Shown here one piece after another: positions 1 through 64,000 of a DNA stretch of 64,000 nt (positions are counted from its first letter, which is position 1; each line of letters starts with the position of its first letter). The notes under the pieces are model-generated. The model was not told the origin of the DNA, did not search any database, and worked only from the letters and a program-made list of their open reading frames with translations. Source of the DNA: Arenicola marina (taxonomy: Eukaryota > Annelida > Polychaeta > Arenicolidae); NCBI GenBank assembly GCA_964019135.1, contig OZ025256.1:42380035-42444034 (forward strand), written 5' to 3'. The translations under genes and the position numbers were made by a program.

Positions 1-1029
1 CAAAGTGCTCTTGTTGGGTCCCATGTTAAACCTTGTGAATTTTTAGCGGGAAAACTGTTTGGGCGATTTGCACAAATGGAAGACGTTATAGAAGGTACTA
101 ATGGGCCCAATATGTGAAATAATTTGCAGCGAGATTAAATATTAACAAGGCAAGTCACCCTGGAGGCTGAGAGCTTATGGCTCAAATGGACGTCTGATGA
201 CTAATGAATGATGCGTGGGTGTCGTCTCGCCAGACATTTTAATTTAAACCGGGACCTTCTGGGCCGATTATTAAGGGAATTACAGCGTTTCGTAGTTTCT
301 CGTGCTGCTGCAACCGCTGTCACCTCGACCTCAGGTGGGGCCCGAGCGGCCCCTCCCCCCACCCCTCGCTCGCTCGGATGGAGGAAGGCGGCTCTCGGTT
401 CACGGTAATCGCACCATGCAGCAAACAGCAGAACGGCAGCGGACCGGCCAGCAATACACAGGGCAGGGGTGTAAGGTAGGGGTTGGGTGTGAATAAGGGC
501 ACGATTGTGCGCCAGTGAAGCGCATCGAAGCCAGAATGCGTGTGTGTATTGGCGGGCATGGAGAAGGCCGGGGTGGGGGCGGCGAGAGGGGAGTCGCGTT
601 AGGCGAACAGAAACACCGTATAGTTTAGTATTGCAATGGTATTTTAGTCGATTTACGCAAAAGTGTTAACACGGCGAATTTTAGCCATATTTTTCCCTGA
701 AGGGCGATACAATTTCTCAGGGTCCTATACCATACGGTATCTGAGTGGTACGTTTAATGTCCCTGCAATCTCGTGACAATCGCTTGAGATTAAAAAAAAA
801 AATTGGTGTGGAAAATTTTGAAATTTCCAAAGCATGTAGCGTGAAAACTATTGCTCCTACGTTAAATTTGACGGAAAAGGCGGAAAAGATGTTTTGGACG
901 TATGACGTCACTGTGACGTTGACGTTTGACCGATTTCACCCGGCAACGAACTTGACCTGAGATTAGACTTCTGGCATCTGTTCGCGTTTGACAACTATAG
1001 CTGCAAGTGTTCGACAGTTATCGTGTCGA
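1..1029. other. Gene-free flank with dispersed-repeat fragments
   Basis: No supported gene. Short open frames here have no recognisable motif. Two stretches resemble parts of the 4.45-kb tandem segment downstream. Positions 165-215 (GAGCTTATGGCTCAAATGGACGTCTGATGA-like) match about 4165-4220. Positions 880-958, containing GTTTTGGACGTATGACGTCA and ending in AACGAACTTGACCT, match about 4035-4105. They occur in the opposite order here, so these are independent copies of dispersed repeats and not a further tandem unit. Confidence 0.5.
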
Positions 1030-1039
1030 CAGACAGACA

Positions 1040-1072
<33 letters not shown>
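1030..1072. repeat. AC/ACAG microsatellite
   Basis: An (ACAG)n run passes into (AC)n directly before the 40-bp minisatellite. Simple repeat, read directly from the sequence. Confidence 0.9.
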
Positions 1073-1078
<6 letters not shown>

Positions 1079-1226
1079 AGCAGAGTCACATGATGGCGAT
1101 TTTCGCCATAACACACAGAGCAGAGTCACATTATGGCGATTTTCGCCATAACAAACAGAGCAGAGTCACATTATGGCGATTTTCGCCATAAAAGAACTGA
1201 CCGACATGATGGCGATTTTCGCCATA
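1073..1226. repeat. 40-bp minisatellite with hairpin core
   Basis: Four copies of a unit of about 40 bp. The core of each is the dyad TATGGCGATTTTCGCCATA (8-bp stem, 3-nt loop). The spacers share GAGCAGAGTCACAT. The last copy has a diverged spacer. No coding potential is evident. Confidence 0.85.
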
Positions 1227-2744
1227 ACAAGCCGGCAATTTACATAGCGTTGCCCACACAGGCACAGTAAATCAGTGCGGTAGGCGGGGGTGGGGGGGGG
1301 GGGGGGTGTAGGGATTCCCCACATCATCGTAGGCCTATATGCTTACACGTTTTGTTGCTTAAATGTTTTCATGTAAATTTGATAACACCAAGTATCTGAT
1401 TCAATCTTGTGAGTATTTGTCATGTCTCTAGTTCAGCATGTTTCCCATTCCGACCCTCAGAATTACCGGCACAGTTTCCATGTTCAGAGTCCTTTCACGA
1501 AAAAACGAGGTGGAGGACCCATATATTTTTTTTCTCTTATTTGAACAAACAAGAAGCAAGCTTGTTACAGACAAATTTTTATTAACTTTGTCTTAGCCGT
1601 TCTTTTTCTGTTGAATATTTCGTGTCGAAATTCCAAAATTCTCCATTGACGGCCATTATACAATTAGAGGTGACCCCCTACCCATTCAACGTCATTTTGA
1701 CAGAAAAGTAAGTCGAAGACATATCGTTTTTATGTTATTTTATCTTTTTGGATACACATTACTAACAGTTGAAAAAATATATGCATCTACCTTAAGCTAT
1801 ATACACACTCGTTCAATGGGGCAAGTAATGTGGTAACTCACGTTCCTTCGCGACGGTCGCTCCACAGCTGGCTTGAGGCTGAATTCGGTTTGAATTTAAA
1901 GTCAGATGTTCCAGCTACGTAGATCGAAATCCATAACCACCACATAAGGGATTAAGTTGCGGAATTTCAACAGTCATCACGCGACCGATTCAAGTTGCAT
2001 AAATCCATCAGCCACCGCTCAGTCATTTGAGAACAATGAGCCGACCGCCGTTAAAGACGGTGGAGTCCACGCAGAAACTGACACGTGTGGATGCTATTCG
2101 CCTCTCTGAGCCGATCGCTCCTTGTTGATGGCTCGCCGCCCGCCGCTCATCCAGCACACACGCTGATGGTGGCCACATAAATCTACATAAAGCTGAAGCC
2201 GCCCACAGTAGTCCTTTGCACACACGTCGAGGCCGTCGCCACAGTCTACTGCACACGCTTGTGGGCGTCGCCGCAGTGTACTGAAGACATTCGGGGTACA
2301 TTATTAAGGGAATTGGAGCGTATCTGGCCTGAATGTCTGATGCCATCACCTCGGCCTCTAGCGTATGAATGAAGCCTGTTATATAAGAATCGCGATTTGT
2401 TTGGTACTGTTGCGTTCCTACCGAGTGTTCACACTGGAAGGTAACTAACTTGGACAAAGTATTTCCACTTTTCGGCTTCTTTATTTAAAGTCTAAAGGTA
2501 GCGTGATTACACCCGGTGTTGTGAGTCTCGTAGCTAGTCTCTCGGCTGTGTTTCCCCGTTGTCTCTCGGTCTGTTCTCCTTATATACTGGGATTCATTTT
2601 ATGTGACCGATCCGGGAAGTATAGCCGGCCCTGTTTGGGGGTTATACAGATGAACAGATGACACAGGGCCTTAAATTTGCCAGCAATCTCCATTTATTGT
2701 GACATAAACATACGGGGAAAGCGCTACAGCAGATAAGGCCTGTT
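1227..2744. other. Intergenic, no supported gene
   Basis: Contains a G-tract near 1287-1306 and otherwise mixed sequence. A 144-codon minus-strand open frame (2023-2457) overlaps a GC-richer patch with a local imperfect duplication (GTCGCCACAGTCTACTGCACACG at about 2234 versus GTCGCCGCAGTGTACTG at about 2268). It matches no family I know. ATTATTAAGGGAATT occurs at 269 and again near 2301, suggesting another dispersed repeat. Confidence 0.4.
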
Positions 2745-3440
2745 TAAGTCTATGTATAGGTTTTCGGGGTCAAAGAATCCAAACAGATATCGTTCAGTGA
2801 GCAAGAGCAAAGCGCCCTCAGTTTGCCATAATGGCGGTTATTTTACCAGAAGCACACAATATCTGGAGGTCGCAGACATATACACATTGAGGATCTCGAA
2901 ATCTGCGATCATTTCACTTAGATCGTGTGACCTAGATACGCAGTAATGACTTTTGTCAAGTTTTCGATCCCAAAAACCTATGTATAGGTTTCGAAATAAT
3001 GGTTCTACGCCTGTTAGATTTCGAGTTGTTAAAGTATCAGTGTTAGCCTTGTCCGCCACCTTAGAAAATGGCGGGTCCTGTACCTCAGGAACGATTTTTA
3101 AGTATTCGACCACAAAAACCTATGTGTATATAGATCTAACTATCAAAATAAAGTTTTATGCCTCTCAGTTTTCGACATATTAAGTATTTTGCTGTTCTTT
3201 TCCGCCATCTAAGACAATGGCGGATGGTTTGCACCTGGATACTCAATAAACGGCTTTGCTTACATTTGAATACACGCAAACACTAATAGACATAAAAATA
3301 ACAGCTTTGTCCTTCTTAGTTTCCACGTTAACGCGTATCATTGGTGTCATTGTTCACCATTTTTGAAAATGGCCGCCATAGGCGTCAGGGGCAAAATCTG
3401 ACTTGACACTATAGCTACATTCGATTAGACATGAATTGCG
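2745..3440. repeat. Degenerate repeat with CCGCCAT/ATGGCGG dyads
   Basis: Four diverged repeat-like units, spaced roughly 145-230 bp apart, share a small dyad: CCGCCACCTTAGAAAATGGCGG at about 3050, CCGCCATCTAAGACAATGGCGG at about 3209, and weaker versions at about 2823 and 3355. Before each dyad is a related line of the type TTTTATGCCTCTCAGTTTTCGA. AACCTATGTATAGGTTT-like strings recur at 2750, 2977 and 3117. This looks like an old, eroded tandem or interspersed repeat. No gene is supported. Confidence 0.5.
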
Positions 3441-4838
3441 GACATATGTGCCAACGCTCATGCTTTTACCAAAACATGCACGATTGTTCGCTTATCCGCT
3501 GGACGGTATTTAATCATTTGACGTTCTGTAGTACAATTCTGTCAGACTCTCCGTGCTTAATGGCTAACTGGACTAGATCTACGGACGTGCACAGGGGTGG
3601 AACAAACGGATGTAAGTGTTTGCTGTGTTCAAATTTATGATTTAAAACACGTGGTAAGGCGTCTGACATGATCATGTTCATACTTGTCTTCGCAAAAGTA
3701 TGGGCTCACGATTAGGTGAATTCAATAGTTAAATATCACTTTGGCTTTCGATGGTTTCGAGGCCGAACCCCGTCTTATGAATCAACATATGTCGTAATTG
3801 CATATGTCCTTAGATAAATTACAATGCCAGGTTTCTCAAACGTTACTATATGGAAACAGTTATGAGGTACAGAATTGGAACATTAGTCATGTTTTTTTTA
3901 ATTTGGCGAATATAAAAAATGCAGGTTTTTCTGCCTTTTTAAAAGTTTGCAATTGTCAATGCATGAAAAATGTTTTGAAAAAAAAATGAGCAGATTATCT
4001 TGCCGCTATATATAATATTAAGGGCGCTACGGTGGAAACTATGTTTTGGACCTGTGACGTTATCGTGATCTTGCCATTTTATTTGATGTTGCCCGTTAAC
4101 GAACTTTGTTTTGCAATTTGGAATCTTTGAATTTGGAATGTTAGAATTTGAAAGTGTTACATCCTCCTAGCGATTTAGAGCTTATGACGAAAATGCACGT
4201 CTGATGACGCATGATTCGACACTGAGAATTTTGAAAAAATTGACACGAACTGCATGGTTCCATCCATGGCTAAACCAAGCTAACTGCTTGACAAAGCAGA
4301 GCAATCTCAATGACTCAGACCCACATCGACCTTCCCAACTGAGTGTGCAGGTGATCCGGTAAGATCTTGGTCTCTGCCTTGTCTGTTCAGACTGTTGTCT
4401 GTTGATTTATTGTGTAAACAATGTGGGCGATAATACAGATAATTTTATCTCTGCTGAAAAAACACCGCCCACACATTATCTTAACTGGTCACTTGTATCA
4501 CTATGTTTCAATGTTAATAAGCAGTTACATAGAGAAATTCCGAAAATACGGCACTTCACAGTAGCAGACGAGCAGTTGTCAGAAATTGAAAGAATCTGTC
4601 AACTAACTTCTAAGACTAAGAAAAACAAAAATATTTGACTAGTTACAAGATTACGCTGTGAAGTGTCAGTCTAAAAGCCCTCTGTTCAGTGTCACTTTAA
4701 TAAATGATATAGGTTTAGTTCAAATATATTAAAAATTACCAGAGTAGTCTAACTGGTCACAAGCGATCACACCAATATCTCGCGGACAAAACGAGCACAC
4801 CGGAAATTAGTTACATAAAACAAAGCTAACGCGCATCA

Positions 4839-5562
4839 CAGATACCATAAAAACGTTGATTCAACATGGATTAAACGTTTCTTTCTGACATTGATTAAAT
4901 GTCGATATGCAACATTGATTAGGTGTTACTTTTGCTCATCGAAAAAATGTCGAATCAATGTTATTAAATAACCTAATTTCAACGCTATTGCAACATTATT
5001 TCAACGGTTCATGGCAGTGTTCGATACCCAAACAAGTAGTTTGTTGTCTTTTACCACCCCTTGCCTGCCTGCCACAGCACCAAACTTTCGTTACTTGCAT
5101 GGAAGTTCATTTGCAAGGAAGGAACAAACATACATATAACTAGTCTGCGTCACTGGTTGGTTTCGAACGACCTAACGTTCGCACTGCCCGCGTTCTTACC
5201 CAATGCGCCATCGCGACTACGACGAATGACAATGTTTGGAACTTTTACTGTCTAAACGAGGAAAGAACAATGGACCATTCCCTGATAGGTGTCGCTACAA
5301 TTAATCCAAATTAATTTTTAGTTGCATGGTTGTCACAGGAAAAGTTTCGTCGTGAAATGTTTTCGTTATATATTAGGATACCGTATGGTTGAAAGTGTGA
5401 CATTGGATCAATGTTGTATCAATGTTCATATCGGTCAGCGCTTAGGGCTGTTAACGATGGTTGAAATTTGGACATTGAAATTGTGTTGAATCAACGTTAT
5501 CGACGTTCGCCGACGTTTCCACCCTGATTTTCAACATTGAATCAATGTCGTCATGCTATCTG
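4839..5562. mobile_element. Inverted-repeat DNA element (MITE-like)
   Basis: The ends are inverted copies: CAGATAGCAT..ACG..TTGATTCAAC at the left, read best in copies 2 and 3, and the reverse complement of CATTGAATCAATG..CATGCTATCTG at the right. The interior near both ends is rich in TTGATTCAACATTGAT-type palindromes. It encodes no transposase. Equivalent copies lie at 9298-10021 and 13750-14469, carried along by the tandem duplication. I could not define a target-site duplication. A widespread non-autonomous DNA transposon is the likely identity; the superfamily is unassigned. Confidence 0.65.
5148..5226 (-). mobile_element. tRNA-derived SINE head inside the MITE
   Basis: On the minus strand the sequence reads as a tRNA-like pol III promoter. 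An A-box-like TGGCGCATTGGGTAAGC (cleanest in copies 2 and 3) is followed about 35 nt later by a B-box-like GTTCGAAACC. Equivalent positions are about 9607-9685 and 14059-14137. The tail continues toward lower coordinates. The cloverleaf is too degenerate for a working tRNA. A SINE inserted in the surrounding inverted-repeat element is the simplest reading. Confidence 0.5.
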
Positions 5563-5848
5563 GGATGATATGAGGTAATTCCAGCACAGTACAATTTCAG
5601 ATCGGTACATTCCATTGCAGATAGGAATGCTGCCATGTTGATGATGGCGGTCTGTACACGAGACACACAAGAATCTACATATTGGTGTTAGTGTTAAACT
5701 TGCCTAAACTTGCCCTTCTCGCTTATCTAGAGGCTAATGTAGGGGGAACTCGCTTGGCGGGAGGATACCGATCCGACCTGTGCGGATTCCATAAACCAAC
5801 TCTAACGACCGTGTATAATAATAATACTGAAGGGTTTTAATGGTGATA

Positions 5849-5849
<1 letters not shown>

Positions 5850-5883
<34 letters not shown>
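5850..5883. repeat. TAA trinucleotide microsatellite
   Basis: An (AAT)n run in copy 1. The same locus is shorter in copy 2 (about 10304-10332) and greatly expanded in copy 3, which shows length change after the segmental duplication. Confidence 0.85.
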
Positions 5884-5884
<1 letters not shown>

Positions 5885-6051
5885 GCGGATATGGACAAGT
5901 ACAATATACAAATATAATGCCGACATAAAAAGTGTAGCCAACCTTGTACTAAGCTGAGAGATGTGCACTGTTGTAGTTGGGGTGTCCGTGGTCGGCTTGA
6001 GCTCCTCCCCGAGGCTCGCCTTCCACATTTATTTATACTAACTTAATTCCC

Positions 6052-6097
6052 GACGATTGACCAGTAGCAAATGCCGTTGCTGTTATCGGTCAATCGC
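6052..6097. promoter_or_regulatory. Paired inverted CCAAT dyad
   Basis: GATTGACCA(G/A)TAGCAA and TTGCTGTTAT(C/T)GGTCAATC form an imperfect hairpin around ATGCCG. Copy 3 (about 15036-15081) keeps CCAAT and ATTGG on the two arms. The equivalent in copy 2 is about 10498-10543. Facing CCAAT boxes are typical NF-Y contacts in animal promoters, but no transcript can be assigned, so a regulatory role is inference only. Confidence 0.3.
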
Positions 6098-7546
6098 CGC
6101 CCAGTGTGGCCCATGATGGGTTCGGGCGGTTAGTGCCAACATGTTATTTCTACCCTCGTGGTAGTTGTTTGGCCGCGGGTACCAGCGGCCGGGAATTAAC
6201 ATGTGTGAATTGTATTTTGGCGTAGACTTGTGTTGGCAAGTGTCATGCGGTAATCCGTGTGTTATTAGACTGTTTACACTATAACTACATGTGACACTTT
6301 GTTATCTGTTGTGGTGTTTAGCGGTTGCAGGTGATCTGCCAACCGCTGTATTGTTGTACGGTCTTAGTGTTTATGCGCAGCTTATTGTGTGTGATGACAC
6401 CGGGGTTGGCTTAGTTGAATCAGTGCGTGATTGCACGTGTAACATTAGCAGCACGACGCCTGATTCAGGTCTCTCCCTGTGCGCGCTCATGCGCTGAGGG
6501 CGGATGTCGGAGCGTAACGGTATGGACTACCCGACCCCCACCACCACCCCAACCACCACCGCCGCACTTTGCACATCACCTCACCCCCGCTCCCCCTCCC
6601 ACCCTCTCCTTTTTACGCGCACGCTCCCCCTCCAACGCCCAACTCCCCGCTGATATATATATCTTTATTCGAACTCGTAGTTCAGCGTACATATACACGG
6701 AGAATAAATACAACACAAAGAATGGGAATTAAACGAGATAAACTTTTTTTTAAAGAGAGTAAATACCCTAGCTCTCGCACCCTAACCCAACCATGACGGT
6801 GAACGCTATTCACAATGACGCAGTGCACCCTCGCCGGATATAACTGCACGGACAACAGTTAAAGTATCTAGTCCATCTCACCTCGGCCCCTTCCTACACG
6901 GCTGCTCGTCACAGCGGTTACACACGAGGAGGGTCATATAGACAGTCACCGAGTCTTACCAAAATAACCTGAGTGCCCCCCGCCCCCATCCCTCTTTACA
7001 CACACCCACCCCCACCCCGGCCCCTAGGATATTACATCCCCTCATCCCCCGCGTCCCGCCCCAGAGCTTCCCACCATTTCATGTCACCCCTCCTTAATTA
7101 TACCCACACGTAACTCCCTCCCCACCCCTTCACCGCCACACGCTCACAGTCCACTCGTCACCACTGGACGTGTTACCGGTAGCCATGGCGGATCCAGCGG
7201 TGGGGGGGGGGGGGGCAACTGCGGCTATAGCCCCCCACCACCTGATCAAGCCGCCGAAGCACCCCCACCAACAGGTTTAGAAAATAAAGAAGCCTATCCC
7301 CGTCCACGAGCATCAACCTGATGTATAAGAAGGGCCAGTGCCCCCCACTCCCCCCCCCGCCCGCCACTTATGCACTGTAATCTCGATCGAAATTCTAGCC
7401 TTACCTTCTTGTTTGTACAGGTTCCTGTTTGAGGCTGGGGCTGCGGTGGGTGCACGCCCAGAGCACGAAAGTATAACGACACCAGAGACCAAAACGGGGC
7501 GATTTGCAGGGCATATCAAATGCCCCAGGCAGGGCCATTTTCCTAG

Positions 7547-7562
7547 TATAAAAGTATAAAAG
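7547..7562 (+). promoter_or_regulatory. Doubled TATAAAAG
   Basis: Two abutting TATAAAAG boxes are followed by GCCGCAGGGCG. They are preserved in copy 2 (11993-12008) and copy 3 (15912-15927). The strings match the metazoan TATA consensus, but no downstream gene is recognisable. This is a candidate core promoter only. Confidence 0.25.
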
Positions 7563-7734
7563 CCGCAGGGCGATAAAACTGCCCTAAACCGGTTTTATAT
7601 ATGGAGGAGATCTGGTGTTTACAGGTTTTCTCAAAGGTATAGCCATCAGGTGGTTAATATTTTTAAATGTATGTCTCCAAGAGAAAGTGACTTGTATGGC
7701 TCGTTCGACTTGCGACTAATAGTTTAGTCACTCT

Positions 7735-8151
7735 GTGCATGGACCAGGGTCAAATTGCAACAGAATTTCTTTTTGTGGGGATAGTATCTACACATGATCT
7801 AGTACAGCAGAAAAAAGTCTAAAGAAATCTAGGTGGGGGAACATTTTTAAATTTCTATTTGAACATTTTGCATATCTTCACAATGTTAACCACCGATTTC
7901 GTGAGGATTTTGTATGTATACTGTAAGTTTGAGTTGCCTTATAGTCCGGTCATTCTAGCACCACATGGGGTGGACCAGGAACAAATTTCAACATACTTTA
8001 TGTCTGTGGGGATAGTATCTACCCATGTCCTAGTATAACGGAAAAAAATCTAAAGATATCTATGTGGGGGAAACATTTAAAGAAAAGGAATTGAATTTTG
8101 TTCTCTTTTTCAACTTTTTCGGGGCGATTCAACATGATTTTCGTATATATC
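7735..8151. repeat. Two diverged copies of a ~240-bp dispersed repeat
   Basis: The lines GGACCAGGGTCAAATTGCAAC (about 7741) and GGACCAGGAACAAATTTCAAC (about 7974) each start a stretch that continues with GTGGGGATAGTATCTAC, a diverged TCTAAAGA-ATCTA and GGGGGAAACATTT-like text. So the last part of the 4.45-kb unit contains an older internal duplication. An inverted third copy lies outside the array at 32089-32275. Confidence 0.7.
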
Positions 8152-11100
8152 AAAAGTATGGGCTCACGATTAGTTGAATTCAATAGTTAAATATCACTTT
8201 GGCTTTCGATGGTTTCGAGGCCGAACCCCGTCTTATGAATCAACATATGTCGTAATTGCATATGTCCTTAGATAAATTACAATGCGAGGTTTCTCAAACG
8301 TTACTATATGGAAACAGTTATGAGGTACAGAATTGGAACATTAGTCATGTTTTTTTTAATTTGGCGAATATAAAAAATGCAGGTTTTTCTGCCTTTTTAA
8401 AAGTTTGCAATTGTCAATGCACGAGAAATTATTTGAAAAAAAATGAGCAGATTATCTTGCCGCTATATATAATATTAAGGGCGCTACGGTGGAAACTATG
8501 TTTTGGACCTGTGACGTTATCGTGATCTTGCCATTTTATTTGATGTTGCCCGTTAACGAACTTGACCTTTGTTTGGCAATTTGGAATCTTTGAATTTGGA
8601 ATGTTAGAATTTGAAAGTGTTACATCCTCCTAGCGATTTAGAGCTTATGACGAAAATGGACGTCTGATGACGCATGATTCGACACTGAGAATTTTGAAAA
8701 AATTGACACGAACTGCATGGTTCCATCCATGGCTAAACCAAGCTAACTGCTTGACAAAGCAGAGCAATCTCAATGACTCAGACCCACATCCACCTTCCCA
8801 GCTGAGTGTGCAGGTGATCCGGTAAGATCTTGGTCTCTGCCTTGTCTGTTCAGACTGTTGTCTGTTGATTGTGTAAACAATGTGGGCGATAATACAGATA
8901 ATTTTATCTCTGCTGAAAAAACACCGCCCACACATTATCTTAACTGGTCACTTGTATCACTATGTTTCAATGTTAATAAGCAGTTACATAGAGAAATTCC
9001 GAAAATAGGGCACTTCACAGTAGCAGACGAGCAGTTGTCAGAAATTGAAAGAATCTGTCAACTAACTTCTAAGACTAAGAAAAACAAAAATATTTGACTA
9101 GTTACAAGATTACGCTGTGAAGTGTCAGTCTAAAAGCCCTCTGTTCAGTGTCACTTTAATAAATGATATAGGTTTAGTTCAAATATATTAAAAATTACCA
9201 GAGTAGTCTAACTGGTCACAAGCGATCACACCAATATCTCGCGGACAAAACGAGCACACCGGAAGTTAGTTACATAAAACAAAGCTAACGCGCATCACAG
9301 ATAGCATAAAAACGTTGATTCAACATGGATTAAACGTTTCTTTCTGACATTGATTAAATGTCGATATGCAACATTGATTAGGTGTTACTTTTGCTCATCG
9401 AAAAAATGTCGAATCAATGTTATTAAATAACCTAATTTCAACGCTATTGCAACATTATTTCAACGGTTCATGGCAGTGTTCGATACCCAAACAAGTAGTT
9501 TGTTGTCTTTTACCACCCCTTGCCTGCCTGCCACAGCACCAAACTTTCGTTACTTGCATGGAAGTTCATTTGCAAGGAAGGAACAAACATACATATAACT
9601 AGTCTGCGTCACTGGTTGGTTTCGAACGACCTAACGTTCGCACTGCCCGCGTGCTTACCCAATGCGCCACCGCGACTACGACGAATGACAATGTTTGGAA
9701 CTTTTACTGTCTAAACGAGGAAAGAACAATGGACCATTCCCTGATAGGTGTCGCTACAACTAATCCAAATTAATTTTTAGTTGCATGGTTGTCACAGGAA
9801 AAGTTTCGTCGGGAAATGTTTTCGTTATATATTAGGATACCGTATGGTTGAAAGTGTGACATTGGATCAATGTTGTATCAATGTTCATATCGGTCAGCGC
9901 TTAGGGCTGTTAACGATGGTTGAAATTTGGACATTGAAATTGTGTTGAATCAACGTTATCGACGTTCGCCGACGTTTCCACCCTGATTTTCAACATTGAA
10001 TCAATGTCGTCATGCTATCTGGGATGATATGAGGTAATTCCAGCACAGTACAATTTCAGATCGGTACATTCCATTGCAGATAGGAATGCTGCCATGTTGA
10101 TGATGGCGGTCTGTACACGAGACACACAATCATCTACATATTGGTATTAGTGTTAAACTTGCCTAAACTTGCCCTTCTCGCTTATCTTGAGGCTAATGTG
10201 GGGAGATCTCGCTTGGCGGGAGGATACCGATTCGACCTGTGCGGATTCCATAAACCAACTCTAACGACCGTTTATAATAATAATACTGAAGGGTTTTAAT
10301 GGTGATAATAATAATAATAATAATAATAATAGCGGATATGGACAAGTACAATATACAAATATAATGTCGACATAAAAAGTGTAGCCAACCTTGTACTAAG
10401 CTGAGAGATGTGCACTGTTGTAGTTGGGGTGTCCGTGGTCGGCTTGAGCTCCTCCCCGAGGCTCGCCTTCCACATTTATTTATACTAACTTAATTCCCGA
10501 CGATTGACCAGTAGCAAATGCCGTTGCTGTTATTGGTCAATCGCCGCCCAGTTTGGCCCATGATGGGTTCGAGCGGTTAGTGCCAACATGTTATTTCTAC
10601 CCTCGTGGTAGTTGTTTGGCCGCGGGTACCAGCGGCCGGGAATTAACATGTGTGAATTGTATTTTGGCGTAGACTTGTGTTGGCAAGTGTCATGCGGTAA
10701 TCCGTATGTTATTAGACTGTTTACACTATAACTACATGTGACACTTTGTTATCTGTTGTGGTGTTTAGCGGTTGCAGGTGATCTGCCAACCGCTGTATTG
10801 TTGTACGGTCTTAGTGTTTATGTGCAGCTTATTGTGTGTGATGACACCGGGGTTGGCTTAGTTGAATCAGTGCGTGATTGCACGTGTAACATTAGCAGCA
10901 CGACGCCTGATTCAGGTCTCTCCCTGTGCGCGCTCATGCGCTGAGGGCGGATGTCGGAGCGTAACGGTATGGACTACCCGACCCCCACCACCACCCCAAC
11001 CACCACCGCCGCACTTTGCACATCACCTCACCCCCGCTCCCCCTCCCACCCTCTCCTTTTTACGCGCACGCTCCCCCTCCAACGCCCAACTCCCCGCTGA

Positions 11101-12599
11101 TATATATATCTTTATTCGAACTCGTAGTTCAGCGTACATATACACGGAGAATAAATACAACACAAAGAATGGGAATTAAACGAGATAAACTTTTTTTTAA
11201 AGAGAGTAAATACCCTAGCTCTCGCACCCTAACCCAACCATGACGGTGAACGCTATTCACAATGACGCAGTGCACCCTCGCCGGATATAACTGCACGGAC
11301 AACAGTTAAAGTATCTAGTCCATCTCACCTCGGCCCCTTCCTACACGGCTGCTCGTCACAGCGGTTACACACGAGGAGGGTCATATAGACAGTCACCGAG
11401 TCTTACCAAAATAACCTGAGTGCCCCCCGCCCCCATCCCTATTTACACACACCCACCCCCACCCCGGCCCCTAGGATATTACATCCCCTCATCCCCCGCG
11501 TCCCGCCCCAGAGCTTCCCACCATTTCATGTCACCCCTCCTTAATTATACCCACACGTAACTCCCTCCCCACCCCTTCACCGCCACACGCTCACAGTCCA
11601 CTCGTCACCACTGGACGTGTTACCGGTAGCCATGGCGGATCCAGCGGTGGGGGGGGGGCAACTGCGGCTATAGCCCCCCACCACCTGATCAAGCCGCCGA
11701 AGCACCCCCACCAACAGGTTTAGAAAATAAAGAAGCCTATCCCCGTCCACGAGCATCAACCTGATGTATAAGAAGGGCCAGTGCCCCTCCTCCCCCCCCC
11801 CCCCGCCCGCCACTTATGCACTGTAATCTCGATCGAAATTCTAGCCTTACCTTCTTGTTTGTACAGGTTTCTGTTTGAGGCTGGGGCTGCGGTGGGTGCA
11901 CGCCCAGAGCACGAAAGTATAACGACACCAGAGACCAAAACGGGGCGATTTGCAGGGCATATCAAATGCCCCAGGCAGGGCCATTTTCCTAGTATAAAAG
12001 TATAAAAGCCGCAGGGCGATAAAAACTGCCCCAAACCGGTTTTATATATGGAGGAGATCTGGTGTTTACAGGTTTTCTCAAAGGTATAGCCATCAGGTGG
12101 TTAATATTTTTAAGTGTATGTCTCCAAGAGAAAGTGACTTGTATGGCTCGTTCGACTTGCGACTAATAGTTTAGTCATTCTGTGCATGGACCAGGGTCAA
12201 ATTGCAACAGAATTTCTTTTTGTGGGGATAGTATCTACACATGACCTAGTACAGCAGAAAAAAAGTCTAAAGAAATCTAGGTGGGGGAACATTTTTAAAT
12301 TTCTATTTGAACATTTTGCATATCTTCACAATGTTAACCACCGATTTCGTGAGGATTTTGTATGTATACTGTAAGTTTGAGTTGCCTTATAGTCCGGTCA
12401 TTCTAGCACCACATGGGGTGGACCAGGAACAAATTTCAACATACTTTATGTCTGTGGGGATAGTATCTACCCATGTCCTAGTATAACGGAAAAAAATCTA
12501 AAGATATCTATGTGGGGGAAACATTTAAAGAAAAGGAATTGAATTTTGTTCTCTTTTTCAACTTTTTCGGGGCGATTCAACATGATTTTCGTATATATC
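8152..12599. repeat. 4.45-kb tandem segmental repeat, copy 2
   Basis: Full-length second copy, colinear with copy 1 and differing mainly by scattered single-base changes and homopolymer lengths (for example the G-tract near 11648). Short open frames that look shared with copy 1 differ no less than the surrounding non-coding sequence, so nothing suggests selection on a protein. Confidence 0.92.
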
Positions 12600-14749
12600 A
12601 AAAGTATGGGCTCACGATTAGTTGAATTCAATAGTTAAATATCACTTTGGCTTTCGATGGTTTCGAGGCCGAACCCCGTCTTATGAATCAACATATGTCG
12701 TAATTGCATATGTCCTTAGATAAATTACAATGCGAGGTTTCTCAAACGTTACTATATGGAAACAGTTATGAGGTACAGAATTGGAACATTAGTCATGTTT
12801 TTTTTAATTTGGCGAATATAAAAAATGCAGGTTTTTCTGCCTTTTTAAAAGTTTGCAATTGTCAATGCACGAGAAATTATTTGAAAAAAAATGAGCAGAT
12901 TATCTTGCCGCTATATATAATATTAAGGGCGCTACGGTGGAAACTATGTTTTGGACCTGTGACGTTATCGTGATCTTGCCATTTTATTTGATGTTGCCCG
13001 TTAACGAACTTGACCTTTGTTTTGCAATTTGGAATCTTTGAATTTGGAATGTTAGAATTTGAAAGTGTTACATCCCCCTAGCGATTTAGAGCTTATGACG
13101 AAAATGGACGTCTGATGACGCATGATTCGACACTGAGAATTTTGAAAAAATTGACACGAACTGCATGGTTCCATCCATGGCTAAACCAAGCTAACTGCTT
13201 GACAAAGCAGAGCAACCTCAATGACTCAGACCCACATCCACCTTCCCAGCTGAGTGTGCAGGTGATCCGGTAAGATCTTGGTCTCTGCCTTGTCTGTTCA
13301 GACTGTTGTCTGTTGATTTATTGTGTAAACAATGTGGGCGATAATACAGATATTTTTATCTCTGCTGAAAAAACACCGCCCACACATTATCTTAACTGGT
13401 CACTTGTATCACTATGTTTCAATGTTAATAAGCAGTTACATAGAGAAATTCCGAAAATACGGCACTTCACAGCAGCAGACGAGCAGTTGTCAGAAATTGA
13501 AAGAATCTGTCAACTAACTTCTAAGACTAAGAAAAACAAAAATATTTGACTAGTTACAAGATTACGCTGTGAAGTGTCAGTCTAAAAGCCCTCTGTTCAG
13601 TGTCACTTTAATAAATGATATAGGTTTAGTTCAAATATATTAAAAATTACCAGAGTAGTCTAACTGGTCACAAGCGATCACACCAATATCTCGCGGACAA
13701 AACGAGCACACCGGAAGTTAGTTACATAAAACAAAGCTAACGCGCATCACAGATAGCATAAAAACGTTGATTCAACATGGATTAAACGTTTCTTTCGGAC
13801 ATTGATTAAATGTCGATATGCAACATTGATTAGATGTTAATTTTGCTCATCGAAAAAATGTCGAATCAATGTTATTAAATAACCTAATTTCAACGCTATT
13901 GCAACATTATTTCAACGGTTCATGGCAGTGTTCTATACCCAGACAAGTAGTTTGTTGTCTTTTACCACCCCTTGCCAGCCTGCCACAGCACCAAACTTTC
14001 GTTACTTGCATGGAAGTTCATTTGCAAGGAAGGAACAAACATACATAGAACTAGTCTGCGTCACTGGTTGGTTTCGAACGACCTAACGTTCGCACTGCCC
14101 GCGTGCTTACCCAATGCGCCATCGCGACTACGACGAATGACAATGTTTGGAACTTTTACTGTCTAAACGAGGAAAGAACAATGGACCATTCCCTGGTGTC
14201 GCTACAATTAATCCAAATTAAAGTTTAGTTACATGGTTGTCACAGGAAAAATTTCGTCGTGAAATGTTTTCGTTATATATTAGGATACCGTATGGTTGAA
14301 AGTGTGACATTGGATCAATGTTGTATCAATGTTCATATCGGTCAGCGCTTAGGGCTGTTAACGATGGTTGAAATTTGGACATTGAAATTGTGTTGAATTA
14401 ACGTTATCGACGTTCGCCGACGTTTCCACTCTGATTTTCAACATTGAATCAATGTCGTCATGCTATCTGGGATGATATGAGGTAATTCCAGCACAGTACA
14501 ATTTCAGATCGGTACATTCCATTGCAGATAGGAATGCTGCCATGTTGATGATGGCGGTCTGTACACGAGACACACAAGAATCTACATATTGGTGTTAGTG
14601 TTAAACTTGCCTAAACTTGCCCTTCTCGCTTATCTAGAGGCTAATGTAGGGGGAACTCGCTTGGCGGGAGGATACCGATTCGACCTGTGCGGATTCCATA
14701 AACCAACTCTAACGACCGTGTATAATAATACTGATGGGTTTTAATGGTG

Positions 14750-14846
<97 letters not shown>

Positions 14847-16518
14847 TAATAATAATAATAATAACGGGTATGGACAAGTACAATATACAAATATAATGTC
14901 GACATAAAAAGTGTAGCCAACCTTGTACCGAGCTTGAGAGAGGTGTCCCGTTCTCGTAGTTGGGGTGTCCGTGGTCGGCTTGAGCTCCTCCCCGAGGCTC
15001 GCCTTCCACACTTATTTATACTAACTTAATTCCCGACGATTGACCAATAGCAAATGCCGTTGCTGTTATTGGTCAATCGCCGCCCAGTGTGGCCCATGAT
15101 GGGTTCGGGCGGTTAGTGCCAACATGTTATTTCTACCCTCGTGGTAGTTGTTTGGCCGCGGGTACCAGCGGCCGGGAATTAACATGTGTGAATTGTATTT
15201 TGGCGTAGACGTATTGTTGTACGGTCTTAGTGTTTATGTGCAGCTTATTGTGTGTGATGACACCGGGGTTGGCTTAGTTGAATCAGTGCGTGATTGCACG
15301 TGTAACATTAGCAGCACGACGCCTGATTCAGGTCTCTCCCTGTGCGCGCTCATGCGCTGAGGGCGGATGTCGGAGCGTGACGGTATGGACTACCCGACCC
15401 CCACCACCACCCCAACCACCACCGCCGCACTTTGCACATCACCTCACCCCCGCTCCTCCTCCCACCCTCTCCTTTTTACGCCCCCCCCGCACGCTCCCCC
15501 TCCAACGCCCAACTCCCCGCTGATATATATATCTTTATTCGAACCCAACCATGACGGTGAACGCTATTCACAATGACGCAGTGCACCCTCGCCGGATATA
15601 ACTGCACGGACAACAGTTAAAGTATCTAGTCCATCTCACCTCGGCCCCTTCCTACACGGCTGCCCGTCACAGCGGTTACACACGAGGAGGGTCATATAGA
15701 CAGTCACCGTCACCCCCCCCCCCGCCCGCCGCTTATGCACTGTAATCTCGATCGAAATTCTAGCCTTACCTTCTTGTTTGTACAGGGGCCTGTTTGAGGC
15801 TGGGGCTGCGGTGGGTGCACGCCCAGAGCCCGAAAGTATAACGACACCAGAGACCAAAACGGGGCGCTTTGCAGGGCAAATCAAATGCCCCAGGCAGGGC
15901 CATTTTCCTAGTATAAAAGTATAAAAGCCGCAGGGCGATAAAAACTGCCCCAAACCGGTTTTATATATGGAGGAGATCTGGTGTTTACAGGTTTTCTCAA
16001 AGGTATAGCCATCAGGTGGTTAATATTTTTAAATGTATGTCTCCAAGAGAAAGTGACTTGTATGGCTCGTTCGACTTGCGACTAATAGTTTAGTCATTCT
16101 GTGCATGGACCAGGGTCAAATTGCAACAGAATTTCTTTTTGTGGGGATAGTATCTACACATGACCTAGTACAGCAGAAAAAAGGTCTAAAGAAATCTAGG
16201 CGGGGGAACATTTTTAAATTTGTATTTGAACATTTTGCATATCTTCACAATGTTAACCACCGATTTCGTGAGGATTTTGTATGTATACTGTAAGTTTGAG
16301 TTGCCTTATAGTCCGGTCATTCTAGCACCACATGGGGTGGACCAGGAACAAATTGCAACATACTTTATGTCTGTGGGGATAGTATCTACCCATGTCCTAG
16401 TATAACGGAAAAAAATCTAAAGATATCTATGTGGGGGAAACATTTAAAGAAAAGGAATTGAATTTTGTTCTCTTTTTCAACTTTTTCGGGGCGATTCAAC
16501 ATGATTTTCGTATATATC
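12600..16518. repeat. 4.45-kb tandem segmental repeat, copy 3 (shortened)
   Basis: Third copy, 3919 bp. It is colinear with the others except for three internal deletions relative to copies 1 and 2. The joins lie near 15210 (about 130 bp lost), near 15545 (about 125 bp lost) and near 15708 (about 400 bp lost, ending in a C-tract). The TAA microsatellite is expanded. After 16518 the sequence leaves the repeat. Confidence 0.9.
14743..14865. repeat. Expanded TAA/TGA microsatellite in copy 3
   Basis: More than 120 bp of AAT repeats broken at regular intervals by TGATAA. The same site spans about 34 bp in copy 1. The apparent polyisoleucine/polyleucine open frames on the minus strand come from this repeat. 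Confidence 0.9.
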
Positions 16519-16730
16519 ATCGGCCGTATTACTCCTTTTGTAGCTTATAACACCTCAAAATACAGTTCTAGACAAACTATTGCGTTTAAAGGTGTTTCTT
16601 AAGGTACACAAGAGACATTTCTCATATAAAAGCTGTTAATTTAGCAATTTATAAAAGATATATTTAGACATTAATGTAAAGGTGGCTGGTTAAGCAGGAA
16701 GCTGTAAAGGTCATATCTCGATAATGGAAA
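16519..16730. other. Short unique spacer
   Basis: AT-rich sequence between the 4.45-kb array and the 54-bp minisatellite. No motif or gene recognised. Confidence 0.5.
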
Positions 16731-19700
16731 GGGTTAAGGTAGAGAGAAAACCATGTATGTCACCGAGAGTAACCGCATTATGAAGGGTTAAGGTAGAGAG
16801 AAAGCCATGTATGTCACCGAGAGTAACTGCATTATGAAGGATTAGGATAGAGAGAAAGCCATGTACGTCACCGAGAGTAACTGCATTTTGAAGGGTTAAG
16901 GTAGAGAGAAAGCCATGTATGTCACCGAGAGTAACCGCATTACGAAGGGTTAAGGTAGAGAGAAAGCCATGTATGTCACCGAGAGTAACCGCATTAAGAA
17001 GGGTTAAGTTAGAGAGAAAGCCATGTATGTCACCGAGAGTAACTGCATTATGAAGGGTTAAGGTAGAGAGAAAGCCATGTATGTCACCGAGAGTAACTGC
17101 ATTATGAAGGGTTAAGGTAGAGAGAAAGCCATGTATGTCACCGAGAGTAACCGCATTACGAAGGGTTAAGGTAGAGAGAAAGCCATGTATGTCACCAAGA
17201 GTAACCGCATTACGAAGGGTTAAGGTAGAGAGAAAGCCATGTATGTCACCGAGAGTAACCGCATTATGAAGGGTTAAGGTAGAGAGAAAGCCATGTATGT
17301 CACCGAGAGTAACCGCATTATGAAGGGTTAAGGTAGAGAGAAAGCCATGTATGTCACCGAGAGTAACTGCATTATGAAGGGTTAATTTAGAGAGAAAGCC
17401 ATGTATGTCACCAAGAGTAACTGCATTACGAAGGGTTAAGGTAGAGAGAAAGCCATGTATGTCACTGAGAGTAACTGCATTATGAAGGGTAAAGGTAGAG
17501 AGAAAGCCATGTATGTCACCAAGAGTAACTGCATTACGAAGGGTTAAGGTAGAGAGAAAGCCATGTATGTCACCGAGAGTAACTGCATTACGAAGGGTTA
17601 AGGTAGAGAGAAAGCCATGTATGTCACCGAGAGTAACTGCATTACGATGGGTTAAGGTAGAGAGAAAGCCATGTATGTCACCGAGAGTAACTGCATTACG
17701 AAGGGTTAAGGTAGAGAGATGGCCATGTATGTCACCAAGAGTAACTGCATTACGAAGGGTTAAGGTAGAGAAAAAGCCATGTATGTCACCAAGAGTAACC
17801 GCATTACGAAGGGTTAAGGTAGAGAGAAAGCCATGTATGTCACCGAGAGTAACCGCATTATGAAGGGTTAAGGTAGAGAGAAAGCCATGTATGTCACCGA
17901 GAGTAACCGCATTATGAAGGATTAAGATAGAGAGAAAGCCATGTATGTCATCAAGAGTAACTGCATTACGAAGGGTTAAGGTAGAGAGAAAGCCATGTAT
18001 GTCACCGAGAGTAACCGCATTATGAAGGATTAAGGTAGAGAGAAAGCCATGTATGTCACCAAGAGTAACTGCATTACGAAGGGTAAAGGTAGAGAGAAAG
18101 CCAGGTATGTCACCGAGAGTAACCGCATTATGAACGGTTTAGGTAGAGAGAAAGCCATGTATGTCACCGAGAGTAACTGCATTATGAAGGGTAAAGGTAG
18201 AGAGAAAGCCATGTATGTCACCGAGAGTAACTGCATTATGAAGGGTTAAGGTAGAGAGAAAGCCATGTATGTCACCGAGAGTAACTGCATTATGAAGGAT
18301 TAAGGTAGAGAGAAAGCCATGTATGTCACCGAGAGTAACCGCATTACGAAGGGTTAAGGTAGAGAGAAAGCCATGTATGTCACCGAGAGTAACTGCATTA
18401 TGAAGGGTTAAGATAGAGAGAAAGCCATGTATGTCACCGAGAGTAACTGCATTATGAAGGGTTAAGGTAGAGAGAAAGCCATGTATGTCACCGAGAGTAA
18501 CCGCATTACGAAGGGTTAAGGTAGAGAGAAAGCCATGTATGTCACCGAGAGTAACTGCATTATGAAGGGTTAAGATAGAGAGAAAGCCATGTATGTCACC
18601 GAGAGTAACTGCATTATGAAGGGTTAAGATAGAGAGAAAGCCATGTATGTCACCGAGAGTAACCGCATTACGAAGGGTTAAGGTAGAGAGAAAGCCATGT
18701 ATGTCACCGAGAGTAACCGCATTACGAAGGATTAAGATAGAGAGAAAGCCATGTATGTCACCGAGAGTAACTGCATTATGAAGGGTTAAGGTAGAGAGAA
18801 AGCCATGTATGTCACCGAGAGTAACTGCATTATGAAGGGTTAAGGTAGAGAGAAAGCCATGTATGTCACCGAGAGTAACTGCATTATGAAGGGTTAAGGT
18901 AGAGAGAAAGCCATGTATGTCACCGAGAGTAACCGCATTATGAAGGGTTAAGGTAGAGAGAAAGCCATGTATGTCACCGAGAGTAACTGCATTATGAAGG
19001 GTTAAGGTAGAGAGAAAGCCATGTATGTCACCGAGAGTAACTGCATTATGAAGGGTTAAGGTAGAGAGAAAGCCATGTATGTCACCGAGAGTAACTGCAT
19101 TATGAAGGGTTAAGGTAGAGAGAAAGCCATGTATGTCACCGAGAGTAACTGCATTATGAAGGGTTAAGTTAGAGAGAAAGCCATGTATGTCACCGAGAGT
19201 AACTGCATTATGAAGGGTTGAGGTAGAGAGAAAGCCATGTATGTCACCGAGAGTAACCGCATTACGAAGGGTTAAGGTAGAGAGAAAGCCATGTATGTCA
19301 CCGAGAGTAACTGCATTATGAAGGGTTAAGTTAGAGAGAAAGCCATGTATGTCACCGAGAGTAACCGCATTACGAAGGGTTAAGGTAGAGAAAAAGCCAT
19401 GTATGTCACCAAGAGTAACTGCATTATGAAGGGTTAAGGTAGAGAGAAAGCCATGTACGTCACCAAGAGTAACTGCATTATGAAGGGTTAAGGTAGAGAG
19501 AAAGCCAGGTATGTCACCGAGAGTAACTGCATTACGAAGAGTTAAGGTAGAGAGAAAGCCATGTATGTCACCGAGAGTAACTGCATTATGAAGGGTTAAG
19601 TTAGAGAGAAAGCCATGTATGTCACCGAGAGTAACCGCATTACGAAGGGTTAAGTTAGAGAGAAAGCCATGTATGTCACCGAGAGTAACCGCATTATGAA

Positions 19701-22700
19701 GGGTTAAGGTAGAGAGAAAGCCATGTATGTCACCGAGAGTAACTGCATTATGAAGGGTTAAGTTAGAGAGAAAGCCAGGTATGTCACCGAGAGTAACCGC
19801 ATTATGAAGGATTAAGGTAGAGAGAAAGCCATGTATGTCACCGAGAGTAACCGCATTATGAAGGGTTAAGGTAGAGAGAAAGCCATGTATGTCACCGAGA
19901 GTAACTGCATTATGAAGGGTTAAGGTAGAGAGAAAGCCATGTATGTCACCGAGAGTAACCGCATTATGAAGGGTTAAGGTAGAGAGAAAGCCATGTATGT
20001 CACCGAGAGTAACTGCATTATGAAGGGTTAAGGTAGAGAGAAAGCCATGTATGTCACCGAGAGTAACCGCATTACGAAGGGTTAAGGTAGAGAGAAAGCC
20101 ATGTACGTCACCAAGAGTAACTGCATTATGAAGGGTAAAGGTAGAGAGAAAGCCATGTATGTCACCGAGAGTAACTGCATTATGAAGAGTTCAGTTAGAG
20201 AAAAAGCCATGTATGTCACCGAGAGTAACTGCATTATGAAGGGTTAAGGTAGAGAGAAAGCCATGTATGTCACCAAGAGTAACTGCATTACGAAGGATTA
20301 AGGTAGAGAGAAAGCCATGTATGTCACCAAGAGTAACTGCATTACGAAGGATTAAGGTAGAGAGAAAGCCATGTATGTCACCAAGAGTAACTGCATTACG
20401 AAAGATTAAGGTAGAGAGAAAGCCATGTATGTCACCAAGAGTAACTGCATTACGAAGGATTAAGGTAGAGAGAAAGCCATGTATGTCACCGAGAGTAACT
20501 GCATTATGAAGGGTTAAGGTAGAGAGAAAGCCATGTATGTCACCGAGAGTAACTGCATTATGAAGGGTTAAGGTAGAGAGAAAGCCATGTATGTCACCGA
20601 GAGTAACTGCATTATGAAGGGTTAAGGTAGAGAGAAAGCCATGTATGTCACCGAGAGTAACTGCATTATGAAGGGTTAAGGTAGAGAGAAAGCCATGTAT
20701 GTCACCAAGAGTAACTGCATTACGAAGGATTAAGGTAGAGAGAAAGCCATGTATGTCACCGAGAGTAACTGCATTACGAAGGATTAAGGTAGAGAGAAAG
20801 CCATGTATGTCACCGAGAGTAACTGCAGTGAAGGATTAAGGTAGAGAGAAAGCCATGTATGTCACCGAGAGTAACTGCATTACGAAGGATTAAGGTAGAG
20901 AGAAAGCCATGTATGTCACCGAGAGTAACTGCATTATGAAGGGTTAAGGTAGAGAGAAAGCCATGTATGTCACCGAGAGTAACTGCATTATGAAGGGTTA
21001 AGGTAGAGAGAAAGCCATGTATGTCACCAAGAGTAACTGCATTACGAAGGATTAAGGTAGAGAGAAAGCCATGTATGTCACCAAGAGTAACTGCATTACG
21101 AAGGATTAAGGTAGAGAGAAAGCCATGTATGTCACCAAGAGTAACTGCATTACGAAGGATTAAGGTAAAGAGAAAGCCATGTATGTCACCGAGAGTAACT
21201 GCATTATGAAGGGTTAAGGTAGAGAGAAAGCCATGTATGTCACCGAGAGTAACTGCATTATGAAGGGTTAAGTTAGAGAGAAAGCCATGTATGTCACCGA
21301 GAGTAACTGCATTATGAAGGGTTAAGGTAGAGAGAAAGCCATGTATGTCACCGAGAGTAACTGCATTTTGAAGGGTTAAGTTAGAGAGAAAGCCATGTAT
21401 GTCACCGAGAGTAACTGCATTACGAAGGATTAAGGTAGAGAGAAAGCCATGTATGTCACCGAGAGTAACTGCATTATGAAGGGTTAAGGTAGAGAGAAAG
21501 CCATGTATGTCACCGAGAGTAACTGCATTATGAAGGGTTAGGGTAGAGAGAAAGCCATGTATGTCACCGAGAGTAACTGCATTTTGAAGGGTTAAGGTAG
21601 AGAGAAAGCCATGTATGTCACCGAGAGTAACTGCATTACGAAGGGTTAAGGTAGAGAGAAAGCCATGTATGTCACCAAGAGTAACTGCATTATGAAGGGT
21701 TAAGGTAGAGAGAAAGCCATGTATGTCACCGAGAGTAACTGCATTATGAAGGGTTAAGGTAGAGAGAAAGCCATGTATGTCACCGAGAGTAACTGCATTA
21801 CGAAGGATTAAGGTAGAGAGAAAGCCATGTATGTCACCGAGAGTAACTGCATTATGAAGGGTTAAGGTAGAGAGAAAGCCATGTATGTCACCGAGAGTAA
21901 CCGCATTATGAAGGGTTAAGGTAGAGAGAAAGCCATGTATGTCACCAAGAGTAACTGCATTATGAAGGGTTAAGGTAGAGAGAAAGCCATGTATGTCACC
22001 GAGAGTAACTGCATTACGAAGGATTAAGGTAGAGAGAAAGCCATGTATGTCACCGAGAGTAACTGCATTATGAAGGGTTAAGGTAGAGAGAAAGCCATGT
22101 ATGTCACCGAGAGTAACTGCATTATGAAGGGTTAAGTTAGAGAGAAAGCCATGTATGTCACCGAGAGTAACTGCATTATGAAGGGTTGAGGTAGAGAGAA
22201 AGCCATGTATGTCACCGAGAGTAACCGCATTACGAAGGGTTAAGGTAGAGAGAAAGCCATGTATGTCACCGAGAGTAACTGCATTATGAAGGGTTAAGTT
22301 AGAGAGAAAGCCATGTATGTCACCGAGAGTAACCGCATTACGAAGGGTTAAGGTAGAGAAAAAGCCATGTATGTCACCAAGAGTAACTGCATTATGAAGG
22401 GTTAAGGTAGAGAGAAAGCCATGTACGTCACCAAGAGTAACTGCATTATGAAGGGTTAAGGTAGAGAGAAAGCCAGGTATGTCACCGAGAGTAACTGCAT
22501 TACGAAGAGTTAAGGTAGAGAGAAAGCCATGTATGTCACCGAGAGTAACTGCATTATGAAGGGTTAAGTTAGAGAGAAAGCCATGTATGTCACCGAGAGT
22601 AACCGCATTACGAAGGGTTAAGTTAGAGAGAAAGCCATGTATGTCACCGAGAGTAACCGCATTATGAAGGGTTAAGGTAGAGAGAAAGCCATGTATGTCA

Positions 22701-25700
22701 CCGAGAGTAACCGCATTATGAAGGGTTAAGTTAGAGAGAAAGCCAGGTATGTCACCGAGAGTAACCGCATTATGAAGGATTAAGGTAGAGAGAAAGCCAT
22801 GTATGTCACCGAGAGTAACCGCATTATGAAGGGTTAAGGTAGAGAGAAAGCCATGTATGTCACCGAGAGTAACTGCATTATGAAGGGTTAAGGTAGAGAG
22901 AAAGCCATGTATGTCACCGAGAGTAACCGCATTATGAAGGGTTAAGGTAGAGAGAAAGCCATGTATGTCACCGAGAGTAACTGCATTATGAAGGGTTAAG
23001 GTAGAGAGAAAGCCATGTATGTCACCGAGAGTAACCGCATTACGAAGGGTTAAGGTAGAGAGAAAGCCATGTACGTCACCAAGAGTAACTGCATTATGAA
23101 GGGTAAAGGTAGAGAGAAAGCCATGTATGTCACCGAGAGTAACTGCATTATGAAGAGTTAAGTTAGAGAAAAAGCCATGTATGTCACCGAGAGTAACTGC
23201 ATTATGAAGGGTTAAGGTAGAGAGAAAGCCATGTATGTCACCAAGAGTAACTGCATTACGAAGGATTAAGGTAGAGAGAAAGCCATGTATGTCACCAAGA
23301 GTAACTGCATTACGAAGGATTAAGGTAGAGAGAAAGCCATGTATGTCACCAAGAGTAACTGCATTACGAAGGATTAAGGTAGAGAGAAAGCCATGTATGT
23401 CACCAAGAGTAACTGCATTACGAAGGATTAAGGTAGAGAGAAAGCCATGTATGTCACCAAGAGTAACTGCATTACGAAGGATTAAGGTAGAGAGAAAGCC
23501 ATGTATGTCACCGAGAGTAACTGCATTATGAAGGGTTAAGGTAGAGAGAAAGCCATGTATGTCACCGAGAGTAACTGCATTATGAAGGGTTAAGGTAGAG
23601 AGAAAGCCATGTATGTCACCGAGAGTAACTGCATTATGAAGGGTTAAGGTAGAGAGAAAGCCATGTATGTCACCGAGAGTAACTGCATTATGAAGGGTTA
23701 AGGTAGAGAGAAAGCCATGTATGTCACCAAGAGTAACTGCATTACGAAGGATTAAGGTAGAGAGAAAGCCATGTATGTCACCGAGAGTAACTGCATTACG
23801 AAGGATTAAGGTAGAGAGAAAGCCATGTATGTCACCGAGAGTAACTGCAGTGAAGGATTAAGGTAGAGAGAAAGCCATGTATGTCACCGAGAGTAACTGC
23901 ATTACGAAGGATTAAGGTAGAGAGAAAGCCATGTATGTCACCGAGAGTAACTGCATTATGAAGGGTTAAGGTAGAGAGAAAGCCATGTATGTCACCGAGA
24001 GTAACTGCATTATGAAGGGTTAAGGTAGAGAGAAAGCCATGTATGTCACCAAGAGTAACTGCATTACGAAGGATTAAGGTAGAGAGAAAGCCATGTATGT
24101 CACCAAGAGTAACTGCATTACGAAGGATTAAGGTAGAGAGAAAGCCATGTATGTCACCAAGAGTAACTGCATTACGAAGGATTAAGGTAGAGAGAAAGCC
24201 ATGTATGTCACCGAGAGTAACTGCATTATGAAGGGTTAAGGTAGAGAGAAAGCCATGTATGTCACCGAGAGTAACTGCATTATGAAGGGTTAAGTTAGAG
24301 AGAAAGCCATGTATGTCACCGAGAGTAACTGCATTATGAAGGGTTAAGGTAGAGAGAAAGCCATGTATGTCACCGAGAGTAACTGCATTTTGAAGGGTTA
24401 AGTTAGAGAGAAAGCCATGTATGTCACCGAGAGTAACTGCATTACGAAGGATTAAGGTAGAGAGAAAGCCATGTATGTCACAGAGAGTAACTGCATTATG
24501 AAGGGTTAAGGTAGAGAGAAAGCCATGTATGTCACCGAGAGTAACTGCATTATGAAGGGTTAGGGTAGAGAGAAAGCCATGTATGTCACCGAGAGTAACT
24601 GCATTTTGAAGGGTTAAGGTAGAGAGAAAGCCATGTATGTCACCGAGAGTAACTGCATTACGAAGGGTTAAGGTAGAGAGAAAGCCATGTATGTCACCAA
24701 GAGTAACTGCATTATGAAGGGTTAAGGTAGAGAGAAAGCCATGTATGTCACCGAGAGTAACTGCATTATGAAGGGTTAAGGTAGAGAGAAAGCCATGTAT
24801 GTCACCGAGAGTAACTGCATTACGAAGGATTAAGGTAGAGAGAAAGCCATGTATGTCACCGAGAGTAACTGCATTACGAAGGATTAAGGTAGAGAGAAAG
24901 CCATGTATGTCACCGAGAGTAACTGCATTATGAAGGGTTAAGTTAGAGAGAAAGCCATGTATGTCACCGAGAGTAACCGCATTACGAAGGGTTAAGGTAG
25001 AGAAAAAGCCATGTATGTCACCAAGAGTAACTGCATTATGAAGGGTTAAGGTAGAGAGAAAGCCATGTACGTCACCAAGAGTAACTGCATTATGAAGGGT
25101 TAAGGTAGAGAGAAAGCCAGGTATGTCACCGAGAGTAACTGCATTACGAAGAGTTAAGGTAGAGAGAAAGCCATGTATGTCACCGAGAGTAACTGCATTA
25201 TGAAGGGTTAAGTTAGAGAGAAAGCCATGTATGTCACCGAGAGTAACCGCATTACGAAGGGTTAAGTTAGAGAGAAAGCCATGTATGTCACCGAGAGTAA
25301 CCGCATTATGAAGGGTTAAGGTAGAGAGAAAGCCATGTATGTCACCGAGAGTAACCGCATTATGAAGGGTTAAGTTAGAGAGAAAGCCAGGTATGTCACC
25401 GAGAGTAACCGCATTATGAAGGATTAAGGTAGAGAGAAAGCCATGTATGTCACCGAGAGTAACCGCATTATGAAGGGTTAAGGTAGAGAGAAAGCCATGT
25501 ATGTCACCGAGAGTAACTGCATTATGAAGGGTTAAGGTAGAGAGAAAGCCATGTATGTCACCGAGAGTAACCGCATTATGAAGGGTTAAGGTAGAGAGAA
25601 AGCCATGTATGTCACCGAGAGTAACTGCATTATGAAGGGTTAAGGTAGAGAGAAAGCCATGTATGTCACCGAGAGTAACCGCATTACGAAGGGTTAAGGT

Positions 25701-27741
25701 AGAGAGAAAGCCATGTACGTCACCAAGAGTAACTGCATTATGAAGGGTAAAGGTAGAGAGAAAGCCATGTATGTCACCGAGAGTAACTGCATTATGAAGA
25801 GTTAAGTTAGAGAAAAAGCCATGTATGTCACCGAGAGTAACTGCATTATGAAGGGTTAAGGTAGAGAGAAAGCCATGTATGTCACCAAGAGTAACTGCAT
25901 TACGAAGGATTAAGGTAGAGAGAAAGCCATGTATGTCACCAAGAGTAACTGCATTACGAAGGATTAAGGTAGAGAGAAAGCCATGTATGTCACCAAGAGT
26001 AACTGCATTACGAAGGATTAAGGTAGAGAGAAAGCCATGTATGTCACCAAGAGTAACTGCATTACGAAGGATTAAGGTAGAGAGAAAGCCATGTATGTCA
26101 CCAAGAGTAACTGCATTACGAAGGATTAAGGTAGAGAGAAAGCCATGTATGTCACCGAGAGTAACTGCATTATGAAGGGTTAAGGTAGAGAGAAAGCCAT
26201 GTATGTCACCGAGAGTAACTGCATTATGAAGGGTTAAGGTAGAGAGAAAGCCATGTATGTCACCGAGAGTAACTGCATTATGACGGGTTAAGGTAGAGAG
26301 AAAGCCATGTATGTCACCGAGAGTAACTGCATTATGAAGGGTTAAGGTAGAGAGAAAGCCATGTATGTCACCAAGAGTAACTGCATTACGAAGGATTAAG
26401 GTAGAGAGAAAGCCATGTATGTCACCGAGAGTAACTGCATTACGAAGGATTAAGGTAGAGAGAAAGCCATGTATGTCACCGAGAGTAACTGCAGTGAAGG
26501 ATTAAGGTAGAGAGAAAGCCATGTATGTCACCGAGAGTAACTGCATTACGAAGGATTAAGGTAGAGAGAAAGCCATGTATGTCACCGAGAGTAACTGCAT
26601 TATGAAGGGTTAAGGTAGAGAGAAAGCCATGTATGTCACCGAGAGTAACTGCATTATGAAGGGTTAAGGTAGAGAGAAAGCCATGTATGTCACCAAGAGT
26701 AACTGCATTACGAAGGATTAAGGTAGAGAGAAAGCCATGTATGTCACCAAGAGTAACTGCATTACGAAGGATTAAGGTAGAGAGAAAGCCATGTATGTCA
26801 CCAAGAGTAACTGCATTACGAAGGATTAAGGTAGAGAGAAAGCCATGTATGTCACCGAGAGTAACTGCATTATGAAGGGTTAAGGTAGAGAGAAAGCCAT
26901 GTATGTCACCGAGAGTAACTGCATTATGAAGGGTTAAGTTAGAGAGAAAGCCATGTATGTCACCGAGAGTAACTGCATTATGAAGGGTTAAGGTAGAGAG
27001 AAAGCCATGTATGTCACCGAGAGTAACTGCATTTTGAAGGGTTAAGTTAGAGAGAAAGCCATGTATGTCACCGAGAGTAACTGCATTACGAAGGATTAAG
27101 GTAGAGAGAAAGCCATGTATGTCACCGAGAGTAACTGCATTATGAAGGGTTAAGGTAGAGAGAAAGCCATGTATGTCACCGAGAGTAACTGCATTATGAA
27201 GGGTTAGGGTAGAGAGAAAGCCATGTATGTCACCGAGAGTAACTGCATTTTGAAGGGTTAAGGTAGAGAGAAAGCCATGTATGTCACCGAGAGTAACTGC
27301 ATTACGAAGGGTTAAGGTAGAGAGAAAGCCATGTATGTCACCAAGAGTAACTGCATTATGAAGGGTTAAGGTAGAGAGAAAGCCATGTATGTCACCGAGA
27401 GTAACTGCATTATGAAGGGTTAAGGTAGAGAGAAAGCCATGTATGTCACCGAGAGTAACTGCATTACGAAGGATTAAGGTAGAGAGAAAGCCATGTATGT
27501 CACCGAGAGTAACTGCATTATGAAGGGTTAAGGTAGAGAGAAAGCCATGTATGTCACCGAGAGTAACCGCATTATGAAGGGTTAAGGTAGAGAGAAAGCC
27601 ATGTATGTCACCAAGAGTAACTGCATTATGAAGGGTTAAGGTAGAGAGAAAGCCATGTATGTCACCGAGAGTAACTGCATTACGAAGGATTAAGGTAGAG
27701 AGAAAGCCATGTATGTCACCGAGAGTAACTGCATTACGAAG
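16731..27741. repeat. 54-bp minisatellite, about 204 copies, with higher-order repeats
   Basis: Tandem units of 54 bp run from GGGTTAAGGTAGAGAG through CATGTATGTCACC(G/A)AG to GCATTA(T/C)GAAG. Units differ at a few recurring sites (GGGTT/GGATT, GGTAG/GTTAG, ACTGC/ACCGC, ATGAA/ACGAA/TTGAA). One 52-bp variant containing GCAGTGAAGG occurs at 20825, 23847 and 26491. The spacings of 3022 and 2644 bp equal 56 and 49 units minus 2 bp, so blocks of 49-56 units were duplicated as wholes. Because 54 is divisible by 3, stop-free frames of 18-residue repeats appear on both strands, including a 451-codon frame at 26476-27831. These are not evidence of a gene. Confidence 0.97.
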
Positions 27742-27761
27742 AATGACACGAAACCATAATT

Positions 27762-27845
27762 CTTCACAAACATTGCATGGTGGAGGGTGGGGAGTCGAAC
27801 CACGCACCGGCCGCTTGGCCTGGCCTAGCAAGCCACGGGGTGACC
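27762..27845 (-). mobile_element. tRNA-derived SINE head
   Basis: On the minus strand, GTGGCTTGCTAGGCC (A-box position) is followed by GTGGTTCGACTCCCC, a near-consensus B box, at tRNA-like spacing. It directly abuts the end of the 54-bp array. No tail or target-site duplication could be defined. The A box is only partly consensus. Confidence 0.5.
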
Positions 27846-28048
27846 CTTGTGTGAGTGTGTCGGTACTGCCTAGTGCACGCTATATACTATGTACATGCCC
27901 ATGCACTTATGTATATGCAAACCGGCTCAGACTGCTTCTCTGGAAGCTGTTCGATGTGAAGAATGTTGCCCCTCGCCTACGATAAGCACGATACAATTGA
28001 CCAGAGCTGCGCCGACCAAGCCCAGAAGCTAGACCTTCTCTGGAAAGT

Positions 28049-28534
28049 AGCCTGGCCACTCCGCTCCCAGAGGTCCGGGTGGTCAGACATGATGCTGGCC
28101 GTAGCCTGGCCACTCCGCTCCCAGAGGTCCGGGTGGTCAGACATGATGCTGGCCGTAGCCTGGCCACTCCGCTCACAGAGGTGCGGGTGGTCAGACATGA
28201 TGCTGGCGGTAGCCTGGCCACTCCGCTCCCAGAGGTGCGGGTGGTTAGACATGATGCTGGCCGTAGCCTGGCCACTCCGCTCACAGAGGTCCGGGTGGTC
28301 AGACATGATGCTGGCGGTAGCCTGTCCACTCCGCTCCCAGAGGTCCGGGTGGTTAGACATGATGCTGGTGGTAGCCTGGCCACTCCGCTCCCAGAGGTCC
28401 GGGTGGTCAGACATGATGCTGGCGGTAGCCTGGCCACCCCGCTCCCAGAGGTCCGGGTGGTCAGACATGATGCTGGCGGTAGCCTGGCCACTCCGCTCCC
28501 AGAGGTCCGGGTGGTCAGACATGATGCTGGCGGT
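28049..28534. repeat. Second 54-bp minisatellite, GC-rich, 9 copies
   Basis: Nine tandem units of 54 bp with GTAGCCTGGCCACTCCGCTC at one end and GGTCAGACATGATGCTGGC at the other. The sequence is unrelated to the 11-kb array ending 300 bp upstream, although the period is the same. Several frames on both strands are open through the array (apparent ORFs of 168-282 codons), as expected from a stop-poor unit whose length is a multiple of three. Confidence 0.95.
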
Positions 28535-29033
28535 CTGGCACGGAAAATATCCAGGTCAATATCTAAATCACTTATTTGTCGATGATAGACGAATGAGCTT
28601 TCTTGGCTGCATCGGTGACCTAATGTCTGGATCCGGCCTCCAAACGCTGCCGGAGGTCGTGTATGCTCCGAACACAGTGGTTCACATGGGAAAACCATAA
28701 CAAGAGCAGTGCATTCTGCCCTGAATCCAATGATTGTAGCAAATGCGTTAAACACAAAATTAACAAAGATTCACATGGCGTCTGATGCCGGACGTGTAGT
28801 AGGTGACACAGTTCTGGGAGGTCTACCTTGACCTTCCCAAACTCCTTTTGATCTGAGAAGATGGAAGTAAGCCCTTTCAAAGAAGCACCCAATGGTTCTG
28901 GAGCAATCTAATTGGATAACGCTATCCGGTTGTATGGCAGATGGCAGATGTGTCCTTTAAATGTCCTTGACAAAGTCCAAGATACTGAAGAGACGGAGAG
29001 CAGAACTGACTACAAGCCAGACGAGACACCTTT

Positions 29034-29216
29034 CAGGGGCGGATTCAGGGGCGCCCCCCCCCCATCTCCCTGTTAGGGCCGAAATTTGTATAATTTATAA
29101 TATTTAACATGTGAAAACCAAAAGCGCCCCCCCCCTATCCAGCATATCTGGATCCGACCCTGAAACCGCCCCCCGCCCTTATCCAGGTTTTCTGGATCCG
29201 CCCCTGCCTTTGGCTA
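29034..29216. mobile_element. hAT-like MITE inside the fossil gene
   Basis: Begins CAGGGGCGGATTCAG and ends CTGGATCCGCCCCTG, an inverted pair of about 15 bp. The direct repeat CCTTT lies on both sides (29029-29033 and 29217-29221). The interior is C-rich and AT-rich by turns and codes for nothing. CAGGGGCGGATCCAG-type ends are, from memory, typical of small non-autonomous hAT-like elements, although the flanking repeat seen here is shorter than the usual 8 bp. Confidence 0.7.
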
Positions 29217-29464
29217 CAGTATACCTTTATGGAGATGGTCCATATTCCCCGTCGCTTCATCAAAGCCGATTGAATAGGCAACTGGAAATTTTGTCTCAAA
29301 TCCCTCCAGGACACGCTGCTACATTGGGATCTATCTGGGATTAGCCTGCCAGCATACATCTACGTACAGCCGATGCTTCAGCTGCCAGACAAGCATCCTG
29401 GTGTGCTTACATTCCTCATGATGGCAGGACACCATGTTGTTCGCAGGAGTGATCGCTACTGGGC

Positions 29465-30732
29465 TAGTCTATCATCAGACCTGGTGATAGTCTATCATCA
29501 GACCTGGCGATAGTCTATCATCAGACCTGGTGATAGTCTATCATTAGACCTGGTGATAGTCTATCATCAGACCTGGCGATAGTCTATCATCAGACCTGGT
29601 GATAGTCTATCATCAGACCTGGCGATAGTCTATCATTAGACCTGGTGATAGTCTATCATCAGACCTGGTGATAGTCTATCATCAGACCTGGTGATAGTCT
29701 ATCATCAGACCTGGCGATAGTCTATCATCAGACCTGGTGATAGTCTATCATTAGACCTGGTGATAGTCTATCATCAGACCTGGTGATAGTCTATCATCAG
29801 ACCTGGTGATAGTCTATCATCAGACCTGGTGATAGTCTATCATCAGACCTGGTGATAGTCTATCATCAGACCTGGCGATAGTCTATCATCAGACCTGGTG
29901 ATAGTCTATCATCAGACCTGGTGATAGTCTATCATCAGACCTGGTGATAGTCTATCATCAGACCTGGCGATAGTCTGTCATCAGACCTGGTGATAGTCTA
30001 TCATCAGACCTGGCGATAGTCTATCATCAGACCTGGCGATAGTCTGTCATCAGACCTGGTGATAGTCTATCATCAGACCTGGTGATAGTCTATCATCAGA
30101 CATGGCGATAGTCTATCGTCAGACCTGGTGATAGTCTATCATCAGACCTGGTGATAGTCTATCATCAGACCTGGCGATAGTCTGTCATCAGACCTGGTGA
30201 TAGTCTATCATCAGACCTGGTGATAGTCTATCATCAGACCTGGTGATAGTCTATCGTCAGACCTGGTGATAGTCTATCATCAGACCTGGCGATAGTCTAT
30301 CATCAGACCTGGGGATAGTCTATCATTATACCTGGTGATAGTCTATCATCAGACCTGGTGATAGTCTATCATCAGACCTGGTGATAGTCTATCATCAGAC
30401 CTGGTGATAGTCTATCATCAGACCTGGTGATAGTCTATCATCAGACCTGGCGATAGTCTGTCATCAGACCTGGTGATAGTCTATCATCAGACCTGGTGAT
30501 AGTCTATCATCAGACCTGGCGATAGTCTGTCATCAGACCTGGTGATAGTCTATCATCAGACCTGGTGATAGTCTATCATCAGACCTGGCGATAGTCTGTC
30601 ATCAGACCTGGTGATAGTCTATCATCAGACCTGGTGATAGTCTATCATCAGACCTGGTGATAGTCTATCGTCAGACCTGGTGATAGTCTATCATCAGACC
30701 TGGTGATAGTCTATCATCAGACCTGGCGATAG
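29465..30732. repeat. 23-bp minisatellite, about 55 copies
   Basis: Units of 23 bp read GTCTATCATCAGACC then TGGTGATA, with a GATAGTCTATC palindrome spanning each junction. Variants are GGCGATA, CTGTCATC and CATTAGACC. The unit encodes the LSSDLVI residues of the fossil gene in which it lies: the coding text breaks off at the first unit and resumes after the last as GAACAGATCCTCATGAG. Because 23 is not a multiple of three, the array could not keep the reading frame in general. Confidence 0.95.
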
Positions 30733-31610
30733 AACAGATCCTCATGAGAACCACCAAGACAACTGGAGGCCTGACCCGCGGTCGTGGAATGGACACGTGA
30801 CAGCGCACGAGAAGCAAGCACAGGCTGATCAATGCTCACTCTGCCAGCAGAGGGCGCTCGTTCCTCACTATCTGGTTTGTAGGCAGAGGGGGTGACATGC
30901 CTACCCCACCATCACCTCCAGGGGGAAGTTCTATCCAACTACCATTATGTTTGATGGATATGAAGCAGGCCGTCGACCTGCGACGCTCAGGTGGTGTCGT
31001 GGGAGCTCAAGTCAACTTTAATGGCTTATTATGTCCAAAGACGAGCACTTCCTGAATAACAAAAGCAAAGAAACAGACGTTTGTCGCCATACTGTCTCAG
31101 AAGATGCGAACAACGAGATGCCAAACTGCATATTCAAAAAGTGACGTCAATACTCTCATCCAGACATCTGTAGTGTGTGCGACTGGAGATCCAAACCCGT
31201 AGATTTCAGAAGACACTGAACTACTGGTTCTGCTATGCTTGCATATAGATATAAGACCATTGACATTGTATCTGATCTATTTACGATCTCCAATGGTAAA
31301 GACAGCCAGGGCTAGTACACACTTTGTCACCGAAGATTCTGTGATGAGGTGTCCACAAGCAGTTCAATGCACACACTCCCACCAAAATCAGGGGCTGCCC
31401 GCCATCACAGCGCTAGAGTGGACTACTAGTGTGCAGCTTGGATCCAGCACATCGAGGGTGGGTTCATTGAAAGCGTCAGCTAGAACCTCAAACTACTAAG
31501 TTGCCGTGCTCCGGACGCCCTTCTGAGGATAATAAGGGCAAAGATAACTGCTCTTAAAAAAGGTGTACACGCAGAAAGCTGGGGTTGGAGTGTTCGGAGA
31601 GTGCAGGGGA

Positions 31611-32080
31611 GAAAGCTGCACCAACGATCCCCGGGAAGTAGGGGGTACTTAATAAAATACTGGATTTGGATTCCGCGAAAAAGCCCCCTCCCCCACCCCA
31701 CCCCCCCCCCCCACCCCACTACCGCCAGAATACGCTCGGGATGGGTATTTCACTTCTACAGTGCTCTCGGAAGGGGTATTTGACTTCCCAAATCTGTTCG
31801 GAAATCGCCGCTCCCCGCAGACCGGCTCGGTTTATTCTTTATTTCCGGCAAACCCACTTTATGAAGGGTCATTATCAAAGTCGTTAATTCACCCCTCGCC
31901 CCCCCCCCCACCCCCAACCCCCCAATGAGCAATACAATTGAACCAGATAATAACTATTGTTAGGGTAATTATTATCCGACTCATGTGTGAGAAGCCTGAG
32001 TGACAGGGCTAGAAAAGCAAATGCGAACTGAAACGTTCGTGCACTAAAAGTTACAGTACACGTACAAAGTCCTCACAAAA
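31611..32080. other. Intergenic with C-tracts
   Basis: Poly-C/CCCCA tracts at about 31684-31720 and 31897-31923. Otherwise no motif or gene. Short open frames over the C-tracts are compositional. Confidence 0.4.
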
Positions 32081-32088
32081 TCAATGGT

Positions 32089-32275
32089 TAACATTGTGAA
32101 GATATGCCAAATTTTCAAATACAAATTTAAAAATGTTCCCCCACTTAGATTTGTTTAGACTTTTTTCTGTTGTTCTAGGTCATGTGTAGATACTATCCCC
32201 ACAAAAAGAAATTCTGTTGCAATTTGTTCCAGGTCCACCCCATGTGGTGCTAGAATGACTGGACTAAAGTGTTTT
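32089..32275 (-). repeat. Dispersed copy of the ~240-bp repeat
   Basis: Read on the minus strand, it matches the repeat at about 7735-7970, including GGTGGACCTGGAACAAATTGC, GTGGGGATAGTATCTACACATGACC and CATATCTTCACAATGTTAACC. It is about 10% diverged, so it is older than the 4.45-kb tandem copies. It shows that part of the tandem segment is an interspersed repeat. Confidence 0.8.
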
Positions 32276-32699
32276 CTCGTATATGTCTTATATTTGGATG
32301 TACATACAATACAAGAAAGTCATAGGGTACGATTCAGGTAGTTAAGAGGACGCGCAAAGAGCAGAATGTCTTCGTTATAAAAAAAAGCAAATCAATATTT
32401 ATATGTGGCCAATAGCAAGTTTAAATTACTCGATGTCACGATGTTCATATGGGTACGACATACGCAGCCCTTCTGAGAGCATTCGAAGTGGAAGAGCAGA
32501 AAGGCGCATTTCCATATGAACGTTTTTCAAGCATAGAACAGTTGATTGAAACACACCTACAACCCTCGGAAGCATTTTATTCTTCGCTGAAGGGTTTGAA
32601 TACACTGGGGAACTCATCGCAGGAAATGTTGTTGGTTGGCATCCGTCCGTCTGCGAGTGACGATGGATTTTGCAGCTTTGTTAGATTTCAAGTGATACG

Positions 32700-33035
32700 A
32701 TTTGCGTCGCGGCATTTGCGCTTATGACTGAATAACCCTATCTGTGACCGACAGAGCTTCCCGCAGTCGTCGCATCGATGACCTGTCGATAGGTCTTGGT
32801 TTGCACTCACTGGGTGTCTATAGATTGGCGTTTCAAGTCCAATTTGTCAAACCAGAGCCTGTCGTGGTGGGCCATTCCCTCTCGCACGACACGTGACCAT
32901 TCCCTCTTTTCGAATGCTAGGTCCTCCAAAGAATTTGTATCGATGCCGAAAGCCTTCATGTCACGCTTGCAAACATCCTTAAACCTGAGCTTTGGCCGTC
33001 CAGTTGGCCTGTTGCCATCGGCAAGCTCACCCTAG
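32700..33035 (-). mobile_element. LINE (non-LTR retrotransposon) C-terminal remnant
   Basis: Minus-strand translation from about 33035 gives GELADGNRPTGRPKLRFKD followed by VCKRDMKAFGID, LEDLAFEKREWSRVV and DRLWFDKLDLKRQS, with a stop at 32807-32809. The GRPxLRFKDVCKRDLKA block is the familiar C-terminal region of invertebrate LINE reverse transcriptases. In another frame just beyond (about 32785-32700) is a CDDCGK..C..SQIGLFSHKRKC zinc-finger motif, the usual end of such proteins, so a frameshift and a stop separate the two parts. The endonuclease and polymerase domains are missing. Superfamily not assigned. Confidence 0.75.
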
Positions 33036-33040
33036 AGCAG

Positions 33041-33840
33041 GAAATAAAATAGGAATATAATCGTTCACAAGATATATCGAAAGAAAAGAACATGTTTTTT
33101 GCTGTTGTGGAGCAGGGGGTTGATTGTTTCAACAAATGCTTTTCCACTACTGGGGTGGCGCGATGTCTCTTGGCGATATACGCCCAAAAACAGAAAGCGG
33201 CTGTGCCTTTAATTGGCCAGAGAGATTTAATTAGCCAGAAGATTTACATCACACCATGACAGCCAATCGCATGGGGGGGGTCCTTCCATTATTTCCATCC
33301 GTCACTATGAGGTAGACAAAACGAATCTCCGTAATGATCCAACTACTCTCATTACTCTCCCAAATTGCCGGGAAGTCGCGATACAGACGAAATATCCACC
33401 CCCCCCCCCCCCACCCCCTTTCCCCGTCTTCTTAGCGTTTAGCATCAAATCATGAGGCGTATCTTCCTCATAACAGGCAAAATATCATATTTTAGTGACG
33501 TAACTAGTCGCAACCGCCCAGCTGTTAGATGTAACGTATCGATGCGACGGAGAGGGGGAAGGGGGGAGAGGGAGGCCTCTCTCGCGTGGCCTGGTGTACT
33601 AGGGGTCGGCAAGGGGTCAATGGTAACCTGCGAAACAGACATCGTTGAACAATTGACGTTCGACACTGACCCCCAAATTCCGACATTGAGGATTTGAAAA
33701 CGACATCGACACAGATGGTAGCATTTTAGACAAAAACCGACACAGAACTTAGCCAAAGTCGACACAAAACATCGTGGAAAATCGACATTGAGAATTTTGA
33801 AAAATCGACACTGGACACTGGACCCCCCCTCCCCACTTTC
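33041..33840. other. Intergenic with C-tracts and dispersed-repeat text
   Basis: C-tracts at about 33400-33415. From about 33650 to 33820 the motif (T)CGACA(T/C) recurs irregularly. CGACATTGAGAATTTTGAAAAA-like text at about 33784 matches CGACACTGAGAATTTTGAAAAA of the 4.45-kb segment (about 4218). No gene supported. Confidence 0.4.
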
Positions 33841-33845
33841 AGACC

Positions 33846-33945
33846 TCTTGTAGTGCTAAGCGCACTGGATTGCAGATCACTTGATCCTACTCTCGAAACC
33901 GGACCCGGGCACCTAATCCAGGGCATGTTTCATCCATTTATCCTT
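33846..33945 (+). mobile_element. Degenerate tRNA-SINE fragment
   Basis: TAGTGCTAAGCGCACTGGATTGCAGATC resembles a tRNA D-arm/anticodon region. The B-box position reads CTCGAAACC (eroded). The 3' part CCAGGGCATGTTTCATCC resembles TGGGGCATGTTTTATC of the better SINE at 51385. Probably an old member of the same SINE class. Confidence 0.4.
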
Positions 33946-34400
33946 CATCGTCCCGAAAGGTTCGTTAGACCAGTTTAGACTTACCCCTCCCTACCCTACC
34001 TTCAGACTTACCCCCCCCCCCTCCCTCACTGCCCCACTCCCCCAATACCCCAACCGTCAGTTTTACAACATGCACCCTCGCCGACTCACGCTCGCTACCC
34101 ATGTTTCAATTACCTCCCTGTATACGGTGTCACAGTGCTGGTCCGAGGGGTTCTCCGCCGGGTTCTAACCCCAACCGCCGTCCCCTTCAGGCTGAATCCC
34201 CGACGACCCCCCGCCCCACCTCCTCACAGTGGCTTGCTCCCCCCCCCCACCCCCGCCACCCCCCCCCTACCTATTCACCCAGGCTGGCCATTCCATTCTC
34301 TGGTTACCTTCAAACACCCCTGCAGAGAGAGGTAATAGGCCTACCTGTCGGCACCAGACGGTCGCTTCTCGTCGCCTCGTGACGCTACAGTTACCAAATG
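33946..34400. other. Intergenic, pyrimidine/C-tract rich
   Basis: Several C-runs (about 34010-34022, 34240-34266). Open frames here are proline-rich products of composition. Similar C-tracts continue at about 34673-34683 and 34710-34723. No gene supported. Confidence 0.4.
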
Positions 34401-34402
34401 GC

Positions 34403-34469
34403 CCACTAGATGGAAGCACAATACATCAGCTAACCACCAAAACGATTACTAGATGGCGCCATCTAGTGG
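34403..34469. promoter_or_regulatory. Pair of CTCF-like motifs, one in a 20-bp palindrome
   Basis: CCACTAGATGGAAGCA lies on the plus strand at 34403. CCACTAGATGGCGCC lies on the minus strand (34469-34455) within the perfect palindrome ACTAGATGGCGCCATCTAGT at 34448-34467. The core CCACTAG(A/G)(T/G)GGC is the known binding motif of the bilaterian insulator protein CTCF. The two sites point toward each other about 50 bp apart. Binding is inferred. Confidence 0.45.
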
Positions 34470-34811
34470 ATATAGGGTCTCTCAGAGACAGGGGGTTACC
34501 TATTCCGATCCCCGCGACGGGCGTCCTGGATTCTGGCATTCGCGATAATCTCAAGATTTTGATTGAAATCGCAGTGTTTGTTATACGCATTCTAGGTACC
34601 TCAAAGAAATCGAAAAATCACAGAATTAACATTCGTACTTTCCCCTGGACTCCCACCCCCTGATGTACTGGATCCCCCCCCCCACAGATTCTCCGCCCCT
34701 TGATGTGGTGGAGACCCCCCCCCCCCCCGGGGTCCCTGTTCCCCGTTATGTGGCCGGTGCCGGGACAAATTGTAAGCAATAAAGTTGTCCAAGCGATTTA
34801 GCCAACGCCAC

Positions 34812-34975
34812 ATCCACCTATCATACACACCCACCTATCATACACACCCACCTATCATACACACTCATCTATCATACACACCCACCTATCATACTCACCC
34901 ACCTATCATACACACCCACCTATCATACACACCCACCTATCATACACACCCACCTATCATACACACTCACCCATC
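34812..34975. repeat. 17-bp minisatellite, about 9-10 copies
   Basis: Units of CTATCATACACACCCAC with minor variants (ACTCATC, ATACTCACC). It passes directly into the 32-bp array. Confidence 0.95.
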
Positions 34976-36835
34976 ACTGGGGCAGCGAGCTGGTGTCCCG
35001 GGGAGTGGCTGGGGCAGCGGTCTGGTGTCCCGGGGAGTGGGGAGTGGCTGGGGCAGCGGTCTGATGTCCCGGGGAGTGGGGAGTGGCTGGGGCAGCGGTC
35101 TGGTGTCCCGGGGAGTGGCTGGGGCAGCGGTCTGGTGTCCCGGGGAGTGGCTGGGGCAGCGGTCTGGTGTCCCAGGGAGTGGCTGGGATAGCGGTCTGGT
35201 GTCCCGGGGAGTGGCTGGGACAGCGGTCTGGTGTCCCGGGGAGTGGCTGGGACAGCGGTCTGGTGTCCCGGGGAGTGGCTGGGACAGCGGTCTGGTGTCC
35301 CGGGGAGTGGCTGGGACAGCGGTCTGGTGTCCCGGGGAGTGGCTGGGGCAGCGTTCTGGTGTCCCGGGGAGTGGCTGGGGCAGCGGTCTGGTGTCCCGGG
35401 GAGTGGCTGGGACAGCGGTCTGGTGTCCCGGGGAGTGGCTGGAACAGCGGTCTGGTGTCCCGGGGAGTGGCTGGGACAGCGGTCTGGGGTCCCGGGGAGT
35501 GGCTGGGGCAGCGGTCTGGTGTCTCGGTGAGTGGCTGGGGCAGCGGTCTGGTGTCTCGGTGAGTGGCTGGGGCACTGGTCTGGTGTCCCGGGGAGTGGCT
35601 GGGACAGCGGTCTGGTGTCGCGGGGAGTGGCTGGGGCAGCGGTCTGGTGTCCCGGGGAGTGGCTGGGACAGCGGTCTGGTGTCCCGGGCAGGAGCTGGGG
35701 CAGCGGCCTGGGGTCCCAGGGAGTGGCTTGGGCAGCGGTCTGGGGTCCCAGGGAGTGGCTGGGACAGCGGTCTGGTGTCCCGGAGAGTGGCTGGGGCAAC
35801 GGTCTGGTGTCCCGGGGAGTGGCTGGGGCAGCGGTCTGGTGTCCCGGGGAGTGGCTTGGACAGCGGTCTGGTGTTCCGGGGAGTGGAGAGTGATTAGGAC
35901 AGTGGTCTGGTGTCCCGGGGAGTGGCTGGGGCAGCGGTCTGGTGTCCCGGGGAGTGGCTGGGACAGCGGTCTGGTGTCCCGGAGAGTGGCTGGGGCAGCG
36001 GTCTGGTGTCCCAGGGAGTGGCTGGGATAGCGGTCTGGTGTCCCGGGGAGTGGCTGGGACAGCGGTCTGGTGTCCCGGGGAGTGGCTTGGACAGCGGTCT
36101 GGTGTCCCGGGGAGTGGCTCGGACAGCGGTCTGGTGTCCCAGGGAGTGGCTGGGATAGCGGTCTGGTGTCCCGGGGAGTGGCTGGGATAGCGGTCTGGTG
36201 TCCCGGGGAGTGGCTTGGACAGCGGTCTGGTGTCCCGGGGAGTGGCTTGGACAGCGGTCTGGTGTCCCGGGGAGTGGCTGGGACAGCGGTCTGGTGTCCC
36301 GGGGAGTGGCTGGGACAGCGGTCTGGTGTCCCGGGGAGTGGCTGGGACAGCGGTCTGGTGTCCCGGGGAGTGGCTTGGACAGCGGTCTGGTGTCCCGGGG
36401 AGTGGCTGGGACAGCGGTCTGGTGTCCCGGGGAGTGGCTGGGACAGCGGTCTGGTGTCCCGGGGAGTGGCTGGGGCAGCGGTCTCGTGTCCCGGGGAGTG
36501 GCTTGGACAGCGGTCTGGTGTCCCGGGGAGTGGCTGGGACAGCGGTCTGGTGTCCCGGGGAGTGGCTGGGACAGCGGTCTGGTGTCCCGGGGAGTGGCTG
36601 GGACAGCGGTCTGGTGTCCCGGGGAGTGGCTGGGACAGCGGTCTGGTGTCCCTGGGAGTGGCTGGGATAGCGGTCTGGTGTCCCGGGGAGTGGCTGGGGC
36701 AGCGGTCTGGTGTCCCAGGGAGTGGCTGGGATAGCGGTCTGGTGTCCCGGGGAGTGGCTTGGACAGCGGTCTGGTGTCCCGGGGAGTGGCTGGGGCAGCG
36801 GTCTCGTGTCCCGGGGAGTGGCTGGAGCAACGGGG
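34976..36835. repeat. 32-bp minisatellite, about 57 copies
   Basis: Units of 32 bp: GGGGAGTGGCTGGGACAGCG then GTCTGGTGTCCC, varying at GGGGC/GGGAC/GGGAT/TTGGA and CCCGG/CCCAG. The unit has no stop codon in any of the six frames. Since 32 is not a multiple of three, every frame cycles through all phases, giving apparent ORFs of up to 651 (minus) and 370 (plus) codons. These are artefacts of the repeat. Confidence 0.97.
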
Positions 36836-36926
36836 ACATCCGCTGTCTCTGACATGAGTCGTTGCAACTCGCCTCTATCAGCCTGATTAATGCGAAACAT
36901 GCCTTTCACCAAAATACGTCACCAGA

Positions 36927-36943
36927 CAGGGGCGTAACCAGGG
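36927..36943 (+). mobile_element. Lone hAT-like transposon terminus
   Basis: CAGGGGCGTAACCAGGG matches the classic CAGGGGCGTA(A/G)CCAGG start of small hAT-like elements. No inverted partner was found nearby, so it is probably a truncated end. Confidence 0.35.
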
Positions 36944-37017
36944 ACTCCAGCAAGTGTACGCAGCTGCTGCACATGAAATTACAATAAGCTCAGTGTGTAC
37001 GCACGTGTACACGGCCC

Positions 37018-37140
37018 ACGCCGTGAAGGCCGCGGTGCCCGCCGTGAAGGCCGCGGTGCCCGCCGTGAAGGCAGCGGCGCCCGCCGTGAAGGCCGCGGCG
37101 CCCGCCGTGAAGGCCGCGGCGCCCGCCGTGAAGGCCGCGA
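37018..37140. repeat. 21-bp GC-rich minisatellite, 6 copies
   Basis: Units of CCGTGAAGGCCGCG(G/C)(T/C)GCCCG, 21 bp. In frame they translate as repeated AVKAAVP/AVKAAAP on the plus strand. No conserved sequence flanks the array, so a coding role is unsupported. Confidence 0.9.
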
Positions 37141-39469
37141 AGGTAACTTTACTCCAATCTGGAACATTATTTGAATACATCGCTTTTGTTGAAGCAATTT
37201 TCATCAGTACGTTAGGCCGCTTCTGTTCCTCCCCCTGTGCATTAATTGGTTAGAAGTACCGCAAAGAGAAAGAAAAGTAAGTTTGTGTCTTTCAATATGT
37301 TCAAACGAGTATTATAATAGCTGTTAGTTCTACGACACAAAATTGTAATTAAAAACGCTGTTATTAGTTTCAACTAACAACATGTTTTTCCTATGGTCAA
37401 TCGATTGGTTAAGTGCCTCAAAGTATTTGGGTACAGCTTTTGCTTCCATCGTCCTTTGCACAGGATCTGGCCATTATAGTTACGTTCCGAAAGATGTTTC
37501 TGTCATAACGCGCTCACTGAATGACGTCATAAGAATGAGTCATCCCGATACCATTTCGTCTATAACTGGAGAACGCTCAGACTTATTTGAAAAAAGGCTA
37601 CAACGCGACGATACTTCCGATGAGCCCACTTTCTTCAGAAAGATATACCCCTGAAGAACGGATATTTGGAAACTTGCGACCAGGGGAGGGGGGGAGGGAG
37701 GGGGGTGGCTTTAAAAATGTGTGTTCATAGAAGTGGTTGCAGAAGACATACCCCCTCCGAGCGGATTTTGGCGGTAAAACGCCCCGAACGAGCGGATTTT
37801 AGCGGTGAAAAGGGCGTGGGGGGGGGGATGTTACCGCGGAACCCCCCCGCCTGGGGCCATCTAAATATGTATTTTGTATAGAGGACAGATCCCGCGTAAG
37901 GCGTAGTCACAACCAAATACAATTTACTTAATATCGAGTGAGACTTCGTATTGTGGCATTTATAGACATTAAGTACGTCTACACATATCTATATATTCCG
38001 GCTGCTTATGCAGACATTTTGCTCTGATAGACATTTTAACTCTTCTCAATGAAACCGAGGTATTTGTCTGTATATTGCATATAAATATATAATGAGCAAC
38101 AAATAAAAGGGATTGTTTCTGCCACTCTTCGATTTCCCGGAGAAGGGCGTTCCGCATAAGCCCTCTGCCCGACGTCAAGTTTAACCATCGGAATTATCCT
38201 TCATATGCGAAAATTGAAAATGAATCTAATCGAAGATCTATTGGCAGTTTGGCATCAAAGACATCACTGAACCATGTTTTCGAGCTCGATCGAGGTCAAA
38301 GGCGTGAAGCGCCTTCGAAGAAGACTTTCAAAATAGAATATAACCATATATTTATAATGTACTAGACATATCCTTATATCGGACTTTGTTTGATATTTTA
38401 AGTACCAGCTCTTGAAGAATTAAAGGGCAAAATACGGCAGCAATGCCCAAGTTTTGATCACGTAGTACACAAGAAAGCCACGCTTTCCCACACCATTCTG
38501 GCCAAGAAAGCACCCTTACAAGATGCTTTCTATTTATTGGTTTAAACATATTTTTATTGAGCAATTGGAAATCAGGCAAAGCCTATAAGAAATTCCTCTT
38601 GCTGGAATTTAGCCACGCTATTTATTGCAAACTACATGTTCGTATTTATAAAATAGACTTAAATATATCATTCTCATTTAGAATATTGAAACGGTTTATC
38701 AGGGGAAAAATGATTACCTGTCCAGTTAAAATATATTTGTAAAGTAGAAATGTGGCAAGTGAGCAGCTTTAAAATCCCTAACCGCAGCACGCTTTTACCA
38801 ACAAATATCAAATCCAAAGGCCAACAAGTCGTAAGGATGGTCTATAACTCAGCAATAGCACTTGTGTAACTAACATTGTAAAAAAATATAAAACATACGG
38901 AGCATTATTTCAAACTGTTTCGCATTATAAAATATTGTCTCTGGCAACTCGATTCAACTCTTTTGAGAAGAAATTTGTCATCGCCGAAGCTGATCGGGAA
39001 CAAGAATTCCCCCCCCCCCTTCCCCCCAAGTGATGTATATTTCCATGCCAGCGCCAAATAATGAGAAACTACTGAAATACATGGTTTTAATAATTTTATT
39101 TATTGCGTGAAATTGCAATCACCCCCGTCGTATCATTAAAAATGCCACATTAAGTATTCTTAATAAAAAACAATATTAAGAGTTACGCAGGTAGGTCATT
39201 GGGAATGTATGACTGAGCGAAATATACACTTAATACTGGCGTCTCATTGGAACACACTCAGTGGCAGTCAGTAAATACCAGTCGCATTGGGACAGATTGA
39301 GCACCACATACAAGGTTTGACATCGGCAAGCGCAGCGAGTAACATGTGGTTGGGTTGAAGGACACTCTAACCTGTGAAAGTCCCGGAAGGGGCAAGGGTG
39401 GAGCAGAGCCATGCCTGTAACCCCCTATGGCTTGTCAAGGACATAGGATCTTTATCCTGCGTGAATACA
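37141..39469. other. Intergenic, no supported gene
   Basis: AT-rich sequence with a G-rich patch (about 37684-37840) holding an imperfect direct repeat, GAGCGGATTTTGGCGGTAAA and GAGCGGATTTTAGCGGTGAA. An ATG-started 90-codon plus frame (37382-37654) begins with a hydrophobic stretch but matches no family I know. A C-tract lies at about 39009. Confidence 0.35.
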
Positions 39470-39550
39470 GTCACACAGAGGGGCGCGAACCGCCTACACG
39501 ATGGCTGGCCTGGCAGAGCTCACTCGACATATAGCCTTGTGATTCAACCA
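39470..39550 (-). mobile_element. tRNA-derived SINE head
   Basis: Minus strand: GTCGAGTGAGCTCTGCCAGGCC (A-box region), then GGCGGTTCGCGCCCC (B-box-like) about 25 nt later. The segment downstream on the minus strand is unassigned. Weak but tRNA-like. Confidence 0.35.
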
Positions 39551-40554
39551 CCAGACCATCCAAGCGGCCCAGAGTCAAAGAACTCGAGAGGACGAGAAAC
39601 CAGAATAATTACATGTAGTTTCCTACGTTACAATATAAAGGAGACGTTGACATCATAATTGTGATTCATAGAAGGAGGTTCTGTCATTATTGGGATTACC
39701 AAACAGTTTACATGCGCGATGTGCTTACAAACGCGTGTATTTCTTGCAGGTTTAGAAACACCTTTAAATACCTAAGAGCCAGACAGCGAATCAAAGGGAA
39801 TTTAACATATGCACCAACATGTTTCATTGTTGACATGTCTCTATTATATTTTTCAGTCTGTCTTATTGAGCACCTGTGTGTTATGTGAGGTATGAATTTC
39901 GCTTTCATTGTACTCTACAGGTACTCCCAAAAAAAAAAGGTGACAAAACAAAATAAAAAATTAACACTTGACATTACAGACGGCATGTAATGTTCTCCTT
40001 ATGTAAGAGATCCTAAATAAATGTTACGAAAAAGACTAGTCAGTGAGGGTGTCAGAGAGGAATGAGCAACTTTGACATACGCATAGGTAGGGATGACCCA
40101 ACTACTTGCAAATAATAACTCGTTGAAAAGTCATGGCGAACTTGAACCCCAGTAATGACGCCCCCAACTGACTTCCAAATCCCATTTTTGCAACCCTTCC
40201 GTAGGAAACTGCAGGCAAGAGTTTGTAGACTAAATGTAACCCAGGTCATCACCAAATAGTCTTATACGGACCGGGGAAATTATGCTAAAATCTGTGGACT
40301 TTCGTAGCCGGTTTAAAAACTCTCACAGATAGATATATACTCGATCCACCACATCAAATACCAGTGGCTCTCAACTTATTATGCAACCATAATCTTCATT
40401 CACATTCATTCACCAACACTCGTCGTCACATTCTCACAAACTTGTACACAATCGGTTATTTTCTATGTAATACTATAATAAAAAAGACGGCGGCAAAACG
40501 GCTTTTTCAAAAAGTCTCCACTGTCGCTGCCACCACGCCTACGTTGTGCCAGGG
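39551..40554. other. 3' flank of FBXO43/FBXO5
   Basis: AT-rich and without a gene. It should include the 3' UTR of the minus-strand F-box gene. I found no canonical AATAAA on the minus strand close to the stop codon. Confidence 0.35.
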
Positions 40555-42560
40555 CTATAAGCGCCTGAGGTTCTTCTTGTTGGATTTGCTGCCCACTTTG
40601 TCTGGTTTCCGCTTGACCTGTAGCGAGGCCAGCGCCAATGCACAGTCCTTGGCTCCGTGAAAGGGCGAGCGGCACTTGATGCAGAAGTCGTAGTTGCAGG
40701 CAGTGTTGCTGCAGCGAGCGCGCTCTTGCACCGTGTGGGCTCGAGACGGGCACCCACACTTCGGACATTTCCGTAAGCTCTCGTCATTCTTCAAGCGACT
40801 CGCCTCCTACAATCAAAGTTTTAAAGTACAGGTTTTAACCGTGTGACGTACAACCAGACCTCAGCATATTCAATAGGAGGAGATCGATTTGAGGAGAAAC
40901 CGAAACCATGATGCCTAGTTCTCACTCCTTACCATAGTACACACATTAATTTATTAAATTGATACCATATAAGTATGTAAGAACATTTCGATTTCCCACC
41001 GAGATCTTCCTTAGTTTCTCGCTATCGGTGCATCTGTGAAAAAGTGCAGCTTTCTTTTGGTTTTGGCCTTCACTAACCTGCCAATATTGCAGCGTCTTGC
41101 CAGCAAGAGCAACAGCCGGTGATTCGTGTTGGCATGGCTTGGCGGTATGCTGCACTTCAGCAAAAGGGCTTTTCCCAATAGTCAACTGGCGCTCACTATC
41201 TTTCGGCTGAGGAACATTTTCCTGCAAATAATAGATCATTAATTGGTGAATGAAGTATTCAAAGTAGACATGGCAAATGTACTTGAACACAAAACTTCCC
41301 CAACATGCTACACGCACCTAGTTTATATGCCATTATCAAAGATACACTGATAATGGGTTATTTTGAAACTGTATAAATCTTACCACAATGGATATGATGT
41401 GTTTTGCAAACTAGAACACTTCTGACATAAATGATGAATGGCTAAAAAATAATAAAAAAAATAGAAGAATGAACAGAGCTTCAAACATGCTAAATGCAAT
41501 TTAGAATTTTGTTTACCTTTTGGCGTTGCACACTCTGTAACCGCTGCTTCTTTAGAAATAACTTTCTTCTCTGATTTATGCACTTGTCTTGTGTCACAAT
41601 GTCCTGCCACCCATGACTAACACAGGACATATGACACACGTCTTGATCACTCAGGAACCTCACAATTCTTCTTATGATAACATCCATTCTTCTCCCATCC
41701 AGTTCAGACAATACATCAACATATTCAAGGGCAATTTTCTTCCCTATAAGACGGTCTGGTTCACAAGGCATAAACTGAGACAATTGATGCTGCACATTAA
41801 CACTGTCAACTGTGCTGAGATCCAGCTGTGATTCGTATCCTATATCAGATAGTCTAAGACCAGTCTTGGAACAAGTCTGATTGGGTGAAGCAAAGTATGA
41901 AGGGCTGGTGATAACAGTGGAACATCTATTCAAGTCGCTGGTATTTAAGCTTGCATGTGTCGGGGGCAAATCAGTGGTGGTTCCTTGTGGGGGTGTAGAG
42001 GCCTGACCCTGCTGGTGACTGTCAGAGGTGCACAGCGAACCTGATGGGTGACTCCCAAGCCATGAAATCTTGTCAGACCAGCTGGATGAAGCAGTTTGGA
42101 AATTGGTGGTGACATTTAAAGTCTTGGTCCATTGGATGTTGTCCTGCTTTTCACCACCATTAATTTGTGATGAACACCTGCAGATGACTTTATTGTCATA
42201 ATAAGAACTGGTAGACTGCGTTGCAGAGGAGTCTTGCATCCCATGAAAATTTCCACTAGAAGGCATAAGACTAGAATTATTGAAGACATGGATGCTGCTT
42301 TCAAGGAAGCCACTATCATTTTCAAGATCATTGTGTGACGTAACCACTGTTTTGGAGTTACATGTTCGTAATACTGATGGAGTGCTTGTGCTGCCTTTAC
42401 GACAGGGGAGATTACTGAAGTCGGTTGCTATGTAGTCCAACATCGTATTCTGTTTCTTTATGCGTTTGAAGCCATGACCATCTTCAACAGGACAAGCCAT
42501 GCCTTCATTTCTTTTATTGTCTACTGGATTGTAGCATTCGTCCATTTGAGATGTTTCCAT
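40555..42560 (-). CDS. FBXO43: FBXO43/FBXO5 (Emi2/Emi1)-type APC/C inhibitor, 3 coding exons
   Basis: F-box protein that inhibits the anaphase-promoting complex and so restrains cyclin destruction. Coding exons on the minus strand are 42560-41517, 41221-41078 and 40806-40555, all phase 0, with donors AAAAG|GTAAAC and GGCAG|GTTAGT and acceptors TTTGCAG|GAAAAT and ATTGTAG|GAGGCG. This gives 479 aa (human FBXO5 is 447). An F-box region at residues 267-326 starts DRLIGKKIALEYVDVLSEL, close to human IGRKMGLECVDILSEL. A zinc-binding (IBR-like) domain at 410-451 has Cys 410, 413, 428, 433, 438, 441, His 446 and Cys 451. The C-terminus SNKKNLRRL matches the LRRL tail that blocks ubiquitin chain elongation. 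DSGFLES at 82-88 is a candidate beta-TrCP degron. The acceptor at 42570 precedes the first ATG, so a 5' leader exon lies upstream. FBXO5 and FBXO43 are paralogues; gene order favours FBXO43. Confidence 0.93.
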
Positions 42561-42751
42561 CTCCACCACCTATAAAAATAAAGGTTAAAATAAATAAAAT
42601 TAGCATTTTTAAATCCATAAAGACTTAGGTTAGATATAATATGTTGAAGAGGGTTCTTAATATCTGTTTGTACCATTTATAACAGGCCACTTTATCACTT
42701 GCAGGCTCACACTAAATTTTAGGCTAGCACTGGTAACATTGTCATATAATC

Positions 42752-43159
42752 TTAAAGTTGCATGTCGAGTTCTTTCCCGCCAGAACTAAGCCTAGGCGAA
42801 ATTTATATCAAAATTTGCAGAAAACTCGATTGTTTCATTCTATAAATTCAGAAACCTGATAAACATCGCCGTTTCGGCTGTGGTGTGGCAAACTTGTCTA
42901 TCCCGTGACACCACAGAACTCGGTCGCGACAGTGCTACTTATACCAAAGCATCGCGAAGCACACAAACTGATGACGTTTACCCCTAAAATGAAAACTTGT
43001 GGTAAATTAATATCACGGACAAGGCTAAGAGACATTATTTGGCAGTCTAGTATGGGTGGAGTATAGATAAAAGAAGTCTTGAATGATTCAAGGACTGATT
43101 CTTATATGTATTTTGACCTCATTAGTTTTGGCGGGAAAGAGCTCCACATGCAACTTTAA
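42752..43159. mobile_element. TTAA-flanked MITE in intron 1 of the F-box gene
   Basis: TTAA, then AGTTGCATGTCGAGTTCTTT at the left. The right end is the inverse of it, with GGCGGGAAAGAGCTCCACAT followed by GCAACT and TTAA. The inverted repeats are about 30 bp and the element is 408 bp. It has no transposase. A TTAA target site is typical of piggyBac- or Kolobok-type elements. A second copy in the same orientation is at 49040-49460. Confidence 0.88.
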
Positions 43160-44026
43160 ATGAAAATTCCTTTTACATCATTGGATCAGTTCAGAAATTA
43201 AATGCTAAATCTAATTCAGTCAAGTTTATGAGGGTTTTTTTAAAATTATTATTCTTGATTCAGCATCAAGTTAAGCTTAATCTAATAATGTTTTTAGTAT
43301 TTACAGATAGCCCAAGTGCATGAAACCACTAGTAGTAAATAAAGTCAATGACTCAAAAACATTCACCACCTTTATATCAGGTCTCAATGCAGTGAGTTTC
43401 TTAGAGCGTAAACTGCATAAATGATAGGCAGATAGCAAGATCAAGAGAACTTATCTTGTAAGATTACATTTCATGACATTCCTTTATTTATCCCTGACCT
43501 GTGGAAACTCTGTTTAGTAAGCTTAGATGTAATTTTAAGTAAAAAGAATACAATACCTAAATCTGTCACATGTGAGTCACGTTTTGTTACTTTCAACAAC
43601 CAGACGCCAAGTCCAAGACACACTTCTGTTGGTCCGTTGATCGACAAGCTGACAAGAGGTTTTACCCGTTTACTGCCTACTGGGCGGGATTCGAATCCAG
43701 TTTTTAAAATTTTAAATTAATCAATGAACTTCTGTCATGCAAATTTAGGCGCAAACTTAGATCTTAACTAAACGATCGAAGATCTATGTAAGAGGAGACT
43801 ATTTGTATATTATAGCTAATATAGGGTCGTGGTGTAACGATCGGTTAAAGTGAAAGAGTGACGTTCTGTTGTTTCTGTTCGGTGTGGCCACTGACTGTCA
43901 CGGCCTGGGAAGCCATGCCCTCGGCCAGCTGTTTAACAGGCCTAAACCGCAAGCGATTTTTGCTAAAAACTCTCGGAGAATGAAAAGATCTGACACAAAC
44001 TTTGTGATATTCATATAAAACAAACC

Positions 44027-44165
44027 TCCAGCTTCGTATTGTCACACTGTCGAAGGCCGATTCCAATAGTATCGCAGTTTATCAGATATTTTTCTGGTGT
44101 TGTGCTTGGCGTAGCTCTCCGCTGACGGGTACACAAATTCAGATTTGGAGCGAAAAACAAAACCA
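44027..44165 (-). other. Candidate 5' leader exon of the F-box gene
   Basis: The minus-strand sequence ends in CTGGAG|GTTTGT, a good splice donor at 44026/44025, that could join the acceptor at 42570. From 44226 to 44027 the minus strand contains no ATG, which suits a non-coding leader and supports the ATG at 42560 as start. The 5' limit is a guess. The intron would be 1456 bp and would contain the MITE. Confidence 0.45.
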
Positions 44166-44230
44166 GCCAATGAGCGTCGAGCGTGAGCGCCACGAGATCT
44201 TGGGCAACGATTGCGAGATTTGTCACGGGC
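44166..44230 (-). promoter_or_regulatory. Candidate promoter of the F-box gene
   Basis: GC-richer stretch with an inverted CCAAT box (ATTGG on the minus strand; CCAAT at 44167-44171 on the plus strand) just upstream of the proposed leader exon. CCAAT boxes are usual in cell-cycle gene promoters. No TATA box seen. Confidence 0.35.
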
Positions 44231-45189
44231 TGTTACTATAATGCAAACTCGGTATATATGGAAGAGGAACTAGGAGTGGGAGGTAGGACTACAGCCACAG
44301 AACTGGGGCTAGGGGAGAGGGTGGGGAAGTGGAGGGGGGCCGTATTTGTCTTTACTTCCAAAGTCAAAGTTTGGTCAAGAAATTACTATTATAAATAAGT
44401 TACATTATTAATTTATTTCACATTTCACCACTGCCCCCCACCCCCTGGCTGGAGTGATGGTTACACAGTACGTGGTTGTCCAATTATCGAAACACACCTT
44501 GTATATCTAAAGTATTTGAAAAGCTATTATGTACACAGCAAATGTCCTTTGTCGCCAAACCTCTGGTGTTAGAGAAGGGCACATAGGCCCTATATGTCAA
44601 AGCGTATATGACTTTTATTGTTTAATATTCCAAAAGGCAAAATAGTATTAGATGGCAATGGAATGCGGGCCATCGCATATGGCTCAAATTAAGCAGTCGA
44701 TTGTTAATTTCTAAAATGAACAATTTTTCTGATGATATAACACGGTGGTAAGGTTTTTAGCAGCGAAAGGCGGCATCCAAAATAACAACAAGAAGGCCAG
44801 CCCCAATAATTACTTAAAAGGAAATAAAACATGTGTGATAATAATTCTTTTAACTTTTCGATGCAGAACAATTAAGAAGCAAAAAATGTTATATTATGAG
44901 GCATCTAACTAGATCATCGACTGAACTTCGGGAGCCATATATTCTATTTATGTAAAAACACGTGCAGATTAAAGTCTCAGTGTGTCAATGGTTATTGACA
45001 GCAAGTAAAAACTATTTGAGTCTTTCGATCGTACTTTCTCAGTTTACTGCAATCATGTCGAATGACAATATATACTGATCGTCTACTGCGCGACATTATA
45101 CAATGCGCAACAGGAAGAAAAGATACAAGAACGTACGCCTTTCACAATTTATGCAAGATTATCAACAAGACCTCCTTAATTGGTATGTA
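44231..45189. other. Intergenic between the divergent genes, part 1
   Basis: AT-rich, with no recognised gene or repeat. Open frames are short and lack motifs. Confidence 0.4.
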
Positions 45190-45195
45190 ATGTAG

Positions 45196-45449
45196 CAGGG
45201 GTGGATTCAGGAATTGCAAGTGTGTGTGTGGGGGGAGGGGGGGGGGTCCCTGAACAAAATTGTCACAGGGAATCCACCATTTTTTTTACGACCGAGAGGG
45301 GGGGGGGGCGGGGGCGGTCCACGCCGCATCAGATAGCATTCTTGCTCAAAAAGCAGGGGGGGGGGTGGTGTCACGCATCAGATGGCCTAAATTTTGCATT
45401 AAAATACGGCACACCCTGGACAACCCCAACCCCCCTGGATCCGCCCTTG
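45196..45449. mobile_element. hAT-like MITE
   Basis: Starts CAGGGGTGGATTCAGGA and ends CTGGATCCGCCCTTG, inverted ends of the same family as the element at 29034. ATGTAG flanks it on both sides (45190-45195 and 45450-45455). The interior is G-tract rich and non-coding. Confidence 0.75.
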
Positions 45450-45455
45450 ATGTAG

Positions 45456-46749
45456 TACAGATCGAAGGAAGCGAATGCGTTTTGAAGGATAAGCCATGTA
45501 ACACCTTCTCCGTGAATAGGAATTATTGGAGATTCGATCGCGATTAGCTCAGTGTTGGCAATTTCTGGGTATCGCTATCCGTAAAATTACTGGTTCAACG
45601 CGAAGACCCTAACTTTACCCATTGTGTAAACCGCGATACGGCATAGTAGTCCTCGAAAGGGGCTTGTGCAGAAATGCTTGAAAGGGGGGTGGAGACACAA
45701 AAGCATGCGTGTAAATGCCAGAGGTACAGGTGACTGTGGTGCACAAACTTGGAAAGGGGGAGGGGTAAGGCATATCTTAGGGTCTGAAAGGGAAGGGGAC
45801 ACGTACCGTCGCCTCCTGTGCTCCGGCCCCCACCCCTGACAAGCGGGCAGAGAATTTGAAAAAAACGTACGTGCCACCCCCCAAGCAGTAATGTATCGCA
45901 CCTGGTTTGACGTTTCTCTCTGTCAAATAGTCCTAACCAAACTGCTGCCCCCCCCCCACACCACCCCGTTTTTTCTTGCCAGGTCCGCCATTTAAGATGT
46001 CTGTGCAGCTTTCAGCTAACAGCTCGATTATAACCAAAACATCAATAGGCTACAAAACAGGTCACAAAAATTCGTAATTATCACATAAATTTTTGCCTTT
46101 CGAAGCGTATATGCAATTACGGAATAGTATGTGTATTTGCTTGTAATATATAGGATCCATGTAAATATTTAATGTCACAGGGTTCGATATTGGTAAATTG
46201 TCATTGTAACCGCAAAGTGCAAAAAAAAAAATCTTTGAGAAATCCGCAAAGCGACTCCCGCGCGCGACCTTAAGTTCGTCTTTTAGTAACAGCCTGCGAG
46301 ACGCATACTTCTGGACAGTGAGCGTGCAAGTTGCGAAAGTAAACAAGTTCTTTTGCGCAGGTAAATTAAACAGTTCTTTATTTCATGTCGTTGTCGTCTG
46401 TTTGTATGTTTACTTGGTTTATTGGTTATTACAGGCTCATCAATATTTGAGCGCTAGGCATATCGTTAAATTTAATATCTTAATGATTTGTTTTCTGACC
46501 GCATCCCCTATTATCGCTGACCTGAAACTGAGAAAGAGCAATCATTGGCATAAACTTAGAACGTTTTCTTCTATTAGAAGAAAAGCGTAGAGCCTAGGCT
46601 AGTGGCCATTCGTACGGGCCTATATCAATAAATTGTGTGACTATTGGTACAGCACTTGGTCACATGACATACTAATTAATTACTTGTTCGTGAGACCTTA
46701 TCAGCTTATTCACCTCAATCTAAAAAGAGCAGAGTGTGTTATGATATGC
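45456..46749. other. Intergenic between the divergent genes, part 2
   Basis: No gene recognised. Around 46250-46360 the sequence is richer in CpG and ends in GCGCAG|GTAAAT (donor at about 46359), a possible 5' leader exon for POLR2K. A 15-mer, GCGAAAGTAAACAAG, at 46333 recurs at 48067. Confidence 0.3.
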
Positions 46750-46873
46750 ATATGATATGGAATTGCATCGAGTGCGAGATGGGTTTATCTCAGCACAAGT
46801 CTCAAAAATCTTTTTTTCAGATTTCGGAGATGTGTGCTGAAAAACCCATCTTGCAGAGAAGCAATGCTATATG
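46750..46873. repeat. Long imperfect inverted repeat (hairpin)
   Basis: Two arms of about 57 nt with a loop of only a few nt. The left arm runs ATTGCATC.. then GAGATGGGTTTATCTCAGC and ACAAGTCTCAAAAATC. The right arm read in reverse complement gives GCATTGCTTC.. then AAGATGGGTTTTTCAGC and ACACATCTCCGAAATC. It could be a foldback transposon remnant or the template of a hairpin RNA. Confidence 0.8.
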
Positions 46874-47673
46874 TGTTTTCTCGCTTGAATAGAACTTCAA
46901 ACGTTGCCATTAAGTCAACATGGAGATTTAACGATGACAATAATACTCATGACTGCACATAAATATTTGGTCAAAATCATAACAGTGGCGCGCAATAGCA
47001 CCAGTAATTAAGTGTTGCTCACAACATGTTTCCCTGGAGATATGACGTCAAAGTGATTATACCTCTGCAGTAGAGGTAGCCCTGGTACATGCCTCTTTTA
47101 CCATGCTCGTAAATGGAGCAAGGGTGAGAGCCATGCCGCTGACATGGCCGAAAACAAGAAATCGCGGACCGGTGGCTCAAGTTGAAGTTCATAACAGAAT
47201 AAATATGCAGTGCCTACCCGTCAAGTTGCTCTATTAGATTCCTGAAGCTTTCATGACTTTCGTCGGACAGTCATTTCTTTGGTTGGTAATGTATTTTCTT
47301 GTAATCCGGGCGATTTATATCCTTTCTCGCTTCGTTTTAAATGCTCCGCCGCTCGCCGGAAGTAAACAAATGCCGCCTGGCAGCGAGTCCTCACGCTGAA
47401 AATCCTCCTTGTGTTGAACCAAAAATTGCACAAACAACTTGCGGGATAATGATCTATAATATGTCCATAACGTAATAGTCCATAACTAAAATATCATTTG
47501 TTATTCAATGTTTATAATCTAATAAAATAGAATATCTTTCTCTATTTATTACATATTTATTACATATAAAGCTATTAACATGATTACGTTTTCTTTTTGT
47601 ATATAAATGATTCACAGTGATAACAGTTTTACTGATGGAGAATGGTCGGTAGGAAGTGATGAGAGATAAATCA
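46874..47673. other. Intergenic, with an ETS-like site
   Basis: No gene recognised. CCGGAAGT (47356-47363) is the consensus ETS/GABP site common in housekeeping promoters and lies in a CpG-richer patch (about 47330-47400). It could belong to the POLR2K promoter. A minus-strand GGATATAAATC is nearby. Assignment is tentative. Confidence 0.3.
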
Positions 47674-47674
47674 T

Positions 47675-48353
47675 TACCGTATTTCACGTATGTTTTCGGA
47701 TACTGTATGTTTTCGGACACCCCCTCAAAGGCAGAAATAGGATACATTTTGTGTACTGTAAGTTTTCGGACACCCAATGCAGATAATTTTTCAAGTGTAT
47801 GTATATTTTCGGATACTATCGGACCTAAATTAACAATGCGTCTAGGCTCCTTTGTTATTGCGTAGTGCCGGCCCCCATGATTGCACTTCACTGCTTGTGA
47901 TTGCAGACTTTCGGAGAGAGGGGCAAGTCTCTGTCTAGGGGCTTATTTGTGCAGTGTATTAGGTGTAAAAGAGCAACACCTTGGTTTCTAAGTAATGAGC
48001 TGGATTTTGGTCTCCATTGGGCTGGCCGGCGGACGAGTCAGTCGGCGGATGAGTTGTTTATAAACCGCGAAAGTAAACAAGCCTTAAATCACGGAATGCA
48101 TGAAAGTATTTGATTAATTTATTTTACCGAAGATCACCTTACCCGCTGTTAAGGTGTAAAGCAGCAACACCTGGGTGTTAAGTGATATAATCGGCATCAG
48201 TCGACTCGCAATGTAGTAGTTATTAATCGATATTTTGTTATGTATGTATGTTTTCGGACAGTGGATGCGGGATTCCATTTTATTGACTAAATATTCGGAC
48301 AGCCAGAAAAACAATTATTTTTAAGTGTCCGAAAACATACGTGAAATACGGTA
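47675..48353. mobile_element. Inverted-repeat DNA element with TATGTTTTCGGA repeats
   Basis: The left end is TACCGTATTTCACGTATG followed by TTTTCGGA. The right end is its exact reverse complement over 26 bp. The flanks fit a TA (or ATT) target duplication. Inside the left half, GTATGTTTTCGGACACCC-type text recurs several times, and AAGGTGTAAA(A/G)(G/C)AGCAACACCT occurs twice (about 47960 and 48150). It has no transposase. Probably non-autonomous, perhaps mariner-like if the TA duplication is right. Confidence 0.78.
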
Positions 48354-48941
48354 TTACTATAATCAGCACATGGCTGTTTATATATATGTTGATGGATACT
48401 TTTGCTGGCTAAAGTGCCAGGTGGCATGGTTTTTTGTGTCTGGCAATGGACATACATTATATAGCCTTAGGTGGGATAAAAGTACCATGTGGCGAAGTTA
48501 TGCTGTATGATGAAGTTACATAGGACAAATGGTGTCACAAATTTATCAAGGTTCAAGACAGTGTGAGACAACTGGTACTGTGCCAAAGTTACTGAGGATA
48601 AAATTCCCATGAAACTAGTATGATACTATTTTACTGGAGATGGAATTACTATGTGCCAGTAACTAATTTACTGAAACTGCTATGTCACTAATTACTGAAG
48701 ATGAAACTTCTATGTAACAAATTTTCTGGGAATGAAACTTCTATGTAACAATTTTTCTCGTTTATGAAACTGCTATGTAATTTTAGTTACTGGAGATCAA
48801 ACTATATTTTACTGGAGACCAATGAACTATATGAAATACCAGGTTGTAACTATAGAATCACTATATGCCATATGGAATACACTATAGAAGGGCATTTGCA
48901 ACATTCTTCACTGATATCATTTGTTTCAGACTTTGCCGACC
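48354..48941. other. Upstream region of POLR2K
   Basis: AT-rich. Between 48590 and 48800 a loosely repeated phrase of the type ATGAAACT(T/G)CTATGTAAC recurs about every 40 bp. TTTGTTTCAG|ACTTTGCCGACC at 48920-48941 looks like a splice acceptor just before the start codon, implying a 5' leader exon upstream. Confidence 0.45.
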
Positions 48942-50729
48942 ATGGAGGCTGATAAGAAGGAACCTGCTGTGCAGCCTAAGCTGTCTGTTATGGTCTACAC
49001 CTGTGGAGGTAAACCATTGCTACTTAGCCATGACACCCATTAAAGTTGCATAACGAGCTCTTTCCCACCAAAACCAAGCCCAGGCTATATATATATATAT
49101 ACTGGTATATCAAAATTTGCAGAAACTCAATTGTTTCATCCTGTATGTTCAGAAACCTAACAAACATCGCCATTTCGACTGTGATGTGGCAAACGTGTCT
49201 ATCCCTGGACACCACAGAACGCTTGTCACGGCACTGCTACTTATACCAAAGCATAGCGAAGCACACAAACTGATGACGTTTACCACTAAGTTAAAAATCT
49301 GTGGCAAATTGATATCATGGGCAAGACAAAGATACTCCATTTGGTTGTCTGGCATGCATGGAATATAGACGAATGCAATCTTGGATGATTCAAGATTGAT
49401 TCTTATTTGTATTGTGACTTCTTTAGTTTGAGCAGGAAAGAGCTCCATATGCAACTTTAATGTGCCTTGCATTATTTAAAACAAAAAAGTTTGAATTATG
49501 TAAATATATGTCTCTTCTGGATTCAATTTTTTTCAGTTAGTTTTTCTCAAAAAATGCAAATTACATATTTTACACTGTAAGTTGTATATATGCATCAATC
49601 CAGGTATTTTTCTTTCATGTTTTCGTACATGGAGGGTCTACCCTGGTACAAGACATAAGACATAATGGCATATTAATAGGTCCGAAGCTGGGCACATAAA
49701 CTGGAATAGGTTTGAGCCATTCATCATCCCGACCTGTTTCTTTAGACAAATTTAGCCCTTGTGTGAACAAAAGCAGTGATTCTGATAGGTACGCCAGTGG
49801 GTGGGTCCCAATGCCCCAGAGCTCCTATAAAATTATGGGACATTTAAAAAGATAATGGGATATTAATTTAAATGAAATATTGCATAGTCTGTATGCTATT
49901 TTACTTGAAGGAAACCCCTTACTGAGTAATTACATATACACTATTTTCTGATACTATACCTATAGTAACCTACAAATTCTAACATGCATTGCATTATCAG
50001 CAGCTGATCCTGGGTCACCATGTCCAACCTGGACCTGTATGGTGTAGGGCCCCGATTCTGGACAGAGAAACCCCTCTCACAGCGAGCTGTTTGTACATAT
50101 TTAAATGCATCCTCATGTCCCCTCACAGCTCAATGAAATACGTCATGTAAGTTTTTTGTGAGACAAATGACGCAGGAAAAGTGCAAAATTGAAATCTTTT
50201 TTTCCTTTTTCTTGCACGTGAACACACGTTCAGGTGCTGTTGACGACTATTTTCTGCTATTTGCAGAGTGCCATCAGGAGAATGAGATCAAAGCCAGAGA
50301 TCCAATCCGTTGTCGGGAATGCGGATACAGAATCATGTACAAGAAGCGAACGAAAAGAAGTATCCTTTATAACAGGCCATCTGCTCCACATACACTTAGT
50401 GTGCAGTCTGCACATTTCAACCAATTCCCAGCGGTCAAGAAGCTCATATATAAGTAAAAGAAAAGAACCAAGATTCTTACATAAATTAGGATCAATGTAG
50501 CCTAAAACTGCTGGTTGTTTAATTATCTGGAGCGTTTTTCTTAGATTTACTTATATTTTCGGGTATTTGTTTTAGCTGGGCAATCATATATATGGTATAC
50601 GATTTTCTCTCTATGTACCGTGAATAAGACCTAAAGGAACCGTGTCGTAGTTACTGCGGCTGTGGTAGTCGTGCCTTGGGCTTTGGCTCCTTAACCCGAG
50701 TCTCAGTGGTGGTGTTTGACGGCCGATGA
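48942..50729 (+). CDS. POLR2K: RNA polymerase I/II/III subunit POLR2K (RPABC4/Rpb12), 3 exons
   Basis: Smallest shared zinc-ribbon subunit of RNA polymerases I, II and III, acting in the nucleus. Exons are 48942-49008, 50267-50359 and 50707-50729. Splice sites are TGTGGAG|GTAAAC, TTTGCAG|AGTGCC, AAAAGAA|GTATCC and GTCTCAG|TGGTGG; the joins complete codons GAG (Glu 23) and ATG (Met 54). The product is 60 aa (human 58). Zinc ligands are Cys 21, 24, 38 and 41 in CGEC..CREC. Residues 27-53, including [17 protein letters not shown] and [10 protein letters not shown], are nearly identical to human. The C-terminus reads MVVFDGR where human has LVVFDAR. The start has a good context (GACCATGG) just after a splice-acceptor-like TTTCAG. 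The third exon has only 23 nt and is easily missed. Confidence 0.95.
49040..49460. mobile_element. TTAA-flanked MITE in intron 1 of POLR2K
   Basis: Second copy of the family at 42752, same orientation, 421 bp, about 15% diverged. The ends are TTAAAGTTGCATAACGAGCT and its inverse, ending GCAACTTTAA. A (TA)n run at about 49086-49104 accounts for some of the extra length. No transposase. Confidence 0.88.
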
Positions 50730-50747
50730 CAGTGTCTTTGCACCCCA

Positions 50748-51085
50748 CGCCCCGGATGTGACGTCACTGTCACGTCATCGCCCCGGATGTGACGCCATAG
50801 TCACGCCCTGGCCCCGGTTGTGACGTCATACTCACACCCTCGCCCCGGATGTGACGTCATAGTCACACCCTCGCCCCGGATGTGACGTCATAGTCACGCC
50901 CTGGCCCCGGATGTGACATCATAGTCACACCCTCGCCCCGGATGTGACGCCATAATCACGCCCTGGCCCCGGATGTGACGTCATTGTCACGCCATCGCCC
51001 CAGGTGTGATGTCATAGTCACCCCTTCGCCCCGGATGTGACATCATTGTCACGCCATCGCCCCGGATGTGACGTCATAGTCACCC
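50748..51085. repeat. 31-bp minisatellite with CRE palindromes after POLR2K
   Basis: Eleven units of about 31 bp: CGCCCCGGATGTGACGTCAT then AGTCAC(A/G)CCCT. Six units keep a perfect TGACGTCA; others read TGACGCCA, TGACATCA or TGATGTCA. The array begins 18 bp after the POLR2K stop codon, so at least part of it is probably in the 3' UTR. TGACGTCA is the consensus CREB/ATF site. Confidence 0.93.
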
Positions 51086-51384
51086 AAACTCCGGATAACC
51101 TATGAAAGAAAAATATACAAGAACACGAACGACCTAACCGGCAATTTCTTCGGTAGATTTTTAAAAATAATAATTATAAAAAAAGTTATGTAAGGAAATG
51201 TCAATTACTGTCTGTGAAGTGATGCTTCACAGATATATCATATAGTATGTTCATTTGCAACGGATGTTTCGCATTTCATCGTCATTGTGTGAATCTTCAT
51301 TAAAACATATGAAACAAAAGTTTAAAAGCATTTGTTTGTTATCTGTGATATATGACTGCCCCGATCATAATTACCCTCTACATT
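51086..51384. other. AT-rich spacer
   Basis: Probably includes the end of the POLR2K transcript. No canonical AATAAA seen; ATTAAA occurs at about 51298. No gene recognised. Confidence 0.35.
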
Positions 51385-51600
51385 GTAACTCAGCGTGTCC
51401 CTCGCTCCGTTGGTAAGCATGCTGCAGCTCAAGTCGTGGGTTCGAACCCTGGCAACCGGTATCTGGGGCATGTTTTATCTAACCCCGTCTCATTGCCTCG
51501 GGAGGTCTCTATCCGATTTAGCCTTCGTGTGAGTACTGTTCTCTTCCTGATTCCAAGTAAATGTCCGTGTACCTGGTAAATCCCTTCCTAGATCCGCTGG
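51385..51600 (+). mobile_element. tRNA-derived SINE
   Basis: The A-box region CTCGCTCCGTTGGTAAGC is followed by the consensus B box GGGTTCGAACCCT at 51438-51450. A non-tRNA body with GGGGCATGTTTTATCTAACC follows. The right end is obscured by the 47-bp minisatellite, whose first motif (GATCCGCTGGTT) already appears in the body at 51592. Best SINE in the window. Confidence 0.65.
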
Positions 51601-51707
51601 TTGGTTGGTTATATATTCAGGATGCTTTTATTAATTCTGGTCCTAATGCGTCAATGGAAGAAAGAGGGGAAGAGCGGAGTCTTTGTTCCCAGGGTAACCC
51701 CCCTATT

Positions 51708-53023
51708 CTTTGTGGAAGTCCTTTACTGGATCCGCTGGTTTAGTATCATAAAGGATCCGTGGAAGTCCTTTACTGGATCCGCTGGTTTAGTGTCATAAAG
51801 GATCCGTGGAAGTCCTTTACTGGATCCGCTGGTTTAGTGTCATAAAGGATCCGTGGAAGTCCTTCACTGGATCCGCTGGTTTAGTGTCATAAAGAATCCG
51901 TGGAAGTCCTTTACTGGATCCGCTGGTTTAGTATCATAAAGGATCTGTGGAAGTCCTTTACTGGATCCGCTGGTTTAGTATCATAAAGGATCCGTGGAAG
52001 TCCTTCACTGGATCCGCTGGTTTAGTGTCATAAAGAATCCGTGGAAGTCCTTTACTGGATCCGCTGGTTTAGTATCATAAAGAATCCGTGGAAGTCCTTC
52101 ACTGGATCCGCTGGTTTAGTGTCATAAAGGATCCGTGGAAGTCCTTTACTGGATCCGCTGGTTTAGTATCATAAAGGATCTGTGGAAGTCCTTTACTGGA
52201 TCCGCTGGTTTAGTATCATAAAGGATCCGTGGAAGTCCTTTACTGGATCCGCTGGTTTAGTGTCATAAAGGATCTGTGGAAGTCCTTTACTGGATCCGCT
52301 GGTTTAGTGTCATAAAGGATCCGTGGAAGTCCTTTACTGGATCCGCTGGTTTAGTGTCATAAAGGATCCGTGGAAGTCCTTTACTGGATCCGCTGGTTTA
52401 GTGTCATAAAGGATCCGTGGAAGTCCTTTACTGGATCCGCTGGTTTAGTGTCATAAAGGATCCGTGGAAGTCCTTTACTGGATCCGCTGGTTTAGTATCA
52501 TAAAGAATCCGTGGAAGTCCTTCACTGGATCCGCTGGTTTAGTGTCATAAAGGATCCGTGGAAGTCCTTTACTGGATCCGCTGGTTTAGTATCATAAAGG
52601 ATCTGTGGAAGTCCTTTACTGGATCCGCTGGTTTAGTATCATAAAGGATCCGTGGAAGTCCTTTACTGGATCCGCTGGTTTAGTGTCATAAAGGATCCGT
52701 GGAAGTCCTTTACTGGATCCGCTGGTTTAGTGTCATAAAGGATCCGTGGAAGTCCTTCACTGGATCCGCTGGTTTAGTATCATAAAGGATCCGTGGAAGT
52801 CCTTTACTGGATCCGCTGGTTTAGTGTCATAAAGGATCTGTGGAAATCCTTTACTGGATCCGCTGGTTTAGTGTCATAAAGGATCTGTGGAAATCCTTTA
52901 CTGGATCCGCTGGTTTAGTGTCATAAATGATCTATGGAAGTCCTTTACTGAATCCGCTGGTTTAGTATAAAGGATCCGTGGAAGTCCTTTAATGGATCCG
53001 CTGGTTTAGTGTCGTAAAGGGTC
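51708..53023. repeat. 47-bp minisatellite with paired GGATCC, about 28 copies
   Basis: Units of 47 bp: GGATCCGCTGGTTTAGT(G/A)TC then ATAAAGGATCCGTGGAAGTC and CTTTACT. Each unit has two BamHI sites 22 and 25 bp apart, so the unit may be an old dimer. Variants are GGATCTG, AGAATCC and CTTCACT. It follows directly on the SINE. Confidence 0.96.
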
Positions 53024-53032
53024 CTTTACATG

Positions 53033-53120
53033 GGCGGATCCAGAAAATCTGGATAGGGTTGGGGGCGGTTTCGGTTTTCATATGTTAAATGGTAAAAATT
53101 TCGCCCCTGAAAGGGGGTCC
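53033..53120 (-). mobile_element. Truncated hAT-like MITE
   Basis: GGGCGGATCCAGAAAATCTG, then TGGATAGGG, GGCGGTTTCGGTTTTCATATG, TTAAAT and AAATTTCGCCCCTGAAAGGGG match the element at 29034-29216 read in reverse. The partner end is not clear, so this is probably a fragment. Confidence 0.55.
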
Positions 53121-53324
53121 GGGGCCGGGTCGTCCCCTCACCCTCACCCTTGCATCGGGGCCAGCTTTCTTGAACCCGCTGGTTTTCTGTCACGATGTGG
53201 AATGCAGTGACCCTCATTGATGGGGAGTGTGTGTGTCGGGGGGGGGGGGCAGTTGCAGCAATTACAGCCTATATTATGAAATATAACCTATTTGACGCTG
53301 TCAATCAGGTGCATCTGCCCTCCA
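53121..53324. other. Spacer between two 47-bp arrays
   Basis: Contains a G-tract (about 53238-53250) and a GAACCCGCTGGTTTTCTGTCACG line that resembles the preceding 47-bp unit. No gene. Confidence 0.4.
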
Positions 53325-56300
53325 TCACCCACCCTCACATCACCGTATCTTACATGTAAATCACCCAGCCTTACTTACTGATCACCTCACCTTGTCTTAC
53401 ATGTAAATCACCCAGCCGTACTTACTGGTCACATCACCTTGTCTTACATGTAAATCACCCAGCCTTACTTACTGGTCACATCACCTTGTCTTACATGTAA
53501 ATCACCCAGCCTTACTTACTGGTCACATCACCTTGTCTTACATGTAAATCACCCAGCCTTACATACTGGTCACATCACCTTGTCTTACATGGCAATCACC
53601 CAGCCTTACTTACTGGTCACATCACCTTGTCTTACATATAAATCACACAGCCGTACTTACTGGTCACATCACCTTGTCTTACATGTAAATCACCCAGCCT
53701 TACTTACTGGTCACATCACCTTGTCTTAGATGTAAATCACCCAGCCTTACTTACTGGTCACATCACCTTGTCTTACATGTAAATCACCCAGCCTTACATA
53801 CTGGTCACATCACCTTGTCTTAGATGTAAATCACCCAGCCTTACTTACTGGTCACATCACCTTGTCTTACATGTAAATCACCTAGCCTTACTTACTGGTC
53901 ACATCACCTTGTTTTAGATGTAAATCACCCAGCCTTACTTACTGGTCACATCACCTTGTCTTACATGTAAATCACCCAGCCTTACTTACTGGCCACATCA
54001 CCTTGTCTTACATGTAAATCACCCAGCCTTAATTACTGGTCACATCACCTTGTCTTACATGTAACTCACCCAGCCTTAATTACTGGTCACATCACCTTGT
54101 CTTACATGTAAATCACCCAGCCTCAATTACTGGTCACATCACCTTGTCCTACATGTAAATCACCCAGCCTTACTTACTGGTCACATCACCTTACCTTACA
54201 TGTAAATCACCTTGCCTTACATGTAAATCACCCAGCCTTACTTACTGGTCGCATCACCTTGTCTTACATGCAAATCACCCAGCCTTACTTACTGGTCACA
54301 TCACCTTGTCTTACATGTAAATCACCCAGACTTACTTACTGGTCACATCACCTTGTCTTATATGTAAATCACCCAGCCTTACTTACTGGTCACATCACCT
54401 TGTCTTACATGTAAATCACCCAGCCTTACTTACTGGTCACATCACCTTGTCTTACATGGCAATCACCCAGCCTTACTTGCTGGTCACATCACCTAGTCTT
54501 ACATGTAAATCACCCAGCCTTACTTACTGGTCGCATCACCTTGTCTTACATGTAAATCACCCAGCCTTAATTACTGGTCACATCACCTTGTCTTACATGG
54601 CAATCACCCAGCCTTACTTACTGGTCGCATCACCTTGTCTTACATGTAAATCACCCAGCCTTAATTACTGGTCACATCACCTTGTCTTACATGGCAATCA
54701 CCCAGCCTTACTTACTGGTCACATCACCTTGTCTTACATGTAAATCACCCAGCCGTACTTACTGGTCACATCACCTTGTCTTACATTAAATCACCCAGCC
54801 TTACTTACTGGTCACATCACCTTGTCTTACATGTAAATCACCCAGCCTTACTTACTGGTCACATCACCTTGTCTTACATGTAAATCACCCAGCCTTACAT
54901 ACTGGTCACATCACCTTGTCTTAGATGTAAATTACCCAGCCTTACTTACTGGTCACATCACCTTGTCTTACATGTAAATCACCTAGCCTTACTTACTGGT
55001 CACATCACCTTGTCTTACATGTAAATCACCCAGCCTTACTTACTGGTCACACACCCTTGTCTTACATGTAAATCACCCAGCCTTACTTACTGGCCACATC
55101 ACCTCGTCTTACATATAAATCACCCAGCCTTACTTACTGGCCACATCACCTTGTCTTACATGTAAATCACCCAGCCTTACATACTGGTCACATCACCTTG
55201 TCTTAGATGTAAATCACCCAGCCTTACTTACTGGTCACATCACCTTGTCTTACACGTAAATCACCCAGCCTTACTTACTGGCCACATCACCTTGTCTTAC
55301 ATGTAAATCACCCAGCCTTAATTACTGGTCACATCACCTTGTCTTACATGTAACTCACCCAGCCTTAATTACTGGTCACATCACCTTGTCTTACATGTAA
55401 AGCACCCAGCCTCAATTACTGGTCACATCACCTTGTCCTACATGTAAATCACCCAGCCTTACTTACTGGTCACATCACCTTACCTTACATGTAAATCACC
55501 TTGCCTTACATGTAAATCACCCAGCCTTACTTACTGGTCGCATCACCTTGTCTTACATGCAAATCACCCAGCCTTACTTACTGGTCACATCACCTTGTCT
55601 TACATGTAAATCACCCAGACTTACTTACTGGTCACATCACCTTGTCTTATATGTAAATCACCCAGCCTTACTTACTGGTCACATCACCTTGTCTTACATG
55701 TAAATCACCCAGCCTTACTTACTGGTCACATCACCTTGTCTTACATGTAAATCACCCAGCCTTACTTACTGGTCACATCACCTTGTCTTACATGGCAATC
55801 ACCCAGCGTTACTTACTGGTCACATCACCTTGTCTTACATGTAAATCACCCAGCCGTACTTACTGGTCACATCACCTTGTCTTACATGTAAATCACCCAG
55901 CCTTACTTACTGGTCACATCACCTTGTCTTACATGTAAATCACCCAGCCTTACTTACTGGTCACATCACCTTGTCTTACATGTAAATCACCCAGCCTTAC
56001 ATACTGGTCACATCACCTTGTCTTACATGGCAATCACCCAGCCTTACTTACTGGTCACATCACCTTGTTTTACATATAAATCACCCAGCCGTACTTACTG
56101 GTCACATCACCTTGTCTTACATGTAAATCACCCAGCCTTACTTACTGGTCACATCACCTTGTCTTACATGTAAATCACCCAGCCTTACTTACTGGTCACA
56201 TCACCTTGTCTTACATGTAAATCACCCAGCCTTACATACTGGTCACATCACCTTGTCTTAGATGTAAATCACCCAGCCTTACTTACTGGCCACATCGCTT

Positions 56301-59300
56301 TGTCTTACATGTAAATCACCCAGCCCTACTTACTGGTCACATCACCTTGTCTTACATGTAAATCACCCAGCCTTACTTACTGGTCACATCACCTTGTCTT
56401 ACATGTAAATCACCCAGCCTTACTTACTGGTCACACCCCCTTGTCTTACATGTAAATCACCCAGCCTTACTTACTAGCCACATCACCTCGTCTTCCATAT
56501 AAATCACCCAGCCTTACTTACTGGCCACATCACCTTGTCTTACATGTAAATCACCCAGCCTCACTTACTGGTCACATCACCTTGTCTTACATATAAATCA
56601 CCCAGCCTTATTTACTGGTCACATCACCTTGTCTTACATGGCAATCACCCAGCCTTACTTACTGGTCGCATCACCTTGTCTTACATGTAAATCACCCAGC
56701 CTTAATTACTGGTCACATCACCTTGTCTTACATGGCAATCACCCAGCCTTACTTACTGGTCACATCACCTTGTCTTACATGTAAATCACCCAGCCTTACT
56801 TACTGGTCGCATCACCTTGTCTTACATGTAAATCACCCAGCCTTACTTACTGGTCACATCACCTTGTCTTACATGGCAATCACCCAGCGTTACTTACTGG
56901 TCACATCACCTTGTCTTACATGTAAATCACCCAGCCGTACTTACTGGTCACATCACCTTGTCTTACATGTAACTCACCCAGCCTTAATTACTGGTCACAT
57001 CACCTTGTCTTACATGTAAATCACCCAGCCTCAATTACTGGTCACATCACCTTGTCCTACATGTAAATCACCCAGCCTCAATTACTGGTCACATCACCTT
57101 GTCCTACATGTAAATCACCCAGCCTTACTTACTGGTCACATCAGCTTACCTTACATGTAAATCACCTTGCCTTACATGTAAATCACCCAGCCTTACTTAC
57201 TGGTCGCATCACCTTGTCTTACATGCAAATCACCCAGCCTTACTTACTGGTCACATCACCTTGTCTTACATGTAAATCACCCAGACTTACTTACTGGTCA
57301 CATCACCTTGTCTTATATGTAAATCACCCAGCCTTACTTACTGGTCACATCACCTTGTCTTACATGTAAATCACCCAGCCTTACTTACTGGTCACATCAC
57401 CTTGTCTTACATGGCAATCACCCAGCCTTACTTGCTGGTCACATCACCTAGTCTTACATGTAAATCACCCAGCCTTACTTACTGGTCACATCACCTTGTC
57501 TTACATGTAAATCACCCAATCTTACTTACTGGTCGCATCACCTTGTCTTACATGTAAATCACCCAGCCTTACTTACTGGTCACATCACCTTGTCTTACAT
57601 GTAAATCACCCAGCCTTACTTACTGGTCACATCACCTTGTCTTACATGTAAATCACCCAGCCTTACTTACTGGTCACATCACCTTGTCTTACATGTAAAT
57701 CACCCAGCCTTACATACTGGTCACATCATTTTGTCTTACATGGCAATCACCCAGCCTTACTTACTGGTCACATCACCTTGTTTTACATATAAATCACCCA
57801 GCCGTACTTACTGGTCACATCACCTTGTCTTACATGTAAATCACCCAGCCTTACTTACTGGTCACATCACCTTGTCTTACATGTAAATCACCCAGCCTTA
57901 CTTACTGGTCACATCACCTTGTCTTACATGTAAATCACCCAGCCTTACTTACTGGTCACATCACCTTGTCTTACATGTAAATCACCCAGACTTACTTACT
58001 GGTCACATCACCTTGTCTTATATGTAAATCACCCAGCCTTACTTACTGGTCACATCACCTTGTCTTACATGTAAATCACCCAGCCTTACTTACTGGTCAC
58101 ATCACCTTGTCTTACATGGCAATCACCCAGCCTTACTTGCTGGTCACATCACCTAGTCTTACATGTAAATCACCCAGCCTTACTTACTGGTCGCATCACC
58201 TTGTCTTACATGTAAATCACCCAGCCTTAATTACTGGTCACATCACCTTGTCTTACATGGCAATCACCCAGCCTTACTTACTGGTCGCATCACCTTGTCT
58301 TACATGTAAATCACCCAGCCTTAATTACTGGTCACATCACCTTGTCTTACATGGCAATCACCCAGCCTTACTTACTGGTCACATCACCTTGTCTTACATG
58401 TAAATCACCCAGCCGTACTTACTGGTCACATCACCTTGTCTTACATTAAATCACCCAGCCTTAATTACTGGTCACATCACCTTGTCTTACATGTAACTCA
58501 CCCAGCCTTAATTACTGGTCACATCACCTTGTCTTACATGTAAAGCACCCAGCCTCAATTACTGGTCACATCACCTTGTCCTACATGTAAATCACCCAGC
58601 CTTACTTACTGGTCACATCACCTTACCTTACATGTAAATCACCTTGCCTTACATGTAAATCACCCAGCCTTACTTACTGGTCGCATCACCTTGTCTTACA
58701 TGCAAATCACCCAGCCTTACTTACTGGTCACATCACCTTGTCTTACATGTAAATCACCCAGACTTACTTACTGGTCACATCACCTTGTCTTATATGTAAA
58801 TCACCCAGCCTTACTTACTGGTCACATCACCTTGTCTTACATGTAAATCACCCAGCCTTACTTACTGGTCACATCACCTTGTCTTACATGGCAATCACCC
58901 AGCCTTACTTGCTGGTCACATCACCTAGTCTTACATGTAAATCACCCAGCCTTACTTACTGGTCGCATCACCTTGTCTTACATGTAAATCACCCAGCCTT
59001 AATTACTGGTCACATCACCTTGTCTTACATGGCAATCACCCAGCCTTACTTACTGGTCGCATCACCTTGTCTTACATGTAAATCACCCAGCCTTAATTAC
59101 TGGTCACATCACCTTGTCTTACATGGCAATCACCCAGCCTTACTTACTGGTCACATCACCTTGTCTTACATGTAAATCACCCAGCCGTACTTACTGGTCA
59201 CATCACCTTGTCTTACATTAAATCACCCAGCCTTACTTACTGGTCACATCACCTTGTCTTACATGTAAATCACCCAGCCTTACTTACTGGTCACATCACC

Positions 59301-62300
59301 TTGTCTTACATGTAAATCACCCAGTCTTACTTACTGGTCGCATCACCTTGTCTTACATGTAAATCACCCAGCCTTACTTACTGGTCACATCACCTTGTCT
59401 TACATGTAAATCACCCAGCCGTACTTACTGGTCACATCACCTTGTCTTACATGTAAATCACCCAGCCTTACTTACTGGTCACATCACCTTGTCTTACATG
59501 TAAATCACCCAGCCTTACTTACTGGTCGCATCACCTTGTCTTACATGTAAATCACCCAGCCTTACTTACTGGTCACATCACCTTGTCTTACATGGCAATC
59601 ACCCAGCGTTACTTACTGGTCACATCACCTTGTCTTACATGTAAATCACCCAGCCGTACTTACTGGTCACATCACCTTGTCTTACATGTAAATCACCCAG
59701 CCTTACTTACTGGTCACATCACCTTGTCTTACATGTAAATCACCCAGCCTTACTTACTGGTCACATCACCTTGTCTTACATGTAAATCACCCAGCCTTAC
59801 ATACTGGTCACATCACCTTGTCTTACATGGCAATCACCCAGCCTTACTTACTGGTCACATCACCTTGTTTTACATATAAATCACCCAGCCGTACTTACTG
59901 GTCACATCACCTTGTCTTACATGTAAATCACCCAATCTTACTTACTGGTCGCATCACCTTGTCTTACATGTAAATCACCCAGCCTTACTTACTGGTCACA
60001 TCACCTTGTCTTACATGTAAATCACCCAGCCTTACTTACTGGTCACATCACCTTGTCTTACATGTAAATCACCCAGCCTTACTTACTGGTCACATCACCT
60101 TGTCTTACATGTAAATCACCCAGCCTTACATACTGGTCACATCATTTTGTCTTACATGGCAATCACCCAGCCTTACTTACTGGTCACATCACCTTGTTTT
60201 ACATATAAATCACCCAGCCGTACTTACTGGTCACATCACCTTGTCTTACATGTAAATCACCCAGCCTTACTTACTGGTCACATCACCTTGTCTTACATGT
60301 AAATCACCCAGCCTTACTTACTGGTCACATCACCTTGTCTTACATGTAAATCACCCAGCCTTACATACTGGTCACATCACCTTGTCTTAGATGTAAATCA
60401 CCCAGCCTTACTTACTGGCCACATCGCTTTGTCTTACATGTAAATCACCCAGCCCTACTTACTGGTCACATCACCTTGTCTTACATGTAAATCACCCAGC
60501 CTTACTTACTGGTCACATCACCTTGTCTTACATGTAAATCGCCCAGCCTTACATACTGGTCACATCACCTTGTCTTACATGGCAATCACCCAGCCTTACT
60601 TACTGATCACATCACCTTGTTTTACATATAAATCACCCAGCCGTACTTACTGGTCACATCACCTTGTCTTACATGTAAATCACCCAGCCTTACTTACTGG
60701 TCACATCACCTTGTCTTACATGTAAATCACCCAGCCTTACTTACTGGTCACATCACCTTGTCTTACATGTAAATCACCCAGCCTTACATACTGGTCACAT
60801 CACCTTGTCTTAGATGTAAATCACCCAGCCTTACTTACTGGCCACATCGCTTTGTCTTACATGTAAATCACCCAGCCCTACTTACTGGTCACATCACCTT
60901 GTCTTACATGTAAATCACCCAGCCTTACTTACTGGTCACATCACCTTGTCTTACATGTAAATCACCCAGCCTTACTTACTGGTCACACCCCTTTGTCTTA
61001 CATGTAAATCACCCAGCCTTACTTACTGGCCACATCACCTCGTCTTACATATAAATCACCCAGCCTTACTTACTGGCCACATCACCTTGTCTTACATGTA
61101 AATCACCCAGCCTCACTTACTGGTCACATCACCTTGTCTTACATATAAATCACCCAGCCTTATTTACTGGTCACATCACCTTGTCTTACATGGCAATCAC
61201 CCAGCCTTACTTACTGGTCGCATCACCTTGTCTTACATGTAAATCACCCAGCCTTAATTACTGGTCACATCACCTTGTCTTACATGGCAATCACCCAGCC
61301 TTACTTACTGGTCACATCACCTTGTCTTACATGTAAATCACCCAGCCGTACTTACTGGTCACATCACCTTGTCTTACATTAAATCACCCAGCCTTACTTA
61401 CTGGTCACATCACCTTGTCTTACGTGTAAATCACCCAGCCTTACTTACTGGTCACATCACCTTGTCTTACATGTAAATCACCCAGCCTTACTTACTGGTC
61501 ACATCACCTTGTCTTACATGTAAATCACCCAGCCTTACTTACTGGTCACATCACCTTGTCTTACATGTAAATCACCCAGTCTTACTTACTGGTCGCATCA
61601 CCTTGTCTTACATGTAAATCACCCAGCCTTACTTACTGGTCACATCACCTTGTCTTACATGTAAATCACCCAGCCTTACTTACTGGTCACATCACCTTGT
61701 CTTACATGTAAATCACCCAGCCTTACTTACTGGTCACATCACCTTGTCTTACATGTAAATCACCCAGCCTTACTTACTGGTCGCATCACCTTGTCTTACA
61801 TGTAAATCACCCAGCCTTACTTACTGGTCACATCACCTTGTCTTACATGGCAATCACCCAGCGTTACTTACTGGTCACATCACCTTGTCTTACATGTAAA
61901 TCACCCAGCCGTACTTACTGGTCACATCACCTTGTCTTACATGTAAATCACCCAGCCTTACATACTGGTCACATCACCTTGTCTTACATGGCAATCACCC
62001 AGCCTTACTTACTGGTCACATCACCTTGTTTTACATATAAATCACCCAGCCGTACTTACTGGTCACATCACCTTGTCTTACATGTAAATCACCCAATCTT
62101 ACTTACTGGTCGCATCACCTTGTCTTACATGTAAATCACCCAGCCTTACTTACTGGTCACATCACCTTGTCTTACATGTAAATCACCCAGCCTTACTTAC
62201 TGGTCACATCACCTTGTCTTACATGTAAATCACCCAGCCTTACTTACTGGTCACATCACCTTGTCTTACATGTAAATCACCCAGCCTTACATACTGGTCA

Positions 62301-64000
62301 CATCATTTTGTCTTACATGGCAATCACCCAGCCTTACTTACTGGTCACATCACCTTGTTTTACATATAAATCACCCAGCCGTACTTACTGGTCACATCAC
62401 CTTGTCTTACATGTAAATCACCCAGCCTTACTTACTGGTCACATCACCTTGTCTTACATGTAAATCACCCAGCCTTACTTACTGGTCACATCACCTTGTC
62501 TTACATGTAAATCACCCAGCCTTACATACTGGTCACATCACCTTGTCTTAGATGTAAATCACCCAGCCTTACTTACTGGCCACATCGCTTTGTCTTACAT
62601 GTAAATCACCCAGCCCTACTTACTGGTCACATCACCTTGTCTTACATGTAAATCACCCAGCCTTACTTACTGGTCACATCACCTTGTCTTACATGTAAAT
62701 CGCCCAGCCTTACATACTGGTCACATCACCTTGTCTTACATGGCAATCACCCAGCCTTACTTACTGATCACATCACCTTGTTTTACATATAAATCACCCA
62801 GCCGTACTTACTGGTCACATCACCTTGTCTTACATGTAAATCACCCAGCCTTACTTACTGGTCACATCACCTTGTCTTACATGTAAATCACCCAGCCTTA
62901 CTTACTGGTCACATCACCTTGTCTTACATGTAAATCACCCAGCCTTACATACTGGTCACATCACCTTGTCTTAGATGTAAATCACCCAGCCTTACTTACT
63001 GGCCACATCGCTTTGTCTTACATGTAAATCACCCAGCCCTACTTACTGGTCACATCACCTTGTCTTACATGTAAATCACCCAGCCTTACTTACTGGTCAC
63101 ATCACCTTGTCTTACATGTAAATCACCCAGCCTTACTTACTGGTCACACCCCTTTGTCTTACATGTAAATCACCCAGCCTTACTTACTGGCCACATCACC
63201 TCGTCTTACATATAAATCACCCAGCCTTACTTACTGGCCACATCACCTTGTCTTACATGTAAATCACCCAGCCTCACTTACTGGTCACATCACCTTGTCT
63301 TACATATAAATCACCCAGCCTTATTTACTGGTCACATCACCTTGTCTTACATGGCAATCACCCAGCCTTACTTACTGGTCGCATCACCTTGTCTTACATG
63401 TAAATCACCCAGCCTTAATTACTGGTCACATCACCTTGTCTTACATGGCAATCACCCAGCCTTACTTACTGGTCACATCACCTTGTCTTACATGTAAATC
63501 ACCCAGCCGTACTTACTGGTCACATCACCTTGTCTTACATTAAATCACCCAGCCTTACTTACTGGTCACATCACCTTGTCTTACGTGTAAATCACCCAGC
63601 CTTACTTACTGGTCACATCACCTTGTCTTACATGTAAATCACCCAGCCTTACTTACTGGTCACATCACCTTGTCTTACATGTAAATCACCCAGCCTTACT
63701 TACTGGTCACATCACCTTGTCTTACATGTAAATCACCCAGTCTTACTTACTGGTCGCATCACCTTGTCTTACATGTAAATCACCCAGCCTTACTTACTGG
63801 TCACATCACCTTGTCTTACATGTAAATCACCCAGCCTTACTTACTGGTCACATCACCTTGTCTTACATGTAAATCACCCAGCCTTACTTACTGGTCACAT
63901 CACCTTGTCTTACATGTAAATCACCCAGCCTTACTTACTGGTCGCATCACCTTGTCTTACATGTAAATCACCCAGCCTTACTTACTGGTCACATCACCTT
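53325..64000. repeat. Second 47-bp minisatellite, about 227 copies, runs off the window
   Basis: Units of 47 bp: TTACTTACTGGTCACATCAC then CTTGTCTTACATGTAAATCA and CCCAGCC. Recurring variants are ATGGCAATC, TTAATTACT, TCGCATCAC, GGCCACATC, TACATATAAATC and a 46-bp unit with CATTAAATC. Near the end a block repeats exactly at 2161 bp (46 units, one of them 46 bp): CATT of the 46-bp variant at 61377 and 63538, and ATCATTTTGT at 60143 and 62304. A compound partial unit (CTTACCTTACATG) marks earlier blocks at about 54190, 55480, 57145 and 58620. Apparent 98-codon frames are repeat artefacts. Confidence 0.97.

Follow-up and report, generated by a model that had tools for sequence, protein, structure and literature searches.

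The locus of Arenicola marina described here raises the question of whether an F-box gene and POLR2K, which lie head to head in this annelid, were inherited as a pair from the ancestor that also gave mammals their FBXO43-POLR2K neighbourhood, and of what has kept the two genes together.

Structure and spacing of the gene pair

Both genes are complete in the window (the whole stretch of 64,000 nucleotides analysed) and are divergent neighbours, with the coding sequence of the F-box gene at 40555-42560 on the minus strand and that of POLR2K at 48942-50729 on the plus strand (Table 1). The head-to-head pair announced in the preliminary description is thus borne out by the spliced coding sequences and protein matches of both genes, and the limits given there, 40555 and 50729, are the last bases of the two stop codons.

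Table 1. Coordinates of the features of the gene pair (window positions) and of two markers located on the same chromosome, C9
Feature	Location	Strand	Basis or remarks
F-box gene, coding exon 1	41517..42560	-	ATG, DSGFLES motif, F-box; splice sites
F-box gene, coding exon 2	41078..41221	-	KEN across splice junction, D-box-like KSPFAEVQ; splice sites
F-box gene, last coding exon	40555..40806	-	zinc-binding region, LRRL tail; phmmer, Pfam IBR
F-box gene, proposed non-coding leader exon	44026..44242, start uncertain	-	donor GAG/GTTTGT, CpG o/e 1.29
Region from leader to POLR2K start	44243..48941	.	without recognisable genes (Pfam, Rfam, tRNA)
POLR2K, guessed leader exon	48020..48072	+	donor-like AAA/GTAAAC at 48073; weakly placed
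POLR2K, coding exon 1	48942..49008	+	phmmer on spliced protein; spliced CDS
POLR2K, coding exon 2, zinc ribbon	50267..50359	+	Pfam PF03604; spliced CDS
POLR2K, last coding exon	50707..50729	+	MVVFDGR-stop; M codon starts in exon 2 with its first base
14-3-3 zeta/beta-type marker	C9, 10.68 Mb		
Sof1/DCAF13-type marker	C9, 38.06 Mb		4.4 Mb from the pair, nearest of five

The coding exons of the F-box gene are joined through GT donors and AG acceptors into a protein of 479 aa, which matches human FBXO5 in PDB at 7.6e-24 using phmmer. The first coding exon aligns with residues 233-293 of human FBXO5 and contains a Pfam F-box domain (PF00646, 7.4e-06, 26.1 bits for a cut-off of 20.5). The zinc-binding region found by phmmer against PDB lies C-terminal to the F-box; the last exon alone matches FBXO5 at 7.6e-12 and FBXO43 at 6.5e-11, and contains a match to the Pfam IBR domain. 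NCBIfam gave nothing further for this gene. The protein ends in KKNLRRL-stop and thereby carries the C-terminal LRRL tail named for Emi1 (PMC5717348). At the D-box site, where RxxL is expected, the worm protein has KSPFAEVQ opposite RTPLASVQ of human FBXO5; precedents exist among D-boxes for Lys at P1 and for Phe at P4 (PMC5717348), and the worm stretch has an acidic P6. The alignment with human FBXO5 (Emi1) spans the C-terminal 210 residues and takes in the F-box, the region of the D-box, the zinc-binding region and the LRRL tail, whereas the D-box-like stretch is degenerate (KSPF for RTPL) and the N-terminal part is unaligned. Judged by its sequence, the gene is a member of the FBXO5/FBXO43 (Emi/Rca1) family of APC/C inhibitors, and its product is predicted to act as such an inhibitor.

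The exons of POLR2K (RPABC4/Rpb12) encode 60 aa followed by a stop. The spliced protein matches human POLR2K at 2.8e-26 using phmmer (residues 7-60 on 5-58 of the human protein), and both the zinc ribbon (PF03604, 2.3e-15 in Pfam) and the conserved C-terminus are present. NCBIfam yielded just archaeal RpoP-type matches below the cut-off, and a scan of bacterial and archaeal genome contigs with the protein confirmed no relative. The human gene has an intron following c.61, the first base of Glu21; in the worm an intron interrupts the aligned Glu23 at the corresponding point, again past base one of the codon. An upstream exon is likely in the worm, as a clear acceptor lies 12 bases 5' of the ATG.

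The start codons of the two genes are 6382 bp apart. The spacing of 4.7 kb proposed earlier holds if counted from the proposed leader exon of the F-box gene, which has an open frame, no in-frame ATG and a usable donor, but not between start codons. Splice signals and CpG o/e place the probable transcription starts near 44.2 and 48.0-48.3 kb, about 4 kb from each other. CpG o/e peaks at 1.29 at the F-box leader and at 1.37 at 48000-48300, with 0.84 between them and 0.32 at 48301-48941; two separate peaks look like two promoters. In a bidirectional promoter pair transcription starts lie within about 1 kb; the worm starts, estimated from these signals, may be about 4 kb apart. No recognisable gene separates the two: a Pfam comparison of the leader frame and of the 38 listed open reading frames of at least 50 aa that overlap 44243-48941 gave no domain above its curated cut-off. 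Among the ten gap frames for which matches were displayed (to E 1), four had weak ones, all under cut-off, the best at E 0.0023. There was no Rfam or tRNA match within the window. Long tandem arrays lie on both sides of the pair, and the repeat fraction is 0.00 in both 5-kb bins spanning 40-50 kb. Upon scoring of the reading frames over 100 kb on each side, transposon-like frames head the best 60 of 1725, with a score that places known exons low (ranks 40, 134, 187 and 393 of 1725).

The mammalian locus and the two vertebrate paralogues

Human FBXO43 and POLR2K had been named as neighbours at 8q22.2, and rightly so, as several papers give the adjacency for sheep, the divergence for cattle and the band for human. 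The sheep table lists the order SPAG1-POLR2K-FBXO43-RGS22-VPS13B on chromosome 9, with POLR2K at 76826125-76827336 and FBXO43 at 76838577-76849876 (PMC6334744), from which a distance of 11.2 kb is obtained. A variant on cattle chromosome 14 is annotated as 'FBXO43 upstream/POLR2K upstream' (PMC7529513). Both human genes are assigned to chromosome 8 or to 8q22.2, POLR2K being located upstream of SPAG1, in three further papers (PMC7954304, PMC2851616, PMC12311433). The mammalian locus has the same two neighbours as the worm, with 5' ends facing in cattle. In the sheep table SPAG1 and RGS22 flank the pair; in the worm its surroundings consist instead of tandem arrays and transposon-like frames, and neither gene was found nearby.

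The searches for these flanking genes took exons singly, by which genes may be missed. For SPAG1 there was no match next to the two genes: of three RPAP3_C matches (C20, C1 and C9 at 15.68 Mb), the nearest is 26.7 Mb off; by reading, the C20 match resembles CCDC103 and the C1 match RPAP3. RGS22 was likewise not found beside the pair, and none of the six RGS matches, distributed on C4, C19 and C10, is on C9.

Among the best candidates scored, the last exon of the F-box gene and the POLR2K domain each have one match genome-wide, and the FBXO5/43-type gene thus seems to be single-copy in the worm. Its zinc region is identical to human FBXO43 at 20 of 50 positions and to FBXO5 at 18 of 50, the two human proteins sharing 26. 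The discriminating sites divide into six FBXO43-like and four FBXO5-like (P 0.75), FBXO43 being represented by its zinc region only. Since one gene of this type was found and its similarity to both is nearly equal, it is probably co-orthologous to human FBXO5 and FBXO43 as judged from these 50 aligned residues of three sequences, upon which the timing of the duplication also rests. The earlier designation as positional FBXO43 orthologue is appropriate with regard to the seat of FBXO43 beside POLR2K and is otherwise better replaced by that of probable co-orthologue of both. Position nevertheless suggests that FBXO43, rather than FBXO5, occupies the ancestral place. Human FBXO5 is located elsewhere, with MTRF1L as its neighbour; the RF-1 domain that marks MTRF1L has two matches in the worm genome, on C14 and C11, and none on C9. 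The pair thus offers a positional criterion for deciding which vertebrate Emi paralogue holds the ancestral locus, a matter that the short sequences compared here do not settle.

Descent and persistence of the pair

Vertebrates and one protostome share the two genes as divergent neighbours, on the evidence of sheep adjacency and cattle orientation in the papers and of the worm pair analysed here. The mitochondrial gene order points to an annelid as the source of the worm pair. The ancient microsynteny proposed in the preliminary description is the best reading of these facts: with two lineages compared, mammals and this worm, the divergent pair was very probably inherited from the ancestor that annelids and vertebrates share and would thus be of bilaterian age. 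If the homology is right, the divergent mammalian arrangement predates the protostome-deuterostome split. An ancient FBXO43-POLR2K pair was not found stated in print, supplementary tables aside; searches for FBXO43 with synteny or POLR2K with microsynteny returned no literature, and the main text of a coleoid microsynteny paper names neither POLR2K nor any FBXO gene.

The ancestral state, the duplication timing and the promoter history can be reconstructed as follows. A single FBXO5/43-type APC/C-inhibitor gene would have stood head to head with POLR2K, the two starting out with their 5' ends close together and one promoter region for both, an arrangement frequent among housekeeping genes. The worm lineage would have retained this pair. 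In vertebrates the F-box gene would have been duplicated into FBXO5 and FBXO43, the latter copy staying beside POLR2K. The genes may then have drifted several kb apart in both lineages, and their staying together since could reflect some remaining regulatory tie or nothing but chance. Ancestral 5'-5' pairs have been described as a class, with 372 in chordates according to one study (PMC6292497). Like those bidirectional-promoter pairs, the worm pair is divergent, of the kind retained for long periods, and includes a ubiquitous housekeeping-type gene, whereas its probable starts lie several kb apart. Vertebrates have lost 84% of the microsynteny blocks of the bilaterian ancestor (PMC8851819), so that retention is not the expected fate.

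Two explanations of this persistence were weighed against the wider 8q22 linkage. Five other human 8q22 genes could be placed in the worm; they are spread among C2, C9 and C14, each more than 4 Mb from the pair. Two of the five are on C9, which carries the pair and represents 5% of the genome (binomial P 0.023). Ancestral linkage seems therefore partly kept, and we lean towards slow rearrangement, by which the pair would be what is left of an ancestral linkage group, its members having no functional connection, even though the nearest marker is 4.4 Mb away, three of the five are on other chromosomes and the local order tested is otherwise scrambled. Active constraint, in which the genes would still share cis-regulatory elements (a promoter region or an enhancer) and their separation would be selected against, is rather unlikely. 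Persistence while the other markers dispersed would favor it, but five markers are few, the two CpG o/e peaks resemble two promoters, and the 6.4 kb between the worm start codons, like the 11.2 kb derived from the sheep table, leaves no compact shared promoter visible. A more specific proposal, which we regard as doubtful, is that FBXO43-POLR2K forms a bilaterian-age regulatory unit whose gap elements still act on both neighbours in the germ line; this would be why the meiotic paralogue FBXO43 stayed at the original site, with FBXO5 moving away and taking on the mitotic role. The locus provides one clean pair for testing shared regulation against slow rearrangement as the basis of deeply conserved neighbours.

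Chance or convergent adjacency is very improbable, which makes descent from a bilaterian ancestor the best reading. The pair was chosen after the fact, presumably out of many windows; a given divergent neighbour is nevertheless expected by chance in about 1 of 40,000 cases for 20,000 genes. By our own arithmetic, about one orientation-specific match would arise per genome comparison, against the hundreds of conserved gene pairs reportedly found by Irimia in 2012. An adjacency created by faulty assembly is even harder to credit: assemblies can fail in long tandem arrays such as those flanking the genes, but both genes are located in one stretch of a 43.4-Mb contig, with a repeat fraction of 0.00 in its two bins over 40-50 kb.

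Gene models of the divergent pair

The window corresponds to G000:C9:42380035-42444034 in the Arenicola marina assembly (867 Mb, 762 contigs). Two divergent genes had been claimed at 40555..50729 in the preliminary description; both were confirmed and are complete, each limit being the stop-codon end of a spliced gene. The spliced product of the FBXO5/FBXO43-type gene is a protein of 479 aa with an F-box, whose last 210 residues align to human FBXO5 (7.6e-24). In its last exon, similarity is found to the zinc regions of both FBXO5 (7.6e-12) and FBXO43 (6.5e-11), and a single match to this exon was obtained in the whole genome (best 4 candidates scored). Among the Emi1 elements named in PMC5717348 (zinc region, LRRL tail, D-box), the first two are kept in the worm protein; the D-box site is degenerate, with KSPFAEVQ where the aligned human FBXO5 has RTPLASVQ. 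A KEN motif at residue 348 spans a splice junction. The sequence DSGFLES is found at residue 82 and resembles the beta-TrCP degrons of Emi1/Emi2.

POLR2K aligns with its human counterpart at 2.8e-26, and its domain is matched once genome-wide (best 63 candidates scored). The first coding intron is located after base 1 of Glu23, aligned with human Glu21, after base 1 of which the human intron is reported (after c.61; PMC12311433). An additional non-coding first exon is probably present, given a clear acceptor whose end is 12 bases 5' of the ATG.

Coding exons of the pair (window positions) and contig placement of further human chromosome 8 markers
Feature	Position	Strand	Remark
F-box gene coding exons	42560-41517, 41221-41078, 40806-40555	minus	proper splice signals
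POLR2K coding exons	48942-49008, 50267-50359, 50707-50729	plus	splice to 60 aa + stop
14-3-3 zeta/beta-type (YWHAZ)	C9:10.68 Mb		
Sof1/DCAF13-type	C9:38.06 Mb		
COX6C	C2		
POP1	C2		
ATP6V1C-type	C14		

Intergenic region and putative start sites

The start codons of the two genes are 6382 bp apart. The separation of 4.7 kb given earlier holds when counted to the POLR2K start from the proposed leader near 44242, which is itself a predicted exon of the F-box gene, with a usable donor GAG|GTTTGT (final exon base 44026) and an open frame that contains no ATG. No Pfam match above cut-off was obtained in the leader frame or in the 38 listed ORFs of at least 50 aa overlapping 44243-48941, and no Rfam or tRNA match within the 64-kb window.

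The CpG observed/expected ratio is high in the proposed leader (1.29) and at 48000-48300 (1.37). It amounts to 0.84 across 44243-47999, 0.32 at 48301-48941 and 0.53 in the coding span of POLR2K. The F-box gene has low values in coding exon 1 (0.33) and at 43.0-43.5 kb (0.23), but higher ones for the entire proposed intron 1 (0.77) and for its last exon (0.91). In amphioxus and other non-vertebrates, gene bodies are described as methylated and starts as spared (PMC6292497). Methylation of this type would yield the observed pattern, and transcription starts may therefore be placed near 44.2 and 48.0-48.3 kb, with about 4 kb between them; the last exon of the F-box gene fits this reading poorly. 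Copies of a MITE-like element, 83% alike, are located within the F-box gene's proposed first intron (42804-43159) and within the first coding intron of POLR2K (49106-49460), with partial copies in the left flank.

Conservation and descent of the pair

The gene order listed for sheep chromosome 9 in PMC6334744, without orientation, is SPAG1 (76741376-76818820), POLR2K (76826125-76827336), FBXO43 (76838577-76849876), RGS22 and VPS13B. On cattle chromosome 14, rs211058631 is annotated 'FBXO43 upstream/POLR2K upstream' (PMC7529513); the 5' ends of both genes therefore face each other. In human, both genes are included in 8q22.2 (PMC7954304); they also occur together in an interval of chromosome 8 at 100.1-101.6 Mb (PMC2851616) and in one amplicon list (PMC3617176), POLR2K being upstream of SPAG1 (PMC12311433). 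The human neighbourhood proposed in the preliminary description thus stands as regards the common band. The human genes are also taken to be adjacent and divergent. On the basis of the sheep adjacency and the facing cattle genes, ancient microsynteny between worm and mammals is well supported. Annelids are protostomes, and an inherited arrangement common with mammals therefore dates to the bilaterian ancestor.

The mitochondrial contig C762 (15,942 bp) carries 13 protein genes on the same strand in the order nad4L, nad4, [rRNA space], nad1, nad3, nad2, cox1, cox2, atp8, cox3, nad6, cob, atp6, nad5, the names being assigned from the translations; this order presumably agrees gene by gene with the annelid ground pattern. 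About 1 kb separates trnR and trnH, and ARAGORN produced 25 tRNA calls, 3 of which look spurious (2 on the opposite strand, 1 within nad4L). Studied annelid mitochondrial genomes are reported to have single-strand genes in a largely conserved order (PMC4505326), and the longest non-coding stretch of siboglinids to be trnR-trnH (PMC10815697).

Assuming 20,000 genes, the chance of a given divergent neighbour is about 1 in 40,000, so that each genome comparison should yield, by chance, on the order of one shared pair of matching orientation. Conserved pairs reportedly number in the hundreds (Irimia 2012), so for a real shared pair inheritance is far likelier than chance. Most likely, the pair would have descended from close 5'-5' neighbours. 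Its survival through slow rearrangement is the explanation leaned to, as the null, over shared regulation that may still hold the pair together. According to PMC6292497, bidirectional promoters account for the arrangement of 25% of neighbouring protein-coding genes in amphioxus, with housekeeping functions enriched, and vertebrates have lost most of the 372 that are putatively ancestral. Vertebrate loss of bilaterian-ancestor blocks reached 84% for blocks of at least 3 genes, to which a pair is not directly comparable (PMC8851819).

In an alignment of 50 zinc-region residues, the worm protein is identical to FBXO43 at 20 and to FBXO5 at 18, and the two human paralogues to each other at 26. Because of these identities, in a small alignment of 50 residues, and of the single genome match, a duplication on the vertebrate side is favoured. 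The worm gene would then be a co-orthologue of both, with FBXO43 in the ancestral seat; the positional FBXO43 orthology put forward earlier would be retained for the seat but shared with FBXO5 as to descent.

Five further markers were taken from the PMC2851616 listing (human chromosome 8, 99.2-105.9 Mb), with orthology by family only. Two of the five are located on C9 against its 5% share (P 0.023), and C9 therefore seems to retain part of the ancestral linkage; none of the five markers is located within 4 Mb of the pair. WDSOF1 is another name of DCAF13, and a second worm 14-3-3 gene, on C11, reads as epsilon. Near the pair, no SPAG1 was found through RPAP3_C matches and no RGS22 through RGS matches, nor any MTRF1L on C9 through RF-1 matches. 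A lone RPAP3_C-like stretch at C9:15676149-15676250 (L025) ends an apparent 77- to 79-bp tandem array.

Repeats around the pair

The pair forms an island flanked by large arrays at 16729-27741 and 53335-64000 (54-bp unit x 204, 47-bp unit x 227), and the high repeat content continues beyond the window to about C9:42.46 Mb. A GC-rich array at 34977-36825 (32-bp unit x 57) displays several open frames on both strands and no gene evidence. A 4.4-kb unit is directly duplicated within 3693-16519 (4363-8800 and 8826-13248, 98.7% identical), with a broken third copy from 13274 and a further piece preceding the first. A 31-bp tandem repeat of 11 copies (50744-51083) begins 15 bases past the POLR2K stop codon, and the exact CRE-like palindrome TGACGTCA is present in 6 of these copies.
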